Source: Anaerolineaceae bacterium
GTDB taxonomy: Bacteria > Chloroflexota > Anaerolineae > Anaerolineales > Villigracilaceae
NCBI GenBank assembly: GCA_003598975.1
Contig: QZIJ01000036.1
Span: forward strand, 1 to 64,000
Direction: 5' to 3'
Length of the DNA stretch: 64,000 bases
In this document: positions 1 through 64,000 of the stretch, in pieces
How positions within the stretch are numbered: the stretch's first letter is position 1
How the letters are laid out: every line of letters starts with the position of its first letter
Translations under genes and position numbers: made by a program
Notes under the pieces: generated by a model
What the model was told of the DNA's origin: nothing
What the model saw: only the letters and a program-made list of their open reading frames with translations
Databases searched by the model: none

Positions 1-851
<851 letters not shown>

Positions 852-1655
852 TCACTCCTCGTTGATGGCTAGTTGGGTAAATGAAGGTAAAGGGGGCACG
901 GGTATTTCTTCTCGGCCACTGGTTGGCGCCTGATCGTAGATATCCTGCAACAGGGCGTCACTCAGTTCGTTCGGTGAGCCGTCGTAGACGACCCGACCAT
1001 GTGCGATGGCAATGATCCGGTCGGCGAATTCACGCGCCAGATCGACTTGATGAAGACTCACCACTGTCGTGATGCCATCTTCAAGGCAAATATGCTTCAG
1101 TTGCGACAACACACGACGCGAAGTTGCCGGATCTAGGCTGGCAACAGGTTCGTCCGCCAGCATCAAACGTGGCTGCTGCGCCAATGCACGCGCGATACCA
1201 ACACGCTGCAGTTGACCTCCGCTCAAACGGTCAACCCGCTCGGTGGCCTTTTCCAGCAAACCAACACGCTCCAGACATTCAAGCGCGATATGCTGTTCAG
1301 CACGGGGCAATGGGAACATGGAACGCAGGGTGGTGTGATAGCCGATACGGCCAAGAAGTACGTTCTGTAGCGCCGTATGTCGCCGGATTAGCTGATGCTG
1401 CTGGAAGATCATGCCGGTACGACGCCGGTGTAGTCTGAGGGCTGCAGCAGTGTCGACAACCCCAACATCTTGAACATGAATAGAACCCGTTGTCGGACGA
1501 GTAAGCATATTGAGACAGCGAAGCAACGTCGACTTACCCGCGCCCGAAGCGCCAAGCAGGACATTAAATTCACCGCGCTTGAAACTCAGCGAGGTCGGAT
1601 GCAGCCCGATCGCATCGGCTCCATACCTGACGGATACATTTTTGAGTTCGATCAC
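852..1655 (-). CDS. Phosphonate-type ABC transporter ATP-binding protein (PhnC-like)
   Basis: 267 aa; Walker A GASGAGKST, signature LSGGQLQRVGIARAL, Walker B LMLADEPVASLDP; directly upstream of the PhnD-like gene. Confidence 0.9.
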   Translation of the reverse strand: MIELKNVSVRYGADAIGLHPTSLSFKRGEFNVLLGASGAGKSTLLRCLNMLTRPTTGSIHVQDVGVVDTAAALRLHRRRTGMIFQQHQLIRRHTALQNVLLGRIGYHTTLRSMFPLPRAEQHIALECLERVGLLEKATERVDRLSGGQLQRVGIARALAQQPRLMLADEPVASLDPATSRRVLSQLKHICLEDGITTVVSLHQVDLAREFADRIIAIAHGRVVYDGSPNELSDALLQDIYDQAPTSGREEIPVPPLPSFTQLAINEE

Positions 1656-2105
1656 AAGTCACCCCCACAAGCCTTGATGACGATTCATATTTCGAATCGT
1701 CTCGCCATTAAGTTAAGAATTTCTAAACAGTGCGAATGCTAGGAGATGAAAGTGACAGAGAGATTACGGAGAGATGAATTATTTTGTCTGCCTTCTAGAA
1801 GACGAATTACGAAGGCGGGCCATTGAGGGAAAGAAGGCCACTGAGCATCCGCCATCAGGAAATCTATATGACTGCTTGGGGTTAGCAAGCTACGGCCAAG
1901 CATCATCAAACTCTTAGTTTTGAACGACCGCTGTCAGGAGTGAAGCGGACCACCCTTTAGAATTCTCAAGCAGCCTTCTCAGCAATTCCCCAGCGTCTCT
2001 TATGGCCGATTTGCCGAAGTAGACCATCCGGCAGGTTTCAGAGTAGACCAGCCCTTCTGGTGTCCGATCCGCAGAGAAGGTGGGCCATCAGCAAAATCTC
2101 GCCAC

Positions 2106-4928
2106 TTATTTTCTATTTTTCCCTTCCAGGGTCTCTTGAATGTAGTTGCCAGGGTTCGGCCCTATTACCCCATCCACCACGCGATTTGCCGCATCAGCGA
2201 CATCTTCCGTAAACTCCATTCCCTTGCCGACTGGCGATGCTGGTTTCAATTTGTTGAAATTGGACGGTGTAGCATTCTCCTGATGTGTCTGCCCTGCCTT
2301 CTTCTCACGATCATTAACCTCATTCGCATTTTTGGAATAATCATGCATCGCTGCCTGCTTGGCCTGATCGCTTGGACGACCCTGAGGGGCGACGCCTGCA
2401 CGTCCAGCCATCCCCTTAACCTGACCCAGATTATCGCCTCCAGCCGATTCGACCGATTCACGATTTGACATCCCAGCTCGGTTCGCTTCGTGCTGCGCCT
2501 GGATCTCCTCAGCGCCCTTAACCTGCCCAGCCATTTCACCCATCATCCGGTCATAGTTCTGCGCGGTGTATTCCTCGATGTATGGCCGCAGCTTATACGG
2601 ATCGCCCATGACGCCCTGAAACTTTTCGTAGTTGTATTCGAGCTTGGGCAGCAAAAAATCCTTGATGAAGTGATCCTGAAGCTGGAGGTTCGCGCCAAGC
2701 TGGCCGCTATGAGACATTTCCCACATCTGCCGATGCCCTTCCGTTTCCTGCATTGATGCACTGAATGCGTCGCGCGATTGCCGTGCATGATCCAGCGATG
2801 CACGCAACCCTTCGCTGCCGGCGGTCTTGCCTTCATCGCTGGTCCGGTAGTTGCGTTCCCAGCCGTTATCGAGCACGGTGCCAACCTTCTTTCCGAAGCT
2901 CGACTCTTTGGCATACTGAGCCATTTCTTCCAGGGCTCGCGTTGAATCGGCAGAGTTGCGCATCTTGGCCGATACTTCCACACCACCACGTAGCCCGGCA
3001 ATCTCAAGAAGTTTCGGCGTACTCATGCCCATCGAGGCACCGACCATCAGTTCCATCGCGACCTTTTCGCTGACGCCGAGTTTTCTGGCCCACTGATCGA
3101 CCTGGCGCATGGTTTCATTGGCCTCGGTGCTCTGGCTCGACCCGGTGCCGTGGCGGTATCCTGTAGTGTCACTGCTGCCCTTGGCGTGGCTTCTTTCAAA
3201 TCCGGCTTCCTGCTTGAGTACCGTAAGAGCACTTTCAGCGTACTCGGCGGATTGCTGCTGTGTTGCCTGTTGGGAACGTTCGTAATTCTCTTTCGCAGCA
3301 GCGCCCAGAGAATCGTTGAGTGCCATATCGGCACGAACTTCGCTTTTCGCCTGCTTGACGACGAAACCACCGCCGGAAAAATGGCTGTAATCGAACCCTC
3401 CTCGTGCCTGATAGTTGGTCATTCCCTGCCGCAGGCTGGGATTCATGTCGACTGCCAGCCCCTTCATGGTGTCGTGGCTGACATTGTTGAGGGAGGCGTT
3501 ACCCATCTGCATGTTGCCCATGGCCAAGGCGCTGGCGATCTTTTCCGGGTCGCGTGGCGGCGCCACCAGACCGGCGACTGACTGCAGTCCGACCTCGCCA
3601 CCTTTCACGATGGCGGCAGCAATGGCCGGAATTGAAATGACCAGCATCCCCGCAATCGCCTGGTCGCTGACGATGGCGGTATTGAGGAAGCTCATCTGCT
3701 CGATGGACAAGCCGCTTCCAGCGCTTCCATTCGTGTATTGGCTTCTCGAATACATCGTGATGATGAAGTTCATCACGGCATAGAGCGGCGCCCAGAGCTG
3801 AATCCAGAACAGGCTGGCCGCGTAAGACTTGATGATGCCCCCAGCCTGATGCCCGCTGAGCACCACAAACAGCAGGAAGACCGGAAAGATGGCGTACTGG
3901 ACCAGTTCGATGGCATTGCGCACCTTGGGCATCGTGGATTCGGCAACCCGCGCCATCAGCTTGTAGGAGTCGCTCGTTGATCGAAGTGACTGCGCCATTG
4001 CAAGGTTGGTCTGGGCGCTGGCGGCATCCCCCAGTTGTGCGGGCAGCATGTACTGGGCATCGATCATGAAGTTGGCGACGATAGCCTGCTTGACCGCATC
4101 CTGTGCTGATGCGGAAACCCCCAGAAGATAATTTGTCGAAGTTGCCAGGGAGCCGACGATCGCCGTCCCGGCATCTGCTTGGGTCATTTTCGGGTAGAGG
4201 CGGGAACCCAGCAAAGTGATCTGGCGGCTCGATTCCGCATTGATCTGGGTGGTGAGGCTCTGATATGCGACATCGCAGCCGACCGTGCTCATCACGGTCG
4301 GGTCCGTCGTGTCGCGCAAAGTTACCAGTCGCGCAGGGTTTGTCTTCCCGTTCAGGCTGACCCAGACGTTGTTGACCTCCAGGATGTCCTCTTTCATGCG
4401 GATGTAGCCGGTGGCCAGATCCGGCGCGACGCACTCCCGGTAAAACTCCAGCAGGTTGCTGGTCAGAACGGGATTGCCGCTCTTGACGGCAAGGCGCTCG
4501 GAGAGCACCCGGTGACCGAACAAGGTGCCGTTCTTGCGGAACTTCACGTCATCGGGAAGCGAGAACACGGTCTCGAAGGCTCCGGTCAGCCAGTCCCCTA
4601 CCTTGCTCATGCTGTGCGCGAAGGCGCCCAAGCCGATGGGCACGTTTGCGACCGCACGCGGCGGCTCGTTCCCTGTGCGATCGACGATGGTCACCGTCAC
4701 CTTGGGAATCAGCAACATGGATTGGAAGATGGCCAGGAAGAAGAGCCACTTCCACATTCCATCCAGCCGCTCCCGTCCGGTCAAGGTGGCAATGACGACG
4801 ACGATGATTCCCACGATTGCCATGGTGCGCAGCAAACCGAGGTAGTCGCCGCTGCCCATGATCGACGCGACGGCATTGAACATCGCCTCCAGTTCCGTAA
4901 CGTTCCAATAGGCATAGACCTCGTACAT
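2106..4928 (-). CDS. traG: TraG-type conjugal transfer mating-pair stabilization protein
   Basis: 940 aa; N-terminal multi-TM region, long hydrophilic C-terminus; directly downstream of traH in an F-type order. Confidence 0.85.
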   Translation of the reverse strand: MYEVYAYWNVTELEAMFNAVASIMGSGDYLGLLRTMAIVGIIVVVIATLTGRERLDGMWKWLFFLAIFQSMLLIPKVTVTIVDRTGNEPPRAVANVPIGLGAFAHSMSKVGDWLTGAFETVFSLPDDVKFRKNGTLFGHRVLSERLAVKSGNPVLTSNLLEFYRECVAPDLATGYIRMKEDILEVNNVWVSLNGKTNPARLVTLRDTTDPTVMSTVGCDVAYQSLTTQINAESSRQITLLGSRLYPKMTQADAGTAIVGSLATSTNYLLGVSASAQDAVKQAIVANFMIDAQYMLPAQLGDAASAQTNLAMAQSLRSTSDSYKLMARVAESTMPKVRNAIELVQYAIFPVFLLFVVLSGHQAGGIIKSYAASLFWIQLWAPLYAVMNFIITMYSRSQYTNGSAGSGLSIEQMSFLNTAIVSDQAIAGMLVISIPAIAAAIVKGGEVGLQSVAGLVAPPRDPEKIASALAMGNMQMGNASLNNVSHDTMKGLAVDMNPSLRQGMTNYQARGGFDYSHFSGGGFVVKQAKSEVRADMALNDSLGAAAKENYERSQQATQQQSAEYAESALTVLKQEAGFERSHAKGSSDTTGYRHGTGSSQSTEANETMRQVDQWARKLGVSEKVAMELMVGASMGMSTPKLLEIAGLRGGVEVSAKMRNSADSTRALEEMAQYAKESSFGKKVGTVLDNGWERNYRTSDEGKTAGSEGLRASLDHARQSRDAFSASMQETEGHRQMWEMSHSGQLGANLQLQDHFIKDFLLPKLEYNYEKFQGVMGDPYKLRPYIEEYTAQNYDRMMGEMAGQVKGAEEIQAQHEANRAGMSNRESVESAGGDNLGQVKGMAGRAGVAPQGRPSDQAKQAAMHDYSKNANEVNDREKKAGQTHQENATPSNFNKLKPASPVGKGMEFTEDVADAANRVVDGVIGPNPGNYIQETLEGKNRK

Positions 4929-4944
4929 TCCGGTTCTGCCCGAT

Positions 4945-6369
4945 CTACCGGTTGAAGACCATCATGGACTGGAAGATGTTGGTCGGCATCCCGGCATTGA
5001 GACTTTGATGCAGAAGCTGGAGCGAACGGCTCATTTCCGCGACCTGCATACCCTTCTGGTATTCGGCGCGCAACATGTCCCTGGCTTCCTGCTCGATCTC
5101 GTTGAGGCGGACGAGAATTTTTTCCGAAGCCGCGACCGCATCGGGGCCGCCCTTTCCCGCCTCGTTCTGCAGAGCACCGCGAAGTATCTTTGAGAGATTC
5201 GTGAAGTAGGCATAGGCCACATCCACAGCTATGAGCTGCGAGTAATCCTCGGTAATCCGGTCACCGCCAGGGATACTGCTGGATACCGAGAGCATCTTCC
5301 AGACCGGGAGCGAGGAATTGCCGATCAGGGCTGTGTCCAGATTGGATTGCCCCATGGCATCCCGATTGACGATCTTGTCCCGCATCGCAGCGATCCGGGT
5401 TCTGACTTGCCGTGAGAACGGCGTCACGGTAAAGGCGGCATCAGAGTAGGCAGGCGTCATGCAATCCAGCGTATCGACACCGCACTTGAGGCCGGGCAGA
5501 CTGACAGATGTAGAGCCGCCATCACCGACGAATTGACGGAAGGTCAGGTTGCCGCCGGGCAGATATGTCCACTTCGCCTTGTCATCGGCGTTCTCGCCGG
5601 GCGGTGTCACGATGATGGTGCCGGTCAGGCTCATCAGCAATTCCTTCGTCTCGTCGGTTACACCGGCAACCCGAGACAGTGAACGCCACACCACGTTGCC
5701 GGGATCGAAAAGCTCCTTGTATCCTTGTGACGAATTCTTTGCCGCCGTCCGGATGTTCTTGGCCGTGGCGCTGCTTTTCTTCCACTCGTCCCAGGACTCG
5801 AATACATCCCCGAACATGTTCAGGTTCGCACCGGCTGTCTTCCCCTCCTTCTCCTGAGTTTTGTCGGTCAGCATACTGCCCGCCGCCGCAACGATACCTT
5901 CCGCTGCCTGACAGGAATTGATGTTGAGATTGTTCATCTTCGATGACTGGTCTTGCAGGTACTTCAGGAGATCACAGAGGTCGGGCGACATCGAGCACAG
6001 CGCCATGTTGAATGCCGCACCGATTGCGTTGTTGCCGATGTTCCGCAGTAAAGCGACGAACTGTTCTTTATTGATGAAGGAGAACGAACCAGCGAACAAA
6101 TCAATCCCGCCGCACCCCGCCCGAAATGATGGTGGCGAAATACTTGCCAACTGGTAGTTGCGCACCGGAGTACGCATGTAGAGGCTGCCCCCGGTATAGA
6201 AATTCATCGTCTGCCCGCGATAAGCGTTTGGCCCCGTCACATTTCCGTAGGCGCCGATCTGGTCGAACCAGTCCTGCATGGACTGGGAGACATTGGCATT
6301 GGCCGAATTGGCAAAGATCGAAAGGACGATGGTGACAAAAATGGTTCGACGGAGACATGGACTATTCAT
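4945..6369 (-). CDS. traH: TraH-type conjugal transfer protein
   Basis: ORF 4945..6696, start re-assigned to ATG at 6369 (MNSPCLRRTIFVTIVLSIFANSANANVSQSMQDWFDQIGAYGNVTGPNAYRGQ...), TraH-like N-terminus with signal peptide. Confidence 0.85.
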   Translation of the reverse strand: MNSPCLRRTIFVTIVLSIFANSANANVSQSMQDWFDQIGAYGNVTGPNAYRGQTMNFYTGGSLYMRTPVRNYQLASISPPSFRAGCGGIDLFAGSFSFINKEQFVALLRNIGNNAIGAAFNMALCSMSPDLCDLLKYLQDQSSKMNNLNINSCQAAEGIVAAAGSMLTDKTQEKEGKTAGANLNMFGDVFESWDEWKKSSATAKNIRTAAKNSSQGYKELFDPGNVVWRSLSRVAGVTDETKELLMSLTGTIIVTPPGENADDKAKWTYLPGGNLTFRQFVGDGGSTSVSLPGLKCGVDTLDCMTPAYSDAAFTVTPFSRQVRTRIAAMRDKIVNRDAMGQSNLDTALIGNSSLPVWKMLSVSSSIPGGDRITEDYSQLIAVDVAYAYFTNLSKILRGALQNEAGKGGPDAVAASEKILVRLNEIEQEARDMLRAEYQKGMQVAEMSRSLQLLHQSLNAGMPTNIFQSMMVFNR

Positions 6370-6377
6370 GATCAACC

Positions 6378-7169
6378 TCAATAAAGTTCGCCGGGGCGTG
6401 TCTGGGTCAGGATGTATATGCGCTCGACAATATCCTGAGCCGAAAGCACACCCGACCCAATCGGGAGCAACCGGTGATCCTTGATGTTCCCCAGCACTAT
6501 GAGTGGAACGACACTGGCCCCGATGGATGCTGCCATGCCGTTGTCCCGCGACGGATTGGGAAATTCTGGCAAGCCGCCGCCGTCGATGGATACAGGAAAC
6601 ACAACTATCCTGTATTGCTCGGACAGGAACTTCAGCGTGGGTGCCATGCGATGACAGTAGGGGCAGTCCGACCTGAATATGAAGAAAATGCCCCATTCCT
6701 TGACAATACCGGCCAGCGTCTCGGTTTCCTTGAGCGCCCGCTGCGCGTCATGCACCTGAATGGCCGCATTATTGGACGGGTTGCGCAACTGATAGTTGAG
6801 TTCCGGATTGGCCCAGATGACGCGACGCCACACGTCAGAAAACACCGAAGCCCTGTCCATCAGGGCTTCCTGCGCAAGGATGTAGCTCTTGAGGTTTTCA
6901 GGCGTCGGCTTGACGATGGCAAGCGCCCTCTTCCGCTCTGCGTCCTCTCTCAACTTCTTCAAGGTCGCAACAGCCTCATCCTCTTCACTGGCCGCCTTGG
7001 GTTTTGGCTTTTCGGTTGCGGTTTCGGCTTGCTCCGTATCCGGCGGAATATCGCAATACCAGTTGAAGCGGTTCTCGTCACAGCGCCAAATCGAGTCGTA
7101 ATCCAGGGCGCCTATTGCTGACGCACCGTTGACGAAAAGACAGAGTCCGAACATGAGAAGGAGGCGCAT
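6378..7169 (-). CDS. traF: TraF-type thioredoxin-fold conjugal transfer protein
   Basis: 263 aa, signal peptide, FFIFRSDCPYCHRMAPTLKFLSEQY CxxC motif; next to traH. Confidence 0.83.
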   Translation of the reverse strand: MRLLLMFGLCLFVNGASAIGALDYDSIWRCDENRFNWYCDIPPDTEQAETATEKPKPKAASEEDEAVATLKKLREDAERKRALAIVKPTPENLKSYILAQEALMDRASVFSDVWRRVIWANPELNYQLRNPSNNAAIQVHDAQRALKETETLAGIVKEWGIFFIFRSDCPYCHRMAPTLKFLSEQYRIVVFPVSIDGGGLPEFPNPSRDNGMAASIGASVVPLIVLGNIKDHRLLPIGSGVLSAQDIVERIYILTQTRPGELY

Positions 7170-7172
7170 GGA

Positions 7173-7565
7173 TCATTGCGCCGGAGTGCCCGCAGCCGGT
7201 TGCTTCAGTATCTCCGCTACCCGCGCGGACATATCAGGAATGGCTTTGGCCGATGCCGCCTTGAGCAGCGCCGCCGTATTGATCAGGGCGCACTGGCATT
7301 CCTTTTCAGCCTGATCGAGAGCGGCATCCAGGCGCACACCGAAGGCTTTGGCATCTTCGAACAGCTTCCCCTGTGCGGCAGCATCCATTCCCGGCTTGAC
7401 GCGCTGCGCCAGCGATTGCTGCTGTTGGAAAACGATGGCGCCAATGTCCACGCGCGCGAATCGCGGAATCTCCAGCGGGTGAAGGTGCAACCATGACGCG
7501 GCGATGCCTGCTCCCAGCATCAACGTGACTACCACGGTGAGGATTTGTGATTTCAGAGAACTCAT
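7173..7565 (-). CDS. TrbI-like (F-type) small inner-membrane transfer protein
   Basis: 130 aa, single N-terminal TM, position between traC and traF. Confidence 0.55.
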   Translation of the reverse strand: MSSLKSQILTVVVTLMLGAGIAASWLHLHPLEIPRFARVDIGAIVFQQQQSLAQRVKPGMDAAAQGKLFEDAKAFGVRLDAALDQAEKECQCALINTAALLKAASAKAIPDMSARVAEILKQPAAGTPAQ

Positions 7566-7577
7566 GAGTGATCTGCC

Positions 7578-10151
7578 TTATTGTGATGCGCGTTCGATGA
7601 CAAGTCGTTCGATAGCTTCCGAAACTGATAGCCCCTGTTCACGCAGGCGTTTGATGGCCTCGTAGTCCTCGGCGCGGGTGGAATAGACGAGCATCGAGAA
7701 GGGATCGAGCAGGAGCCGCCCAAGCCCTGAACCCATCGGGGAGTGGATGTAAATTTCCGAAAAATGGCCGTGCTCGGTGCTGACGGAACCAAGTTGACGC
7801 TTCAGCCATTCGTCCAGAGACAGCTTGCCTTCCTTACCCAGGCGCTCGATGTTTTCGGGTTTCTGGCGCAGCAGAAACAACCAGTCGGCGTTGTTGATCG
7901 CGGCCTTGGTCGCCTCGTTCTTGTAGTAATCGTCAACGGACTGGGTGATCGTGCCGAACGCGCCGCCGTATTTGCGGGCGCGGCGATACCCGGCCTCGAT
8001 GAAGCTGCCGCTGGCGCCCGTTCCCATGAGGTCCCAGCTTTCGTCAATGATGACGAGCTTGCGCCGGGAGCGATCGCGGTACATCTCCTGGGTGATGCGA
8101 TACATGATGAGCTGCATCACCACCGACTGGAGATCCTTCTTGGACTTCAGTTCCTCCAGCTCCAGCACGACAAAATCCTTGTCAAACTGGATATTGGCCT
8201 CGCCCTCAAAGTAGCTCGCATAAACACCATGGCGTGTATAAGGCTCCAAGGCGGTGGCCAGGCGACTGAGGTCGCGCTCGTATTCTCCCTCCACAGACAA
8301 ACGGCCAGTCTTGAGCAACTCATAGATGTCGGTGATGGTTGCCGCACGTCCCTTGGCATCCCAGACCCGCTTGATGGCCGAGCCCAGCGCCGTGTATCCG
8401 TAGTTGTCGAGCGGTTCCCGTGGGCTCGCCATCTGTGCGATTAGGGGCAGGATCATTTCCATGTCGGCGCTGATGTCGATAATCATGGAGAATGGATTGA
8501 GGCTGATGGTGTTCTGGCGCTCATCAGAGAATTCGATGAACTCGCCATCCAGCAGTTCGCACAGATTCTTGTAGGAGCGCCCCACGTCAATGATCCAAAC
8601 CTTGGCCCCGGCACCAAGATAGCGATAGGTCATCTCATTGACGAACACCGACTTGCCGGAACCGGAGAGTGCTGCCACGGCAAAATTGAAATTGCCGCCA
8701 GTGTTGTCGAACAGATCGAAACCGATAACCTGCCCGCGCCTGCCGAACAGCGTCATCACCGGAGTTTGCGTCCCCTTCCACTCGGCGATCAGCGGCGCGG
8801 TCATGACCGCGTTGTCCGCCGTCTTGGTGTTAATTCTGCCGAACTGCCGGAGATCGGCCTGAAGTCCCGGCGTCAGCGTCATGGGTAGTCCCGCCGTCAG
8901 AGCTTGGTGCTGTAGATAAAAGTCCTTGGTCAGATCGAAGCCGCGCGCCCGCCACACGGCGCGCACAGCGTGTTCGCAGCGAGAGACATCTTCCACCTTT
9001 GAAACAAGAGCTATTTGGTGGTACATGCCGACCACCGTCCTGCCACTGTCGAAAGTCTTGAGCACCATGTCCCAGTCACGCTTGCGCTCCTGGAGGTCGG
9101 GCTGAAAATGCGCCATGTAGGAACCGGCGCTCTGCGTTGCCCGCGCCGCTTTCATCTGTGCCTTGGTCCGCGCCGACTCGTAGTCGAGCGAGACTGCGCC
9201 CATGGTGATCAGGAACGGGCACGGCATGGACAAGGCAAGCTGATACGGATCGCCGATCATGTAGTTCATGCCGGAAAGCCGGAAGTAACGCGGATACTGC
9301 CGCACCGAGAACAGTTGCAGGGCAGACTCATCGCCGCCGGCCTTGCGAAAGCGGATGTCTCCGTCACCCACGCGGGAAGCGATTTCCAGATCGGAGAGTT
9401 GGTCGCGCAGCGGCAGGTCCTCGTTCCATTCGATGGGGCGCGCTGCACCGCCTGCGAACAGGCGGGAGTGATCGAAAAAATCAGCCGTGAAGTTCATGAG
9501 TTCACCCGGCCCCCAATCATGCCCCGTCAGGTGGGCCGATTTGAGTGTGGCGTGAACGCTTTCCCGGATACGCAACGCCTCATCGACACCCGCCGGTGAT
9601 TCTGGATCGAGCGGCAACGTAATCGAAATCACCGAACGAAAATCCCGCAGTAGATAGGTCTGGTGGCCGAAGATAGACTGGCCCGTACCCTTCAGGTAGT
9701 GGTCAATGCGCCGACGAGCCAAGAGCCGGAAGATGTTGCCGTGACGCCGTTCTTCAAAACCGGGTTCATCGCCCGCTGCCGAAGATGGCAGCAGGTTGGC
9801 CTGCGAACGGAGCAACGGAAATATATGCGGGCTGCCATACAGGGTAATTTGAATGCCCGTCCCCGGTGGGCAAGAGACGAACAGACTGGCGAGCACTTTT
9901 TCCATTTCGTCGCTGGCACCCGTCTGAGGCAAGGTCTCGATACAAAAGCCGATAGCATGCTCTTCTCGCTCGCCGAATCCGCCCTGATCCAGGACAAACA
10001 GCCGCGCATCCTCCTGCCACGCCAGGTAGGGAAGAATCCCGGTGAGGCGCGGCATCTGCGATATTTCCCGCAATAGCTGCCGAGGCAAATGATCGGCCCC
10101 CGCCGTCCGTTCCGGCAGGAAAGCCGCGCGAAGCGCATCAGACCATCCCAT
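7578..10151 (-). CDS. traC: TraC-type conjugative ATPase (VirB4-like)
   Basis: 857 aa; Walker A AALSGSGKSVFVNEM, Walker B region KLVIIDESWDLMG. Confidence 0.93.
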   Translation of the reverse strand: MGWSDALRAAFLPERTAGADHLPRQLLREISQMPRLTGILPYLAWQEDARLFVLDQGGFGEREEHAIGFCIETLPQTGASDEMEKVLASLFVSCPPGTGIQITLYGSPHIFPLLRSQANLLPSSAAGDEPGFEERRHGNIFRLLARRRIDHYLKGTGQSIFGHQTYLLRDFRSVISITLPLDPESPAGVDEALRIRESVHATLKSAHLTGHDWGPGELMNFTADFFDHSRLFAGGAARPIEWNEDLPLRDQLSDLEIASRVGDGDIRFRKAGGDESALQLFSVRQYPRYFRLSGMNYMIGDPYQLALSMPCPFLITMGAVSLDYESARTKAQMKAARATQSAGSYMAHFQPDLQERKRDWDMVLKTFDSGRTVVGMYHQIALVSKVEDVSRCEHAVRAVWRARGFDLTKDFYLQHQALTAGLPMTLTPGLQADLRQFGRINTKTADNAVMTAPLIAEWKGTQTPVMTLFGRRGQVIGFDLFDNTGGNFNFAVAALSGSGKSVFVNEMTYRYLGAGAKVWIIDVGRSYKNLCELLDGEFIEFSDERQNTISLNPFSMIIDISADMEMILPLIAQMASPREPLDNYGYTALGSAIKRVWDAKGRAATITDIYELLKTGRLSVEGEYERDLSRLATALEPYTRHGVYASYFEGEANIQFDKDFVVLELEELKSKKDLQSVVMQLIMYRITQEMYRDRSRRKLVIIDESWDLMGTGASGSFIEAGYRRARKYGGAFGTITQSVDDYYKNEATKAAINNADWLFLLRQKPENIERLGKEGKLSLDEWLKRQLGSVSTEHGHFSEIYIHSPMGSGLGRLLLDPFSMLVYSTRAEDYEAIKRLREQGLSVSEAIERLVIERASQ

Positions 10152-10735
10152 CAGCCGCCCTCCCCACCGGCGGGTGGATTCTCACGCCCCTGTTGAGGAA
10201 ACATCGCGTTGGGCGGTGCCGCAGGATTGCTGCGCTCCATCCGCAACGACTGCCTCTCGCCGGCATTGGGTGCCGCAGGCGCAAAAGATTTCGGCGGCAC
10301 GACAGGCCGGTAACCTTCGCTGGCCATGTGCCGCGAATGCTCGACCTGCCAGCGCCCCGGATCGACGACGAGATAGAAATACGACTGGTCGTGCAGCACC
10401 TCCCCGTCATCCTCCCACGGCGCAAGCCACACGCGCCGCACCTTCTGGACGCTGCGGATTGGCTCGCCCGAGCTCGGTGCCTGATGCGTAATCTTTGGTG
10501 CTGGCGATTCTCCTTTGGCGGCTTCCATTGGCGGCCGCTGGCCTGGCAGATTATTCTGTACGGCATTCGCATAGATCCCGGAGAGCGATGCGCATGAAAT
10601 GCCGTCCGGTGCCTTGCAGGAAAATTTTTCCTGCCCGTCCAGCCCCAACATCGTGCCCGCGCATCCGGTCAACGCAAGCAACAGCGGGCTCACAAGCCAG
10701 TACCTGATTCTCATGACCGACTCTCTGCGAGCCAT
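10151..10735 (-). CDS. traV: TraV-type lipoprotein
   Basis: Lipobox LLLALTGCAG, F(S)CK..DG..C motif; start may be the internal ATG at 10714. Confidence 0.8.
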   Translation of the reverse strand: MARRESVMRIRYWLVSPLLLALTGCAGTMLGLDGQEKFSCKAPDGISCASLSGIYANAVQNNLPGQRPPMEAAKGESPAPKITHQAPSSGEPIRSVQKVRRVWLAPWEDDGEVLHDQSYFYLVVDPGRWQVEHSRHMASEGYRPVVPPKSFAPAAPNAGERQSLRMERSNPAAPPNAMFPQQGRENPPAGGEGG

Positions 10736-11439
10736 TGCTCGATGCGATCACTAGGGACAGCGCCGGACAACATGCGCCCGTCGGCGGAAAGCATGGTCGG
10801 AGTCCCATTGATACCAAGCCGCTGTGCCATCTGGATGTTCCGTTGTATTGGATTCTCGCAGTTCCGGCGCGCTGGTATCTTGCCGGTTCTCATGAGATCG
10901 GCCCAGGCGCGGGCGCGATCCGATGCGCACCAAACGGCGGCGGCCTTGTCCACGGCCTCCGGGTGCAAACCCTCCAAGGGATAGGGGAAAATGTAGAGCG
11001 TGACGTTGTCCAGCTTATCTAACTCGGCTTCGAGCCGCTTGCAGTAAGGGCAGTCCGGATCGGAAAACACTGCCAGCACACGTTCACCCCTGCCATGCAC
11101 TGTTTTGATGGCATCCCCCAGCGGCAACTGGCCGAAATCGATGCGTTGCTGCTTTTCCATGCGCTCAGCGGTCAGGTCGCGCTGTGTCTTCATGTCGTAG
11201 AGATGGCCGAAAACGAAATAACGCCCGGTCGCGTCGGTGTAGGCCGAATTCTTGCCCATCGTCACTTCGTAGACGGTTGGAATCTCCGAGGTCTGGACGC
11301 GCTCGATCCTGGTTGCCGGATACAAGTCCTTGAGACGTTTTTCCAGATTATCGGCGCCATCATCGGCCTGTACAGCCATCGACAGCATCAATGCGAAAAG
11401 CATGGCCAAGCGTTTGAACAGTGGTTGATTGAACTGCAT
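10711..11439 (-). CDS. dsbC: DsbC-like thiol:disulfide interchange protein
   Basis: Signal peptide, VFSDPDCPYCKRLEAEL CxxC motif, DsbC-like N-terminal domain. Confidence 0.9.
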   Translation of the reverse strand: MQFNQPLFKRLAMLFALMLSMAVQADDGADNLEKRLKDLYPATRIERVQTSEIPTVYEVTMGKNSAYTDATGRYFVFGHLYDMKTQRDLTAERMEKQQRIDFGQLPLGDAIKTVHGRGERVLAVFSDPDCPYCKRLEAELDKLDNVTLYIFPYPLEGLHPEAVDKAAAVWCASDRARAWADLMRTGKIPARRNCENPIQRNIQMAQRLGINGTPTMLSADGRMLSGAVPSDRIEQWLAESRS

Positions 11440-11442
11440 GGG

Positions 11443-12708
11443 TCACTCCTTGTAGGGTTCGATGGGTTTGTTCTGGACTTCGCGGCCCCGACGCCAGATA
11501 TCGGTGTAGTTATCTATCTCATTGCTCCCGTTACCCACGTCGAGAGAAAAGCCTTTGGTGAACACCACGTCAACCGTACGACCTGCATCGACCTCGATGA
11601 TCGGGAACATCTTTTCGGCGAGCGTGATGTAATACTGGGAAAGACGGTCGAGCGCCTTGCCAACTCCGACCCCTACTCCAGCCTGCAATTGCTTGCCGGG
11701 GTCCACCGTGCCGATCGACCCCAGCGGGTTGGTCGACACAGTGGTGGCGCTCTGCTGGAAAGCTTGACCAATTCCGGCCCCAATCCCGGCCAGCAAGGCG
11801 TTGGCCAGCACCTGGCCTTGCTTGCTGACGAGCCGGCCACGCATACCGGCCTTGCCGTCTTCACCCACGACATAACCCTTCACCGGAACGTCTATGGCCT
11901 TACCGTCATGGCGCACGCAGGAGAGCGATTCGAGCCGGATGTAGGCGCGCTCGGCACTGATGTCTCCGTAGCTCGCACCCAAGGCGAAGCATTCCTTGAT
12001 TTTGAATCGATAGCGGTTGGGCAAAAAAGCGTTGTCCTGCGCCCGCATCAAGATAGGGTGCGGATTGCTCTGTGCCTGGCCACCGGTGGGCGCGTCCAGA
12101 CCGCCTAGCAGCGCTGCCCTAAAAAACGAACCCGATGGCACATAGCTGCGTCCATCTTTTTTCTCGGCTGCTTTATGAACCGCTTCCGGGGCGATCACCT
12201 TGCCCTCGCTCACCTCGAACGAGGCAATCCCCGGAGGAATGGGTGCAGGCGGAGGCTCGCTGGCTTTATTTTCCGCTTCCGAATTTAGTGGGGGTGGCGG
12301 TGGCAAAGCCATCGACCGTGCCTCTGGAGGCATCGGCGCTGGCACCGGGAGCATGGGCATTGGCGGAAATTGAAGGTTGTTTGCGACCGGCGATTTTTTC
12401 TCGATGGTATCGACCTGCTGGCGCAATCCCTGGATCATGTCCTCCATCTGCCGCATCTGCTCCGAAGATTTGCTCATCCAGATGTCGCGCGGATCGGCTT
12501 GGGCGCCGGGCGCATTGATGGGCATGGGCTGCGGACGCGCTTGAGACGTACCCTGAGGGAGTTGAACAGGTTTGTCCCAGATCGCCACGCCACCGAAGAC
12601 GAGCAGCAGGAAAACCGATGCGCCAAGCACCAGAATCAGGTACTGGCGACGCTTGGGCGACAGGTTGGAAACCGCAGTCGCGATCCGATTTTTTGGCGCT
12701 TCAGCCAT
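11443..12708 (-). CDS. traB: TraB-type conjugal transfer protein (VirB10-like)
   Basis: Start re-assigned to MAEAPKNRIATAVSNL; TM, Pro-rich linker, C-terminal TrbI/VirB10-like domain. Confidence 0.87.
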   Translation of the reverse strand: MAEAPKNRIATAVSNLSPKRRQYLILVLGASVFLLLVFGGVAIWDKPVQLPQGTSQARPQPMPINAPGAQADPRDIWMSKSSEQMRQMEDMIQGLRQQVDTIEKKSPVANNLQFPPMPMLPVPAPMPPEARSMALPPPPPLNSEAENKASEPPPAPIPPGIASFEVSEGKVIAPEAVHKAAEKKDGRSYVPSGSFFRAALLGGLDAPTGGQAQSNPHPILMRAQDNAFLPNRYRFKIKECFALGASYGDISAERAYIRLESLSCVRHDGKAIDVPVKGYVVGEDGKAGMRGRLVSKQGQVLANALLAGIGAGIGQAFQQSATTVSTNPLGSIGTVDPGKQLQAGVGVGVGKALDRLSQYYITLAEKMFPIIEVDAGRTVDVVFTKGFSLDVGNGSNEIDNYTDIWRRGREVQNKPIEPYKE

Positions 12709-13435
12709 CACGCCCCTCCAGCACCACCATGACATTGGTCGCCTCGCCGGGTTCCAGTTCGAGCGAGTCCACCATGACCGCCAGGACACCGCGTCGGTAC
12801 AGTTCGCGCTCATCGATGATCATCCGCGATGAGGACACATTGGTCAGATGGTATTTTTCCCCGAGCAACGCGCCCTCCAGTGTCCTTACAAGAACAAAGC
12901 GGGCTTCGTTCCAAAGTGGAACGATCTCCAGAGTGTCTCTGGCGGTCATGTCCTCGGGTTCGACATCCCGCGCCAAAGCCAGCAACACACGACGGATTGC
13001 GGCATTGCGCGAGTCGTCGGCAAGGAAAACCTTCCCATCGACGCGTAAGCGACTGCGGTCACGGATGACCAGTGTCTCGGCGGGCACATCGGCGACCTTG
13101 AGCATGAGCTTCCAGTGGCGACCGGCATCGTCTGCGACAAAGACGCTGAAGATTGGCTTGTCAGTATTCGGCTTGAGGTAAGCTGCGCCGGTCTCTTTGT
13201 CCGGGGTGACGAGAAACTCGCCCTCGATGCCCTGAATGCGGCGAATCTTGCGGCCTTCGACGCGGATAAGGTTGGGCTCGCTACGCGACACAGTGGCGAT
13301 CAACCCGTCATCCGGGCTGCCCTCAAGATACTGCCCGGAGAAAGCCGGGGCAGAGATGCTACCGAGGAGCAGCGCCAGTGCCATTGCCGGCACCAAACGG
13401 ATCCTGGTCACTGGTTTCCTTGAACTCTGATACAT
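12701..13435 (-). CDS. traK: TraK-type secretin-like conjugal transfer protein
   Basis: 244 aa, signal peptide, position between traE and traB; alternative start near 13384. Confidence 0.82.
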   Translation of the reverse strand: MYQSSRKPVTRIRLVPAMALALLLGSISAPAFSGQYLEGSPDDGLIATVSRSEPNLIRVEGRKIRRIQGIEGEFLVTPDKETGAAYLKPNTDKPIFSVFVADDAGRHWKLMLKVADVPAETLVIRDRSRLRVDGKVFLADDSRNAAIRRVLLALARDVEPEDMTARDTLEIVPLWNEARFVLVRTLEGALLGEKYHLTNVSSSRMIIDERELYRRGVLAVMVDSLELEPGEATNVMVVLEGRDG

Positions 13436-13961
13436 GGAGTCTCCCGTTGAGATATTGAAAGCCGACGACGTAAGTGGTCTGCTTCTCTGAGGCTTTCTTG
13501 TCCCCGACCCAGGTCAGGAGAACGCCGGTAAGTGCCACTTTCATGGCCGCCTCGTCCGGTATCACCGATTGCGGCGAGAACTGGGTAGAGGCATTGTTCT
13601 TGCGGATGAATTCGGTACGCACGCCATACTCGGCCTGAAGACGCCCGTATTCGCTCGGGGCGGCATATCTCAGGAACAGGTTCTTCTGGTACTCAGCCAC
13701 ATGCGGTGTCACATTGAGGGCAAGCCCCGCATACCAGTAAGCCATTTCCTGCAGGTACTCTGAAGAGACTTTCTGGCCGCTGACCCAGAAGGTCTTGTGT
13801 ACCTCGGGAGGCACCAGAATGGTTCTCTCCGAACCCGCCACGCTGAACGATGCACCGGCATTGGCGAGCAAGGCCAGCACGAGACCGCCAACCGCGATCC
13901 GCATGAACAAAATTTCTGCGCGCTGGTTGTCCCGTTCGGCGGTGAATTTGCTGAACTTCAT
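13359..13961 (-). CDS. traE: TraE-type conjugal transfer protein (VirB8-like)
   Basis: 200 aa, N-terminal TM, TraE-like pattern and position. Confidence 0.85.
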   Translation of the reverse strand: MKFSKFTAERDNQRAEILFMRIAVGGLVLALLANAGASFSVAGSERTILVPPEVHKTFWVSGQKVSSEYLQEMAYWYAGLALNVTPHVAEYQKNLFLRYAAPSEYGRLQAEYGVRTEFIRKNNASTQFSPQSVIPDEAAMKVALTGVLLTWVGDKKASEKQTTYVVGFQYLNGRLHVSEFKETSDQDPFGAGNGTGAAPR

Positions 13962-13964
13962 TGG

Positions 13965-14255
13965 TCACCCCAGGAAGTAGCGATGATGAGATGGAGGGGT
14001 CGCGCGGGCGCGAATCACAATCCAGCTCGGCAGCCACCAATAAAGCGCATGCAACGCGAACTTCGGATGCTTCCCGGTCTTGAGCCGCCCGTATTGCCAG
14101 GCAACCAGTCCCCCGAAAACCATTCCCGCCAGCATGGCACCGGAGAGCACCCCCATTCCCATGAGCAACAGGAACAGGATGGCCTGATCGAAGTCCCACC
14201 ACATGAAGCGCTCCTGTGCTTCAAGGGATTTCGGGATGTAGCCGGTCTCGTCCAT
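13965..14255 (-). CDS. traL: TraL-type conjugal transfer protein
   Basis: 96 aa, two TM segments, between traA and traE. Confidence 0.82.
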   Translation of the reverse strand: MDETGYIPKSLEAQERFMWWDFDQAILFLLLMGMGVLSGAMLAGMVFGGLVAWQYGRLKTGKHPKFALHALYWWLPSWIVIRARATPPSHHRYFLG

Positions 14256-14286
14256 GTCACACTCTCCAGCGTAAAAGCTTGAGCGC

Positions 14287-14580
14287 TCAGATCGTCGCGG
14301 TCAGGATGCCTGAGGCGATGGTTGGCGAATATTGCAGGAACACGGCGAAGCCGATGCCGGACAGAATGGCGATAGGATTCAGCCGCGCCAGCGAGAACAG
14401 AGCGCCGAGGCCAATGGCAGCCACCGCTGCGGCTTTGCCGAAGTAGCCCTGCACCAGACCAGTCAACCATGTGTAGAGGCTCTGGAATTCGGTTCCTGTA
14501 GTGCCCGCCATTGCGCCGGTGGCGGCGGTCAGCAGGACGAGCGCCAGCGCGCCCATGATCAAATTACGTTTGCTTTGCAT
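14287..14580 (-). CDS. traA: TraA-like pilin
   Basis: 97 aa with signal peptide and two hydrophobic segments; immediately before traL. Confidence 0.7.
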   Translation of the reverse strand: MQSKRNLIMGALALVLLTAATGAMAGTTGTEFQSLYTWLTGLVQGYFGKAAAVAAIGLGALFSLARLNPIAILSGIGFAVFLQYSPTIASGILTATI

Positions 14581-14767
14581 CGCTATTCCCTTTCAGATCG
14601 ACAAAACACTTGATGAGCCATCCCAGTCCGAGGCCGACCGAGATACCGCCCAGATGGGCTTCGAATCCATTTTCGATGGGCGATCCGGGGGCGAGGATGC
14701 CGATGGCGATGAATCCGCCGGCGATGACCACGTCCCGGATGAAGCCTTTGTTGTGTGGTAATTTCAC
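14564..14767 (-). CDS. Small membrane protein of the tra operon
   Basis: Likely GTG start at 14767 (VKLPHNKGFIRDVVIAGGFIAIGILAPG...), about 67 aa; the longer listed ORF overlaps the upstream gene. Confidence 0.55.
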   Translation of the reverse strand: MKLPHNKGFIRDVVIAGGFIAIGILAPGSPIENGFEAHLGGISVGLGLGWLIKCFVDLKGNSDAKQT

Positions 14768-14768
14768 T

Positions 14769-15404
14769 TCATTGCGCTCCCTTGCTGTTGCTGACCGCGT
14801 CTTGCCGGATGACAAGGCGCACCTCGACGCGCCGGTTGTTCCGGCGTGCCGTTTCGTTGGGCAACGTATCGAGGTAACAACACAATCCCTCGGCACGAAC
14901 CACTACTTCTGCTGCGACTCCATGATTGATGAGCCATGCACGGACGAATTCGGCTCGACGCTGGGCAAGACGGTCGTTGTAGGCTTTGCCGCCTATGTCG
15001 TCAGTTCTGCCTTCAAGCTCGATGCGCTTGGCGTGTACGGCGATGGCTGCGAGGCGATTGAGTGCCAGTCGCCCGTCGGTGGAGGGCACATCCTTTGCAA
15101 ACTCGAAAAGAACAGTTGCCGCTACCGTTACCGTCTCATCGCTTGGGGTGACTGGAGGCGCTGTCTTGGGAACCTCGACAATGGAGGGGGTGGCTTCCTT
15201 CCGTGCGACAGGAAGCTCGACTATCGCCAGTGTCTTGCGTGTGGGCACTGGGCAGTCTTTGCCGCTACAGGTTTTGAACTGGCGATCAATCCAGGCGATG
15301 CTGTCTTGCGCTCTTGGCATCAGGCTTGACGGAGGCGTACTTGCGCAGCCAATCAGGATCAAGGCCATGGGCGGAAGAGCGGCAAGGTATTTCAGGATCA
15401 CCAT
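14769..15404 (-). CDS. OmpA-family peptidoglycan-associated lipoprotein
   Basis: Lipobox LILIGCAS; OmpA C-terminal motif LEGRTDDIGGKAYNDRLAQRRAEFVRAWL. Confidence 0.87.
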   Translation of the reverse strand: MVILKYLAALPPMALILIGCASTPPSSLMPRAQDSIAWIDRQFKTCSGKDCPVPTRKTLAIVELPVARKEATPSIVEVPKTAPPVTPSDETVTVAATVLFEFAKDVPSTDGRLALNRLAAIAVHAKRIELEGRTDDIGGKAYNDRLAQRRAEFVRAWLINHGVAAEVVVRAEGLCCYLDTLPNETARRNNRRVEVRLVIRQDAVSNSKGAQ

Positions 15405-15820
15405 ACCTTGACCTTCGCGGCAACTCGGCGAGCATAGGCCACGCGCTTTTCTGGTGAGCGGGCGTTATATGCCCCGATTGCATCCCAGCCGTAACCGAGA
15501 CGGCTAATGTTTTGCGCAAGTATCCACGCACCGACATGCGTGTTGACGCAGGGGTCGAACAACTGGTTCCGGCCGATGCCATAGGACGCCAGCACACCCA
15601 GCCAGCGGCTGTTGATCTGCATATGCCCGATGTCTTCCGAGCCGTCGCGGTTGCGATTGCGCGCCGCAGGATTGGAGCCGGACTCGACGACCGAGATAGC
15701 CTTGAGCAATGGTGGTGCGATGCCGTATCTGGCACCTGCTTGTTCGAAGCAGGTGGCTTGGCATGAAAATGCCAGTGGCAATATGAGGGCGATGAGAAGT
15801 GTGCGAGTCATGGCTGCCAT
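15398..15820 (-). CDS. Lytic transglycosylase (conjugation-associated SLT domain)
   Basis: Signal peptide; AISVVESGSNPAARNRNRDGSEDIGHMQIN catalytic Glu region. Confidence 0.9.
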   Translation of the reverse strand: MAAMTRTLLIALILPLAFSCQATCFEQAGARYGIAPPLLKAISVVESGSNPAARNRNRDGSEDIGHMQINSRWLGVLASYGIGRNQLFDPCVNTHVGAWILAQNISRLGYGWDAIGAYNARSPEKRVAYARRVAAKVKVW

Positions 15821-15849
15821 GGTAGGAAGCCGGGCTGTTGCTGCGGGGG

Positions 15850-15878
15850 CGAAATGTGACTTTTAAGGACGCATTTCG
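15850..15878. promoter_or_regulatory. 29-bp palindromic operator, site 1 (upstream of tra operon)
   Basis: CGAAATGTGAC-TTTTAAG-GACGCATTTCG. Confidence 0.7.
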
Positions 15879-16171
15879 GTTTCCGTGAATTTGCTATTTC
15901 GACTTATTAAGATGCTGTCTAAACACCTCAAATATCACCCCGCTGTGCGGAAGGCATCTCTCATATAACCTTGTGAGCCGGTTAAATTATCTAGGCCGAA
16001 ATATCGCTTGCATAAAACTTTATATGCACTAGCATTAGCGAGAATAACGCATCCAACCACTACATATAGTGATTTCGGCTTTTCGGACCCTTTCTCGTTA
16101 TTACTAGGCCTGTGCAAAAAATGCACAACCAATAGGAGTGAGAAATTAATTGATGCGATGACGGGATATTT

Positions 16172-17284
16172 ATGGTGCCTACAGAACCTTTCCGCGTTCT
16201 CTGCCTAGACGGGGGTGGCATGCGCGGCGTGTATCAAGCAACCTACCTAGAAACTTTTGCCAAGCGTATTTGCATAAAAAGCGGCGGTGAGATTGATCCG
16301 GGGCGTGCATTCCATCTTTTGGTTGGCACGAGCACGGGAGGCATCGTTGCCTGTGCACTGGCAGCCGGTGTTCCGTTGAACAAGGTTCTAACGTTATATC
16401 AAGCGAACGGTGCGAAGATATTCCCACGTCAACGCCTGCGTGCCATACCCGTGCTAGGTGATTTGACTCGCGCATTGTTTTCTGGACTCAAGTCTGGGAA
16501 TGCCAACTTGCATGCGTTGTTGACCGATGCCTTCGGGACTCTGACGATGGGGGAGGTCTATGAACGCCGGGGTATAGCTTTGGCCATCACCTCAGTTGAC
16601 CTAAATCGCCACGCGTCCACTGTTTTTAAGACACCACACATGGATCGTCTTAACGGGCGCGACAATAACCGGCTGCTGGTGGACGCGTGCATGGCAACCA
16701 GTGCTGCCCCGATTCTGCGCTCTATCGCGAGGTTGGTCGAGCCAGATGGGGGTGGAACGACAGTCGACTACGTGGATGGGGGACTTTGGGCAAACAATCC
16801 GGGGGCTGTGGGGATGATCGAGGCATACGAAATGCTGAAGCAGCGCGGTGAGGAGGGACGTCCTATACACCTCTATATGCTTGGCACGCTGCCGGTGCAG
16901 GGGGGGGAAGTAATTGGAGGGAATAAGTTACACCGCAGTGCGTTGGGTTGGACAGGAGGAGTCAAAGCTATTACCGTAAGCATGAATGCGCAAGCGGTCG
17001 CCAACGACTACATCGCCGCAAAGATTGCGCAACTGCGTGAAGATGGAAGCTTCGCTTACCGCCTGCCAGCGCAGTGCCCCTCCGGCGAGTTACACGGTTA
17101 TCTGAAAAATATGGACGATGCACGCCCCAAGGTTCTCAACGCGCTTGCCCGGCAGGCCATCTCCGACGTTGATTTCGTTTGGGGGACGATGGGTTCAAAT
17201 GATCGGATGAAAGAGTTCCACAACGCATTAGTAAGTACAGCTAAAAACAGTCCACAACAGTGTGAGGTATCAGAAAATGTCTAG
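16172..17284 (+). CDS. capV: CBASS patatin-like phospholipase effector (CapV-like)
   Basis: [13 protein letters not shown] oxyanion loop, [11 protein letters not shown] nucleophile elbow, [11 protein letters not shown] catalytic Asp; directly followed by a CD-NTase. Confidence 0.95.
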
Positions 17285-18338
17285 CATTGATTGCAATAAA
17301 GAGATGGAGGGTTACCATACGCTTGAGGTGAACTTGCCCAAGGCCGATCAGGACGAGATGCGCGCCCGCCGTGATAGCGGAAGGACACGATTGCAAAACG
17401 GACTGACCAAGGCCGACTATCCACTTCCAAGCGAAATTAGCTCACAAGGGTCATATGCGATGCGTACGATGGTCCAGGACGACCAGTGCGACTACGACAT
17501 TGATGATGGCGTTTATTTCGAAAAAGACGACCTGAAAGATACTGATGGGAACCATCTGGGGGCGCGTGACGCTCGTATCCGCGTCCGTAAAGCTCTTAAG
17601 GATGACCGTCTAGCCTACGATGCGGCTGTCAAAACAAATTGTGTGCGCCAGAAGTATCCTGATGGCTACCATATTGACATCCCGGTTTACCGCGTCATAC
17701 GCTCGTTGGACATATGGAGAAACAAAGTCGTTGAATACGAACTTGCGAGTGGTGAGGATTGGGTTAAATCCGACGCGCGCGCTGTTACCAGTTGGTACAA
17801 CGATGCCATAGGGGAGGAACTCAAAACCGGCGAGACCGACTATAGTCAGACGCGACGAATGACTAGGCTGACGAAGAAAATGGCGCGCAGCCGTAACGCC
17901 TGGAAAGGGCAGACCACCAGCGGCATCTGTATTTCCAAGCTTGTTGTTGACTATATCGTAACGGTTGCTGGACGCGATGATGATTCCTTGCGTGATACTT
18001 GGAAAGCAATCAAGGCTAGACTGGACATCACGCTCCAAATTGAACACCCGGTACTTAAGGGGAAAAAGTTAGCCGAGTGGGATGATGAGGGTGTCCGCTT
18101 CTTTAGCGATTGCCTCGCGGATGTCTTAAAGAAACTTGAAATTTTGGATGAGCAAGGATGTACACGCGAGAAAGCACTCAAGGCTTGGGACAGCGTCTTT
18201 AACACAAGCTATTTCAGCGGCCAGCTCAGCGCAAATAAAGCAACGGCAAACTCATTGCTTCGACAGGCAGCAGTGGTAAGCGGCCTTACTTTCCCTAGCA
18301 AGCCTGTCATACCCAATAAGTCATCTGGTTTTGCCTGA
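17262..18338 (+). CDS. dncV: CBASS CD-NTase (DncV-like cyclic oligonucleotide synthase)
   Basis: [24 protein letters not shown] nucleotidyltransferase motif; likely ATG at 17277 ([12 protein letters not shown]). Confidence 0.93.
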
Positions 18339-20110
18339 TGAATTGGGTCATGAACGATCCAGCGCGCTTCCTTCATGAACGCGCCGAACTTGCCCAGCTT
18401 GAAGTGGAGGTTGATTGGTTGACCTCCGCTTGGCGACTTAATGCTGATGGTAGGATCGAGGTTGATCTCGACTTTGTTGTTCATGGGCGCACCTACGCAG
18501 GACGAATGACCTATCCCGACGTATTTCCGAATTCGCCACCGTATATTCGTCCTCGAAATTCCTCAGAGCGATGGACAATACATCAGTATGGGGAAGGGGG
18601 GTCGCTTTGCTTACAGTGGCGGGCGGATAACTGGCAAACCCACATTACAGGTGCCAATATCATCCAGAGTGCATTCGAACTACTGAGCACAGAGCAACGC
18701 CCGGAGCAGCCAGGTGTCGTCCCATCAGCACATCGCACGACAGAAGGACAATCAATGCGCAGCGAGGTATATCGTTTCGTTGCTACCAATGGGCTTCTAC
18801 ACGCTCTATTTTCTCTACCTCAGCAGTCTAGCTCAGCTCTTAAGACACATACGATCCTCAACGAAACGGCGAGAGTTGCGTTCGTATCCGAGATATCGAC
18901 ATCTGACAGTTCGGCGCAGGTGATCGCTGATTTGCCATCTGGCATTTCCATATACCTTCCTTTGTTTGCATGGAAAGGCGAAGGATGGATTTTCAAAAGT
19001 GATGCTGCTGGTAATGGGGCAAGCATTGTGTCGGCAGATGACTTGTTGCACATATTGTCGGAATCCGGTTTCTACATAGACAATATTCTGGTAAAGGAAG
19101 AAGGTTCCAGCAAACACAAGGAAAATACGATAATACTGATGGGTTCTGAGTTGACTTCGCTTCGTGTTTTCTCAATCGAAGCCAGCGAACAACTTGTGTT
19201 GCGCGAGTACAGTGTGATCATGCCCTCTAGCTCAGATGCTCGCTTGCCTGAGGAATGTGAGCAACTTTCTAAAGTTCGTGTCGGCATTGTTGGGATGGGT
19301 TCTATTGGCAGTAAAGTTGCTGTCTCACTGGCAAGATCAGGCATTCAACGCTTTTTACTGGTGGATGATGACTATCTAGTACCGGGCAATCTGGTGCGCC
19401 ATGAGCTTTCCTGGGCTTATGTCGGCGTGCATAAGGTGAATGCCGTCCGCGATGCGCTAAAACTGGTAACTGCAGGGGTTGGTGTCGATGTAAAAAGCCA
19501 TCGAATAGCCGGCCAAGAGTCAGCGTTAAATGAGGCCGCTGCGTTGAAAGACCTCGCGAATTGCGATTTATTGATCGACGCAACTGCTAACCCAGAGGTT
19601 TTCCTGCGTATGGCAGCCATCGCGAAATCCAACAAGAAGCCCCTGTGCTGGGGCGAGTTGTTTGCCAGCGGATATGGTGGACTTATTGCTCGCGCACGCC
19701 CAGACATCGACCCTAACCCCCTTGCTGTTCGGTCTTCCATTTATGCTTACTTTGACACTTTGCCGACAGCGCCTTTCCAACAGGCTGGTGGATATGATGT
19801 TGAGCATGAACAGCCACTGGTAGCGTACGACAGCGATGTCGGGCAGATTGCTGCTTCATTGACGCGCTTTGCTATCGATGCTGCTTTACAACGGAATCCA
19901 AGCCAGTTCCCCTATTCTGCGTATCTCATAGGTTTGCGTCAGGAATGGATCTTTGGGCAACCTTTCGACACACAGCCGATTGATGTGCAGGGAGACAACT
20001 GGGATGACGCGGGCACATCTATAACGGATGAAGATCGGCTTGCGGCATTGAAAGGACTGATTGAAATATACAAGGAGAGTCAGCATGCTGAATCTGGTTC
20101 TGCCACCTGA
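18338..20110 (+). CDS. cap2: CBASS Cap2 (E2-E1 fusion)
   Basis: 590 aa; N-terminal E2-like domain, C-terminal ThiF/E1 domain (VRVGIVGMGSIGSKVAVSLARSGIQRFLLVDDDYLVPGNLVRHE). Confidence 0.93.
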   Translation: MNWVMNDPARFLHERAELAQLEVEVDWLTSAWRLNADGRIEVDLDFVVHGRTYAGRMTYPDVFPNSPPYIRPRNSSERWTIHQYGEGGSLCLQWRADNWQTHITGANIIQSAFELLSTEQRPEQPGVVPSAHRTTEGQSMRSEVYRFVATNGLLHALFSLPQQSSSALKTHTILNETARVAFVSEISTSDSSAQVIADLPSGISIYLPLFAWKGEGWIFKSDAAGNGASIVSADDLLHILSESGFYIDNILVKEEGSSKHKENTIILMGSELTSLRVFSIEASEQLVLREYSVIMPSSSDARLPEECEQLSKVRVGIVGMGSIGSKVAVSLARSGIQRFLLVDDDYLVPGNLVRHELSWAYVGVHKVNAVRDALKLVTAGVGVDVKSHRIAGQESALNEAAALKDLANCDLLIDATANPEVFLRMAAIAKSNKKPLCWGELFASGYGGLIARARPDIDPNPLAVRSSIYAYFDTLPTAPFQQAGGYDVEHEQPLVAYDSDVGQIAASLTRFAIDAALQRNPSQFPYSAYLIGLRQEWIFGQPFDTQPIDVQGDNWDDAGTSITDEDRLAALKGLIEIYKESQHAESGSAT

Positions 20111-20573
20111 TTTGATCCAAGTCATCTTAGCCTCACTACGAGAGGCCGGGCAGCGCGAGATTGGTGGCATATTGATGGCCGAACATGTTGGTCAGAATGA
20201 GTTTAAGGTTTGTGAGATCACGGTTCATCGTCGCGGTGCGATTGCGTCATTCGTGCGGCTCATCGAAGATGCCGTTGGTAAGTTACGTCAATTCTTTCAG
20301 AGAACGGATCACGACTATAAGCGGTTTAATTACTTGGGGGAATGGCACTCACATCCGTTATTTGAACCCATGCCTAGCAATACAGACGATATATCGATGC
20401 TCGAAATTGTTCAGGACAAATCTGTTGGTGCCAACTTTGCCGTACTGCTCATTGTAAAGCTGGACACGAATGGGCAATTGGCAGGTACCGCTCACACCTA
20501 CCTTCCAGACGGGGGAAGAGTGCGTTCGACAATCATTTTCGGTGACCAAGGGAATCAATTTCGGCTTCAATAA
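20085..20573 (+). CDS. cap3: CBASS Cap3 (JAB/JAMM deconjugase)
   Basis: JAMM motif GEWHSHPLFEPMPSNTD; start set to ATG 20085 behind AAGGAG, overlapping cap2 stop. Confidence 0.93.
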   Translation: MLNLVLPPDLIQVILASLREAGQREIGGILMAEHVGQNEFKVCEITVHRRGAIASFVRLIEDAVGKLRQFFQRTDHDYKRFNYLGEWHSHPLFEPMPSNTDDISMLEIVQDKSVGANFAVLLIVKLDTNGQLAGTAHTYLPDGGRVRSTIIFGDQGNQFRLQ

Positions 20574-20645
20574 TTACAGAGCCATAATTGGTCTCTATAT
20601 TTATTCAAGCCCCACGTCCTTCGATTAGGCGAACTTCAGCGCCGT

Positions 20646-21260
20646 TTACAACCGCTTCTGCAAATTGCTCACCCACAGCCACAGCGAACACGAGATCAGG
20701 ACTATCAATGTGGGTGCCAGTAGCGATGGCATCGGCACCGGAACGATGACCCATCCGGCGAGTCCTGCAAGCACAATCCACATCACCCTGACGCCGAGCT
20801 TGTGCCGTATCGGGCTTTGGGCAACGAAGGAGTATTTCCGGATTTCCCGGACAAAGTGCCCGTCCAGATAGGCTGCCAGCATGACGGGTATTCCCGGCAG
20901 CAGCCATCCCATCAGCACTTGCAGCCGGTAAGCGATCAACCCGATCCATAGCCAGGTTGCCATGATCCGATCTTGCGCCCAGCGACTGAACGCTGAATTT
21001 CCCATCGGCCCCTGCCCCATCGCTTCCGCGTCACGGATGTACCCGCGAAAGTCTCCAGCCAGCGACGCTTGCAGATCATCGAATATCCGGCCATAGACGG
21101 CACTCTCGCCACTGCCGGCAATGGCGTATACCTCCGCGCGCTCATCCATCCATGCGCTACGAACCACGGCTGGCGGGATAAACACCCACACCGCCACTAT
21201 CAGGATGAACAGCGAAATGGCGAGAAACGTACTCCAGCCAGAATCGGGGTTCTTGGCCAT
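20646..21260 (-). CDS. DUF4400-type integrating conjugative element membrane protein
   Basis: 204 aa, multiple TM segments, immediately downstream of traD. Confidence 0.75.
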   Translation of the reverse strand: MAKNPDSGWSTFLAISLFILIVAVWVFIPPAVVRSAWMDERAEVYAIAGSGESAVYGRIFDDLQASLAGDFRGYIRDAEAMGQGPMGNSAFSRWAQDRIMATWLWIGLIAYRLQVLMGWLLPGIPVMLAAYLDGHFVREIRKYSFVAQSPIRHKLGVRVMWIVLAGLAGWVIVPVPMPSLLAPTLIVLISCSLWLWVSNLQKRL

Positions 21261-23077
21261 TATCCATCAGCCAACAGAATGGGGATGCGCCCCTTGAGCG
21301 TCCGACCACCCGACATGCGCGCGATGAAATGAAGCGGCGGCAACTCCCCCAGCATCGCCGCCGGAAACAGTTCGGCCTCTTCTTCGAGTATCTGTTCCTG
21401 GTATGACGCGGTATACTCATCATGGATATGGGTATCGACGTTGTGCCCATACCTCAGCGCCATTGAGCGCACCTTGATTTGCGGCATCCCTTCGGCAATG
21501 TACTTCTGGGTCTCGGAATCCAGAACGCGCATCGCGATCTTGTTGTTAGTGTTGGCGAGAACCTGCCGCGCCTTGTTCTCATCGCCGAGTCGGCTGGCGA
21601 AATCGGCAAAAGTCTGCGTGGCGATGGTGACTCGAAATTCTGCGCCACCACCCTTGTTCATGAGCTGGATGGCCGGCTGGTTGAGCACCTCGGCAGCTTC
21701 GTCGATGAACAGATTGACCGGCGCCAGCGAGTCGATCCCGTAGTTGTAGCGGTCACCCGCAACGGCAGCGAGATCGGCCAGCATGATGGAGCCGATGGCG
21801 CTTCCCACTGTCGAGTCGGCAAGGGAATCCAGGCCAATGTAAACCACCTTGTTGCCGCGAATGATCTTCGACATGTCCGTCACCAGCCGCTCGTGCCCCG
21901 GCTCAAAATCGGGAGAAAGAAGTTCCTGTAATGGATCGCTGGTGAGCATCGAAAGAATCGGGATCAGCGAAGCCACCATCTTCTGGAAGTGATCGCGGTT
22001 GTGTTCGTAGGTCGAGATCAGGCCATCAAGATCAACCGATTGCGCCTCATGGATGGCGACTTCCTTATAGAAAGAGATGTAGGCTTCCAGAAGGCGATCC
22101 TTGTTGCGCCTGATGTAGGACGACGATCTGCTTTCCCAATCATTCACATGGCTGGTGAAATGAATTTTCAAGGCCCGCTGCAGGAGATTATCTGCGCCAC
22201 CTTCAACATACCGCCGAAGCTGGACAAGATTTGGCCGGTGGCCGGTGGCAATCATGCCATTCGTGATGTCATTGAGCACTTTCCATCCGAAGGCGGTGAA
22301 AGGGTCGGCTCCGGTTTCCGATGGGATGAGCGCCGCCACGCGGCTGGCGAGTTCGGTTTTGCGATTCCAGTTGCGCAACGGATCAATGCAGGCAGACCGG
22401 TCGGGATGGGCCGGATGAAAATACACGAACCGGTCCCCTGCCCCGCTGGCCTCGCAGGCCGCGCGCGCATTCCGGGCAAGCGCATGATCGCCCTTCGGAT
22501 CGATGATGATGACCGTCTCACCCCGAAAAATCGCCTGAGCAATCAGCAGGTCGAACAGGCGCGTTTTCCCGACGCGGGTCGTGCCAACGATCAGTGTGTG
22601 CCCAACCAGATGTGATAGCTCGGAATACAAATCCTTTTCAGGGGCAAGGCCATGTATCCAGTATGCGCCCTCGGCGTGTTGGGCAACTTTACCTATGGTT
22701 CTGACGACACCGAGCGAGATCAGTGTATGAAGCTTGGTCGCTTCGATGTCAGTCCAGGGAAACCCCTTCCCAAGCCAGAAAGACTTCTGCCTGGCTGACT
22801 GACGTGCTTGCTTGCCCAGTTCGGACAGGCCGATGAACTCTCTCCCGAACAACTTGAGACGGGAGGCATCAACCAGTCTTTTGTAGGCATGGTATCCCCG
22901 GTAAGCCGCAGCCAATGCACATGCGATTGCAAGCAAGGCCGCAAAATGGGAAAACATTGGCACGGCAATGGAAACCAGCAGGATCAGTGCCGATCCGGCG
23001 ACCCAGACCAGCGCCATCTTCGCCTCAAAATTAGGGCGCCACGGAACCTCAAAATCGTAAGGGGAAGATGCGGCCAT
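21260..23077 (-). CDS. traD: TraD-type conjugative coupling protein (T4CP)
   Basis: TLIVGTTRVGKTRLFDLLIAQAI Walker A, VNLFIDEAAEVL Walker B; start re-assigned to MAASSPYDFEVPWRPN. Confidence 0.93.
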   Translation of the reverse strand: MAASSPYDFEVPWRPNFEAKMALVWVAGSALILLVSIAVPMFSHFAALLAIACALAAAYRGYHAYKRLVDASRLKLFGREFIGLSELGKQARQSARQKSFWLGKGFPWTDIEATKLHTLISLGVVRTIGKVAQHAEGAYWIHGLAPEKDLYSELSHLVGHTLIVGTTRVGKTRLFDLLIAQAIFRGETVIIIDPKGDHALARNARAACEASGAGDRFVYFHPAHPDRSACIDPLRNWNRKTELASRVAALIPSETGADPFTAFGWKVLNDITNGMIATGHRPNLVQLRRYVEGGADNLLQRALKIHFTSHVNDWESRSSSYIRRNKDRLLEAYISFYKEVAIHEAQSVDLDGLISTYEHNRDHFQKMVASLIPILSMLTSDPLQELLSPDFEPGHERLVTDMSKIIRGNKVVYIGLDSLADSTVGSAIGSIMLADLAAVAGDRYNYGIDSLAPVNLFIDEAAEVLNQPAIQLMNKGGGAEFRVTIATQTFADFASRLGDENKARQVLANTNNKIAMRVLDSETQKYIAEGMPQIKVRSMALRYGHNVDTHIHDEYTASYQEQILEEEAELFPAAMLGELPPLHFIARMSGGRTLKGRIPILLADG

Positions 23078-23376
23078 CACCCGATGCTCGATGATGGCCA
23101 GAAATGGAGGCTGCAACCCTTCTGGCGATTCTTCTGGAAATAGGCAATGGCCCGTTTGGCAAACTCTGACTCGTTGTCGTACTCAATCGTCATCACCGGG
23201 AAGATGACTGATTTCCCCCGGCTGGATTTGTCTTCCGCATCGAAATTGTCCTCGACAAACAGCCGCTCAAAAACCTTGAAACGGAATTTTTCGCCACCCC
23301 TGGAGCCTTGATCAACCACTTGGGTTTCCAGCCAAACGCGATGGGCGTGCTCGACATTGATCCGTGTTAGCGCCAT
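23077..23376 (-). CDS. Hypothetical protein of traD operon
   Basis: 99 aa ORF coupled to traD start. Confidence 0.6.
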   Translation of the reverse strand: MALTRINVEHAHRVWLETQVVDQGSRGGEKFRFKVFERLFVEDNFDAEDKSSRGKSVIFPVMTIEYDNESEFAKRAIAYFQKNRQKGCSLHFWPSSSIG

Positions 23377-23783
23377 GCCCTTGCCCGATCATTGTTTGCG
23401 TTGGACAACAAGTGCATGACGGCCAAACCTGACCAGATCGCTACCAGCCATTCGGCGCCGGGAATCCAGATCGAGATAACCAGCAGCGCCTGAATGCCTA
23501 TGGACAGCAAACCAAGGGCTGAAGCGAGGCGGCGATTGAAATCCTCGCTCCTGTTTGCGGCAAGAAGAATAAAACCTAGCCATGCAAAGGTCGTAACGAG
23601 CGCCAGCTCCCAAGCCCGGCCTCTGACAAGCTGCTCAGTCATTCCACCGAGGAAGGAAGCGCCCATGACGACCCAGACGAATCCTAAAGAGTCAGGCATC
23701 AATCTCAAGTCCCCACGAAAACTCAAAAGCCTCCAGCAGTGATGGATTATTGCCACTACCAGCCCGGATTGTTTGCTTCGCAT
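23367..23783 (-). CDS. Hypothetical membrane protein of traD operon
   Basis: Start re-assigned to MRSKQSGLVVAIIHH; multiple hydrophobic segments. Confidence 0.6.
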   Translation of the reverse strand: MRSKQSGLVVAIIHHCWRLLSFRGDLRLMPDSLGFVWVVMGASFLGGMTEQLVRGRAWELALVTTFAWLGFILLAANRSEDFNRRLASALGLLSIGIQALLVISIWIPGAEWLVAIWSGLAVMHLLSNANNDRARAWR

Positions 23784-23855
23784 ATTCACCTCCCTACCTG
23801 CCCTTGTTGACCACTTCTCAGGCCATCTTACGGATTCCTGAAAATATGCAACCCC

Positions 23856-23884
23856 CGAAATCTGCACTGCCAGGTCACATTTCG
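23856..23884. promoter_or_regulatory. 29-bp palindromic operator, site 2 (upstream of traD operon)
   Basis: CGAAATCTGCA-CTGCCAG-GTCACATTTCG. Confidence 0.6.
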
Positions 23885-23891
23885 AGAAAAG

Positions 23892-24068
23892 TTATCCACA
23901 GGAACGGTTTTTGCGCCAATTTATCCACGTGACATCTGCCTCAGTGACTGATTCCCGCAATCACAAGCCCGCAGTGCATTCCAAGGGGCTTGGCAAAATT
24001 ATCCACGTGAAATCTGTCTCATGAGCATGTGAAATCTGTCCCATGATTACGTGAAATCTGTCTCGCGG
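23892..24068. repeat. Putative replication origin: 22-bp-spaced iterons plus DnaA boxes
   Basis: CACGTGAAATCTGTCTCATGA (24004), CATGTGAAATCTGTCCCATGA (24026), TACGTGAAATCTGTCTCGCGG (24048) spaced exactly 22 bp; diverged copy CACGTGACATCTGCCTCAGTGA (23926); TTATCCACA at 23892, TTATCCACG at 23921 and 23999. Confidence 0.8.
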
Positions 24069-24213
24069 ATCCCGCTGCAAGCCTTGACTGGCAAGGCATA
24101 ACGGCCTTCCCCAAGTAGTTGCATGTAGCTTCTCATGTAGGTTTACAAATAGAGGGGGCGATTACTTGTGGATATTCTGGCTTGGCCAGCCATGATGAAA
24201 GCTGAGCACTGAA

Positions 24214-25194
24214 CTACAGCGGAGAAAGTTTGGCGCCACCTGTATGGCGAATACGCAGTCGGCTGGCCACCACAAAAAGTCCGGTTTCCTGCGCGGTGAC
24301 GTTGGCCTCCGGGTAAAACAGCAACGCTTCCTTGAGCCTCTGGAGAAAACGCTTCTTGAAATCGAGCAGGCCACGCGGCGTATTACCGTAATCCGCGCCG
24401 AACTGAAGCTTCAATGCCTGCCACGGAATGAGAACGCTGGGGCGATTGGTGACACGCAGAAGAAATATCCGGTAGACCAGCCATGAATAGACATCCATCG
24501 CCAGCGGTGATTTAGAGAGCGCGTGCAACACACGCATATCGATCGGCACTGGCGACTCGGTCACGTTCCTGAAAAACTCAGCCGATAACTTCAGCGAACT
24601 CTCCCAGAGCATCCGGTCATCCGGGCGATGCGGATCCCAAAGCATAAATGCCTCGTCGGCAATGGGCATATTCTTCAAACCGAACCGCCCTTGGCTCTGA
24701 TAGGTAATGGACAGTATTGAGGAGAATAGCTTCATGGACTGGGCGCGAAGCCGTTGACAGTCCCGCCCATCCGTCCGCATCCCAAGCTTGCGCAGGAACT
24801 CGTTTTGGCTTTTACCAAGACCGAGCAGCGGAGATTTTGTCTTCACAGCCTCCGTGCATATCCACGCCAAGAGAAGTCTGGGGACAGTACCGAAGGGAAG
24901 GCCGATTCTGGGATTGGCGATGATAGACAGCGATACAGCACCGCTTGTCCGTTCGAAGAATGGAACGCCAGGGTCGCTATGTGGCAAGGTTGTCTGGACG
25001 AGCGCCTGGCCCATGAAGGCAAGTGATCCGGCATTGATCTCGATATCGTTGATCTCGGAAGCCAGAGCGATCAGCTTGCCGACGCGCGAAGGGCCTGTCA
25101 CGACGAGGCTCTTCTGAGTTCGGACGGATAAACCGAAACTCGCAGTAGCTGTAGAAAAATATTGGATGTTGTGGCACAGAAATACATACCGCAA
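24214..25194 (-). CDS. repA: Plasmid replication initiator (RepA_C family-like)
   Basis: Pattern ...GSLAFMGQALVQTTLPHSDPGVPFFERTSGAVSLSIIANPRIGLPFGTVPRLLLAWICTEAV...LGLGKSQNEFLRKLG; adjacent iterons. Possible true start GTG at 25101. Confidence 0.88.
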   Translation of the reverse strand: MRYVFLCHNIQYFSTATASFGLSVRTQKSLVVTGPSRVGKLIALASEINDIEINAGSLAFMGQALVQTTLPHSDPGVPFFERTSGAVSLSIIANPRIGLPFGTVPRLLLAWICTEAVKTKSPLLGLGKSQNEFLRKLGMRTDGRDCQRLRAQSMKLFSSILSITYQSQGRFGLKNMPIADEAFMLWDPHRPDDRMLWESSLKLSAEFFRNVTESPVPIDMRVLHALSKSPLAMDVYSWLVYRIFLLRVTNRPSVLIPWQALKLQFGADYGNTPRGLLDFKKRFLQRLKEALLFYPEANVTAQETGLFVVASRLRIRHTGGAKLSPL

Positions 25195-25224
25195 CTTTTA
25201 CATCGGCGCTATCTCTATAGCGGC

Positions 25225-25253
25225 TGAAATGCATCTTTTTAGGCTACGTTTCG
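25225..25253. promoter_or_regulatory. 29-bp palindromic operator, site 3 (upstream of repA)
   Basis: TGAAATGCATC-TTTTTAG-GCTACGTTTCG. Confidence 0.6.
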
Positions 25254-25597
25254 ACTACGCGGTAATGAGTACAGTGAATGTGCTTGTGACGATGTTTGCC
25301 AAGCAATGATTGAGAGCCAGAGAAAGGCACTGTCATGTTTACCTGTAGATATTCGGCAGATGATCCAGCGGTACATAACCAGCCTCAGCAGAGCCAGCCG
25401 GTGCACTGTTGTGTCTGTCGCGATAAGTGAAGCCGACAATCCATCTACAACACTGGTTGGCCGGATTGTGAAACTGGCATTCGAGATTAGCTTGCTTGTA
25501 AACATGAGCACTTCCACTCGTGGATAACCGTAATCTGTGTAAACCAAGGCTTCAAATCCATGATCTGCGAACGAGTGCGCAAAAGATCATCGCTTTG

Positions 25598-28500
25598 TCA
25601 TTTTGTGTCAACGACAGGATTTGATGATTTCGGAAACCGTGCGCGAAGCCGCTGCGCTAAGGCTCCCAATTCATCAGTACGTCCGAAGCTTGATTGCACA
25701 AGCAAAGCCACTGTCTTTCGGGGCCCCCCCCCATGAGCAAGCGCTGCAGCCCAGCCTTTCTCAGCGCCTACCACATCAACAGAGTCGAGAATACGCTGGA
25801 GAATCTGCGGCGCAGTTCCAGCAATCACACTAATATAGTCCGCCGCCTCGTTATACCAACTTGGATGTGCATTCGAGAGTACGCGCCCAGTCGCAGCTTC
25901 TGATGGTGCCAAAACAAACTCCAGAAGATCAGGGTAGTCGTTAGCGAAGTAGGACACTACTCCTGTCCCGAAACGCCAGTCCACATGGTCATGTTGATTC
26001 AGGCGGATTTGTCTACCGTGCGCCACGTGTTGGTATGCCGCAGTGGGTGCCACCATAACGAGCCTGGGCGGAAAGGCTTCGATCCGGTGAAGATTTGCGC
26101 TGATTAGTTCCGCAAGCATCTTGCGTGAAGGCTTCGCTCCATATGCAACGCCAATCAGGACTTCGGCTTCGTGCGGTAGATTCCGCCAGTTTTGGCCGAT
26201 TGTCTCTGCGATACGCGTCCAGTCCATGAGCGCAACCGTCGAGCGAAATTTGGCGGGCACCGCTCGCGCCATGAAGGCAAGAAGAAAGGAAGTGTGCTGA
26301 AATTCACGAATCCTGCTGGCTGAAAGCTGGGCGGCAAGCCGCGATGGCTTAATTGCCCGCAGTAACTTAGCTGCTAGTTCGCGTTGTCGCGGCTTCGGTG
26401 CCAGCCTCCCCACGTAGATGCCTAGCGGATCAAACATGCGCAGCACATGCCAAGCAATGTCGTCGAGGTCTCGGAACGCGGGAATTGGATCATCGGCGAG
26501 CAGTTTCTGTGCAATAGGGACAAACTTCTCAACCATATCCAGAGCCAGAATCTCGTCGGGCCAGGCCATCGCTTTACAGAAATTCGCAAAGGCCCCAGCC
26601 GGCTCAGACACAGGCCATTCCGTGGCGAAATCAATTAGCTTCTGCCGATCAAGGCTCGATAGAAAGGCTCGACTCCAGGGGGTATCTTGACCAGCTTTCA
26701 ATGCAGAGAGTAGTTCGCCGAGATGATAGGCCGTCTTCGGTGTCACTGCGGAGATTGCCGCTGCGACAGCATGCGGATCCGCTGCATTCACTAGAGCTGC
26801 GGCTAGCTCTTGGTCTTTGTTGTGAACAGCATGAAGTAGCCTAGCCAACCCATAACCGCTCGGTTCAAGAGGGGCGGATATCCAACTAGCGACGGTCTCT
26901 TCGTGACCTATCAGCAGCACCTGCGGCCAGCTTTGACCATACGCGCCGAGTTCACTCAGAAGTAGGCTGGCGAAAGTTATCTCCTCGGGATCGGACGCTC
27001 GCCAGCACCTCTCGACAAGAGGCTTCAAGGCCTGTTCTGGAATCAAGTATGTAAACTGCCGCCCTTCACCCGCAAAGGAGAGTTCGTGAAGTAGGAGCCG
27101 CAGGCCAGCAATGGGAAACATAGCGTCTGCTACCACATGTCGCAGCATGCGGCCTACGCTTTCCCGACTTTCTGTATTTTGAGCCTTCAGAATTTGTGCG
27201 AGCACGACGGAGGCGAACTTCTGGTGAGGGCACCGCAGGTCGTGTGAGCCTATTAGCAGGCGATGTCGAATCAGCAGTTCCACAGACCGCTGCACTAGTG
27301 CGACATCAAGTCCGCCCACATCCAAAATTGCTGTCAGCTCCGCAAGACTCGGACGTGCATCTCTTGAAGCGAGTTGACGAATAGCCACACCAGCTAGCGC
27401 GATGTCTGCATTACCAGCCCGCGCTGTATCGGCAGCCTCCTTTGCCCGACGCCAGCCCCCACCGAGAATAAAGCAAAACTGCCAAGGGAGCAGGGCTTCC
27501 TGTTCAGCTTGATCGATCCGGTCTTCCAAGGCGGTGTCGTGCAGCTGGTCACCTATCTGGTTGTCCACGCGGCGCACAACCTCCAGAGTCCGATCACGTG
27601 CGCTTCTAAGAGCTTCGGCGATAGTCCGAACTGCACGCTTGGCATCTATGATGATTGAGCCACGGAACGAGGCATCATGTTCGACAGCATTGTGCGTCGA
27701 GAGCAATAGCCGGTTCGGCCCAGCAGCCTCCTCAGCGGTTCGAAGCACATCAGGTTTGGTCAGATGGGCATCGTCTACAAGGAAGAGCGTTTTGTGTTGA
27801 ACATCGGGGAGCCGAAGGTTTATAACGTCGGCACGCGGATCGCTTAGCCGAACGATGTGCCAGCCCAATTCGGCAAATTGCTTTGCCGCTTGATAAGCGC
27901 ACAGCGACTTTCCTGCTCCAGGCTCACCCACAATCCGAGCCGAGAAAGCTCGTAGTAATTCAGCAACTGCTACATCGGTCTCCTGCAATTTTGGGCAGGC
28001 AGCAGCGTCTTCAGGTCCGAGCGGTCGTCCCATGAGCGCCGGGCCTAAGTCTCGGCCTTCGCCAAACACAACTGGCTGCCAAGTAGGCTGCGCAAGACAT
28101 AAGCGGGCAGAATCATCTTGCGCTTGCTTGGACATATCCAAAAGCTCACGGACTTCCGACCCGTGCGGCATCGCCTGCACGCCCTCAAGAAGCTTGGCAA
28201 AGTCGAAACCATGTTCAGGGTAGAAGGCTTGCAACACTTCCTTCTTCTCGCACAACAAGCTCTCAATTTGCCCCCAGCCGAACACGCTTACAGTGAATCG
28301 ACCTTCTTTCTTGCGCACGGCAGAAATATTCCGCGCTACCTCTTGCAAAGCACCATCGACGGGAGCCGTCGTTGCAAATATCCAGTGCTGCAGACTGGGT
28401 TCAAAGCACTCGGCCTTGGAGATTTCACATTCAAGCTCTTTGACACTCGGCTTAGCGCCGTATTGCGTATCCTTCCCCTTGCACTGGACACCCTGATAGA

Positions 28501-28675
28501 TTGCGTAATCCCCCCCCGGAGAACCGAAGACATCGACACCGTGTTGAGGCTGGCCCGATCGGCCATTCTTTTGGGCAAACGGATCGCCCCATATCGCCTT
28601 GAAGAGGCAATGGCACAGATCCTCGAAAGTTATCCAGGATTTCGGTGCTGGAATTTGTTTTTCTCGGTCTTCCAT
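25598..28675 (-). CDS. Mrr-like restriction-nuclease domain fused to STAND/AAA-like NTPase; candidate antiphage protein
   Basis: 1025 aa; N-terminal HGVDVFGSPGGDYAIYQGVQCKGKD (PD-(D/E)XK-like), Walker A RIVGEPGAGKSLCAYQAA, Walker B TLFLVDDAHL, long helical C-terminus. Confidence 0.72.
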   Translation of the reverse strand: MEDREKQIPAPKSWITFEDLCHCLFKAIWGDPFAQKNGRSGQPQHGVDVFGSPGGDYAIYQGVQCKGKDTQYGAKPSVKELECEISKAECFEPSLQHWIFATTAPVDGALQEVARNISAVRKKEGRFTVSVFGWGQIESLLCEKKEVLQAFYPEHGFDFAKLLEGVQAMPHGSEVRELLDMSKQAQDDSARLCLAQPTWQPVVFGEGRDLGPALMGRPLGPEDAAACPKLQETDVAVAELLRAFSARIVGEPGAGKSLCAYQAAKQFAELGWHIVRLSDPRADVINLRLPDVQHKTLFLVDDAHLTKPDVLRTAEEAAGPNRLLLSTHNAVEHDASFRGSIIIDAKRAVRTIAEALRSARDRTLEVVRRVDNQIGDQLHDTALEDRIDQAEQEALLPWQFCFILGGGWRRAKEAADTARAGNADIALAGVAIRQLASRDARPSLAELTAILDVGGLDVALVQRSVELLIRHRLLIGSHDLRCPHQKFASVVLAQILKAQNTESRESVGRMLRHVVADAMFPIAGLRLLLHELSFAGEGRQFTYLIPEQALKPLVERCWRASDPEEITFASLLLSELGAYGQSWPQVLLIGHEETVASWISAPLEPSGYGLARLLHAVHNKDQELAAALVNAADPHAVAAAISAVTPKTAYHLGELLSALKAGQDTPWSRAFLSSLDRQKLIDFATEWPVSEPAGAFANFCKAMAWPDEILALDMVEKFVPIAQKLLADDPIPAFRDLDDIAWHVLRMFDPLGIYVGRLAPKPRQRELAAKLLRAIKPSRLAAQLSASRIREFQHTSFLLAFMARAVPAKFRSTVALMDWTRIAETIGQNWRNLPHEAEVLIGVAYGAKPSRKMLAELISANLHRIEAFPPRLVMVAPTAAYQHVAHGRQIRLNQHDHVDWRFGTGVVSYFANDYPDLLEFVLAPSEAATGRVLSNAHPSWYNEAADYISVIAGTAPQILQRILDSVDVVGAEKGWAAALAHGGGPRKTVALLVQSSFGRTDELGALAQRLRARFPKSSNPVVDTK

Positions 28676-28880
28676 AGAGTTAATCTACTGTCACAAATTT
28701 CAGGATTTATGCGGCATAAAATTTGCCAGAATTATCGTTTCTTATGCCAGCCACGCGCCGCGAGAGTTGCCATCTCGGCATCATCAAGACTCGTCGTATC
28801 GCAAGGCAAAGGAGGTAGGAGGAACGAGTCATGGCAACATAGTGGAGTTTGAGCCGCCTGCTCATTCTCAAGATGCGATT

Positions 28881-31800
28881 CTATAACTTGTGAGCCATGA
28901 ACGATCCTGAACCTATCGCACTTGCCGCCCTTTCAAGCAAATGTTCGTGGTGAGTAAAAAACAACACCTGCGTCTTCTTGGACAATTCCGCCAGCACTTT
29001 GAAAGTTGCGCTCGCCGACGCGTCGTCGAAATTGATAACGATGTCATCCACCACCACGGGCATTGGCTCTTGATTAGCAACATGGCTTTCAATTGCGGCC
29101 AAGCGTAATGCCAGAAAAAGCTGGTCACGGGTTCCAGAACTTAGATTGCCAACGGTTTCACGCTTGCCATTGGCGCGAACGCCAACAAGGATTGTCATAT
29201 CCTCATCGAAATCCGTCGCAACCTTGGCGAAACGTCCGCCGGTGATAGTCGCAAATAGCTCAGAGGCGCGCGCCAGCAGAGGCCCTTGATAGCGCTGCTG
29301 GTAGGTTTCTATAACTTCAGAAATAATGGAAGAAGAAAGTCGAGCTGACGCGTATTCGGCGATCAGATTGGAAAGTCTGGCCACCGCATCTGCGGCCCTT
29401 TGTTCCGCATCGGCCGCAACCGCATCGCCATCAACCTTGCCAAGTGCCGCCTCTGCCTCGATCAACTTCCCGTGCCGCTCTTCAACTTGCGGTGTGCATG
29501 CATGAAGGTCTCCAACTGCCCGCTCCAGCGATGCCTTAACCAATACCAAATCTTGTCCGGCGGCTTGAGATAATAATTCCTGAAGCGGAAGTGCTGAGGC
29601 CGTCACCAGCCTTTCCTCGATAGCATCAATTTCACTTTCCAGCTTCAGATATTCGGCACTCCGGTTTTCTGCATCGAACAGTTCCGCGAGCGTTTCACAA
29701 CCGGCGGCAGACTTTAAGTTAGCCAACTCCTGATTCGCCTGCCGCATTATCTGATCTGCCCGAGCAGACGCTTTTCCTGCCTCCTCAATTCTTTCCTCCA
29801 GTGACTTGCGACGTTGCACAAGTTTCTTTCCTTCGGTCAACCGCTCATAAAGCGTTTCAACCACGGCGTCGGCTGATCTATTCGCACGGTCGTACTGTAT
29901 CGCTTCACAAAGACGTGCCGTTTCCCCCTCAACTCGCGTCACAGTTGCTATTGCCGTTGCGAGTTCAGCGCGAGATGCATCCTGCATATCAAGAGCATCC
30001 TCAAAGTCCTCGAACTGTCCGAGTCTTGCGGTGGCTTCCTCTCCGCCAGCGTCCGGGTTAAGCCGAATTGCCTGCATGGAGTCACTCCAACTAACTCTCC
30101 ATTCTTCCAGAAGACTCTTGGATTTATCAGCCTGAGCAACTGCATCAGCAAGCTTTTCCTCGGCATTCTTTTTCTTTCTGGCAAGCACCTTTTGGCTGGC
30201 TGCGGCCTTGTTCGCATGGTCAACGAAAGCCCTTGCCCGGCCTATTGCTTGAGCCAGTGACTCGTTCTCACCTAAAGCTGGAAGCCCTGCCTCAGACAAT
30301 GCCAAGGACAAGTTGTTACCCATCATCACAGCCTGTTCGTCGGCCATGCTCGCCTGTTGTTTAACATCTGCATAAGCTTTGTAGCGCTGCATGAAGAGTT
30401 CACGCTTATTCAGCCAATCCGTCATCTCAGCAACACCGAGAGAAGGCAGGCCATACTTGTCGATGAGCGCCTGCCACTGCGACTTCAACTCGCTTGTTTC
30501 CTTGCCGACCCTTTCCAAACGCGTTCGTTCCAGCTCAATGACATTGCGCATCTGCGCCTGACGCTTTAGTAGTTCCGAGTGCTGCGATACTCGTGCAGCA
30601 TCTGCAAATCGGCTATCGGCAGTAACGTCAGCAGCCTGAACTGAAAACTCATATTCGGCTGCCGTCGGAAGGACTTCCTCCTCTTGACGCTCATTTTGAG
30701 CGGGAAACACCTTGCTACGAATCTTCTGCCACAAGCTTTCGCGAAGGCCACGCTGCTCAGCAAGATGTTCGGCTGTAGGAACTTCGCTTTGCTGCATAAG
30801 CCCCTCTAGCTCGCCGCTCACTGTTGCGATGTCGTTTTCGATACCCTCTATCTTATCTCGGAGTATCTGCCTCCTCGTTTCGAGTTCTTCACGGGCTGCA
30901 TGGAAGTGCTGAAGTTCTGCCGCCAATGGAATTCCCATCGAAACGAGCGCCTCTATGGGTTTGTCCGCGAGCATAGTTGCATCATGAGCCAGGGTAGCTT
31001 CCAAGTTTGCTGCTTGCCGGGTTAATTCCTCGGCTTTTGATTCTGAATTACCTTGAGCCTCGAACACACTGATAGCATCGACAACTGAAGTCGGCACATC
31101 CTGTAGCCCTAATTCGGACAGTTCTGCATTCAGATCGTCTAGCTCTCTTTTTGTTGTTGATGTCAGCCGGGTTAACGCATCCAGTTCAGTCTGGAGCGTA
31201 GCGCCTTTGGTGGCCTGACTTTGAACTCTGGCGCGCAAGGTCGCACTCGGAATCAACGAACGCAAATTGTCCTGATGGGATTCACCAATAGCGGACAGCA
31301 AAGAGCCGATACGAGCATCGGCCTGCTCTCCCCTGCCCTTTGCGCTCGCGGCTGCATCGCGCGCAGCTCTGAAAGCTTCCAGCGTGAAATAGAGTGATTC
31401 AATCGAACCACTTTCGTCCAGTATCGTTTGGGGCAGTTCGATGGCTTCCAGTTCTGCCCGCAACCTTGCCATGTTATCTGCTGCCTCGCGGCCAGATTGT
31501 TCTGCCTGCCGCAATTGTGTTTCTGCCCCCATACGCAGGGCTGAAGCCTCAGGGGGCAATTTGGTCACGTCGCCCAAGTCGGCAAGGCGCTCCAACGCAA
31601 GCGACCGCGACGCAACATCGGGCAGAACGGCCGCCAGACGCTCAAGTCGGCGTGCCTCTCGCTGAAGTACCTCTTGCTGCGATCGCGCCGCGTCATAAGT
31701 AGCACGCGCCTCTTCAGTTGCCTTTCGTAGCGACTCCCATTCAGCCGGTTTGGTCTGTGCTGCCTTGGCTTCCTTGCGCGCCTCACTGTATTGCTCCAAT

Positions 31801-32372
31801 ACCTTGTGGATAGCCGAACTTGATGCACGAGGTCGGAACAGATCATCAGCTTCCTTCGCAAGACGCTCGCGCAGAGTCCTGACCGAAGAAAGCCCCGCTC
31901 CGGCCTCGAACAAACTTTGCCCAAGCTCCCCCTTCCCTTCGCTCAATGCCTTGCCCCCGGCGACCAACTCGTCGTGGTCAAGGCCAAACATTGAAGTGTA
32001 GAGACCCTCCGTCAGACCTCCCATCCATGTAGTCAGCACCTCGTCGGGTATCGCTTCGCCAAGTTCATCGCCAGTCAGTGGGTCGTATTTGATTAAACTA
32101 TTTTTGCGCGCCTTGCGCCGCATGGCTGCAAGCCGCTCACTGTTGCCCAACTCCAGCACGACACCGACACGCAGGTTGGGATTGGCGTGTAAATGATTAT
32201 CGGTTGTCCTCTCAGGAACGCCGAACAGGGCAGCTTTTAAAGCGCGGGAAATTGTCGTTTTCCCCGCTTCGTTGGGTCCATAAGCAATATGAAAATCAGT
32301 TCCCGCATCGAAAGTGATGCGGCGATCAGTAAAGTGACCGAATGCCTTCAGGTCGAGTTGTGCGATTCTCAT
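28881..32372 (-). CDS. YhaN-like SMC/SbcC-type ATPase
   Basis: 1163 aa; FHIAYGPNEAGKTTISRALKAALFG Walker A, coiled coil, LSSGTRDQLFLALRLAAIE signature, VVVDDIVINFDD Walker B. Confidence 0.88.
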   Translation of the reverse strand: MRIAQLDLKAFGHFTDRRITFDAGTDFHIAYGPNEAGKTTISRALKAALFGVPERTTDNHLHANPNLRVGVVLELGNSERLAAMRRKARKNSLIKYDPLTGDELGEAIPDEVLTTWMGGLTEGLYTSMFGLDHDELVAGGKALSEGKGELGQSLFEAGAGLSSVRTLRERLAKEADDLFRPRASSSAIHKVLEQYSEARKEAKAAQTKPAEWESLRKATEEARATYDAARSQQEVLQREARRLERLAAVLPDVASRSLALERLADLGDVTKLPPEASALRMGAETQLRQAEQSGREAADNMARLRAELEAIELPQTILDESGSIESLYFTLEAFRAARDAAASAKGRGEQADARIGSLLSAIGESHQDNLRSLIPSATLRARVQSQATKGATLQTELDALTRLTSTTKRELDDLNAELSELGLQDVPTSVVDAISVFEAQGNSESKAEELTRQAANLEATLAHDATMLADKPIEALVSMGIPLAAELQHFHAAREELETRRQILRDKIEGIENDIATVSGELEGLMQQSEVPTAEHLAEQRGLRESLWQKIRSKVFPAQNERQEEEVLPTAAEYEFSVQAADVTADSRFADAARVSQHSELLKRQAQMRNVIELERTRLERVGKETSELKSQWQALIDKYGLPSLGVAEMTDWLNKRELFMQRYKAYADVKQQASMADEQAVMMGNNLSLALSEAGLPALGENESLAQAIGRARAFVDHANKAAASQKVLARKKKNAEEKLADAVAQADKSKSLLEEWRVSWSDSMQAIRLNPDAGGEEATARLGQFEDFEDALDMQDASRAELATAIATVTRVEGETARLCEAIQYDRANRSADAVVETLYERLTEGKKLVQRRKSLEERIEEAGKASARADQIMRQANQELANLKSAAGCETLAELFDAENRSAEYLKLESEIDAIEERLVTASALPLQELLSQAAGQDLVLVKASLERAVGDLHACTPQVEERHGKLIEAEAALGKVDGDAVAADAEQRAADAVARLSNLIAEYASARLSSSIISEVIETYQQRYQGPLLARASELFATITGGRFAKVATDFDEDMTILVGVRANGKRETVGNLSSGTRDQLFLALRLAAIESHVANQEPMPVVVDDIVINFDDASASATFKVLAELSKKTQVLFFTHHEHLLERAASAIGSGSFMAHKL

Positions 32373-33634
32373 TGCTCGCCCTCAAGAGAAATTGAGGCAA
32401 GCAGCCGCTCGCGCGCCGCTGCTAGTGCCTCAACGCGAACCTCATTTGAAAGCGGCTTTAGTAACGAATCCCGCTCCCGCAACTCGGCGGGTATCTTCTG
32501 TTCGAGTTCCGATAGAACAGATTCCGCCATCTTCGCCAATGCTTCTGGATCGGCAGCAAGTACGTCGAGCTTCTTCAACAGCATGCCGAACGGATCATCT
32601 CGTTTTGCTAAAGCGGCAAGGTCAAGTGGGGCTGACACAGAAAGCTTGATCTTTTCCAGCCAAGCCGTGCCACCCGAAGCTTCATTCAGCCATGCGCATA
32701 CATCTGCCCGAAAGCCTTCCGGGCTGCCGACGAGCTTGCCGTGCAATGGTGTCCGTCCGCCAATCGAGAATCGCAACGCCAGCAGACGGCCGCAAGATTC
32801 CAACACAGCGCCCCGCACAGCCTGCTGAACTGACTCCTGAAGATCGTCTAGAGTTGCCGCATCAGTTGCATCAATCGTCAGATGCTGCCAGCGCGCTACA
32901 TCCGTCGCAGCGAACTCAACAGAACGAATGCCATCCTCAGCATCGCCTTCCACAACCATGCAGCCTTTCTCTCCAAGTTCGCGTGCGTGTCTTCCTTGGG
33001 TATTCCCTGGGAATACGATCCACGGATTTTCCCGCACAACCTCTCGCTGATGGACATGACCAAGCGCCCAATAGTGGTAGCCCTTACCGACAAGCCGTTC
33101 AGGTGTTGTAGGTGCATAGGGTTCGTGCCCCTCACGACCAGCAAGCGCCGTGTGCAGCAGTCCAATATTAAGGAGTCCAGAGTGTGCGTCCGGATAATGG
33201 GCAGAAAGATCATCTGTGATCTCTCCAGTAGCAAAGCTCTGACCGTGAATTGCAAAGCCAATATTCTTATCAACGATCGTCTCAGGCTTTGACGATTTGA
33301 ACACATGCACACTTTTCGGCAATGGCACGGCCTTAGAAATCTTGCTCATGGCATCGTGATTGCCACGAACGATGAAAGCACGGATATTGGCATCAGCGAG
33401 ACGGCGAAGTTGATTCGCAAAAAATAGCCCGGCATTAAAGTCGAGCAAATCGCCATCGAACACGTCCCCCGCTATCAGAACAAAATCCACCTCTCTTTCC
33501 AGAGCAAGATCAATTATGTTGATAAACGAGCGGCGTGTTGCCTCGCGCATGTCATCAACTGGAGCCCCCTCGTAGCGTTCCAGGCCCCGCAACGGACTGT
33601 CAAGATGAAGGTCAGCGGCGTGAATGAATTTCAA
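32369..33634 (-). CDS. YhaO/SbcD-like metallophosphatase (DNA repair exonuclease family)
   Basis: HAADLHLDSP, LIAGDVFDGDLLD, VRGNHDAM, ALGHVHQRE motifs; 4-bp overlap with the YhaN-like gene. Confidence 0.9.
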   Translation of the reverse strand: MKFIHAADLHLDSPLRGLERYEGAPVDDMREATRRSFINIIDLALEREVDFVLIAGDVFDGDLLDFNAGLFFANQLRRLADANIRAFIVRGNHDAMSKISKAVPLPKSVHVFKSSKPETIVDKNIGFAIHGQSFATGEITDDLSAHYPDAHSGLLNIGLLHTALAGREGHEPYAPTTPERLVGKGYHYWALGHVHQREVVRENPWIVFPGNTQGRHARELGEKGCMVVEGDAEDGIRSVEFAATDVARWQHLTIDATDAATLDDLQESVQQAVRGAVLESCGRLLALRFSIGGRTPLHGKLVGSPEGFRADVCAWLNEASGGTAWLEKIKLSVSAPLDLAALAKRDDPFGMLLKKLDVLAADPEALAKMAESVLSELEQKIPAELRERDSLLKPLSNEVRVEALAAARERLLASISLEGEQ

Positions 33635-33902
33635 TTAAAACTCTCCTTCTCTTTCGTCCGTGATAACTTGGTCACGAACAACATTGACGTTTATTGGCAA
33701 TAATAGCAGGGGGCTAGCACGGATACGAAACTTTGGATTCGAATGCACTCCCTAGTTGCCTAGCCTTACTTCTACCCACCATAAGTTATACTGGGATTTA
33801 GCTTGCGAATTTGACCGGACTAGATACAGATGTATGCTCTTTGCCAACGGCACAAAATGCGCAAAAACTGAAGATAGCAGCGACTAATCCAGGAGAACCC
33901 AA

Positions 33903-35855
33903 ATGGCAGGAGAAAATCGATCTAAGCTGGTACGCATGACCGTTCGCAACATCGGTTGCATCGGCAATGAAGAAGTTGAAATTTCTCTCGACAATGTTGT
34001 TTGCTTGGTTGGCAAAAACAATTCCGGAAAATCCACCATCCTCAGAGCATATGAACTTGCGAAAGGCTCTGTTCAATTTGAAAAGGACAGAGACCGCTAC
34101 CAGCATGCAGAAGATGATCAGCCCTCTGATGTGGTGTTGGAAGTTCATATTCCAGAAGGTATCGGTAACATCCATGCAGATTGGAAAACAGAGCAGGATG
34201 GATTATTGATTGTTAAGAGCAGATGGCAATGGTCAGCCCCTGACTTCCAGAAGATACGAACGACTTGGAATCCCAAAGGCGGAGAGAATGGAACAGGTGC
34301 TTGGGATCCCGATAAAAATGCCGCCGGGCTGGACAATGTATTCACCGCTCGTCTTCCGCGCCCACTTCGTATCGGCTCCCTTGACGACGCAGCAAAGACC
34401 GAGGAAATGCTCCTCACGCTTGCTTTGACACCGCTTCTCGCGAACTTGGAAAGAGAACGTAAGAACTCTGAATCTGAACTGGCGATAGCAATTGCCAGCG
34501 TCAGTGGACATATCGATAGCCTCAGTGAAACCCACAAGGAGGATTTCAATCAGATCGCGAAAAAAGTTACAACCGGATTTCAAAGCGTTTTCCCATCTCT
34601 TGGGGTTCGGTTGGATATTGCTGCAGCGCCCCTCGTACCAAAAATTGAAGACCTTGTAAAAAAAGGCTCAGGGCTTCGTATTACTGACGGGAAAGCCAAT
34701 ACATCGCTTGATCAGCAGGGTACAGGAGCCAGGCGTGCTCTGTTCTGGGCCATGCTGCAAGTTCACAATGAACTTTCTAGGGAGCGAGAGATTCGGGATG
34801 ACTTCAGGAAGAAACTGGAAAAAGATTTAGCCGAAGAAGAAAAAAAGAAGAAAAAAGCCAAACCAGAAAACTTGGCGGAGATTGAAGCAAAGATTGCCGA
34901 TCTCAATGCTCAACTCGCAGCACACAACGATGGGGCACCAATCCCAGAAAGCCCAGAAGACCCTGCGTTGCCAGGTTATCTATTGCTGATTGATGAACCG
35001 GAAAACGCCTTACATCCCATGGCTGCACGCGCAGCTCAACGTCATTTATACAAGCTGGCAGAAAGTCCAGACTGGCAGGTGATGATGACGACGCACTCGC
35101 CATACTTCATCAATCCATTTGAAGATCATACGACAATAGTTCGCCTCGAACGGACGACAGACGAAAATAACTCGCCGATTGAACCGAAAACATACCGATC
35201 GGACTTAATCACTTTCGAAGGTGATGACAAGCAAAGGCTCCAAGCACTACAGCACATTGACCCAAGCTTCGCTGAAGTATTCTTCGGCTCATATCCAGTA
35301 CTGGTCGAAGGTGACACTGAACATGCCGCCTTTATGGCTGCCATTATTGAAAAGCAGCATGAGCTAATGGAACGGGTCACCGTCATTCGCGCCCGTGGAA
35401 AGGCAATCCTTGTTCCTCTGATCAAGGTTTTGAAGCACTTTAAGATCAGCTTCGGAATCATCCATGATAGTGATGCCCCGTTCAGGAGGAATGGAGATAA
35501 AAACGGCATGTGGACAGAGAATGGAAAGATTTGGACAGCAATCAAGCAAGCAAGGGAGGCGGGGGTTACTGTTCGACACAGAGTCAGTATCCCAGACTTC
35601 GAGCGGTATCTTGGGGGAGACGAGGAGTCAAAGGACAAGCCACTGAATGCATACCAAAAGGTCACCAACGAGGCCGCATTGAGCGAACAGGTACAGACTC
35701 TCCTAAATGAACTACTTAGCAGCGAACAGCATGAGCCATTCCAAGCTGTCCCTCCTACCAAGGATACCGATTACCTTGAACTGTTGCGCGCTGAAGTATT
35801 GAAGTGGGCAACTGAAAGTGGCCTAGCTGAAAATCCGCGCTTTAAAGGCAAGTGA
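33903..35855 (+). CDS. OLD-family ATP-dependent nuclease (AAA + TOPRIM)
   Basis: CLVGKNNSGKSTILRAYE Walker A, LLIDEPENALHPMAARAAQ Walker B, TOPRIM YPVLVEGDTEHAAFMAAI and IIHDSDAPF. Confidence 0.88.
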   Translation: MAGENRSKLVRMTVRNIGCIGNEEVEISLDNVVCLVGKNNSGKSTILRAYELAKGSVQFEKDRDRYQHAEDDQPSDVVLEVHIPEGIGNIHADWKTEQDGLLIVKSRWQWSAPDFQKIRTTWNPKGGENGTGAWDPDKNAAGLDNVFTARLPRPLRIGSLDDAAKTEEMLLTLALTPLLANLERERKNSESELAIAIASVSGHIDSLSETHKEDFNQIAKKVTTGFQSVFPSLGVRLDIAAAPLVPKIEDLVKKGSGLRITDGKANTSLDQQGTGARRALFWAMLQVHNELSREREIRDDFRKKLEKDLAEEEKKKKKAKPENLAEIEAKIADLNAQLAAHNDGAPIPESPEDPALPGYLLLIDEPENALHPMAARAAQRHLYKLAESPDWQVMMTTHSPYFINPFEDHTTIVRLERTTDENNSPIEPKTYRSDLITFEGDDKQRLQALQHIDPSFAEVFFGSYPVLVEGDTEHAAFMAAIIEKQHELMERVTVIRARGKAILVPLIKVLKHFKISFGIIHDSDAPFRRNGDKNGMWTENGKIWTAIKQAREAGVTVRHRVSIPDFERYLGGDEESKDKPLNAYQKVTNEAALSEQVQTLLNELLSSEQHEPFQAVPPTKDTDYLELLRAEVLKWATESGLAENPRFKGK

Positions 35856-35894
35856 AAAATGGATGATGTTATATATATGTGATTCGATAACACA

Positions 35895-36185
35895 TCAAGC
35901 CATGACCTCGACCTGCACCCATTTCATGATATTCCCTCGATCGGTTTCCACTGGTCGAGCAACAAGCAGGATCGCGCCATTGGGCACGAGGCTCACCGCC
36001 TCCTTGTTTCTCACGGCATCAACCCAACCGCCATGAAGGCCAAGTTCTTTGTCACGCTCGGCCTCCTCGATGATTTGGCAAACATCTTCTAATGAGATTT
36101 CGGTCAGTGTGATGTCAGCGGTCAGCGATGAAAGCATCCCAAGATCGAACTGGTCAGTCAACAAGTAGCGAGGTGGCTTGTTCAT
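35895..36185 (-). CDS. Hypothetical protein downstream of MobI-like gene
   Basis: 96 aa ORF overlapping the start of 36182..36685. Confidence 0.6.
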   Translation of the reverse strand: MNKPPRYLLTDQFDLGMLSSLTADITLTEISLEDVCQIIEEAERDKELGLHGGWVDAVRNKEAVSLVPNGAILLVARPVETDRGNIMKWVQVEVMA

Positions 36186-36685
36186 TGCGCTTCCTCGGTC
36201 GAATTTTCCTGCATGCTGCCTGCCATAAACCGTTCCAGCCGGCCAAGGGTGAGTAGCATATCGGAAAGGTAGTGCGCCTGACGGCGGTATTGGCTGGCCT
36301 CGGCCTCGACCTTGGTCACCAGATCGTCATCCCACCCCACAGTATGTCGAAACAGATCATCCATGCAGTAGGAAAAAATCTGCGCATCCCTCCGCCTGCT
36401 CTTGTTGCGCTTTGGAATATACGCCCACTTTTTCTTGCGCCCGGTCTCCTTCTTGCCATGCCAGCCGACGGAGTACCATTCGAGGGAAAGAGCGTTGGCA
36501 TTTTCACTCAAGCGAACCCGGAACTGAAGCGTGTTTTTATTGTTCCAATCCTTGCACTTGTTCGTATCCATGACTTCCTGCAAGTAGCGGTTTCCGAGGT
36601 CTTTGGCATTCTCGAATATCTCTCTCAGTTGACCTTGAATCATCAATCTTGCTTCCATAATCCACTCTTCCATAATGCAGTCCAC
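36182..36685 (-). CDS. MobI-like conjugative mobilization protein (tentative)
   Basis: 167 aa small charged protein with ...WYSVGWHGKKETGRKKKWAYIPKRNKSRR..., next to an inverted-repeat-rich intergenic region; resembles the MobI(A/C)/SXT family by size and context. Confidence 0.5.
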   Translation of the reverse strand: MDCIMEEWIMEARLMIQGQLREIFENAKDLGNRYLQEVMDTNKCKDWNNKNTLQFRVRLSENANALSLEWYSVGWHGKKETGRKKKWAYIPKRNKSRRRDAQIFSYCMDDLFRHTVGWDDDLVTKVEAEASQYRRQAHYLSDMLLTLGRLERFMAGSMQENSTEEAQ

Positions 36686-37144
36686 TCCCGCTATTAAAGA
36701 TCAGGATTCACGACCCAACGAATCCTTCTGAGCAACTCACCTGCCGACAAAAATGCCGATGACCTGAAGTTTTTTCGGTTCCAAGACGGTATTCAGGCCA
36801 TCAACGAAGGCCAATATCTCGATATTTCTCACACCAAGGAGGAGTGGCGACGATTCCCACAAGATGCAAGCACATCGAATCCTTATGGATAAGGATTCAT
36901 GGGTACGCATCGTAATTTCCACGTATGGCCGCGTGCGGTTGAAATGCGTCCTTTTTGGTCACATTTCAGATGCCGCACAATCCAGCATCGCCATAGCATC
37001 AGGTTCTCTGGCGGTTCATACAATGTTTTTTCTCTCTGAAAATAAACGTTGTGTCCTTGCAGGATTTCTGCTGTGCAACTGCCAGTTCTCGCCGCACCAC
37101 TCTGCGGACTGTGACCAACGAAGTACAACTGGAGATAACCTGAA
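36686..37144. promoter_or_regulatory. Inverted-repeat-rich intergenic region (candidate oriT and promoter)
   Basis: GAATCCTTA-TGGA-TAAGGATTC (36877..36898), AGGATTC-N10-GAATCCT (36703..36726), and the 29-bp palindrome at 36940..36968. Confidence 0.5.
36940..36968. promoter_or_regulatory. 29-bp palindromic operator, site 4 (between MobI-like and ParM-like genes)
   Basis: TGAAATGCGTC-CTTTTTG-GTCACATTTCA, flanked by GTGCGG/CCGCAC. Confidence 0.7.
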
Positions 37145-38119
37145 ATGAATGTTCTCGGAATCGATATTGGCTATTCCAACCTCAAGCTGGCCTATGGGCA
37201 GCAAGGCACCGAACCAAAAGTCATGTTGCGACCGGCGGGCGCTGCACCAGCAGATCGCATGGGCGAAAAAATAGGAGGCGATAGCGAGGAAGATTTTCTG
37301 CGCGTGCTGGTGAACGAAGTGCCGTTTGTCGCAGGCATCTCACCGGATCGCGCCGAACTCTGGAGCCGGGAGCTGCATGAAAATTATCCGTCCACCGATT
37401 CTTACCGCGCCCTCTTCCACGCTGGCTTGCTGTTATCCGAATTCGACCAGGTCAATCTTGTCGTGACCGGCCTGCCGGTGAATCAATACCTCAACCACGA
37501 GCTACGCGAGCGGCTGTCCGGGCAGATGCAGGGGGAACACCAAATCACTCCGCGCAGGAAGATCTTCGTGAACAAGGTCAAAGTTGTCCCACAACCTGTG
37601 GGCGGATTTGTTGATTACGTCTGGGGGTTGCCGGATACATCGGAAATTGAAGACAGTCGGGTACTGGTAGTTGACCCTGGCTTCTTCTCTGTTGACTGGG
37701 TTTTGATAAGCAATGGCGAATTGCGCCGTCAGTCCTGCGGCACAAGCCTGGAAGCATCATCGGTGATTCTCGATGAAGCGGTCAGACTAATTGCGGAGGA
37801 TTTCGGCGGCAATGTTGGTAGGGAACGTCTCGAACATACCCTTCGCAATGGGCATGATCAGGTACGTCTCTTTGGCGAGCGTGTGGACGTGGCTCCGTAT
37901 CTGAAGAAGGCTGCCGACAAGGTCGGCCCTATCGTGACAGCCAGGTTGCGAGAATCGCTGCGAAAGGAAAATGCCAGCGCAGACATGGTGCTGCTCGTAG
38001 GTGGCGGTGCCGGATTCTTCGAGAAGGCGGTGAAAGAAGCATTTCCCCAGCTCAAAGTATCGACGCCTGATTCTCCAGTCTATGCGAACGCACGGGGATT
38101 CTGGCGGATGGGGGCATGA
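37145..38119 (+). CDS. ParM/StbA-like plasmid segregation actin (PRTRC_D-type)
   Basis: 324 aa; GIDIGYSNLKLAYG phosphate-1 motif, VLVVDPGFFSVDWV, MVLLVGGGAGFFE adenosine motif. Confidence 0.85.
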   Translation: MNVLGIDIGYSNLKLAYGQQGTEPKVMLRPAGAAPADRMGEKIGGDSEEDFLRVLVNEVPFVAGISPDRAELWSRELHENYPSTDSYRALFHAGLLLSEFDQVNLVVTGLPVNQYLNHELRERLSGQMQGEHQITPRRKIFVNKVKVVPQPVGGFVDYVWGLPDTSEIEDSRVLVVDPGFFSVDWVLISNGELRRQSCGTSLEASSVILDEAVRLIAEDFGGNVGRERLEHTLRNGHDQVRLFGERVDVAPYLKKAADKVGPIVTARLRESLRKENASADMVLLVGGGAGFFEKAVKEAFPQLKVSTPDSPVYANARGFWRMGA

Positions 38120-38120
38120 G

Positions 38121-38375
38121 ATGTCCTCGATCAGGGTAGTTGTAAAGATCCCGACCGGCACTTACCCGGAGTTGGTTGCTGATCTCGACAAAGTTGCTCC
38201 AAGGGAGCGCGCGGAGCGGTTACGGTTACTGGCGATGATTGGGCTGAAAGAACTGCATCAAATTGAGCCCAGGAGTCGCCAGCATCAGAATATGGCGGAT
38301 TCCCCAAAACAAGGTCTTGGCGTCAGCGAAACCAAAACCAGCAATTTCATCCGCAACCTTACCAATAACCTTTGA
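38121..38375 (+). CDS. Small ParR/StbB-like partner of the ParM-like protein
   Basis: Start ATG 38121 (MSSIRVVVKIPTGTYPELVADLDKV...), directly after parM stop. Confidence 0.6.
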   Translation: MSSIRVVVKIPTGTYPELVADLDKVAPRERAERLRLLAMIGLKELHQIEPRSRQHQNMADSPKQGLGVSETKTSNFIRNLTNNL

Positions 38376-38396
38376 GTTCCGCCCTTCGGGTTTCAA

Positions 38397-38891
38397 CTAC
38401 CTTCTCGCTTTCGCCAATGAGCAGAATGGACATGACCTGGCATGTGACACATTGGGCTCGTAAATAAACATGGTCTGGCACTTTGTGCAACGCTGCCAAC
38501 CAACGATCTTCGACCGCACATCCCTGATGGCGTACCAGGCAGCGTTGATGTCCAGATTGCTATTCCCGACGCGGCAGTGCATCTTCCAGACTCGCAGTAA
38601 CATTGCCGCTGTGATTGACCTCCCACCATCGTCCACACGGTAATAGACGGCAACGAAACTGGAAAGGTCGGCCAACGCCATTGCATCGGTAATGAAAGGC
38701 CGGACGGAATCCGGGAGCTTGCCATTGGGCGGGCTTTCGTTATGGAGTTGCCGCCAACGCAATCGAAGTGGCTTGGAGTGGATATTCGTCAGGTAATGAA
38801 CGATAGGTACGCGGAGCCTCAACCCAATCAGCTCATGCGCAACCCGGCTATTTTCCAGCTCCTCAGGGGAAAGTAACGCCGCCACGGGCAT
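38397..38891 (-). CDS. FlhC-like transcriptional activator subunit (SetC/AcaC type)
   Basis: RLRWRQLHNESPPNGKLPDS motif and CxxC...CxxC zinc site (CTKCQTMFIYEPNVSHARSCPFC). Confidence 0.85.
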   Translation of the reverse strand: MPVAALLSPEELENSRVAHELIGLRLRVPIVHYLTNIHSKPLRLRWRQLHNESPPNGKLPDSVRPFITDAMALADLSSFVAVYYRVDDGGRSITAAMLLRVWKMHCRVGNSNLDINAAWYAIRDVRSKIVGWQRCTKCQTMFIYEPNVSHARSCPFCSLAKARR

Positions 38892-39165
38892 TTCCTACCA
38901 GCGTTGCCTCGGCGTAGGTACTTTTCGCATCCCGAGGCATCTGGAGCAGCCGGTTAAAGGCCGGGTCAGATAATCGGAGTGTGTAGAGCGATATGCCTAT
39001 CGTTTCCGCCAACTCCTCGATTTGATCCATGTCGAGATTGGCTATTCGTTCGATCACCGAGCGGGGCAATCCGGTCATGATTTCTGCCGCCTTCCCATCC
39101 CGCGCCAGTTGGCGCGTAAGCAGCAGGAACTGTCTGTTTATTTTGAGTAGGTCGCGTTTTTCCAT
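38863..39165 (-). CDS. FlhD-like transcriptional activator subunit (SetD/AcaD type)
   Basis: 100 aa; LLKINRQFLLLTRQLARDGKAAEIMTGLPRSVIERIANLDMDQIEELAETI FlhD-like; overlaps the FlhC-like gene. Confidence 0.82.
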   Translation of the reverse strand: MEKRDLLKINRQFLLLTRQLARDGKAAEIMTGLPRSVIERIANLDMDQIEELAETIGISLYTLRLSDPAFNRLLQMPRDAKSTYAEATLVGNARGGVTFP

Positions 39166-39246
39166 AATTAAGTAATAATTTTGTGGTCACGAGTGCGCAT
39201 TTTATATTACAATATATGCATCTTACAACAGCAAGGCGCATATATT

Positions 39247-39882
39247 ATGATTACCTCGGACACTTTATCGACTTCCGGCAATAATCCTGTTGCGGAAATC
39301 CTTGAAGCCCTGATGAGCAAACACCGGTTGAACCAAACCGAGCTGTCAAATCGCTCTGGGGTTTCGCAACCAGCCATCAACCGCATTCTCAATGAACGCT
39401 CCAGGGCAAAGAACCCTCGCAAGGAAACACTCCAGAAAATCGCGGGGGTTCTTGGAGTGACCCCTGAGCAACTGACCGGACAGGAACCAATTTCCATCCG
39501 GATGATGGCCTATGGGGCGGTTCCTGTGATGGGGTGGGAAAACCTGACACATAATGTTCGCAACCAACACAGCATATGGATAGCTTGCCCTGTTGATCAC
39601 AGCGATTTGACGTTCGCTCTCACCGTACAGGGCGAGGCCATGATTGGAGACGACGGATACCGTGAAGGGGAAATCATTTTCATCGACCCTGGTGTTGCCC
39701 CAACTCACGGGAAAGATGTCGTGTTAGTCACGGCAGGAACCGCTCTTTTCCGAAGGATGGTGATCACACAGGAGGGGCGTTTTCTCAAGACAGTGAACCC
39801 CAGTTGGCCCAACCCTATCATGCCACTACCCGCCGATGCCATCATCTGCGGCACGGTGGTGTTTTCCGGCCGTGTGCGCTAG
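39247..39882 (+). CDS. XRE-family repressor with S24/LexA-like C-terminal domain (catalytic residues substituted)
   Basis: HTH LNQTELSNRSGVSQPAINRIL; S24-like ALTVQGEAMIGDDGYREGEIIFIDP...TALFRRMVI. Start re-assigned to ATG 39247. Confidence 0.85.
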   Translation: MITSDTLSTSGNNPVAEILEALMSKHRLNQTELSNRSGVSQPAINRILNERSRAKNPRKETLQKIAGVLGVTPEQLTGQEPISIRMMAYGAVPVMGWENLTHNVRNQHSIWIACPVDHSDLTFALTVQGEAMIGDDGYREGEIIFIDPGVAPTHGKDVVLVTAGTALFRRMVITQEGRFLKTVNPSWPNPIMPLPADAIICGTVVFSGRVR

Positions 39883-39936
39883 TTGTTGCGCGTAGAACCC
39901 GGCTCCGTGCCGTGCAGGGAGAACGCCAGAATTGCT

Positions 39937-39965
39937 TTGACTTGGGGTTTTACCCTGTTTATACT
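39937..39965 (+). promoter_or_regulatory. Sigma70-like promoter of tumE-tumA
   Basis: TTGACT (39937..39942) - 17 bp - TATACT (39960..39965), 24 bp before the tumE start. Confidence 0.7.
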
Positions 39966-39989
39966 TATCTTGTGAGGATATGGTAAGCG

Positions 39990-40397
39990 ATGGCAAAAAA
40001 GGATGCTGAAGATACGCTGGAATTCCTGCTGGCATTCGATGGTCATGTCCACCGTTATGGCGGCGGCTACTGGCTGAAATTCGAGATCGCGGAAGTAGAG
40101 GAGAGCGAAGGAAGACCGCATGGTCTGGACTACTCGTTTACCTTGCATGGGCCAGACAACAGAAGGCTGATCGGTTTTGATAACGCACACGGTGTGCCGG
40201 CCAAGGGGTCACGCTTCAACAAACGCCCGAAAGCGATGGATCACTGGCATAGAACGGAAACAGATGAGGGGCGTCCTTATACGTTCAAGGATGCGGAAAC
40301 ATTGATAGATGATTTTTTCGATGAAGTCGAACGCATGCTCGCAGAGCACGGTATTCCGTTCGAGGCTGTCGAAACAAAGAAAGGAGATAAACCATGA
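39990..40397 (+). CDS. tumE: TumE-family toxin (DUF6516)
   Basis: 135 aa; DYSFTLHGPDNRRLIGFDNAHGV, KAMDHWHRTE pattern; paired with an HTH protein. Confidence 0.8.
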   Translation: MAKKDAEDTLEFLLAFDGHVHRYGGGYWLKFEIAEVEESEGRPHGLDYSFTLHGPDNRRLIGFDNAHGVPAKGSRFNKRPKAMDHWHRTETDEGRPYTFKDAETLIDDFFDEVERMLAEHGIPFEAVETKKGDKP

Positions 40398-40771
40398 AGC
40401 ATTTAAAAATTCAGAGCCATGCGTCCTTGCGCGAGGAAATGAAGGCTGTTGCGCGCGGTGAGAGGTCGGCACCGAAGGACGCTGGAGGCACGACTTTTGA
40501 CTCTGTCGAGGCGCTGATGCGTCTACTGACACCACAGAACCGCCAACTTCTGGCCGTTATTCGCGACAAGAAGCCGCAGTCAATCGCCGAACTCGCGGTG
40601 CTGACGGGCCGCGCGCAACCGAACCTTACTCGCACCCTTGGCAAGCTTGAAGCGATCGGCTTCGTGCGGCTGAAAAATGTTGATCGTCGCAAGGTGCCGA
40701 TGACCACCGTTCATTCTCTCAGGATCAACATTGACCCGTTCTCGCAGAATGACCGACTGGAATTTGCGTGA
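40394..40771 (+). CDS. tumA: TumA-family antitoxin (winged-HTH, MarR-like)
   Basis: 125 aa; LTPQNRQLLAVIRDKKPQSIAELAVLTGRAQPNLTRTLGKLEAIGFV HTH; 4-bp overlap with tumE. Confidence 0.82.
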   Translation: MKHLKIQSHASLREEMKAVARGERSAPKDAGGTTFDSVEALMRLLTPQNRQLLAVIRDKKPQSIAELAVLTGRAQPNLTRTLGKLEAIGFVRLKNVDRRKVPMTTVHSLRINIDPFSQNDRLEFA

Positions 40772-40851
40772 TGCAGGTGTATGGTAAGAGATAGCATTTG
40801 TAATGTAATATTTTATTACCATTGGCGATGCTAATTTGACTGGCTTCATGC

Positions 40852-40887
40852 AAAAAAACCCGCCGATGTTTTGGCGGGTTTTTTTAT
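40852..40887. terminator. Bidirectional intrinsic terminator between tumA and radC
   Basis: AAAAAAACCCGCC-GATGTTTT-GGCGGGTTTTTTT. Confidence 0.9.
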
Positions 40888-40891
40888 GGGT

Positions 40892-41494
40892 TCAGATCAA
40901 GCCCCTTTCTGCGAAGGACATGACTGTGGTGTCCGCCACGATGAAATGGTCGAGCACCCTTATATCAACAAGTGACAACGCCTGCTTCAGCGCATCGGTC
41001 AGCATCCTGTCGGACTGGCTTGGTTCGGCCACGCCAGATGGGTGGTTATGCGCGAAGATCACCGCCGCCGCGTTGAGCGCCAACCCTTTCTTCACCACTT
41101 CCCGTGGGTACACCGACGTTTGGGTCAGCGTTCCACGAAACAGCTCCATCCCCGCAATCAGTCGATGCTGTGCGTCGAGCCAGAGCGCGACGAAACTCTC
41201 GAACTCCTGCCCGCCCAGAAACAGCCGCAGGTAATCATGCACCGAGGCCGGTGATGACAAGCTGTCGGACGACTCTTCAAAGTCTTCTTCCAGCGCTCGC
41301 CGCAACAGTTCCCGTGCTGCCATCAGTCTATCGGGCATGGCATAAGGTAAAACCTCTTCTGCCACACCGATCGGCTTTTCATGCCGCATCACGCGCAGCC
41401 CGAAAAGCTCTGCCAGGGAGCGCATGGAATACGATTCGCCCTCTTCACCCAGCAGGATCGAGAGCAATTCGCGGTCGGATAATTTCTTCATCAT
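40892..41494 (-). CDS. radC: RadC-family JAB-domain protein
   Basis: IFAHNHPSGVAEPSQSD JAMM motif; start set to ATG 41494 because the listed start falls in the SD. Confidence 0.92.
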   Translation of the reverse strand: MMKKLSDRELLSILLGEEGESYSMRSLAELFGLRVMRHEKPIGVAEEVLPYAMPDRLMAARELLRRALEEDFEESSDSLSSPASVHDYLRLFLGGQEFESFVALWLDAQHRLIAGMELFRGTLTQTSVYPREVVKKGLALNAAAVIFAHNHPSGVAEPSQSDRMLTDALKQALSLVDIRVLDHFIVADTTVMSFAERGLI

Positions 41495-41562
41495 GGGTGC
41501 CTCCAAATAAAAAAGCGGGGCGGCACCCTCCCCTTGCGGGACGGTTACACGCCCCGCAAGGG
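41492..41562 (-). ncRNA. Two-hairpin leader RNA of radC (radC-RNA-motif-like)
   Basis: CCCTTGCGGG-N12-CCCGCAAGGG, then GGGTGCC-N20-GGCACCC immediately before ATG, with SD GGAGG in the stem. Confidence 0.75.
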
Positions 41563-41578
41563 TTGAAAAAATTGAAAC

Positions 41579-42376
41579 TTACTGCGTTACTGCTGTCCGG
41601 TCGCCCGGTCTTCCCGCTTCGAGAATCTTCTGGCTTGCGCTGAAAATCCGCTGTGCCGATTTCTCCGGTAGCTGACCATCATCGAGCCACGACTGAATGT
41701 AGCCTCGCGACTCATCCCGCCCCGGCAGATCGAAAAGCGAGCACAGGAGGAATGCCACGCCTTCGGCCTCGACTTCCTTAAGGCTTCTTGGCGTCAAGGT
41801 TGCGTCATGGCAATCCGCTTCCTGGGTGTGCCCCAGAACAACGTGAGCTATCTCGTGAAACCGGGTTTTGTGTGGATACTCGGCAATAGGACTGACTGCA
41901 ATCCGCCTTTTTACCGCATAGCCCTGCACGTTACCGTCCATGAGATCGAAGCGTTCCGGCGTGATGTCCAATGCTGTCAGAGCAGCTTCGGCATTCCACT
42001 GCGGCGATTCGATCGGCTCGGTGTAGTCCTCACCTTCGGTCTGTTCCAGGCTGAACCAGCGTGGTGCCAACTTGAAGACAGTGACTGCCTCACCGGAATC
42101 GTCGGATTCGCCAGAGGTTTCGCCCTTGTCCTTGCGTTTGACCGTGATAGGCATCCACAGGAAAATAGCCTTCTGCCCTTTGCAAACCGAACGACCAAGC
42201 TCCTTCCACCGGCTAAAGCTCGCAATCGGTGAAAGCGGTAAATGCCGCTGATGAAGTTGAACTGCCGCCAGAATCTGGTTGCCAATGCTGAAGCGATGGA
42301 ACCTGCGGTAAGCCTCGCTCACGATGCCAGGCTCGGTGAGAGCCCGTGCGAGAAGCTGTGCAAATTTTTCGTACAT
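41579..42376 (-). CDS. ardC: ArdC-like antirestriction protein (N-terminal ssDNA-binding plus zincin-like domain)
   Basis: MYEKFAQLLARAL...SIGNQILAAVQ...WKELGRSVCKGQKAIFLWMP; metallopeptidase motif RFHEIAHVVLGH. Confidence 0.87.
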   Translation of the reverse strand: MYEKFAQLLARALTEPGIVSEAYRRFHRFSIGNQILAAVQLHQRHLPLSPIASFSRWKELGRSVCKGQKAIFLWMPITVKRKDKGETSGESDDSGEAVTVFKLAPRWFSLEQTEGEDYTEPIESPQWNAEAALTALDITPERFDLMDGNVQGYAVKRRIAVSPIAEYPHKTRFHEIAHVVLGHTQEADCHDATLTPRSLKEVEAEGVAFLLCSLFDLPGRDESRGYIQSWLDDGQLPEKSAQRIFSASQKILEAGRPGDRTAVTQ

Positions 42377-42440
42377 GGTGCCTCCAATAAAAAACGGGAA
42401 GGCACCATCCCCCACGGGGATAGATACACTCCCCGTGGGA
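42374..42440 (-). ncRNA. Two-hairpin leader RNA of ardC
   Basis: CCCACGGGG-N11-CCCCGTGGG, then ATGGTGCC-N18-GGCACCAT enclosing SD GGAGG and the ATG. Confidence 0.75.
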
Positions 42441-42485
42441 TAGAAAACCGGCCATGGCCGGGTTATTTATGCTGCATCACTACAA

Positions 42486-43568
42486 TCAGGCTGCGCGGGC
42501 CAGTGCCTTTTCGACACTGCCAAGCGCAGGAAACCCTGACTTGCCAACGAGGTTGAGTACGTCGAGCCAATCAATGCCCTTCCTTCCTTCCGGAATATCA
42601 ATCGTGGGCGCAATGGCTCCCGCTCGAATTCCCATTGCCCAGAGCCTGGTCACCAACCCTCTCGCCGCTTCCTGTCCGTGTCCGGATGGATGCTGCCGGG
42701 AAGGCCGATCCTTGTCAGAGAAGACCAGAACCTGGCTCACTCCGGGTGGAGGAACGAAAGTTTCCAGAAGATGCGCGTTACCAGTCGCCCAAGCGGGCAA
42801 GCCGGTGGCTTCGATAATGGCAAGCGCCGTTTCGATTCCTTCGGTCACCGCCAGACGACTATCTGGCTGCACCAGACGAATCGCGCCGCCAGTCAGTTGT
42901 CGCGCCGATGGATGACGCATCAACTTCTTCGGCGCTTCGACCGGTGCTTTGTGCCCACTGGCTGTCAGGTAGGTGCGATGGAGGGTGACTGCTTCGCCCC
43001 CCTGCCCCGTCACCTGCCCGACAATGGCCGGATAGCGCGCCACGAAGTGATTGTCTGCGTAGTAGCCAAGCGCAGGATGAAACCGCAGGGATTCCGGCAC
43101 GCATACAGACAATCCGCGCCGCGCCAGATACAGACGAGCGGGTTCTGCTTCAGGATGTGTCAGCGGCAGTGATTCACGCCATGTGCGATTGAGATGTTCA
43201 CGGCGTGTGGCATCATCGGAATTGCGACCTGATGCTTGCGATAATTCCCTGCGCACGCTCTTGGCTGGTTCACTGCCTAAATGCTCGGCCACTTCGCGAA
43301 CAGTGCGCGCGAAATCCCAACTATTGATCCACATAAGCAGAGAAAATCCGTCCGCAAAATAACCGCACGTATTACAGACGCCACCACCAGTTTCATCAAC
43401 ATCGGGAAAGACCCGAAAGCCATCCCGTCCACCATGAACCGGGCAAGGGACATGCTTCCCCTGCCGCTCCACGGCATCATTCAAAGCTGGTGCCAGGTCA
43501 GACAAAACCTGTTCCCAGCGCCCTCGTGCGTCATGCTTGACGCGTTGTGCATCGTACTTGTACTTCAT
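42486..43568 (-). CDS. CHC2 zinc finger/TOPRIM primase-like protein
   Basis: CPVHGGRDGFRVFPDVDETGGGVCNTCGYFADGFSLL zinc finger; TOPRIM region LAVTEGIETALAII, QVLVFSDKDRP. Confidence 0.85.
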   Translation of the reverse strand: MKYKYDAQRVKHDARGRWEQVLSDLAPALNDAVERQGKHVPCPVHGGRDGFRVFPDVDETGGGVCNTCGYFADGFSLLMWINSWDFARTVREVAEHLGSEPAKSVRRELSQASGRNSDDATRREHLNRTWRESLPLTHPEAEPARLYLARRGLSVCVPESLRFHPALGYYADNHFVARYPAIVGQVTGQGGEAVTLHRTYLTASGHKAPVEAPKKLMRHPSARQLTGGAIRLVQPDSRLAVTEGIETALAIIEATGLPAWATGNAHLLETFVPPPGVSQVLVFSDKDRPSRQHPSGHGQEAARGLVTRLWAMGIRAGAIAPTIDIPEGRKGIDWLDVLNLVGKSGFPALGSVEKALARAA

Positions 43569-43640
43569 CACAGGTGCCTCCATGGAAAGCCCCTGACGGA
43601 ACCTTCCGGGACACCCCTTGCCGGGATCCTTGGAAGGTCA
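43566..43640 (-). ncRNA. Diverged leader element of primase-like gene
   Basis: ACCTTCC...GGAAGGT stem and CATGGAGGCACCTGTGATG SD region similar to the other leaders; second stem weak. Confidence 0.4.
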
Positions 43641-43891
43641 CGGCTGGGCCGGTTGGAAATTTCCGCGCGGCATGGAGTTACCCCTACCGGGATACTCTCT
43701 CCCGGCGGGATTCATGATGCTGTTTGTTTTCTCGTGGCCAGCTACCACACTTTCATCCGGCACCTTATTGGGTGGGATTGAATATCAAGGTGAATCTCGC
43801 GCCCTCTTGGGAATTCCTGGCTTTAACAAACGGGAATCTGCGAAGGATGAAATGGTCATTATGCTACGCAGTTACTAACATGCATGACTGC

Positions 43892-43920
43892 CGAAATGCG
43901 TCCAAAAAGAATCGAATTCG
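43892..43920. promoter_or_regulatory. 29-bp palindromic operator, site 5 (upstream of primase-ardC-radC operon; degenerate right half)
   Basis: CGAAATGCGTC-CAAAAAG-AATCGAATTCG. Confidence 0.5.
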
Positions 43921-44216
43921 ACTATCTAGAAATTCTGATGAAACCACCAACCCGAACGTCCATATGAGACGGTCAATGTTGCGATTTGGGCATTGCCGGA
44001 TTCACGCTGATCGACAAAGCTTAGGCAACTTTACATTGATCGTTTTAAACAACTTGATTTATCTCGACACTGATATGCATCAACTCTTCGCGAATGCTTA
44101 ACTCGCGGATTACCAAAGCTGCATCAGCAGGATTTAGCTCAGGTAGTAAGTGTGTGGCGGTCTTACCTGAAATAGGTGCGACAGGTAATCGAACAAGAAG
44201 CAGCCTCCACGAATGG

Positions 44217-46376
44217 TCAGTATTTATGTCGCCATTCATAGCTTCCAGTAATTTTGAGCAACCGCATGCCGTTGAATACCACAATCAGGCTGGCCCCCAT
44301 ATCGGCAAAGACCGCCATCCAGAGCGTGGCTTTCCCGGCGAGGGCCAAAGCGAAGAATATCGCCTTGATGCCGATGGCCAGCGCGATGTTCTGTTGCAGC
44401 ACGTGGGAAGTGTCGCGGCTCAGTTTGATGAAATGCGGCACCTTGCGCAGATCGTCATCCATCAGTGCGACATCGGCGGTCTCGATGGCGGTATCGGTTC
44501 CGGCAGCGCCCATGGCAAAGCCTATGGAGGACTTGGCCAGCGCAGGTGCATCGTTGATGCCGTCGCCCACCATGCCGACTTGGCCGTAACGTCCCAGCAA
44601 CTCATCAATCACCGCCAGCTTGTCTTCCGGCAGCAGGTTGCCGCGCGCATCGTCTATGCCTACCTGGATGGCGATGGCGCTGGCCGTAGTCTGGTTATCG
44701 CCGGTCAACATCACCGATGCCACACCGAGAGCGTGAAGCTGGCGGATAGCCTCTGCGCTGTGCCCGCGCACCGTGTCGGCCACGCCGATAACGCACAGCG
44801 GTTCGGTTTCAGTCGCGAGTACCACCGCCGTCTTGCCTTCCTTTTCCAGACGGCCCAGTACTTCCTCGGCATGCAGGCCGCAGACGCCAAGGTCTTCATA
44901 CAGCCGGTGGTTGCCCACGTAGTAAAGTTGCCCTTCGACAACCGCCTTGGCACCGAGCCCGGTGATAGATTCGAACGAAGCGGCCTGCAACAGCGGGCGT
45001 AATGTTGCCTCGCCGCCCTGCCAGGCCGATACGATGGCTGCAGCAATCGGATGCTCGGAATGCGCATCTACGCAGGCGGCAAGTTGCAGCAACTGGTCTT
45101 TTGGCAGATCAACCAGCGGAACCACATCGGTCACGACAGGCTTGCCGTGCGTGAGCGTGCCGGTCTTGTCCAGCGCCACGACTTTTATCAGGCGGCCATT
45201 CTCCAGATGCACGCCGCCCTTGACCAGTATGCCCTGCCTCGCCGCAGCGGCCAGGCCGCTCACTACCGTGACGGGCGTGGAAATCACCAGCGCGCAGGGA
45301 CAAGCGATCACCAGCATGACCAGCGCCTTGTAGAACCACGGTTCAAACGCGGCACCGAATAGCAACGGCGGCACGGCTGCCACTAGGATTGCGAAGGCCA
45401 CCACGGCAGGGGTGTAGTAGCGCGCGAACTGGTCAACGAAGCGTTGCGTCGGCGCGCGCTGGCCTTGCGCTTCCTGCACCGTGTGGATGATGCGATCCAG
45501 CGTGGTGTTGCCCTTGTTTGCGGTGACACGGAATTCCAGCATGCCGCGTTCATTCAGTGTTCCCGCGAACACCGGGTCTCCCGCCGCCTTCACCACGGGC
45601 ATGCTTTCCCCGGTAATCGGCGCCTGATTTACCGAACTGCCGCCCGCCGTGACCACACCATCCAGCGGGATGCGTTCACCCGGTTTGACCCGCACGGTTT
45701 GGCCGACCTGCACATCGGCTGCGGCTATCTCGCGCCATTCGCCACTGACGAGTTGCACGGTGGCGATCTCAGGGGTCATGGCCATCAGCCCCTTGATTGC
45801 ATTCTTGGCACGTTCCAATGAAAGCGTTTCGATCAATTCGGCCAACGCGAACAGGAAAATCACCACCGCCGCTTCCGGCCATTCGCCGATGGCAAGTGCG
45901 CCGATGACGGCGACGCTCATCAGGAAATTCATGTTGAGGGTGAAATTCTTGAGCGCGATCCAGCCCTTTTTCAGGGTGCCGAGGCCGCCGGTGGCAATGG
46001 ACAGCAAGGCCAAGGCGATTACCGCAACCGATTGCTCGCTCGCCTCGCTCCAGGCAACGATTTCCGCAACGATGGCCGCAGTACCGGATACCGTCATCAG
46101 CGCCCAAGTCCGACGCGACACCACCGGAGTTTCCACTTCGCAACTGGAGCAAAAATCCGGCTGGCATTGCGGCTCGGGGGCTGCCTCCATGCCTATCTCA
46201 CGCAAGGCATCGCGGATGGATTGATCGTCGTCCAGCGTGTGCATCACCGTAAGACGACGGGTCATCAGGTTGAACGACAGTTCACAGATACCATGCACCG
46301 ATCCGAGACGTTTGCGGATCAGCGCCTCCTCGGTCGGGCAGTCCATGTTGCGGATGACTAATACCAACTGTTTCAT
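44217..46376 (-). CDS. cadA: P1B-type heavy-metal ATPase (CadA/ZntA-like)
   Basis: N-terminal HMA-like domain, IACPCALVISTPV, ALDKTGTLTHG, GDGINDAPALA. Confidence 0.95.
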   Translation of the reverse strand: MKQLVLVIRNMDCPTEEALIRKRLGSVHGICELSFNLMTRRLTVMHTLDDDQSIRDALREIGMEAAPEPQCQPDFCSSCEVETPVVSRRTWALMTVSGTAAIVAEIVAWSEASEQSVAVIALALLSIATGGLGTLKKGWIALKNFTLNMNFLMSVAVIGALAIGEWPEAAVVIFLFALAELIETLSLERAKNAIKGLMAMTPEIATVQLVSGEWREIAAADVQVGQTVRVKPGERIPLDGVVTAGGSSVNQAPITGESMPVVKAAGDPVFAGTLNERGMLEFRVTANKGNTTLDRIIHTVQEAQGQRAPTQRFVDQFARYYTPAVVAFAILVAAVPPLLFGAAFEPWFYKALVMLVIACPCALVISTPVTVVSGLAAAARQGILVKGGVHLENGRLIKVVALDKTGTLTHGKPVVTDVVPLVDLPKDQLLQLAACVDAHSEHPIAAAIVSAWQGGEATLRPLLQAASFESITGLGAKAVVEGQLYYVGNHRLYEDLGVCGLHAEEVLGRLEKEGKTAVVLATETEPLCVIGVADTVRGHSAEAIRQLHALGVASVMLTGDNQTTASAIAIQVGIDDARGNLLPEDKLAVIDELLGRYGQVGMVGDGINDAPALAKSSIGFAMGAAGTDTAIETADVALMDDDLRKVPHFIKLSRDTSHVLQQNIALAIGIKAIFFALALAGKATLWMAVFADMGASLIVVFNGMRLLKITGSYEWRHKY

Positions 46377-46393
46377 TGCCAGCTCTTCCGAGC

Positions 46394-47149
46394 CTACAGC
46401 GGTATGTTAAAAATCATTTTAATTGTCCAATTATTGGAATCTTTCATCCAGCCACGACCAATACCGATATTAATGTCGTGCCCGAAAATTTCGGTATCTG
46501 ATGTCAGATAAGTTTCTTGGCTCAGGCTTTTCATCTGGTTAGTTGCGCCAAAATCGGAATAATGCTCAATGTTAAGCCAGGTTTTGTCTGTTGCCCTGCG
46601 GCCAACTTTGAATGCGGGAGAAAAGCCAGGCGTATGAGAGTTGCCGGATAATGCGAAACCTAAAATTGGGTTTGCCGTGAGATTCCAATCATCAGATTTG
46701 TATCCAAGAATAGGGCGAACTTCAAAGTTCCAGCGTTGTTCGCTAATACGTCTTGTACTGGGGCCTAGTTCACCATTGATGCCCCAATAAAATCCATGTT
46801 CCCGGTTGTCGCCGATATATTTCAGGCGCACCCTTGGCAATTCAGCATACCAATTATTGTTAGCATCCCGGATGGCAGGAAGATAAAGCCCGCCTTCCAG
46901 ATTATTACTGAACCCATAGGCAAATTCTGGCGTCACCCTAAAATTATGGTGTGCCGGAATCTCTCCGTCGTAGGCAGGAGTTTTGACCCCGGAAGGAACA
47001 TAATTCATGTGAATATCGACGTTAAGCTCGCCCTTTTTGTTGATGGCCTCATCGTAAACTTGAATTTCATCGGCGGACGCAGCCATTACTTCCGTGCTTG
47101 CAACCATTGCCAGTACAAATAAACATAATTTAATCTTTTTATTCCGCAT
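46394..47149 (-). CDS. Hypothetical outer-membrane/periplasmic protein of the metal island
   Basis: 251 aa with signal peptide and beta-rich C-terminus. Confidence 0.6.
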   Translation of the reverse strand: MRNKKIKLCLFVLAMVASTEVMAASADEIQVYDEAINKKGELNVDIHMNYVPSGVKTPAYDGEIPAHHNFRVTPEFAYGFSNNLEGGLYLPAIRDANNNWYAELPRVRLKYIGDNREHGFYWGINGELGPSTRRISEQRWNFEVRPILGYKSDDWNLTANPILGFALSGNSHTPGFSPAFKVGRRATDKTWLNIEHYSDFGATNQMKSLSQETYLTSDTEIFGHDINIGIGRGWMKDSNNWTIKMIFNIPL

Positions 47150-47172
47150 AACAATCTCCCTAAAATGTAAAG

Positions 47173-47598
47173 CTACTCAAAACGTACCGGGAACGCAGTT
47201 CCGGCCTGATCTGTGCAAACGCCTGACGGTTTTGCGCCAGATTTCCAGATCAAGCGGCACGAGACTTCCTGCCCATCTGCTGATTTGGCAATCGTCTCGA
47301 CGGAATGAGTTACATGATCTGTGTCGAGTCCGGAGAAAATCCGGTCCCAATGCTTCGGATTGACGCCGTAATAGCGTTTGCGCAGTTCCGCCAAATTTCT
47401 CTGTCTCTCGACAGTAAACCCATGAGACTCATAACGGCGGTTCGGCGCCTCCAGCACGAGGCGGTTGTCCTTCCCACGGTCATGAACCAGTTCGCCGCCA
47501 ACAAACGGGGCTTCTCCTTCCTTGACCATTTGGTGAACATGGGCGGCGCAGCCGGTCAGCAGCAAAATGACCAGTATGCCAAAGTAAAATGTTTTCAT
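47173..47598 (-). CDS. Small lipoprotein of the metal island
   Basis: MKTFYFGILVILLLTGCAAHVHQ lipobox; start re-assigned to 47598. Confidence 0.65.
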   Translation of the reverse strand: MKTFYFGILVILLLTGCAAHVHQMVKEGEAPFVGGELVHDRGKDNRLVLEAPNRRYESHGFTVERQRNLAELRKRYYGVNPKHWDRIFSGLDTDHVTHSVETIAKSADGQEVSCRLIWKSGAKPSGVCTDQAGTAFPVRFE

Positions 47599-47699
47599 TT
47601 CATTTCCTTTCATTATTGGAGGCCAGTAGTGCGGCAGCGTAAATTTTGAACAGTATCGAGCGCACGCCGGACGGCGTCGAACCGTAAGCATCAGTTTTA

Positions 47700-48995
47700 T
47701 CAGTAATGATTGGCATGGTGTTCGTCCTCATCATTTCCTAACGGCCATAGTTGATGGGCATCCAGCAGCAAACGGTAGCGCGCCTCGTTGGCATCGAGTT
47801 GCGCGAGGGTTTCCGCCAACGAAGATTCAAGAGCGAAACGGTGTGCGGTGAGGCTGTCCGGCAGGCTGCTTTCGCCCAGGCTGTAAGCCTTGGCTACCAG
47901 TTCGGCATTGCTGCGGATGGCTAGTGCGGCCTCTTGCGCTAGTTGCCATGTGCTGTGGTTATTTACTGCCTGTGTATATGCTGCGTAGCTGTCGCCTTCC
48001 AGTCGGAGTTTGACAAAGGCTTCCTGATCGGCAGCGATAACGGCTTGCTGAATGGCGCCTTCCGCCGTCGCGCTGCGTTGTCCGAAAGAGAGCGGCATGC
48101 TGACATACACGCCGGTCACTTTTTCGCTGCCGCCCGATTCATTCGAATAACGCACCCCGACGGTAGGATCGGGCAACTGGTCGGCACGACTGCGCTGCGC
48201 CAGAAGTTGTTGTACGCGGCTCTGTTCCTGCACCATGCCGAGTTCGTGGTTGTGTTCGAGTATGCGCGACTTCCAGAATGCGAAATCATGCTCGACGGCT
48301 TGCGGTGTGGTGGGCGGTAGTTTGTCCGGCAACTGGATGGCGGGAAATTGCCGTCTCAAATCATTGTTCGCAAGTTGTGCGCGCAATTGGGCTTGATGCC
48401 ATGACACGCCAGCTTGTGCGGCGGCGGCTTGCGCCTGGTTCAACTCCAGCTTGGGCGCATCGCCAGCCTTGACGCGCTTCTCGGCCATTTGCGCTTGCTG
48501 CTTGAGAATATCCACCTGCTGTTGCCACAGATAGGTCTGCGCCTGCTCGCGCTGCCATGCGAACCACAGTTGCAGCAGGGTGCGCGCGGCTTCATGGCGC
48601 GCGTTGCCGAGTGCGTACTCGGCGCGCGCGACACTGGCTGCACCGATGTCTTCATCAATGCCTACCTTGTTGTACAGGCGCAACGGACGTTCCAGCGCGA
48701 CATCCCATTCCTTCAGGTTTTCTCCGGTGCTGGCGATATTGCGTTGCCCCGTGCCAGCGCGCAGGTTGAACTCGTAGCTGCCGCTGTTCCATTTGCGCTG
48801 ATTGGCGAGTTCCATTTTCAGCTCGCTGGCAGCATTCAGCGCAGGCAAGTAGCTGTTCAGCGCGCTTTCCATTTGCGCTGGTGACGGCAAGTCGGGGGGG
48901 CTGATTTCTGCGGCAAAGACAAGATTGCCGAACAAGGCCAGAACTAACAGGCTGCATCCTGCTTTCAATTTGTTGCTTGATTCGCTCCGTTTCAT
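47700..48995 (-). CDS. czcC: CzcC-like outer membrane efflux factor
   Basis: 431 aa TolC-family pattern with signal peptide. Confidence 0.9.
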   Translation of the reverse strand: MKRSESSNKLKAGCSLLVLALFGNLVFAAEISPPDLPSPAQMESALNSYLPALNAASELKMELANQRKWNSGSYEFNLRAGTGQRNIASTGENLKEWDVALERPLRLYNKVGIDEDIGAASVARAEYALGNARHEAARTLLQLWFAWQREQAQTYLWQQQVDILKQQAQMAEKRVKAGDAPKLELNQAQAAAAQAGVSWHQAQLRAQLANNDLRRQFPAIQLPDKLPPTTPQAVEHDFAFWKSRILEHNHELGMVQEQSRVQQLLAQRSRADQLPDPTVGVRYSNESGGSEKVTGVYVSMPLSFGQRSATAEGAIQQAVIAADQEAFVKLRLEGDSYAAYTQAVNNHSTWQLAQEAALAIRSNAELVAKAYSLGESSLPDSLTAHRFALESSLAETLAQLDANEARYRLLLDAHQLWPLGNDEDEHHANHY

Positions 48996-49315
48996 GCCAG
49001 CCTCCCGAATTCAATCACTGGCGTGATCCAATAACTCATTTCCGGATTGTTTTCTTCGCGCTTGAGGTATGCCACCAGCGCGTGCGCATCGTCCAGATTC
49101 ATTACGCTCTGGAGGGCGACGCGCTGCGAGCGTCCGCGTACCTGCTCGGTCTTGCTCGACAGGGTTTCTTGCCGGCTGCCACCCTCCATCTTGAGCATGG
49201 TGAAACCATGCACCCATTCTGGATGTTCCAGCAGGTGGTCCACCAGCCGTTCTTCCACTGCGTAGTGGCAGACCAGCGTCAAACAGCAATTCATTTCTTT
49301 CATTTGATTTTTCAT
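48992..49315 (-). CDS. DUF3240-type small protein
   Basis: 107 aa between czcA and czcC, overlaps both; CCLTLVCHYAVEERLVDHLLEHPEWVHGFTMLKMEGG. Confidence 0.7.
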   Translation of the reverse strand: MKNQMKEMNCCLTLVCHYAVEERLVDHLLEHPEWVHGFTMLKMEGGSRQETLSSKTEQVRGRSQRVALQSVMNLDDAHALVAYLKREENNPEMSYWITPVIEFGRLA

Positions 49316-52300
49316 TTGATCTCCTTGGCCCGTTCCAGGCCGAAACGGCGATAAAGAATGGGCAGCATGATGAGCGTCAATAACGTCGAGCTGATCAATC
49401 CGCCTATCACAACAATGGCGAGCGGTTTCTGGATTTCGGAACCTGGGCCGGTGGCAAACAACAGCGGCAACAGCCCGAAAGCGGTGATGCTGGCCGTCAT
49501 CAGCACCGGGCGCAGGCGTCGCTTCGCGCCTTCAAACACGACTTGTGCAATGCCGATGCCCTCGGCGTGTAGCTGGTTGAAGTAGGACACCATCACTACG
49601 CCGTTGAGCACCGCAATTCCCAGCAGCGCGATGAAGCCGACCGAGGCGGGAACGGACATATATTCGCCGCTCGCCCACAAAGCCAGTACGCCGCCGATCA
49701 AGGCGAACGGGATGTTGGTCAGCACCAAGACGGCTTGCCGCACCGAACCGAAAGTGGCGAACAGCAACATGAAAATCATGCCGAGCGCGACCGGAATGAC
49801 GATGGTGAGCCGTGCCGCCGCGCGTTGCTGGTTCTCGAATTCTCCGCCCCAGGTCAGGCGATAACCTTCCGGCAGTTTGATTTGCGCGGTGACGGCGGTC
49901 TTGGCTTCCTCGACGAAACCCACCAGATCGCGCTCGTGCACATTGCTTCGCACCACTACCATGCGTTGGCCGTTTTCCCGATCCACTTTGACCGGGCCAT
50001 CAACGCGTTCCAGCTTGGCGACCGCCGACAGCGGCACGCTTTGCCCGTTTGGTAAGGGCAGGGTGAGTGCGGCAAACAGTGCGGGGGATCGCTGGATGTC
50101 GCTTGCGCCACGCATAATCAGCGGAGTGCGTCGCCCATCTTCAATCACGATCCCGAGTTGCTGCCCTTCGATCTGGCTGCGCAGGATGTTGCCGATGTCG
50201 TCCACGTTCAACCCCAAACGACCGGCGGCGAGGCGGTCTATTGCCACGCGGTAATACTGCACACCGCTATTCTCCGTGGTGTACACATCCTGGCTGCCTT
50301 TGATCTCTTTCAGCACCTTGACCATTTGCTCGGCGGTTTCGTTGAGCTTGTTCAAGTCCGTACCGAAAATCTTGATCGCCACATCACCTCGCGCGCCGGT
50401 CAGCATTTCCGAAACGCGCATGGCAATGGGCTGGCTGAAGCTGTAAGAAATACCCGGAAGTTGCTCCAGCACCTCGCGCAGCTCGTTTATTAGTAATTCC
50501 TTGTTTGGCTTACGCCATTCTTTCATCGGCTTCAGCACCAGAAATGAGTCGGTCTGGTTAAGTCCCATCGGATCCAGGCCAATCTCATCGGAACCGGCGC
50601 GCGCCACGATATTTTGGACTTCCGGCACATGTTTCATGATGGCCTGTTGAATTTTCAAGTCGAGCGCCGCCGTTTGAACCAGGCTGACGGAGGGTAATTT
50701 TTCTATGCCGACGATGATGTCTCCCTCGTCCATTTCCGGCATGAAGGTCTTGCCGATCTGGGTGTACACCACGCCGGTGATGACCAGCATGACCAGCGCA
50801 CCGATGATAACCACGCGCTCTTTGTTCAAGGCGCGTTGCAGCAGCGGCGTGTAAATACCCATCGCCTTGCGCACCAACCACGGCTCCTGGTGGCTGACCC
50901 GCTTGAGCAGAAAGGAAGCGAGCATCGGCACTACGGTCAGCGACAGCAGCAGCGATGCGGCCAGCGCAAACACAATGGTCAATGCGACCGGAATGAATAA
51001 TTTGCCTTCCAAACCTTGCAAGGTGAGCAGCGGCAGAAACACGATGATGATGATGGCGACCCCGGCGGCAACGGGTGTGATGACTTCTTTCACCGCGCGG
51101 GAAACGACATGCAGATGCGACAGCTTGTTGATATTTTTGTCTTGCGCAAGATGCGACTCGATGTTTTCCACTACCACCACCGCCGCGTCCACCAACATGC
51201 CGATGGCGATGGCTAGCCCGCCCAGACTCATCAGGTTGGCGGACATGCCAAACTGCTGCATGAGAATGAAAGTGCACAGCATTGCGAGCGGCAAGGTGAT
51301 CGCCACCACAATGGCTCCGCGCAGATTGCCGAGGAACAGCACCAGCAGAATGATGACCAGCACGATGGCTTCGGTGATGGCTGTGGAGACGGTTCCGACC
51401 GCGCGTTCCACCAGGTTGCCGCGATCATAAAACACCTTGGTGGTGATGCCTTGCGGCAGCGTGGGCGTGAGTTCCTGCAATTTTGCTTTCACACTGGCGA
51501 CGATCTTTTGCGCATTTGCGCCGCGCAGACCGACCACTATTCCTTCCACTGCTTCGCCTTGCCCGTCCTTGGTCACGACACCAAGACGAGTCAGGCTGCC
51601 GATGCGCACTTGTGCGACATCGCTAACGCGAATCGGGCTTCCATCACGACTGGCGACGACGATGTTGCGCACATCTTGTAGATTGTTGATGTTGCCTTCG
51701 GTGCGCACCAGCAGCGCTTCATCACCATCGCTGAGACTTCCTGCACCATCGTTATGGTTGTTGGCTTGTATGGCTTGTTGCAGCATGGCAAAAGAAATGC
51801 CGTGCGCGGCGAGGGCGTGGTGATCAGGCACCACTTCAAAAGTGCGCACCAAACCGCCTATGGTATTGACCTCTGCCACGCCGGGCAGTGTGCGCAAGAC
51901 AGGCCGTATCACCCAATCCAGAATCGTGCGACGCTCCTGCAGGGAAAAGTTTTCGCCTTCCACGGTGAACATGAACATATCACCCAGCGGCGTGGTGATT
52001 GGCGCGAGTCCGCCGGTGACATTGCCTGGCAAGTCACGCTGCGCGTTATTCAGCCGTTCCGCGACTTGCTGGCGTGCCCAGTAGATGTCGGTGCCCTCAC
52101 TAAAATTGATGGTGATGTCGGCGATCGCATACTTTGAGGTGGAGCGCAGAATGTCTTGTCGAGGGATGCCGAGCATCTCCAGTTCGATAGGGGCGACGAT
52201 GCGCGCCTCGACTTCCTCCGGCGTCATGCCCGGAGCCTTCATGATGATCTTGACCTGCGTCGGGGAAACATCGGGAAACGCGTCAATCGGCAAGTCGCGG

Positions 52301-52392
52301 TACGACGCGATGCCCACACCGATCAGCAGCAGCGTTAACGCCGCTACCAGCATTCGTTGTGTCAGGGCGAATTCAACCAGTTTGGTCAACAT
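49312..52392 (-). CDS. czcA: CzcA-like heavy-metal RND transporter
   Basis: 1026 aa; HME-RND pattern, LPIDAFPDVSPTQVKI, TM IV GMLVDAAVVVVENIE. Confidence 0.95.
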   Translation of the reverse strand: MLTKLVEFALTQRMLVAALTLLLIGVGIASYRDLPIDAFPDVSPTQVKIIMKAPGMTPEEVEARIVAPIELEMLGIPRQDILRSTSKYAIADITINFSEGTDIYWARQQVAERLNNAQRDLPGNVTGGLAPITTPLGDMFMFTVEGENFSLQERRTILDWVIRPVLRTLPGVAEVNTIGGLVRTFEVVPDHHALAAHGISFAMLQQAIQANNHNDGAGSLSDGDEALLVRTEGNINNLQDVRNIVVASRDGSPIRVSDVAQVRIGSLTRLGVVTKDGQGEAVEGIVVGLRGANAQKIVASVKAKLQELTPTLPQGITTKVFYDRGNLVERAVGTVSTAITEAIVLVIILLVLFLGNLRGAIVVAITLPLAMLCTFILMQQFGMSANLMSLGGLAIAIGMLVDAAVVVVENIESHLAQDKNINKLSHLHVVSRAVKEVITPVAAGVAIIIIVFLPLLTLQGLEGKLFIPVALTIVFALAASLLLSLTVVPMLASFLLKRVSHQEPWLVRKAMGIYTPLLQRALNKERVVIIGALVMLVITGVVYTQIGKTFMPEMDEGDIIVGIEKLPSVSLVQTAALDLKIQQAIMKHVPEVQNIVARAGSDEIGLDPMGLNQTDSFLVLKPMKEWRKPNKELLINELREVLEQLPGISYSFSQPIAMRVSEMLTGARGDVAIKIFGTDLNKLNETAEQMVKVLKEIKGSQDVYTTENSGVQYYRVAIDRLAAGRLGLNVDDIGNILRSQIEGQQLGIVIEDGRRTPLIMRGASDIQRSPALFAALTLPLPNGQSVPLSAVAKLERVDGPVKVDRENGQRMVVVRSNVHERDLVGFVEEAKTAVTAQIKLPEGYRLTWGGEFENQQRAAARLTIVIPVALGMIFMLLFATFGSVRQAVLVLTNIPFALIGGVLALWASGEYMSVPASVGFIALLGIAVLNGVVMVSYFNQLHAEGIGIAQVVFEGAKRRLRPVLMTASITAFGLLPLLFATGPGSEIQKPLAIVVIGGLISSTLLTLIMLPILYRRFGLERAKEIK

Positions 52393-53507
52393 TATTCACC
52401 CCCGCCGATGCCCATCAGGCTGGATTTGAGCGTGGAGACGCCGCGTACCGCGATTTTCTCATCGCCCTTGAGTTCGCCGCTGATCACGCTGTTTTGTGCG
52501 CCCTCATTCAGCACGTTGATGGTTTGCGCGCGAAAACCTTCGGCGGTTGCCACAAACACCACTGTTCTGCCCGCGATGCGCGAAATCGCGCTGTTGGGAA
52601 TTTCCCACTGCGCACCGCCGTTCGCGCTGATACTGATACTGGCTTCGACAAACTGACCGGGGCGCAGATTTTCTGTGCCTTGCTGGATCATGGCACGCAA
52701 CAAAATAGTCTGATTGGTGCCGGACAGGCTGCGCCCAATCGCGGTGAGCCTGCCGCTTGCCGCATAAGCGGGGACAGTAACCGCCGCGCCAATCTTCAGA
52801 TCGCGGGTGTAGGCCAGCGGAGCCTGAATCTCCAGGGTGAGCGGATCGAGCTTGGCAATCGTGAACATCGGCACGGCAGCGTCGAGACGTTGCCCCGTGC
52901 TGGCAGACTTTTCCAGCACCGCGCCATCAATCGGTGCGGTCAGGGTAAGCAGGCTGCTTACGCTGTTGCTGGATTGCAGTTGTGCAATCGCAGCCTCGGA
53001 CATTCCGGCAAGACGCAACATCTGCTTGCGCTCGGACAATGCCGCCCCAGCTTCGAGCGCCGCCCCCTTGGTGGCGAGGAAGCGGCTCTCTGCGATGATG
53101 CCATCTTTCCATAACGCTTCATCGCGGGCGAGATTCTGCTGAGCGAGCTGGCTTTGCACACCGGCCTGCAACAAACCACGCTGCGCTTCCACCAATGCCG
53201 GGCTTTGCAGCCGCGCTATCGGCTGGCCTTTCCTGACGCTGTCGCCCACGCCAACCAGGGTTTGTTCGACCATGGCCGGAAACGGGGTGCTGATGACAAA
53301 CAATTGGTTGTGAGGAATGACCACCTGCGCGGGCAGTCCGGATACTACACCGGATTGTTTGGCGGGCAGCGCAGCAGTGACGACGCCGAGGGCTTGGACT
53401 TGTTTGGCGTTAAGCGCCAGTTCATCGGATGGGCCTGATGTATCAGATGCTAGGGCATTTTGCGAAAAGCACAAGGCCGGCAGCAAATAGAAAAATATCG
53501 CTTTCAT
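52392..53507 (-). CDS. czcB: CzcB-like membrane fusion protein
   Basis: Signal peptide; biotinyl-lipoyl-like hairpin; overlaps czcA start. Confidence 0.92.
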   Translation of the reverse strand: MKAIFFYLLPALCFSQNALASDTSGPSDELALNAKQVQALGVVTAALPAKQSGVVSGLPAQVVIPHNQLFVISTPFPAMVEQTLVGVGDSVRKGQPIARLQSPALVEAQRGLLQAGVQSQLAQQNLARDEALWKDGIIAESRFLATKGAALEAGAALSERKQMLRLAGMSEAAIAQLQSSNSVSSLLTLTAPIDGAVLEKSASTGQRLDAAVPMFTIAKLDPLTLEIQAPLAYTRDLKIGAAVTVPAYAASGRLTAIGRSLSGTNQTILLRAMIQQGTENLRPGQFVEASISISANGGAQWEIPNSAISRIAGRTVVFVATAEGFRAQTINVLNEGAQNSVISGELKGDEKIAVRGVSTLKSSLMGIGGGE

Positions 53508-53693
53508 ATGGAACTCCAGATGCTGCGCAGGGCAGCACCGCAAATTGAAATCGGACTGAAACTGACAAGAACGGCATGGCGGCCTGCAATGCGATCACAG
53601 CCCTCTTGAGGCAATCAACAAGTTGCTTTTCAGAGGAACCATACTTTGCTCGCGCAAAGCATGGCCGACAGCATTACAAATGCCAGAGGTTTT

Positions 53694-54050
53694 TTAGGAG
53701 ATGCGTCTGGGTGGCCTGAAAAGGCCGTCCGGGGAAGATGGCTGAATAGCCAAGAACTGCTGAACAGAATATTCGTTTGAGAATTCAGGCGTCGCGGAAA
53801 CCGACTGGCCGAGCAATCCCATAAAATGCCCGACGGCGTGACACCAGTGATTGCATATGTGTTGATGTGAAACGGTTTGGGGAGCTTCATGTCCGGTTGA
53901 AGTGTGCTCAGCTTCTACAATCAGGCTGCGCTGCTCATCGAACCACACATCGGCCACAGCATCTTTGTTAAACGTCCAGCCACCCATGTTGATCACCAAG
54001 GTGAACAACATGAATTGAACAATTCGCCGAGCTGCGCGCGTAACTACCAT
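53694..54050 (-). CDS. CzcI-like small periplasmic protein
   Basis: 118 aa, N-terminal hydrophobic segment, HQHICNHWCHAVGH metal-ligand-rich motif, upstream of czcB. Confidence 0.6.
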   Translation of the reverse strand: MVVTRAARRIVQFMLFTLVINMGGWTFNKDAVADVWFDEQRSLIVEAEHTSTGHEAPQTVSHQHICNHWCHAVGHFMGLLGQSVSATPEFSNEYSVQQFLAIQPSSPDGLFRPPRRIS

Positions 54051-54332
54051 GGTTAGTTGATTAACTTTAGTCTTCGAGTAAAACGTGGTGCATTTAACCC
54101 TGCCGTAACTCCAATGTCAATTCCGAGTGCGAGATGAATGCGGATACCCGCACCGCCTGACGCGGTGTCAATTCTAGCTTGTGGTGGCGAAACATGCATA
54201 TTTTCGGTGGTTGGTTTTGAGCATATATTTCATCTTTCCATATAGCATGTGCAGTTCCATACACATGCATATGAGAAGCCCCGGAACAAGTCCGGGGCCA
54301 TGAGTATTACGATTTTTGTGAAACGTGCCTCC

Positions 54333-54372
54333 AGAAAAAACAGGAACCCGCACCACTTCTGGCATGGGTTCC
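54333..54372 (-). terminator. Intrinsic terminator of the methylase-helicase gene
   Basis: Minus strand GGAACCC-ATGCCAGAAGTGGTGC-GGGTTCC-TGTTTTTT, just after the stop at 54397. Confidence 0.8.
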
Positions 54373-54396
54373 CGAGCAGATTAAAGAAAATTCCAA

Positions 54397-57300
54397 TCAG
54401 GCGACTTCGGCTTCCGCTTCCATCGCACCGGCGTTACCCTTGTCGAGATCGAGCGCTGCATTGATCTCGCGTTGGCGCACCAGCAACTGCGTGAGCCTTT
54501 CTTCCTTTTCGAAAGGCTTGCCCAGCTCCGAGAGTATGTCGGCCTGACGCTTTTCTGTCCGGGCCATCTCATTGCAGGCTTCTGCCAGTCGTCCTTCCAG
54601 GCTGTTGGCCACGTTCTCGATCACCCTGACCATCCCTTGCGGGCTGTCTGAATGGTGAGCCATGTAGCCACGTCGCCCTTTCAGGATGAAGCAAGGGCCA
54701 TCATCGGCTGTTGTCGGGATGGTCACTTCGAGATCGAAGCCAGCAAACTGCCCAACCGTCACTTCTCCCGGCGAGGATGTCCAGTTCCCGAACTTCCGGG
54801 TTCTGGCCTTGGCCTCTATGTAGCACCGGTGAAGCACCTCTCCAGCCGCTGACCGTTCGATGTAGCATTTTCCGTCAATCACCATGCTGAAGCGGTTACC
54901 CCGCACATCCGCGCGATCCGCAATGTCGGCTTCTACCGATCCGACCCGCTCCCGGATCTTCTCGATTCTGCCGGGCAGGGTCGCCGACTCCCGCTGGTTC
55001 GCCCATCGCTGATTGTCCCATTGGGATTTGAGCAATGAAAGCTTTGCGACTTCGGCATCTATACCCGCCTTTTCCATCACCAGCGGATTACCCGATGCCA
55101 ACGCTTTCACCTCGGCATAGGACAGCGCAGCCAACTCCACGTCCTCCGCACTGCGCATTCCAGTATCCCCGCGCATAACCTGGGCAATGAAGCGCGCCTT
55201 GGTTTCGAGGGTCTGCCAGATGTAGGCATCGAACGAGGCCTCTGTGACATAGCGGATGATCCGCACCTCTTCGTTCAGGTTTCCCTGCCGAATAATGCGT
55301 CCCTCCCGCTGCTCGACATCCGATGGCCGCCAAGGAGCGTCCAGATGGTGCAACGCCGCCAGACGGGTCTGGATGTTGGTGCCGACGCCCATCTTCAAGG
55401 TGCTGCCGAGGAGGATGCGAATCCGCCCTTCCCTCACCGACTTGAACAACTCTGCCTTGGCGGCATCGCTGTCGTAATCGTGAATGAAGGCAATCTCCGT
55501 TCCCGGAACACCCATTTCGACGAGCTTTGCGCGAATGACGTGATAGACACTGAACCGTCCATCGTCAGTCGGTGTGCTGAGGTCGCAAAACACGGCCTGA
55601 GTCCCACGGAACGCTGCGGTTTCCCGCCATATCCCGAAGACCTTGTCCGCACACTGGCTGACCTTGCAGCCCTGTGCTTCCGGGCTTGAAGGATCAACCA
55701 GCCGCATATCCAACGCAGCCTTGCGGCCATCGTTGGTCACCGCCAGCATATTGTCTTCGCTGGGTGATACTTCGCCGTTGCGTATTGCTTCCGCGCGGGC
55801 GACCAATGTTGCAACAAACGCCTTCAACTCCGGCGTCGGCTTGGCCGTCACGGTTTCTAGATGATGCTTGGGCACCGGAAGTTTCAGCATGTCCGCCGTG
55901 CGTATGTCGGCCACTTCCCGGAACATGGTCATCAGCTCCGGCAAATTGACGAACCGCGCGAACCGCGTGTTCATGCGATAGCCGCCACCATCCGGCGACA
56001 GCTCCAGGGCAGTTACAGATTCCCCGAAGTTGCCCGCCCACGTATCAAACTGCGACACATGATTGGAGCGCAGCGTCATCGGCTGCAAGTAGCGTTGCAT
56101 GGTCCACATCTCGGCCATCGAGTTAGAAACCGGTGTCCCTGTTGCGAACACCACACCCGAACGACCGCCCTGCTTTTCCATCACATGGCGCGTCTTCACG
56201 AACATATCGAAGGCGCGCTCCGAGTTGGAGTTTGGCAGACCTGCAACCCGCGTCATTTTGGTGAAGCGGTACAGGTTTTTGAAGTAGTGCGCCTCGTCTA
56301 TGAAGAGATAATCAATGCCCAGCTCCTCGAACGTGAGCATGTCATCCTTCTTCGATTTGGCCGACATTTTCTCCAGCCTCGCGAGCCATATCTTCTTGGC
56401 CCGCTCCAACTCCTTGACGATGCGATTCCCCCGCTTGCCTGATTTCGAGGCCATTAGTGCGCACTCGATTTCGTAGACTCGCGCTTCGATAAACGACTCC
56501 ATTGCTTCGTCGCTCATCTTGATCCTCTCGAAAGAGGCGTGGGTAATCAGCACCGCATCCCAATCGCCGGTGGCGATCCGTGACAGCAGCGTCCGGCGTT
56601 TGTCACCGACCAGATCGTCCTTGCTGGCCATCAGGATGTTGGCACCCGGATAAGCCCGCAAAAACTCCGCCGCAAACTGCTCAAGCATGTGGTTGGGCAC
56701 CACGTAGCACGGCTTGCTGGCCATGCCGAGACGCCGTAACTCCATTCCGCCGCAGATCATCGTCAGTGTCTTACCGGCACCGACCACGTGTGCCAACAGG
56801 GTGTTTACCCCGCCGGACACGATTCGCCAGATGCCGTCCTTCTGATGGCGATGGAGGCTGTACACCTCGGAAAATCCCGGCAAAGAGAGCCATGAACCAT
56901 CGAACTCTCTCAGCCTGACAGCATTGAACTGGTCGTTGTACATCCTGACCAGCCGCTCGCACCGCTCGGAATCGGCGAACACCCAGGAACGGAATTTCTC
57001 CTTGAGTGCCTGCTGCTTTTCCCTTGCGGCAATGGTTTCTTCGGTGTTCACGTGATACCGGTCAGTGACCGGGTCACGATCCCTGATCGTCGGAACCATC
57101 TGGTTGAGCGTAACGACAAACAACTCGCCCGCCGTGATGCGCCCCGTGCCGTAGGTTTGGGTCGAGGCTACCGACTTCTCCCCCTGCCAAGGCACATCAA
57201 CATTCCATGCCCCGGCTTCGGAACCGAACTCCACCGTGCAACCATCGCATTCCAGAAGATGATCGAGGAACGCTGCGTAGTCACGCGCCGGGATCCAGGT

Positions 57301-59385
57301 CGAGCCTATCCGTGCATCTATTTCACCCGGCCCCAAATCAAGCGGGATGACCGCCTTCAGCGCCTCGACGTTACGGACAAACTCTTCTCCCGCCGCTTCC
57401 GCCATCTCCAGCTTGATACGCACGTTGCCGGAGAGATAAGCATCGGAGGTTTCCCACTGCGATGATTCCGGGTTCAGGAAAATCAAACCTCGACCTGCCA
57501 TATCCGGAATGAATTGCGCCCTGTCCTGCCCGAGCAATGATTCCATCAACGCAACATCAATGCGCCCGCGCTCGTGCAGGGATACCAGCAGCGCCTCTTC
57601 GGCAGACGCACACCGCTCAACCTTGCGAACGACCCCTACCGTTCTGCGGTAGAAAATGTCCGCCTTCTCCGCCGTGCCACTTTCCGGATCAAAATTCTCC
57701 AGAGACAGCAGCAGCGGCAGATCGGGATCGCCCTTGAATGCCAGCTTGTTGGCTTTGGCATGGAGATAGCCATGCTTCGCCACAAAGCTGTCGTAGGCCA
57801 CATTGAGCGCCAGCCGGTAACTACCCAACCGGCTATCATCCGCAGTTGCATGCTGAACGTGGAGCAGCTTTCGCGCGGCATTGCGGATCGCCATCAAACC
57901 GTGAATCCGTCTGGCTACCGTTGCCGACACCGAACTGCCTATCACCAGCAACTCCTGCCCTTCCGAAACGGCCAGTCGGCCATCTGGAGTCAGGCAGTAC
58001 GCCCCCGGTTTGACGAACTCCGGTGCCGCGACGCGAATGTCCCGCCGCGTATTCACAGACAGCTCGGCAGCACGGGGCGTGTAAACACCCTCGGGCAACC
58101 TGGCTATCCGCTCTACCAGCGCCACCTTCACATCGCCGTCGAAGACCGCTGCATTGGCGAGACCAAAGCCATTTGACTTCTGCCCCATGCGACCGATCAG
58201 CATGTCCGGGTTCTGGACATACCAGCTCGACACGAACAAGCGCCGGTAACCCTCGCACATTTCCTGCGGAGCCTCCATGACACCAATCCAATCGTCGGAT
58301 GCCTTCTCGCCTTCCTCCGGCTTTTGCAGGAAGACAACATCGGTCGTGACTTCAGTATTGGCGAGGTGTGAAAACGTCCCTGACGGCAGACGAATCGCAC
58401 CGACGAATTTGGCGTTTGCGCTGATATAACGCCGCGCCTGATCGTCCCACTTGTCGAGCGTACCGGCGGAAGTAATGAACGCCACCAACCCGCCCGGACG
58501 CGTTACCTCCAGAGCACGACCAAAGAAATAATCGTGGATGAGGAAGTTTGCATACGGTAAATTCCGGTCATCAGGAACCTGATAGTTTCCGAAAGGAACA
58601 TTCGAGATCACCAGATCGAACCAGTCCTTGGGCAGTCTGGCTTTCTCGAAACCGACCGCCATCGTCCTGACCCCATGATGCCCGTAGAGACGCGACAGAA
58701 TGCGGGACGACACGCGATCAATCTCGATTGCCGTTACTTCCGAAGCTTCAGCCAAATCCTTCGGCATAGCTCCGATGAAATAACCGACTCCCGCAGAAGG
58801 CTCCAAGATGCGACCGCCCCGGAAACCCATGCGGCGAACGGCATCCCATATCGCCTCAATCACGAATACTTCCGTGAAGTGGGCATTGACGACACTGCCC
58901 TTGGCACTCTCGTAATCCTCGCCCAGAATTTCCGGCATGGACTCGGCTCTCGCCTTCCACGTCGGCTCGTCCTGATCGGGATTGAACGCCTTCGGTATTC
59001 CGCCCCATCCGGTGTAGCAGTTCAGAACATCGCGCTCTTCATCCGTCGGCGACCGATTGTCCGCCTCAAGACGATGCAGCAACGAAACGGCTGCCATGTT
59101 CGCATCGAACTTGGTGACATCGCCTCGCAGCTTCGAGTGCAACATCTGATCAAGGCTAGGCCAAAGAGTCCGAGGTGGCTTGCTTGCGTGGATCGTTGTC
59201 GGTACAACTATCGACAAATCCTGCGCAGGCTCTTCATTCACCGGAGCACTGACCTGCGCCTGATCTACCAGCGGAAAAGCGATGATCTCCGCCGTCTGAG
59301 TGAAGCATGGAACAACATGAAGTGAATCGTCCGGGGCCAAGCCCGGAAGCCACATCGTGGCCTCGGCAAGTTTCTTGAGTTTCAC
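54397..59385 (-). CDS. Giant N6-adenine methylase-like/SNF2 helicase fusion (DarB-like antirestriction/plasmid protein)
   Basis: ILEPSAGVGYFIGAMP and DLVISNVPFGNY (MTase); HVVGAGKTLTMICGG, LFIDEAHYFKN, EQREGRIIRQGN (helicase). Start re-assigned to GTG 59385. Confidence 0.88.
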   Translation of the reverse strand: MKLKKLAEATMWLPGLAPDDSLHVVPCFTQTAEIIAFPLVDQAQVSAPVNEEPAQDLSIVVPTTIHASKPPRTLWPSLDQMLHSKLRGDVTKFDANMAAVSLLHRLEADNRSPTDEERDVLNCYTGWGGIPKAFNPDQDEPTWKARAESMPEILGEDYESAKGSVVNAHFTEVFVIEAIWDAVRRMGFRGGRILEPSAGVGYFIGAMPKDLAEASEVTAIEIDRVSSRILSRLYGHHGVRTMAVGFEKARLPKDWFDLVISNVPFGNYQVPDDRNLPYANFLIHDYFFGRALEVTRPGGLVAFITSAGTLDKWDDQARRYISANAKFVGAIRLPSGTFSHLANTEVTTDVVFLQKPEEGEKASDDWIGVMEAPQEMCEGYRRLFVSSWYVQNPDMLIGRMGQKSNGFGLANAAVFDGDVKVALVERIARLPEGVYTPRAAELSVNTRRDIRVAAPEFVKPGAYCLTPDGRLAVSEGQELLVIGSSVSATVARRIHGLMAIRNAARKLLHVQHATADDSRLGSYRLALNVAYDSFVAKHGYLHAKANKLAFKGDPDLPLLLSLENFDPESGTAEKADIFYRRTVGVVRKVERCASAEEALLVSLHERGRIDVALMESLLGQDRAQFIPDMAGRGLIFLNPESSQWETSDAYLSGNVRIKLEMAEAAGEEFVRNVEALKAVIPLDLGPGEIDARIGSTWIPARDYAAFLDHLLECDGCTVEFGSEAGAWNVDVPWQGEKSVASTQTYGTGRITAGELFVVTLNQMVPTIRDRDPVTDRYHVNTEETIAAREKQQALKEKFRSWVFADSERCERLVRMYNDQFNAVRLREFDGSWLSLPGFSEVYSLHRHQKDGIWRIVSGGVNTLLAHVVGAGKTLTMICGGMELRRLGMASKPCYVVPNHMLEQFAAEFLRAYPGANILMASKDDLVGDKRRTLLSRIATGDWDAVLITHASFERIKMSDEAMESFIEARVYEIECALMASKSGKRGNRIVKELERAKKIWLARLEKMSAKSKKDDMLTFEELGIDYLFIDEAHYFKNLYRFTKMTRVAGLPNSNSERAFDMFVKTRHVMEKQGGRSGVVFATGTPVSNSMAEMWTMQRYLQPMTLRSNHVSQFDTWAGNFGESVTALELSPDGGGYRMNTRFARFVNLPELMTMFREVADIRTADMLKLPVPKHHLETVTAKPTPELKAFVATLVARAEAIRNGEVSPSEDNMLAVTNDGRKAALDMRLVDPSSPEAQGCKVSQCADKVFGIWRETAAFRGTQAVFCDLSTPTDDGRFSVYHVIRAKLVEMGVPGTEIAFIHDYDSDAAKAELFKSVREGRIRILLGSTLKMGVGTNIQTRLAALHHLDAPWRPSDVEQREGRIIRQGNLNEEVRIIRYVTEASFDAYIWQTLETKARFIAQVMRGDTGMRSAEDVELAALSYAEVKALASGNPLVMEKAGIDAEVAKLSLLKSQWDNQRWANQRESATLPGRIEKIRERVGSVEADIADRADVRGNRFSMVIDGKCYIERSAAGEVLHRCYIEAKARTRKFGNWTSSPGEVTVGQFAGFDLEVTIPTTADDGPCFILKGRRGYMAHHSDSPQGMVRVIENVANSLEGRLAEACNEMARTEKRQADILSELGKPFEKEERLTQLLVRQREINAALDLDKGNAGAMEAEAEVA

Positions 59386-59440
59386 GTGTATCTCCTGGAA
59401 AAACCGGAGACACGTGTCCCTGCCGGGGTGTGTCCCCGGA
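59383..59440 (-). ncRNA. Two-hairpin leader RNA of the methylase-helicase gene
   Basis: CCGGGG-ACACA-CCCCGG, then CACGTGT-N20-ACACGTG with SD AGGAG in the loop side and the GTG start in the 3' arm. Confidence 0.75.
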
Positions 59441-59479
59441 TGGGTTATGGCCTGTTGGCCCAAATGATTTACGACTGCT

Positions 59480-59719
59480 TTATTCCGTACTTCCCATCGC
59501 CAGATTCTGTTCGCGCTTCATCAGTCCAAGATGAACCAGATATTGCTTCAGTCCTGCAAGGTCGCTACGGTGTTGCATCCAGCCATCCTCGAAAATCTCA
59601 AAACCCTTGATCTCGAAAATGCTCCGGCCACGCGTGTTACGAACATCGGCATAGAAACAGCCGCGCTCGTCCAGATTGATGAAGTACCGGTAGACGGCAC
59701 CCCTGCAAAGTTGAGTCAT
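59480..59719 (-). CDS. Small hypothetical protein (79 aa)
   Basis: MTQLCRGAVYRYFINLDERGCFYADVRNTRGRSIFEIKGFEIFEDGWMQHRSDLAGLKQYLVHLGLM; SD AAGGAGG and its own leader RNA. Confidence 0.75.
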   Translation of the reverse strand: MTQLCRGAVYRYFINLDERGCFYADVRNTRGRSIFEIKGFEIFEDGWMQHRSDLAGLKQYLVHLGLMKREQNLAMGSTE

Positions 59720-59783
59720 GACGCCTCCTTAAGTAATGCGGAAGACGTCATGTCCCCTTGCGGAGGCTGACGCCCCGCAGGGT
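59717..59783 (-). ncRNA. Two-hairpin leader RNA of the 79-aa ORF
   Basis: CCCTGCGG...CCGCAAGGG stem with a bulge, then CATGACG-N22-CGTCATG enclosing SD and ATG. Confidence 0.7.
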
Positions 59784-59926
59784 TATAAAATGCTGTTTGT
59801 TTCGAGCGGCCAGCTACCGCCTTTCAGTCCCAGCCCAACGGGCAGGTGCGGAATCAGCTTTCCACAAAAGGCTGCTGCAACCCTTTCTGGAAAGCCCGGC
59901 GTTGCCGCCGGGTAAATGCCCTGTTT

Positions 59927-60721
59927 TCATCCGCGCTTGCGACTACGCTTGCGCTTCGGAAAACCAAATCGGGCCCATGTATCCGGATCGACGGGAAGCG
60001 GTGTCGTCCGGGCATTTTTGAGATTGACGAAAACGCCGTGGTAGGCGATCTGTCCGTAGCGGAAAAGCTCCCACAGGAGATTCAAGGCATAAAGCGAAAC
60101 GCCCCTGTTGACGAAGAGCGATTGTTTTTCGAGCGCATCCGCCAGACTGCATGACGGTGTGTTGTCATCGGCTTCCTGCGTCTCGTCCCCGATTTCGGGG
60201 AGCAGGTCTATTGCATGCGGCAGGCGCTCCACACTTGGCTTGTCCCAGCGAGATGGCACTTGGCCAAGAATGACCTGACCATCATGAAGCCGATTGCCAA
60301 GATCAAGCCAATAGCCGCCACCGCCACGGGATACTGCGTCAAGGATTGCCTTTCTGGCCATGCGATTGTCCACGCAGCCGATCACAAGATCAGTGCGCAG
60401 ATTTTCGTTGCCAGTCAGGCGTCGCGTCTCAGCTTGCCAAGCGGTGCCCATCGCCATGTTGATGCGATTGACGAGCACTGTTGCCTTCGGAAGTCCCTCG
60501 TCAGACGGATAGAACATCTGCCGCCCGACATTGGCTTCCGAAACCTGGTCGCTGTCCATCACCGTGACTTCCAGGCCGCCGGGGTGCCCCAGCGCGATCA
60601 TGGACGTATGAAGCTGGGCCAATCCCGTCAACATCTGAGAACCGGTGCCGCCTGCGCCGATCACCGCGACATGAACTTCCCGCGTGAGGAGTTCAGGAGA
60701 GAGTAGATGTATAGCCATCAT
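59927..60721 (-). CDS. PRTRC system ThiF-family (E1-like) protein
   Basis: Start MMAIHLLSPELL; HVAVIGAGGTGSQMLTGLAQLH, EVTVMDSDQVSEANVGRQMF E1-like motifs. Confidence 0.9.
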   Translation of the reverse strand: MMAIHLLSPELLTREVHVAVIGAGGTGSQMLTGLAQLHTSMIALGHPGGLEVTVMDSDQVSEANVGRQMFYPSDEGLPKATVLVNRINMAMGTAWQAETRRLTGNENLRTDLVIGCVDNRMARKAILDAVSRGGGGYWLDLGNRLHDGQVILGQVPSRWDKPSVERLPHAIDLLPEIGDETQEADDNTPSCSLADALEKQSLFVNRGVSLYALNLLWELFRYGQIAYHGVFVNLKNARTTPLPVDPDTWARFGFPKRKRSRKRG

Positions 60722-61337
60722 CCCCTCCCTTCGTATCCTCCGCACCGAATGCCAGCGGCAGGAACAGCCCGTTAGCGCATAGGCGGAAAGCTGTAGAACA
60801 ACAAGCCTTATCGCAGTTACCGACAACACCGGCGATCTTGAACTCACCTCTGTCATCACTATCATCGTCTGGCGAGAAGAATGCCGATAGACGACCGTGG
60901 GAGTGAAGATCAACCACCAGATGCTCACCTTCATCGAGAGTCGGTCGCGTATAGCGAACGTGACTGCACCCGGTGGAAAGTTCTTCCAGGCGTTCCAATC
61001 GCATGTCGCCGGTTCGCTCGTTCCACACTATCCAGCCCACGCATTCATCCGGACACCGCTCTGCGGCGTAACGGAAAAACTCGAAGACCAGACGGCGAGG
61101 AATCTTGCCAAACGCAAGCGACAACTCACGAGTAACGACACCGTAAGGCATGGGCACATTCCGCTGGCGAACCAGCGGCGTGCGCAAATACATCCATGGA
61201 CGACGCGCCTCCAGCCACAACCCGTCGCCGGTCACCAGAAATCGGTGGCCGTTGCCGGTCATGGGCTCGAAAGCACTGTACCGAGGCACCAAAGTTACTG
61301 GCGCCGATTGTTGCAAAGCAATATCGCGCGTATCCAT
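60693..61337 (-). CDS. PRTRC system protein A (JAB/JAMM-like)
   Basis: LVVDLHSHGRLSAFFSPDDDSDD fits HxHx7SxxD; upstream of ThiF-like gene. Confidence 0.85.
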   Translation of the reverse strand: MDTRDIALQQSAPVTLVPRYSAFEPMTGNGHRFLVTGDGLWLEARRPWMYLRTPLVRQRNVPMPYGVVTRELSLAFGKIPRRLVFEFFRYAAERCPDECVGWIVWNERTGDMRLERLEELSTGCSHVRYTRPTLDEGEHLVVDLHSHGRLSAFFSPDDDSDDRGEFKIAGVVGNCDKACCSTAFRLCANGLFLPLAFGAEDTKGGDDGYTSTLS

Positions 61338-62075
61338 TCACGCCTCCGCTTCCAGGACGGCTGCCTCGAAGGTTTCGATCAGCGTCTTGCCCGTTGGAAC
61401 GAGCGTGCGCGTAGGAAACCGGGCAAACCTGCCATCAAGCAAGTCCCGCCACAGGGCAAAGGGGCCAGCCCGGTAACGGGTCAATCCCTTGGCCGTATGG
61501 ATGTTCGGATGTGTGAAGTAGGAACGGAAAAACGCTTCCTCCCATGCCTCGCTCTGATACGCCATATCACCTTTCGGCAACCGGGCATTCCCAACACAGA
61601 TGTTCCCTGTGTTCCAGACGTTGAAGAACGGCGCGACAAACAAGCTCGTATCTGCATCGGGACGTTGCCGCCCCTTGTAGGCAAATATCTTCCACGTCTT
61701 GTTGGTCACAATGAATATCAACCCCGGACACGGAGCACGTCCGGTACGCGCACCCAACTCCTTGCAGTCGAACCAGACCTGCCTGGGTTGTGGCTTGCTG
61801 AACCAGACGAAAAACCCCGGCCCTTCGGCGAGCACATGGGGCGGCTTGAGAGCGGGCCGCACCATCGCCTTGGGATCGAGAATCCTCATCAGCGACATGA
61901 GTCCCGATTTGCTTGCCGGGACACCCGCCTGAATGATGGGCTTGTCTGCGTCATCCGTTGATACATCGTGAACCGAGGCGAAAGCCGGATTGCGGCTTGC
62001 ATCCTGATACACGAGGATGGCGCTGCTCAGCCGGTATGACTGGCTGCTTGAAAAAGTGCTGACACTGATCGTCAT
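61338..62075 (-). CDS. PRTRC system protein B (prokaryotic E2-like)
   Basis: MTISVSTFSSSQSYRLSSAILVYQD...FFNVWNTGNICVGN; start re-assigned to 62075. Confidence 0.83.
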   Translation of the reverse strand: MTISVSTFSSSQSYRLSSAILVYQDASRNPAFASVHDVSTDDADKPIIQAGVPASKSGLMSLMRILDPKAMVRPALKPPHVLAEGPGFFVWFSKPQPRQVWFDCKELGARTGRAPCPGLIFIVTNKTWKIFAYKGRQRPDADTSLFVAPFFNVWNTGNICVGNARLPKGDMAYQSEAWEEAFFRSYFTHPNIHTAKGLTRYRAGPFALWRDLLDGRFARFPTRTLVPTGKTLIETFEAAVLEAEA

Positions 62076-62140
62076 GGCGACCTCCAAAAAAATGCAGAGG
62101 TGCGCCACCCCGTGCGGGCGTGACGACACCCCCGCAAGGT
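62073..62140 (-). ncRNA. Two-hairpin leader RNA of PRTRC_B
   Basis: CCTTGCGGG...CCCGCACGG, then TGGCG(c)ACCTC-loop-GAGGTCGCCATG with SD and ATG in the 3' arm. Confidence 0.72.
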
Positions 62141-62149
62141 TGAAAAAAA

Positions 62150-63226
62150 TCAGACTGGCTCGGCAATAAAACCAATCAGTCTATCCAGGGCCGAAAGCAA
62201 TTGCAGGCCCAGCTCCGTTCTACGTTGCCATGCGGCAAACCCCTCCTGATCGAGAGGTACTGCCTGCGCGCCGAAAAGGTCGGTGTAGCCATCGCTGACA
62301 CTGTTCGCATACTCGATAAAATCATCGAACACGCGCTCCAGCGGGTCATCAGCCCCCCATCTCAGGTAAGCCCCGAAATAGACGCATTCGACATCCATGC
62401 CTTCGAGACCCGGAAGCTCACCACCATCGGCATCCAGCCGCCCAACATCGAGCAGCGCTGACGCCAGTGGCGCCAACTCACCTCCGGCAGCCGCTATCTC
62501 CCCCAAGGCCGAGTCATCCAGCACTCGCTTGGGATCTATCACCCAGTTCGGGAAATGGCCGTCAAACCAATCGGGCGAAATGGCCTCCTCCATATCGGCG
62601 GCGGTCATGCCCATCGCGGTCATCTCCTCGACCCAGTCATCCTGCTCGCTGCTGCCCTGCCAGTGAATGTATTCACAGACTTGCCGGGCTGTTGCCGGGG
62701 TGTAAGCGAAGAGCGTTTTCCCGGAGGAACGTTGCAGCCAGTAAAGCACCGTCTCGCCCAGACCGGGACTTGTCGCCTCGATGTGTGTGATTCGCTCCTT
62801 CAATGACAGCCACACCACCTGCTCGGACTGTAGCGCCCAATACCACCGGGTCTCTTCATCCTGTTCGGTGGAGAACTGCAATCCATAGCTGATCGCTTCC
62901 GCTCCCGTGGCCACCAGAGCACCGAATGCAAAGTGCTCCAACTGACCAGCATGCCGGTTAATCCAGCGGGCGAAAGCCTGCTGCACCAGCGACTGCGGCA
63001 TACCCGACGCATCGCCCTGAATCTCCCCCGCATCCAGCCAGCGAAGCGCCAGCATGAACCAACGACGAAGATCAAGACACGGGTCGAGGCTACCGGTTAA
63101 CTCTTTCCCGAACCTTGGCAGGCTCAGAGGATCAGTGGCTGGACGAAAGCGACCGGCAGGCAACGTTCGCCTGGCGATACTTTCTCCTGGGATCGCAGCA
63201 CCAAGCGTTGCAAGGCTTGTACGCAT
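62150..63226 (-). CDS. PRTRC system protein F
   Basis: 358 aa; position between PRTRC C and B genes, overall family resemblance. Confidence 0.75.
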   Translation of the reverse strand: MRTSLATLGAAIPGESIARRTLPAGRFRPATDPLSLPRFGKELTGSLDPCLDLRRWFMLALRWLDAGEIQGDASGMPQSLVQQAFARWINRHAGQLEHFAFGALVATGAEAISYGLQFSTEQDEETRWYWALQSEQVVWLSLKERITHIEATSPGLGETVLYWLQRSSGKTLFAYTPATARQVCEYIHWQGSSEQDDWVEEMTAMGMTAADMEEAISPDWFDGHFPNWVIDPKRVLDDSALGEIAAAGGELAPLASALLDVGRLDADGGELPGLEGMDVECVYFGAYLRWGADDPLERVFDDFIEYANSVSDGYTDLFGAQAVPLDQEGFAAWQRRTELGLQLLSALDRLIGFIAEPV

Positions 63227-63336
63227 AATTTCATCTCCTCGTGATCGAAGGCGGGAACCCCTTTCGGGATCCCCTCTTCAAGTTGCGAGAAGTCGCCATC
63301 GGCACCGGCTTGTAGCCGTTCCTTGAGCGACACCAT
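63124..63336 (-). CDS. Possible small protein between PRTRC C and F
   Basis: 70 aa ORF with ATG and upstream GGAAGGGA; overlaps PRTRC_F start by about 100 bp. Confidence 0.4.
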   Translation of the reverse strand: MVSLKERLQAGADGDFSQLEEGIPKGVPAFDHEEMKLCVQALQRLVLRSQEKVSPGERCLPVAFVQPLIL

Positions 63337-63339
63337 GGC

Positions 63340-63717
63340 CTATCCCTTCCGAACGACCAGACGGATCAGGCGATCAATTCCCCGGAAGAAACGCCGGATG
63401 GCGTCCTCCAGATAATTGTCTGCCGCAATCCCCGCCGGGCGCAGTTCGATATAGGTCAATCCATCTTCACGCCGACAAGCGACAACGCCTAAGCGGCTCC
63501 GAGATGCCGCGCCCTTGGTTCCGACTGCGCGCCGGAAGGTATAGACGAGACGATCACCTTTCTGCTCAGGCCCCTCGATGGAGGCCGTCGTGATTTCCGG
63601 GTAGGTGGCGGAATAAACATCCCTCACCTGCTCCGGGCTCAGCTCCGTGCCAGGGTCGGGTAATGCGATGCCGTTGTAAGCGAATGAACGCAGCAGCTTC
63701 TGTACGGTAATGGTCAT
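63340..63717 (-). CDS. PRTRC system protein C (prokaryotic ubiquitin-like) with C-terminal extension
   Basis: MTITVQKLLRSFAYNGIALPDPGTELSPEQVRDVYSATYPEITTASIEGPEQKGDRLVYTFRRAVGTKG...VVRKG; start re-assigned to 63717. Confidence 0.87.
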   Translation of the reverse strand: MTITVQKLLRSFAYNGIALPDPGTELSPEQVRDVYSATYPEITTASIEGPEQKGDRLVYTFRRAVGTKGAASRSRLGVVACRREDGLTYIELRPAGIAADNYLEDAIRRFFRGIDRLIRLVVRKG

Positions 63718-63727
63718 GGCCGCCTCC

Positions 63728-64000
63728 TCATGCGAAAAGGTTTTCTTCGGCCTGACTACCCGCCGCTTCCGGCTCGCCGCTTTGCTCATCGTCGCCCTCA
63801 TCGTCAGCCACTGCTGGCTCGATTACTTGGGCACCTTTGCTGATCGCCTTTTCCGCCTTCTTGTTGGCGTCCTTTTTGGCCGCTTCGAGAATGGATCGGG
63901 TCGCTTCGAGCTGTTCGGCAAGTGACTTGTGCTCTTCGGCATAGCTTTTGAGCAATCCGACGAACTGCTCGTCGAGTTCCTCAGCCGTGCCGGTGAGCAC
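63728..64000 (-). CDS. PRTRC system protein E (5' part may lie outside window)
   Basis: Coiled-coil-like acidic ORF directly upstream of PRTRC_C, runs to the window edge. Confidence 0.65.
   Translation of the reverse strand: MLTGTAEELDEQFVGLLKSYAEEHKSLAEQLEATRSILEAAKKDANKKAEKAISKGAQVIEPAVADDEGDDEQSGEPEAAGSQAEENLFA

Follow-up and report, generated by a model that had tools for sequence, protein, structure and literature searches.

A Family of Putative Three-State RNA Leaders Ahead of Genes on PRTRC Plasmids and Integrated Conjugative Elements

Leaders and Genes in the Window

The window, a stretch of 64,000 nucleotides from a contig of an Anaerolineaceae bacterium, carries on its minus strand genes for a DNA methylase/SNF2-type helicase, PRTRC system protein B, an ArdC-like antirestriction protein and a RadC-family protein, each preceded by a leader of about 65–75 nt whose 3' end is the start codon (Table 1). 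In each leader the arms follow one another from 5' to 3' as A-B-X-C-(T-run)-D, with the Shine-Dalgarno sequence (SD) and the start codon lying within D. The motifs met along the leader are P0 (CAACCC), A (like NCGGGGACAC), a short loop, B (CCCCGN), X (GGG), C (like GTGTCTCCGN), the T-run and D (GGAG..., containing the SD). A can pair either with B, forming stem 1, or with C, forming a terminator-like hairpin; C can pair either with A or with D, the latter forming stem 2, in which the SD is hidden.

The first-pass annotation had listed A:C pairings in four leaders, and all were recovered with the claimed counts, namely 10 pairs with one G-U for methylase-helicase, 11 with three G-U for PRTRC_B, 8 for radC, and 8 with one G-U for ardC. 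Its interval, 59383–62140, holds the methylase-helicase and PRTRC_B leaders, whereas those of ardC and radC lie at 41.5–42.4 kb; a fifth leader, ahead of a small PRTRC_C-like gene, is also inside. In this fifth leader, which is without a T-run, A:C consists of approximately 7+4 pairs flanking a bulge.

The observation extends past the four leaders first noted. A covariance model, R1, built from 32 aligned leaders, matched at 12 sites in the window's own genome, every one on the same contig, the same strand and this element, from 41492 to 69964; the three weakest have E values of 0.07–0.8, and the element total is put at about 12 leaders. Genes behind the matches include SSB, a DUF3799 nuclease, RecT, PRTRC ParB, E and B, methylase-helicase, ArdC and RadC, a set that fits an establishment module, of which it is no proof. 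The leaders often begin shortly past the stop codon of the upstream gene, at a median distance of 36 nt and a range of 0–178, and this variable spacing led to the rejection of a fixed-distance coupling to the upstream ribosome.

Besides these leaders, an orphan leader-like piece (GGAACCC...GGGTTCC; TGTTTTTT CTGGAGGCACG) occurs at 54310–54345 on the minus strand, 3' of methylase-helicase and with no gene behind it, and may be what is left of a leader or simply a terminator. A diverged leader-like stretch on the minus strand at 43580–43730, ahead of a primase-like gene, resembles positions 17632–17673 of the related locus L006. The region 44200–53600, between methylase-helicase and the primase-like gene, encodes metal efflux (P-type ATPase, RND pump, outer-membrane and adaptor genes) and is likely cargo inserted into the operon.

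Table 1. Leaders in the window and the genes downstream of them.
Feature	Coordinates	Strand	Details
PRTRC_B leader	62073..62143	minus	R1 47.6 bits; A 62126-62136, B 62113-62120, C 62093-62103, T7 62086-62092, D (SD) 62076-62085, ATG 62073-62075
PRTRC_C-like small-gene leader	59717..59786	minus	R1 28.9 bits; A 59769-59779, B 59759-59766, C 59737-59749, D 59720-59728
Methylase-helicase leader	59383..59447	minus	R1 60.4 bits; A 59430-59439, B 59423-59428, C 59404-59413, T5 59399-59403, D 59386-59396, GTG start 59383-59385
ardC leader	42374..42443	minus	R1 54.0 bits; A 42429-42436, B 42412-42420, C 42394-42401, then T-run, D 42377-42385
radC leader	41492..41565	minus	R1 53.1 bits; A 41550-41557, B 41532-41540, C 41515-41522, T6 41509-41514, D 41495-41504
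DNA methylase / SNF2-type helicase gene, downstream of its leader	54397..59385	minus	
PRTRC system protein B gene, downstream of its leader	61338..62075	minus	TIGR03737
ArdC-like antirestriction gene, downstream of its leader	41579..42376	minus	ArdC N-terminal domain PF08401
RadC-family gene, downstream of its leader	40892..41494	minus	RadC PF04002

Conservation of Three Pairings

A has to be complementary to B, and C to GGAGG, which makes partial complementarity between A and C inevitable; the arms of each leader were therefore compared with arms taken from other leaders, using duplex energies and 20000 permutations. For 42 related leaders, own versus swapped energies (kcal/mol) were -15.8 versus -12.0 for A:C, -12.6 versus -10.2 for A:B and -13.9 versus -10.8 for C:D, and swapped arms did as well in 0/20000 permutations for each; A:D gave no signal in this set and B:C a weak one. 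Because these 42 leaders had been picked using the T-run, a second set was chosen from the stem-1 module, X and the SD and start codon only, ignoring A:C, C:D and the T-run. This search gave 188 raw matches, as against 7 in locally shuffled DNA, and 89 leaders once similar ones were removed. The swap z scores in these 89 were -14.9 for A:C, -14.5 for C:D and -22.3 for A:B (each 0/20000), with -1.0 for B:C and +1.6 for A:D. Similar values came from 43 previously unused leaders of plasmid and other origin (A:C -10.0, C:D -11.1, A:B -15.8, B:C +0.8, A:D +0.2) and from swaps within elements (A:C -9.0, C:D -8.0, A:B -10.6, B:C -0.1, A:D +1.4). The three mutually exclusive pairings proposed at the outset are thus strongly supported. 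In addition, a match to C persists (z=-4.7 and -4.1 in the unbiased sets) when only the stem-1 loop, whose bases take no part in A:B, is considered. B:D gave a weak signal in the unbiased sets (z=-3.6 and -2.7), for which we offer no explanation.

Column counts in alignment A1 point the same way for the A:C helix: 88.0% of cells are paired versus 83.7% in shuffles, and changes on both sides number 19 versus 6.5. The A:B plus C:D structure is less clear in these counts, probably because the alignment shifts those arms. Within A:C, G-U pairs outnumber A-C mismatches by 81 to 16 (p=1e-11), which points to a helix in sense-strand RNA, with the caveat that C must match D too. A looser scan for three-way leaders by energy only was dropped, because in several plasmids its matches were almost as numerous on the opposite strand and in shuffled sequence. 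Conservation of the three pairings, the position at the start codon, the sense-strand G-U bias and the enrichment of T-runs described below are demonstrated here by comparison of sequences.

T-runs and Predicted Folding

After removal of some false positives by eye, 75 leaders were left for the energy, T-run, G-U and within-element analyses. Runs of four or more T ahead of the SD are found in 70% of Gallionella-type leaders, compared with 15% of other genes from those loci (p=1e-12); for plasmid leaders and other plasmid genes the figures are 29% and 11% (p=0.015). Altogether 38/75 leaders have such a run. The others, in which one would not expect an intrinsic terminator, retain A:C too, so that attenuation alone cannot account for it. 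In 35 of the 38, the end of A:C lies no more than 3 nt from the T-run, a figure that mainly reflects the position of C, since 87% of swapped A arms end there likewise. Nor is A:C clearly stronger in leaders with a T-run (p=0.10). Control by termination plus translation had been suggested in the first-pass annotation; translational control through C:D is the natural reading, and the termination part is backed by sequence for T-run leaders only.

In the full leader, constrained RNAfold predicts A:B+C:D at -31.8 kcal/mol versus -25.0, approximately 7 kcal/mol in its favour. When the RNA ends at C, A:C is preferred in 55/75 leaders. Stepwise folding of five leaders from the window and one relative gave the same course of predicted minima in 6/6, with A:B replaced by A:C when the RNA ends no more than 3 nt from the end of C, and A:B restored, with or without C:D, 12–17 nt later. 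A:C being the predicted minimum at the end of C, the switch would be set up around the arrival of polymerase at the T-run. Direct-path barriers from A:B to A:C are 18–25 kcal/mol (upper bounds), so that spontaneous switching during transcription may be slow and may depend on a factor, a delayed stem 1 or a non-nested path.

Judged from sequence and predicted folding, the T-run leaders, and no others, show the mark of a transcription attenuator, a putative terminator hairpin with a T-run that competes with an antiterminator. The C:D and A:C swap tests show the mark of an SD-sequestering RNA switch, in which pairing between the SD and an arm upstream of it is conserved and that arm has a second possible partner.

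Comparison With Known RNAs

Among the families of Rfam 15, none scored above its gathering threshold at the leaders themselves, and only RF02959 did so abutting one leader in one plasmid. The radC RNA, a cis-regulatory motif of proteobacteria, lies near radC and other genes for DNA handling. Its model (RF01754; 149 positions, cut-off 40 bits) has a consensus and structure unlike the leaders and was rejected as their identity: no match at E<10 was found in the window or leader regions, the best in the window's own genome was 15.4 bits and lay elsewhere, and none was found in related loci. The freshwater-2 RNA (RF02980, cut-off 49.9 bits) scored 21.1 bits for one Azonexus leader.

The DUF3085 RNA (RF02959, cut-off 40.6 bits) has no match in the window's genome (G000) or in the Gallionella-type genomes tested (G659, G660, G662). 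Scores above the cut-off occur only in the Azonexus plasmid (L035 and record NZ_CP151407.1) through sequence mostly upstream of the leader, and at least nine leaders there have a match immediately on their 5' side. The last 12 positions of the model (CAACCCacCGGG) equal the first bases of the Azonexus leaders, and the model ends ahead of B, X, C, the T-run and the SD. This suggests that the published motif is, in one plasmid at least, the upstream part of a longer element. A piece similar to RF02959 (GGTAGCTGGCCGCTCGAAACAAACAGC) is present ahead of the PRTRC_C-like leader of the window. At 59795–59830, and in related loci L004–L008, a conserved GCGGTAGCTGGCCGCT.GAAACAAACAGC ahead of several leaders resembles the start of the Rfam DUF3085 RNA.

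Classical transcription attenuators and erm-type translational attenuators have four arms with mutually exclusive pairings, the SD or terminator being in the last. The leaders described here differ from them in pairing arms 1 and 3 alternatively, not 2 and 3, in that no leader peptide is seen, and in having the T-run within the loop of the SD hairpin.

The 5' UTRs of traH and parA on the gonococcal genetic island are RNA switches (Ramsey et al., 2015, as cited in PMC8716806). According to PMC8716806, they form two stem-loops out of four legs, A to D, and the second stem-loop, SL2, covers the SD and start codon; for traH an alternate fold frees the start once the upstream portion of SL1 cannot be used, and none was found for parA. 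Disruption of the stems raised parA-lacZ more than 10-fold in E. coli and approximately 400-fold in gonococci; mutation of parA leg A abolished expression, and deletion of legs B and C raised it (PMC8716806). Going by this published description, the likeness lies in leaders on a conjugative-type element, two stem-loops and an SD in the last leg. Unlike the leaders here, the alternate traH fold suggests B:C and not A:C, and the gonococcal switches are described without a T-run and without dozens of copies. Loss of an A:C pairing may also explain why mutation of leg A abolishes parA expression. Searches of open-access full text on PRTRC with stem-loops or attenuation turned up no account of the present leader family. 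Its conserved pairings make it look like a genuine control switch, apparently one not yet described.

Proposed Mechanism and Alternatives

A three-state cis-acting leader, with the SD hidden by default and transcription attenuation added where a T-run follows, is the reading we judge probable. Such leaders would form a cis-acting family on PRTRC plasmids and integrated conjugative elements, standing ahead of the start codons of many element genes. In the finished mRNA, stable A:B and C:D would bury the SD, giving little translation by default, and the competing A:C helix would enclose a small B:X hairpin and leave D free. When polymerase is at the T-run, D is not yet made and A:C is the predicted favoured fold. 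With a T-run present, A:C would be expected to act as an intrinsic terminator; with none, it would act on translation only, by competing with D for C. Occlusion of the SD, termination, and the choice of state by some factor or by folding timing are what we infer. If A:C both terminated transcription and freed the SD, its two effects would be opposed.

A possible, if rather doubtful, alternative is a switch of translation only, in which A:C frees the SD from C, with the T-run serving as a U-rich spacer or S1-type enhancer and causing little or no termination. It would account for the conservation of A:C in leaders without a T-run, including 71% of the plasmid leaders, and for an A:C not clearly stronger where a T-run is present, and the gonococcal traH and parA leaders do work at translation (PMC8716806); against it stand the excess of T-runs over other genes of the same elements and their closeness to the end of A:C. 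The converse, an attenuator or intercistronic terminator acting by termination only with C:D as a by-product, draws on the half of the leaders in which a T-run directly follows a GC-rich helix. We consider it very improbable, as C:D is conserved about as well as A:C and A:C is retained in leaders without a T-run.

Equally improbable is a DNA element, such as an inverted repeat bound by a protein or a hairpin in the single-stranded DNA that is transferred, with the RNA fold incidental. Inverted repeats are indeed present on a conjugative element, and repeats near similar genes have been suggested to act in single-stranded DNA (STAXI; PMC2864571); against this explanation stand the sense orientation of the leaders and their ending at start codons, the pairing of C with the SD, and the tolerance of A:C for G-U with few A-C mismatches. 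Finally, A:C could be a chance product of G-rich and C-rich arms, A and C being partly constant (GGGG, CCTCC) and swapped arms still reaching about -10 to -12 kcal/mol. Nevertheless, own arms beat swapped ones (0/20000) in every set of at least 16 leaders, and B:C and A:D, of equal composition, are null in the unbiased sets; barring a shared unseen bias, the swap tests refute this explanation, to which we give hardly any credence.

The three-state leader could extend to an element-wide RNA regulon, in which one trigger flips 10–24 homologous leaders together, coupling termination with SD exposure and so switching all of the element's programme for establishment and maintenance. We put this forward tentatively and think it unlikely as yet. 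Its trigger may be an element-encoded protein or RNA, or folding timing in the first transcripts after entry. The element's own ProQ/FinO protein was rejected as a candidate, no ProQ/FinO domain being found in the elements and genomes searched.

Distribution on Conjugative Elements

Relatives of PRTRC_B in Gallionella, Nitrotoga, Sideroxydans and Rhodocyclales assemblies have the same leaders ahead of many genes; no PRTRC_B relatives were found in viral contigs. More distant PRTRC plasmids (Azonexus, Polaromonas, Burkholderia, Cupriavidus and others) also carry them, from a few to 24 per element. Whole-record R1 counts at E<=0.05, which include a few antisense echoes, are 24 for Azonexus, 20 for Polaromonas, 11 for Hydrogenophaga, 9 for Paraburkholderia, 7 for Piscinibacter, 6 for Cupriavidus and 4 for B. 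vietnamiensis. At the same threshold, 21 were counted in a Rhodocyclaceae genome, and 13 and 14 in the genomes of loci L014 and L024. By comparison with gene tables, 24/35 R1 matches on plasmids L035–L049 (E<=0.05) finish exactly at an annotated start codon.

Within the class of the window, leaders occur in 2/298 genomes, which indicates that they travel with elements. PRTRC ParB was abandoned as an element marker in this class, because only the window's element scored above the cut-off and the other hits were ordinary ParB. In another class genome, a short contig (L039) has leaders beside SSB-like and topoisomerase III-like genes, and the family may accordingly not be confined to PRTRC elements.

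RNA switches on conjugative elements have so far been reported as isolated examples, the gonococcal island among them. The present leaders make up a whole family with one architecture, in up to two dozen copies per element, from soil, from groundwater and on Burkholderia, Cupriavidus and Polaromonas plasmids. The family is testable with simple reporter fusions and provides a handle for finding the trigger. The switch, if true, would explain establishment genes that are transcribed yet quiet on such elements.

Other structured RNAs lie on two of the plasmids. The Cupriavidus metallidurans plasmid (L040) has the Rfam sbcD RNA at 25925–26079, and the Paraburkholderia plasmid (L049) has the Betaproteobacteria toxic small RNA of Rfam at 25991–26049.

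Follow-up and report, generated by a model that had tools for sequence, protein, structure and literature searches.

The closest described relative of the locus studied here is the type 6d operon of Iyer et al. 2006 (PMC1779556), which corresponds to the PRTRC families (TIGR03734-TIGR03742) and for which a system of ubiquitin, E1, E2 and JAB was already predicted. Thus, the idea that PRTRC combines a ubiquitin-like protein (Ubl) with E1, E2 and JAB proteins is not new. Our literature search found no functional study of the PRTRC system, and mentions of "PRTRC" in Rhizobium papers mostly proved to be the plasmid name pRtrCIAT. Bil (BilABCD) likewise has separate genes for Ubl, E1, E2 and JAB, and its JAB, BilC, trims BilA and exposes the C-terminal Gly (PMC11354881), which is a precedent for JAB-mediated processing. 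However, BilA has two Ubl domains, BilD is a two-domain E1 with a Cys domain and BilB carries a CEHH motif, whereas PRTRC has a single-domain E1, an N-x4-G-x2-C motif and, in addition, ParB, E and F. Bub shares with PRTRC an adenylating domain of the E1 type, but its operon differs. Type II CBASS is alike in its E1-E2 chemistry and in a JAB (Cap3) that reverses or processes the product, though Cap2 is an E1-E2 fusion that conjugates the cGAS-like enzyme itself and the system is without a separate Ubl protein. The UFM1-UBA5-UFC1 pathway resembles PRTRC only in the way it works. UFM1 is a tag with a single terminal Gly that is made as a precursor and is served by a small E1. It is trimmed by cysteine proteases rather than a JAB. 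UBA5 is a small, non-canonical E1 with its Cys inside the adenylation domain (PMC11354881).

The window, that is, the whole stretch of 64,000 nucleotides that was analysed, contains at positions 59927-64000 of the minus strand a canonical PRTRC cassette in the order ParB-E-C-F-B-A-ThiF, the same as in type 6d. Each of the seven proteins, from ParB to ThiF, exceeds its own NCBIfam cut-off. The E1-like PRTRC ThiF (59927-60721; 264 residues, with a likely ATG at 60721) scores 340.6 bits against TIGR03736 (cut-off 144.75) and also matches the ThiF family of Pfam. It is preceded in the cassette by PRTRC_A (60693-61337; TIGR03735, 223.8 against a cut-off of 101.8), a JAB/JAMM metalloprotease (PF14464, Prok-JAB) with DUF2016 (PF09436), and by PRTRC_B (61338-62129; TIGR03737, 240.2 against 131.45), which matches Prok-E2_D (PF14460). 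PRTRC_F (62150-63226; TIGR03742, 135.5 against 58.4; PF14456, alpha-hel2 in Pfam) is alpha-helical, with no activity assigned; it diverges fast and was detected in 29 loci. The start of PRTRC_C, at 63717, follows a strong Shine-Dalgarno sequence, and the protein consists of a Ubl domain (63511-63717, residues 1-69; TIGR03738, 101.5 against 45.95; PF14454, Prok_Ub) and, in frame with it, a C-terminal extension of 56 residues and a stop codon (63340-63510). The 3' part of PRTRC_E lies at 63728-64000, and the gene runs to about base 64228 of the contig (TIGR03741, 93 bits on L002); ParB follows past the window at about 64231-65937 of the contig (TIGR03734, 716 bits on L002). All genes given here are on the minus strand of the window, and the NCBIfam and Pfam matches bear out the four genes, ThiF, PRTRC_A, PRTRC_B and PRTRC_C, that an earlier note had placed here. 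The JAB with its N-terminal DUF2016 and the standalone E1, E2 and Ubl are as in type 6d. In contrast, the Ubl of type 6d was described as small, with Gly at its C-terminus (PMC1779556), and PRTRC_C of the window is extended beyond that point.

The motifs that had been read from the sequence for the three putative enzymes were all recovered, and their catalytic positions, namely JAMM, the Asn and Cys of E2, and the ATP site and Cys of E1, are invariant across 53-73 homologues. The JAMM residues of PRTRC_A are E98, H145, H147, S155 and D158, invariant in relatives. In ThiF, the ATP site is made up of GxGGxG, D56, N64, R67, K79 and D118, and these residues together with Cys191 do not vary (65-68 homologues). 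The best PDB match of the ThiF profile is UBA5, and UBA6, ThiF, BubCD and Cap2 are also among its matches. The invariant Cys would form a thioester. The candidate E2 cysteine of PRTRC_B is Cys178, accompanied by Asn170 and Gly175. Asn and Cys are invariant (73 homologues), the N-x4-G-x2-C motif has the spacing of eukaryotic E2s, and alignment to yeast E2s by hhalign (P=4.9e-5) places both residues opposite their counterparts. The E2 His is missing, and the downstream E2 His described as "absolutely conserved" for type 6d is not fixed in our wider set. Neither the PRTRC_A nor the PRTRC_B profile matched the PDB. An AlphaFold2 model of PRTRC_B from a 12-sequence alignment reached a pLDDT of 43, gave a meaningless PDB search and did not confirm the E2 fold. 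One cassette (L028) has no ThiF nearby.

In PRTRC_C, the Ubl part of the structure model looks plausible, with a Foldseek match that is not significant, and the Ubl profile finds only weak PB1/kinase matches in the PDB. Its terminal Gly is the sole invariant column among 35 diverse Ubl sequences, and the terminus reads -KG, not -GG, with -KG in 74 of the 80 loci read. Two near-identical loci found later (L149 and L151) carry Ala where the others carry this Gly. It could be argued that PRTRC_C is instead a sulfur carrier of the ThiS/MoaD type, that ThiF makes a thiocarboxylate, and that the JAB and E2-like proteins serve sulfur transfer. Membership of the ThiF family and the PAPS-reductase-family genes near the cassette on some plasmids would agree with this, and JAB genes are known in sulfur-carrier operons too (Iyer 2006, PMC1779556). 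We regard this as very unlikely, however, given an E2-like protein whose Asn and Cys are invariant, a PRTRC ThiF without a rhodanese domain, a tag that ends in -KG rather than -GG, and no metabolic enzyme gene common to all cassettes inspected. Sulfur carriers usually end in -GG. A C-terminal Gly-Gly without an E2, the mark of ThiS/MoaD, is not what PRTRC cassettes show.

After the Ubl Gly comes either a stop codon or a tail. In the window, 56 residues follow the conserved GTKG (Gly69), and in the window together with its close relatives the tails have 56-59 residues. Selection shifts sharply at Gly69, from a dN/dS of about 0.05 before it to about 0.3-0.5 in the tail (window group). Across 85 cassettes, a tail was found only alongside a JAB gene (38/64 with JAB vs 0/21 without; Fisher 3e-7, dereplicated 3e-6), and the rule held in new loci with frozen models and a prediction recorded beforehand. 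Four loci whose contigs end between B and ThiF (L075, L080, L081 and L087) were excluded from the JAB counts. L074, which looks frameshifted, was left out. L112 looks frameshifted too, but its partner domain is the one seen in L110-L113, and it was therefore kept among the tailed loci. That the tails are frameshift artefacts was rejected, since they occur in finished plasmids (L035, L124 and L127) and, in the window group, evolve under a degree of purifying selection. We also rejected the possibility that the JAB is merely unannotated in cassettes without it, where an HMM search at maximum sensitivity and a JAMM motif scan both came back empty. In all lineages without JAB, the stop codon of the Ubl comes directly after the Gly. 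In another phylum, the same partner domain of about 80 residues forms a fusion with the Ubl only where JAB is present (16 cassettes) and is a separate open reading frame in 8/8 cassettes without it; this domain matches no Pfam family. Two loci have tandem Ubls. Taken together, the comparison of sequences suggests that the Ubl tag is made as a precursor and trimmed by its own JAB metalloprotease. The tail is absent from 26 cassettes with JAB, and therefore the JAB must have another role there. With the conserved residues and the association of tail and JAB, the grouping of these genes as a Ubl, E1, E2 and JAB set is now well supported.

The same association could also reflect shared ancestry, if the Ubl were a structural subunit without conjugation, the tail a fused second domain and the JAB an enzyme acting elsewhere. 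The tree indeed shows few independent changes (about 8 for the tail and 6 for JAB), the link has a P of about 0.05-0.07 in a rough test on branch lengths, and an independent-pairs sign test has low power. Moreover, the partner domain is conserved and also present in loci without JAB and should therefore have a role of its own, two loci have replaced the Gly by Ala, and YukD is a Ubl without conjugation (Iyer 2006, PMC1779556). Nevertheless, we find a purely structural role quite improbable. No residue of the Ubl is as well conserved as its terminal Gly, the catalytic residues of E1 and E2 are retained even in cassettes that lost JAB, and in every lineage without JAB the stop codon sits directly behind the Gly.

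We therefore favor, with a probability of about two in three, the reading that PRTRC is a minimal pathway by which mobile elements conjugate a single-Gly Ubl, with the JAB maturing the Ubl. PRTRC_C would be the tag, acting through its single C-terminal Gly (-KG), and the window's copy, like those of its close relatives, would be synthesised as a precursor with a tail of 56-59 residues. PRTRC_A is predicted to cut off the 56-residue tail of the window protein after Gly69 and so expose the reactive end. ThiF would then adenylate the Gly and load the tag onto its own invariant Cys, from which Cys178 of PRTRC_B would receive it, with Asn170 standing where E2s have their catalytic Asn, and PRTRC_B would hand the tag on to a target. 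Cleavage, thioester transfer and a covalent target are our inferences. A target within the cassette, such as ParB, is a guess that we would not expect to hold. The plasmid maintenance or transfer protein that the earlier note named as a possible target is speculative, being read purely from gene order. A broader version, which we offer as tentative and on balance unlikely, is that the -KG Ubl is first made either in fusion with a small helical partner or as a tandem Ubl and is released by JAB, that JAB was lost only where both parts are separately encoded, that the partner is an adaptor or E3-like component of the pathway, and that the conjugate has its effect on how large plasmids are partitioned or replicated.

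Compared with the 2006 prediction, the conservation of the Gly and catalytic residues, the link between tail and JAB, the fused versus split partner and the tandem Ubls are new here. If the conjugation reading is true, JAB processing of a precursor, as in Bil, reaches another bacterial lineage with natural split-gene controls, and PRTRC would be a Ubl pathway closely bound to plasmid and ICE biology. The tail and JAB rule makes cleavage of PRTRC_C after Gly by PRTRC_A directly testable.

A plasmid or some other mobile element carries the cassette, as judged from F-type T4SS genes (TraG/TraH/TraC/TraV/TraE) and RepA genes on the contig and from plasmid records. The contig yielded neither a TraI_2-type relaxase nor a tyrosine integrase. 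PRTRC_B occurs in 300 of 72,556 plasmid records, Pseudomonas megaplasmids included, and the 60 such records listed are all at least 95 kb. The chemistry could be the same and yet serve defence against phage or stress instead of the maintenance or transfer of plasmids. The tested relatives, CBASS Cap2/Cap3 and Bil, work in phage defence (PMC10097602, PMC13373217), and a type II CBASS is found on the same element, along with further defence-like genes. However, none of A, B, C and F has a match in PADLOC-DB 2.0.0, and ThiF gives only weak E1-E2 matches there. The cassette includes ParB and is found on large plasmids, which points to element biology, although position proves neither way. We consider a defence role rather unlikely.

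A ParM/actin-like protein that resembles PRTRC_D (37145-38119, plus strand; TIGR03739, 174.2 bits, under the cut-off of 214.8; PF17989) stands 22 kb from the cassette. The type II CBASS, at 16172-20573, is the second Ubl-type system of the window, and further defence-like genes share the element with it and the PRTRC cassette.

Along the minus strand, the genes for PRTRC ThiF, A, B, F, C and E run from 59927 to past 64000, and that for PRTRC ParB follows PRTRC_E beyond the window. All score above their NCBIfam cut-offs. The earlier note's core idea, a set of ubiquitin-like (Ub-like), E1, E2 and JAB proteins, is thus correct, but it is not new: Iyer et al. 2006 (PMC1779556) described the same operon as type 6d and predicted these four activities together with a helical protein. 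The target that the note suggests, a plasmid maintenance or transfer protein, is speculative. A full-text literature search for PRTRC, judged by title and abstract, returned no function study.

The JAMM Glu, His, His, Ser and Asp of PRTRC_A, the E2 Asn and Cys of PRTRC_B, and the E1 ATP-site residues and one Cys of ThiF are invariant or all but invariant among 53-73 homologues, as confirmed on sets of 24-35 sequences. We place the invariant Asn of PRTRC_B at the position of the catalytic E2 Asn, because its N-x4-G-x2-C spacing is exactly that of yeast E2s (HPN-x4-G-x2-C) and hhalign aligns PRTRC_B with the yeast sequences over the motif (P = 4.9e-5, probability 68%). The His before this Asn is missing in PRTRC_B, the downstream E2 His reported as conserved in 2006 is not fixed in our wider set, and the quality of the PRTRC_B structure models is too low to confirm an E2 fold. 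Among solved structures, UBA5 and UBA6 lie closest to the ThiF profile; ThiF, MoeB, BubCD and Cap2 rank lower. In UBA5, a non-canonical E1, the Cys lies within the adenylation domain (PMC11354881), and the ThiF of the window would need the same arrangement.

Since the terminal Gly is the sole invariant column among 35 diverse PRTRC_C Ub-like domains (19-95% identity to that of the window), and Lys directly precedes it in nearly all of them, we predict that the tag would act through its -KG end. Two later, near-identical loci (L149 and L151), both tailed and with a JAB gene, have Ala at this otherwise invariant position. In many cassettes a stop codon directly follows the Gly. The PRTRC_C frame of the window continues for 56 residues past Gly69, and its closest relatives also have such a tail; unrelated tails occur on plasmids of Rhodanobacter, Xanthomonas and Hydrogenophaga. 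Selection changes at Gly69, with dN/dS ~0.05 up to this residue and ~0.3-0.5 beyond it in the more diverged pairs, as expected for a removable but translated propeptide. Two loci (L099:3980-4843 and L102:7612-8433) encode two tandem Ub-like domains, each with a GEKG end, like a polyubiquitin precursor. At another locus (L104:3370-3711), the tail after the normal end consists of repeated (R)TTKG units.

Many PRTRC cassettes lack the JAB gene. Tail and JAB state could both be read in 85 cassettes, and tails are present in 38/64 with JAB versus 0/21 without (Fisher 3e-7), and after 90% dereplication in 32/49 versus 0/16 (Fisher 3e-6). The prediction was recorded and the models frozen before 20 new loci were retrieved; among these, JAB accompanies all seven tailed cassettes, and neither of the two readable JAB-less ones has a tail. 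The cassettes are related and so not independent: the tree shows only about 8 changes in tail state and about 6 in JAB state, and P is about 0.05-0.07 in a rough branch-length test. By itself, this association is consistent yet falls short of being decisive. As 26 cassettes with JAB have no tail, JAB probably also has another job in these, such as stripping the tag from targets.

Where the cassettes come from class- or phylum-mates of the contig's bin, the tail is a conserved domain of ~80 residues, often with a PLGF end. In the first sample, this domain is fused to the Ub-like domain in 16 cassettes, all with JAB, and occupies its own open frame, starting at or shortly behind the Ub-like stop codon, in 7 cassettes with JAB and in 8/8 without (Fisher 8e-4 for fused versus split against JAB state). 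The JAB-less L085 and L092 have JAB-containing sisters (L084 and L086) that already carry the split gene, and L139/L143 relate likewise to L142. The simplest reading of these gene arrangements is that JAB would be required where the Gly is buried within a precursor and dispensable once the gene itself encodes the mature end. The Bil system, where BilC trims BilA (PMC11354881), follows the same logic.

As to the role served by this chemistry, its tested relatives CBASS and Bil act in phage defence (PMC10097602, PMC13373217), and the window holds a second Ub-like system, a type II CBASS operon (16172-20573, plus strand) whose genes encode a patatin-like phospholipase and a cGAS-like enzyme as well as Cap2 (an E1-E2 fusion) and Cap3 (a JAB protein). 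The presence of PRTRC on large plasmids next to ParB suggests element biology, and a defence role is the less likely in our judgement. The gene order of the PRTRC cassette recurs on plasmids, EbN1 plasmid 1 and pBVIE02 among them. PAPS-reductase-family genes recur in the vicinity of plasmid cassettes (L024, L031 and L032).

On the contig (78,480 bases, of which the window covers 1-64000) there are also genes for F-type conjugation, a RepA-like initiator and a ParM-like relative of PRTRC_D; a search of it found neither a TraI_2-type relaxase nor a tyrosine integrase. The transfer genes thus back the label "conjugative element" proposed previously, but the element is incomplete on this contig. 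The contig (G000:C48) is almost surely mis-binned, its true host being a Gallionellaceae-like betaproteobacterium, because its homoserine dehydrogenase (hom, L002:15331-16662) shares 97% identity with the enzyme of a Gallionella MAG but just 31-33% with its counterparts in the genus and family of the bin. At 54397-59463 (minus strand), directly downstream of the cassette, lies the gene for a 1688-aa methyltransferase-like and SNF2-type helicase protein with weak similarity to DISARM DrmD. Other defence-like genes lie at 25598-35855: an nSTAND NTPase, an SMC-like AAA protein adjoining a metallophosphoesterase, and an OLD-like ATPase with a TOPRIM domain. The element also bears a heavy-metal P-type ATPase and a CusABC/AcrB-type efflux set (44217-53543).
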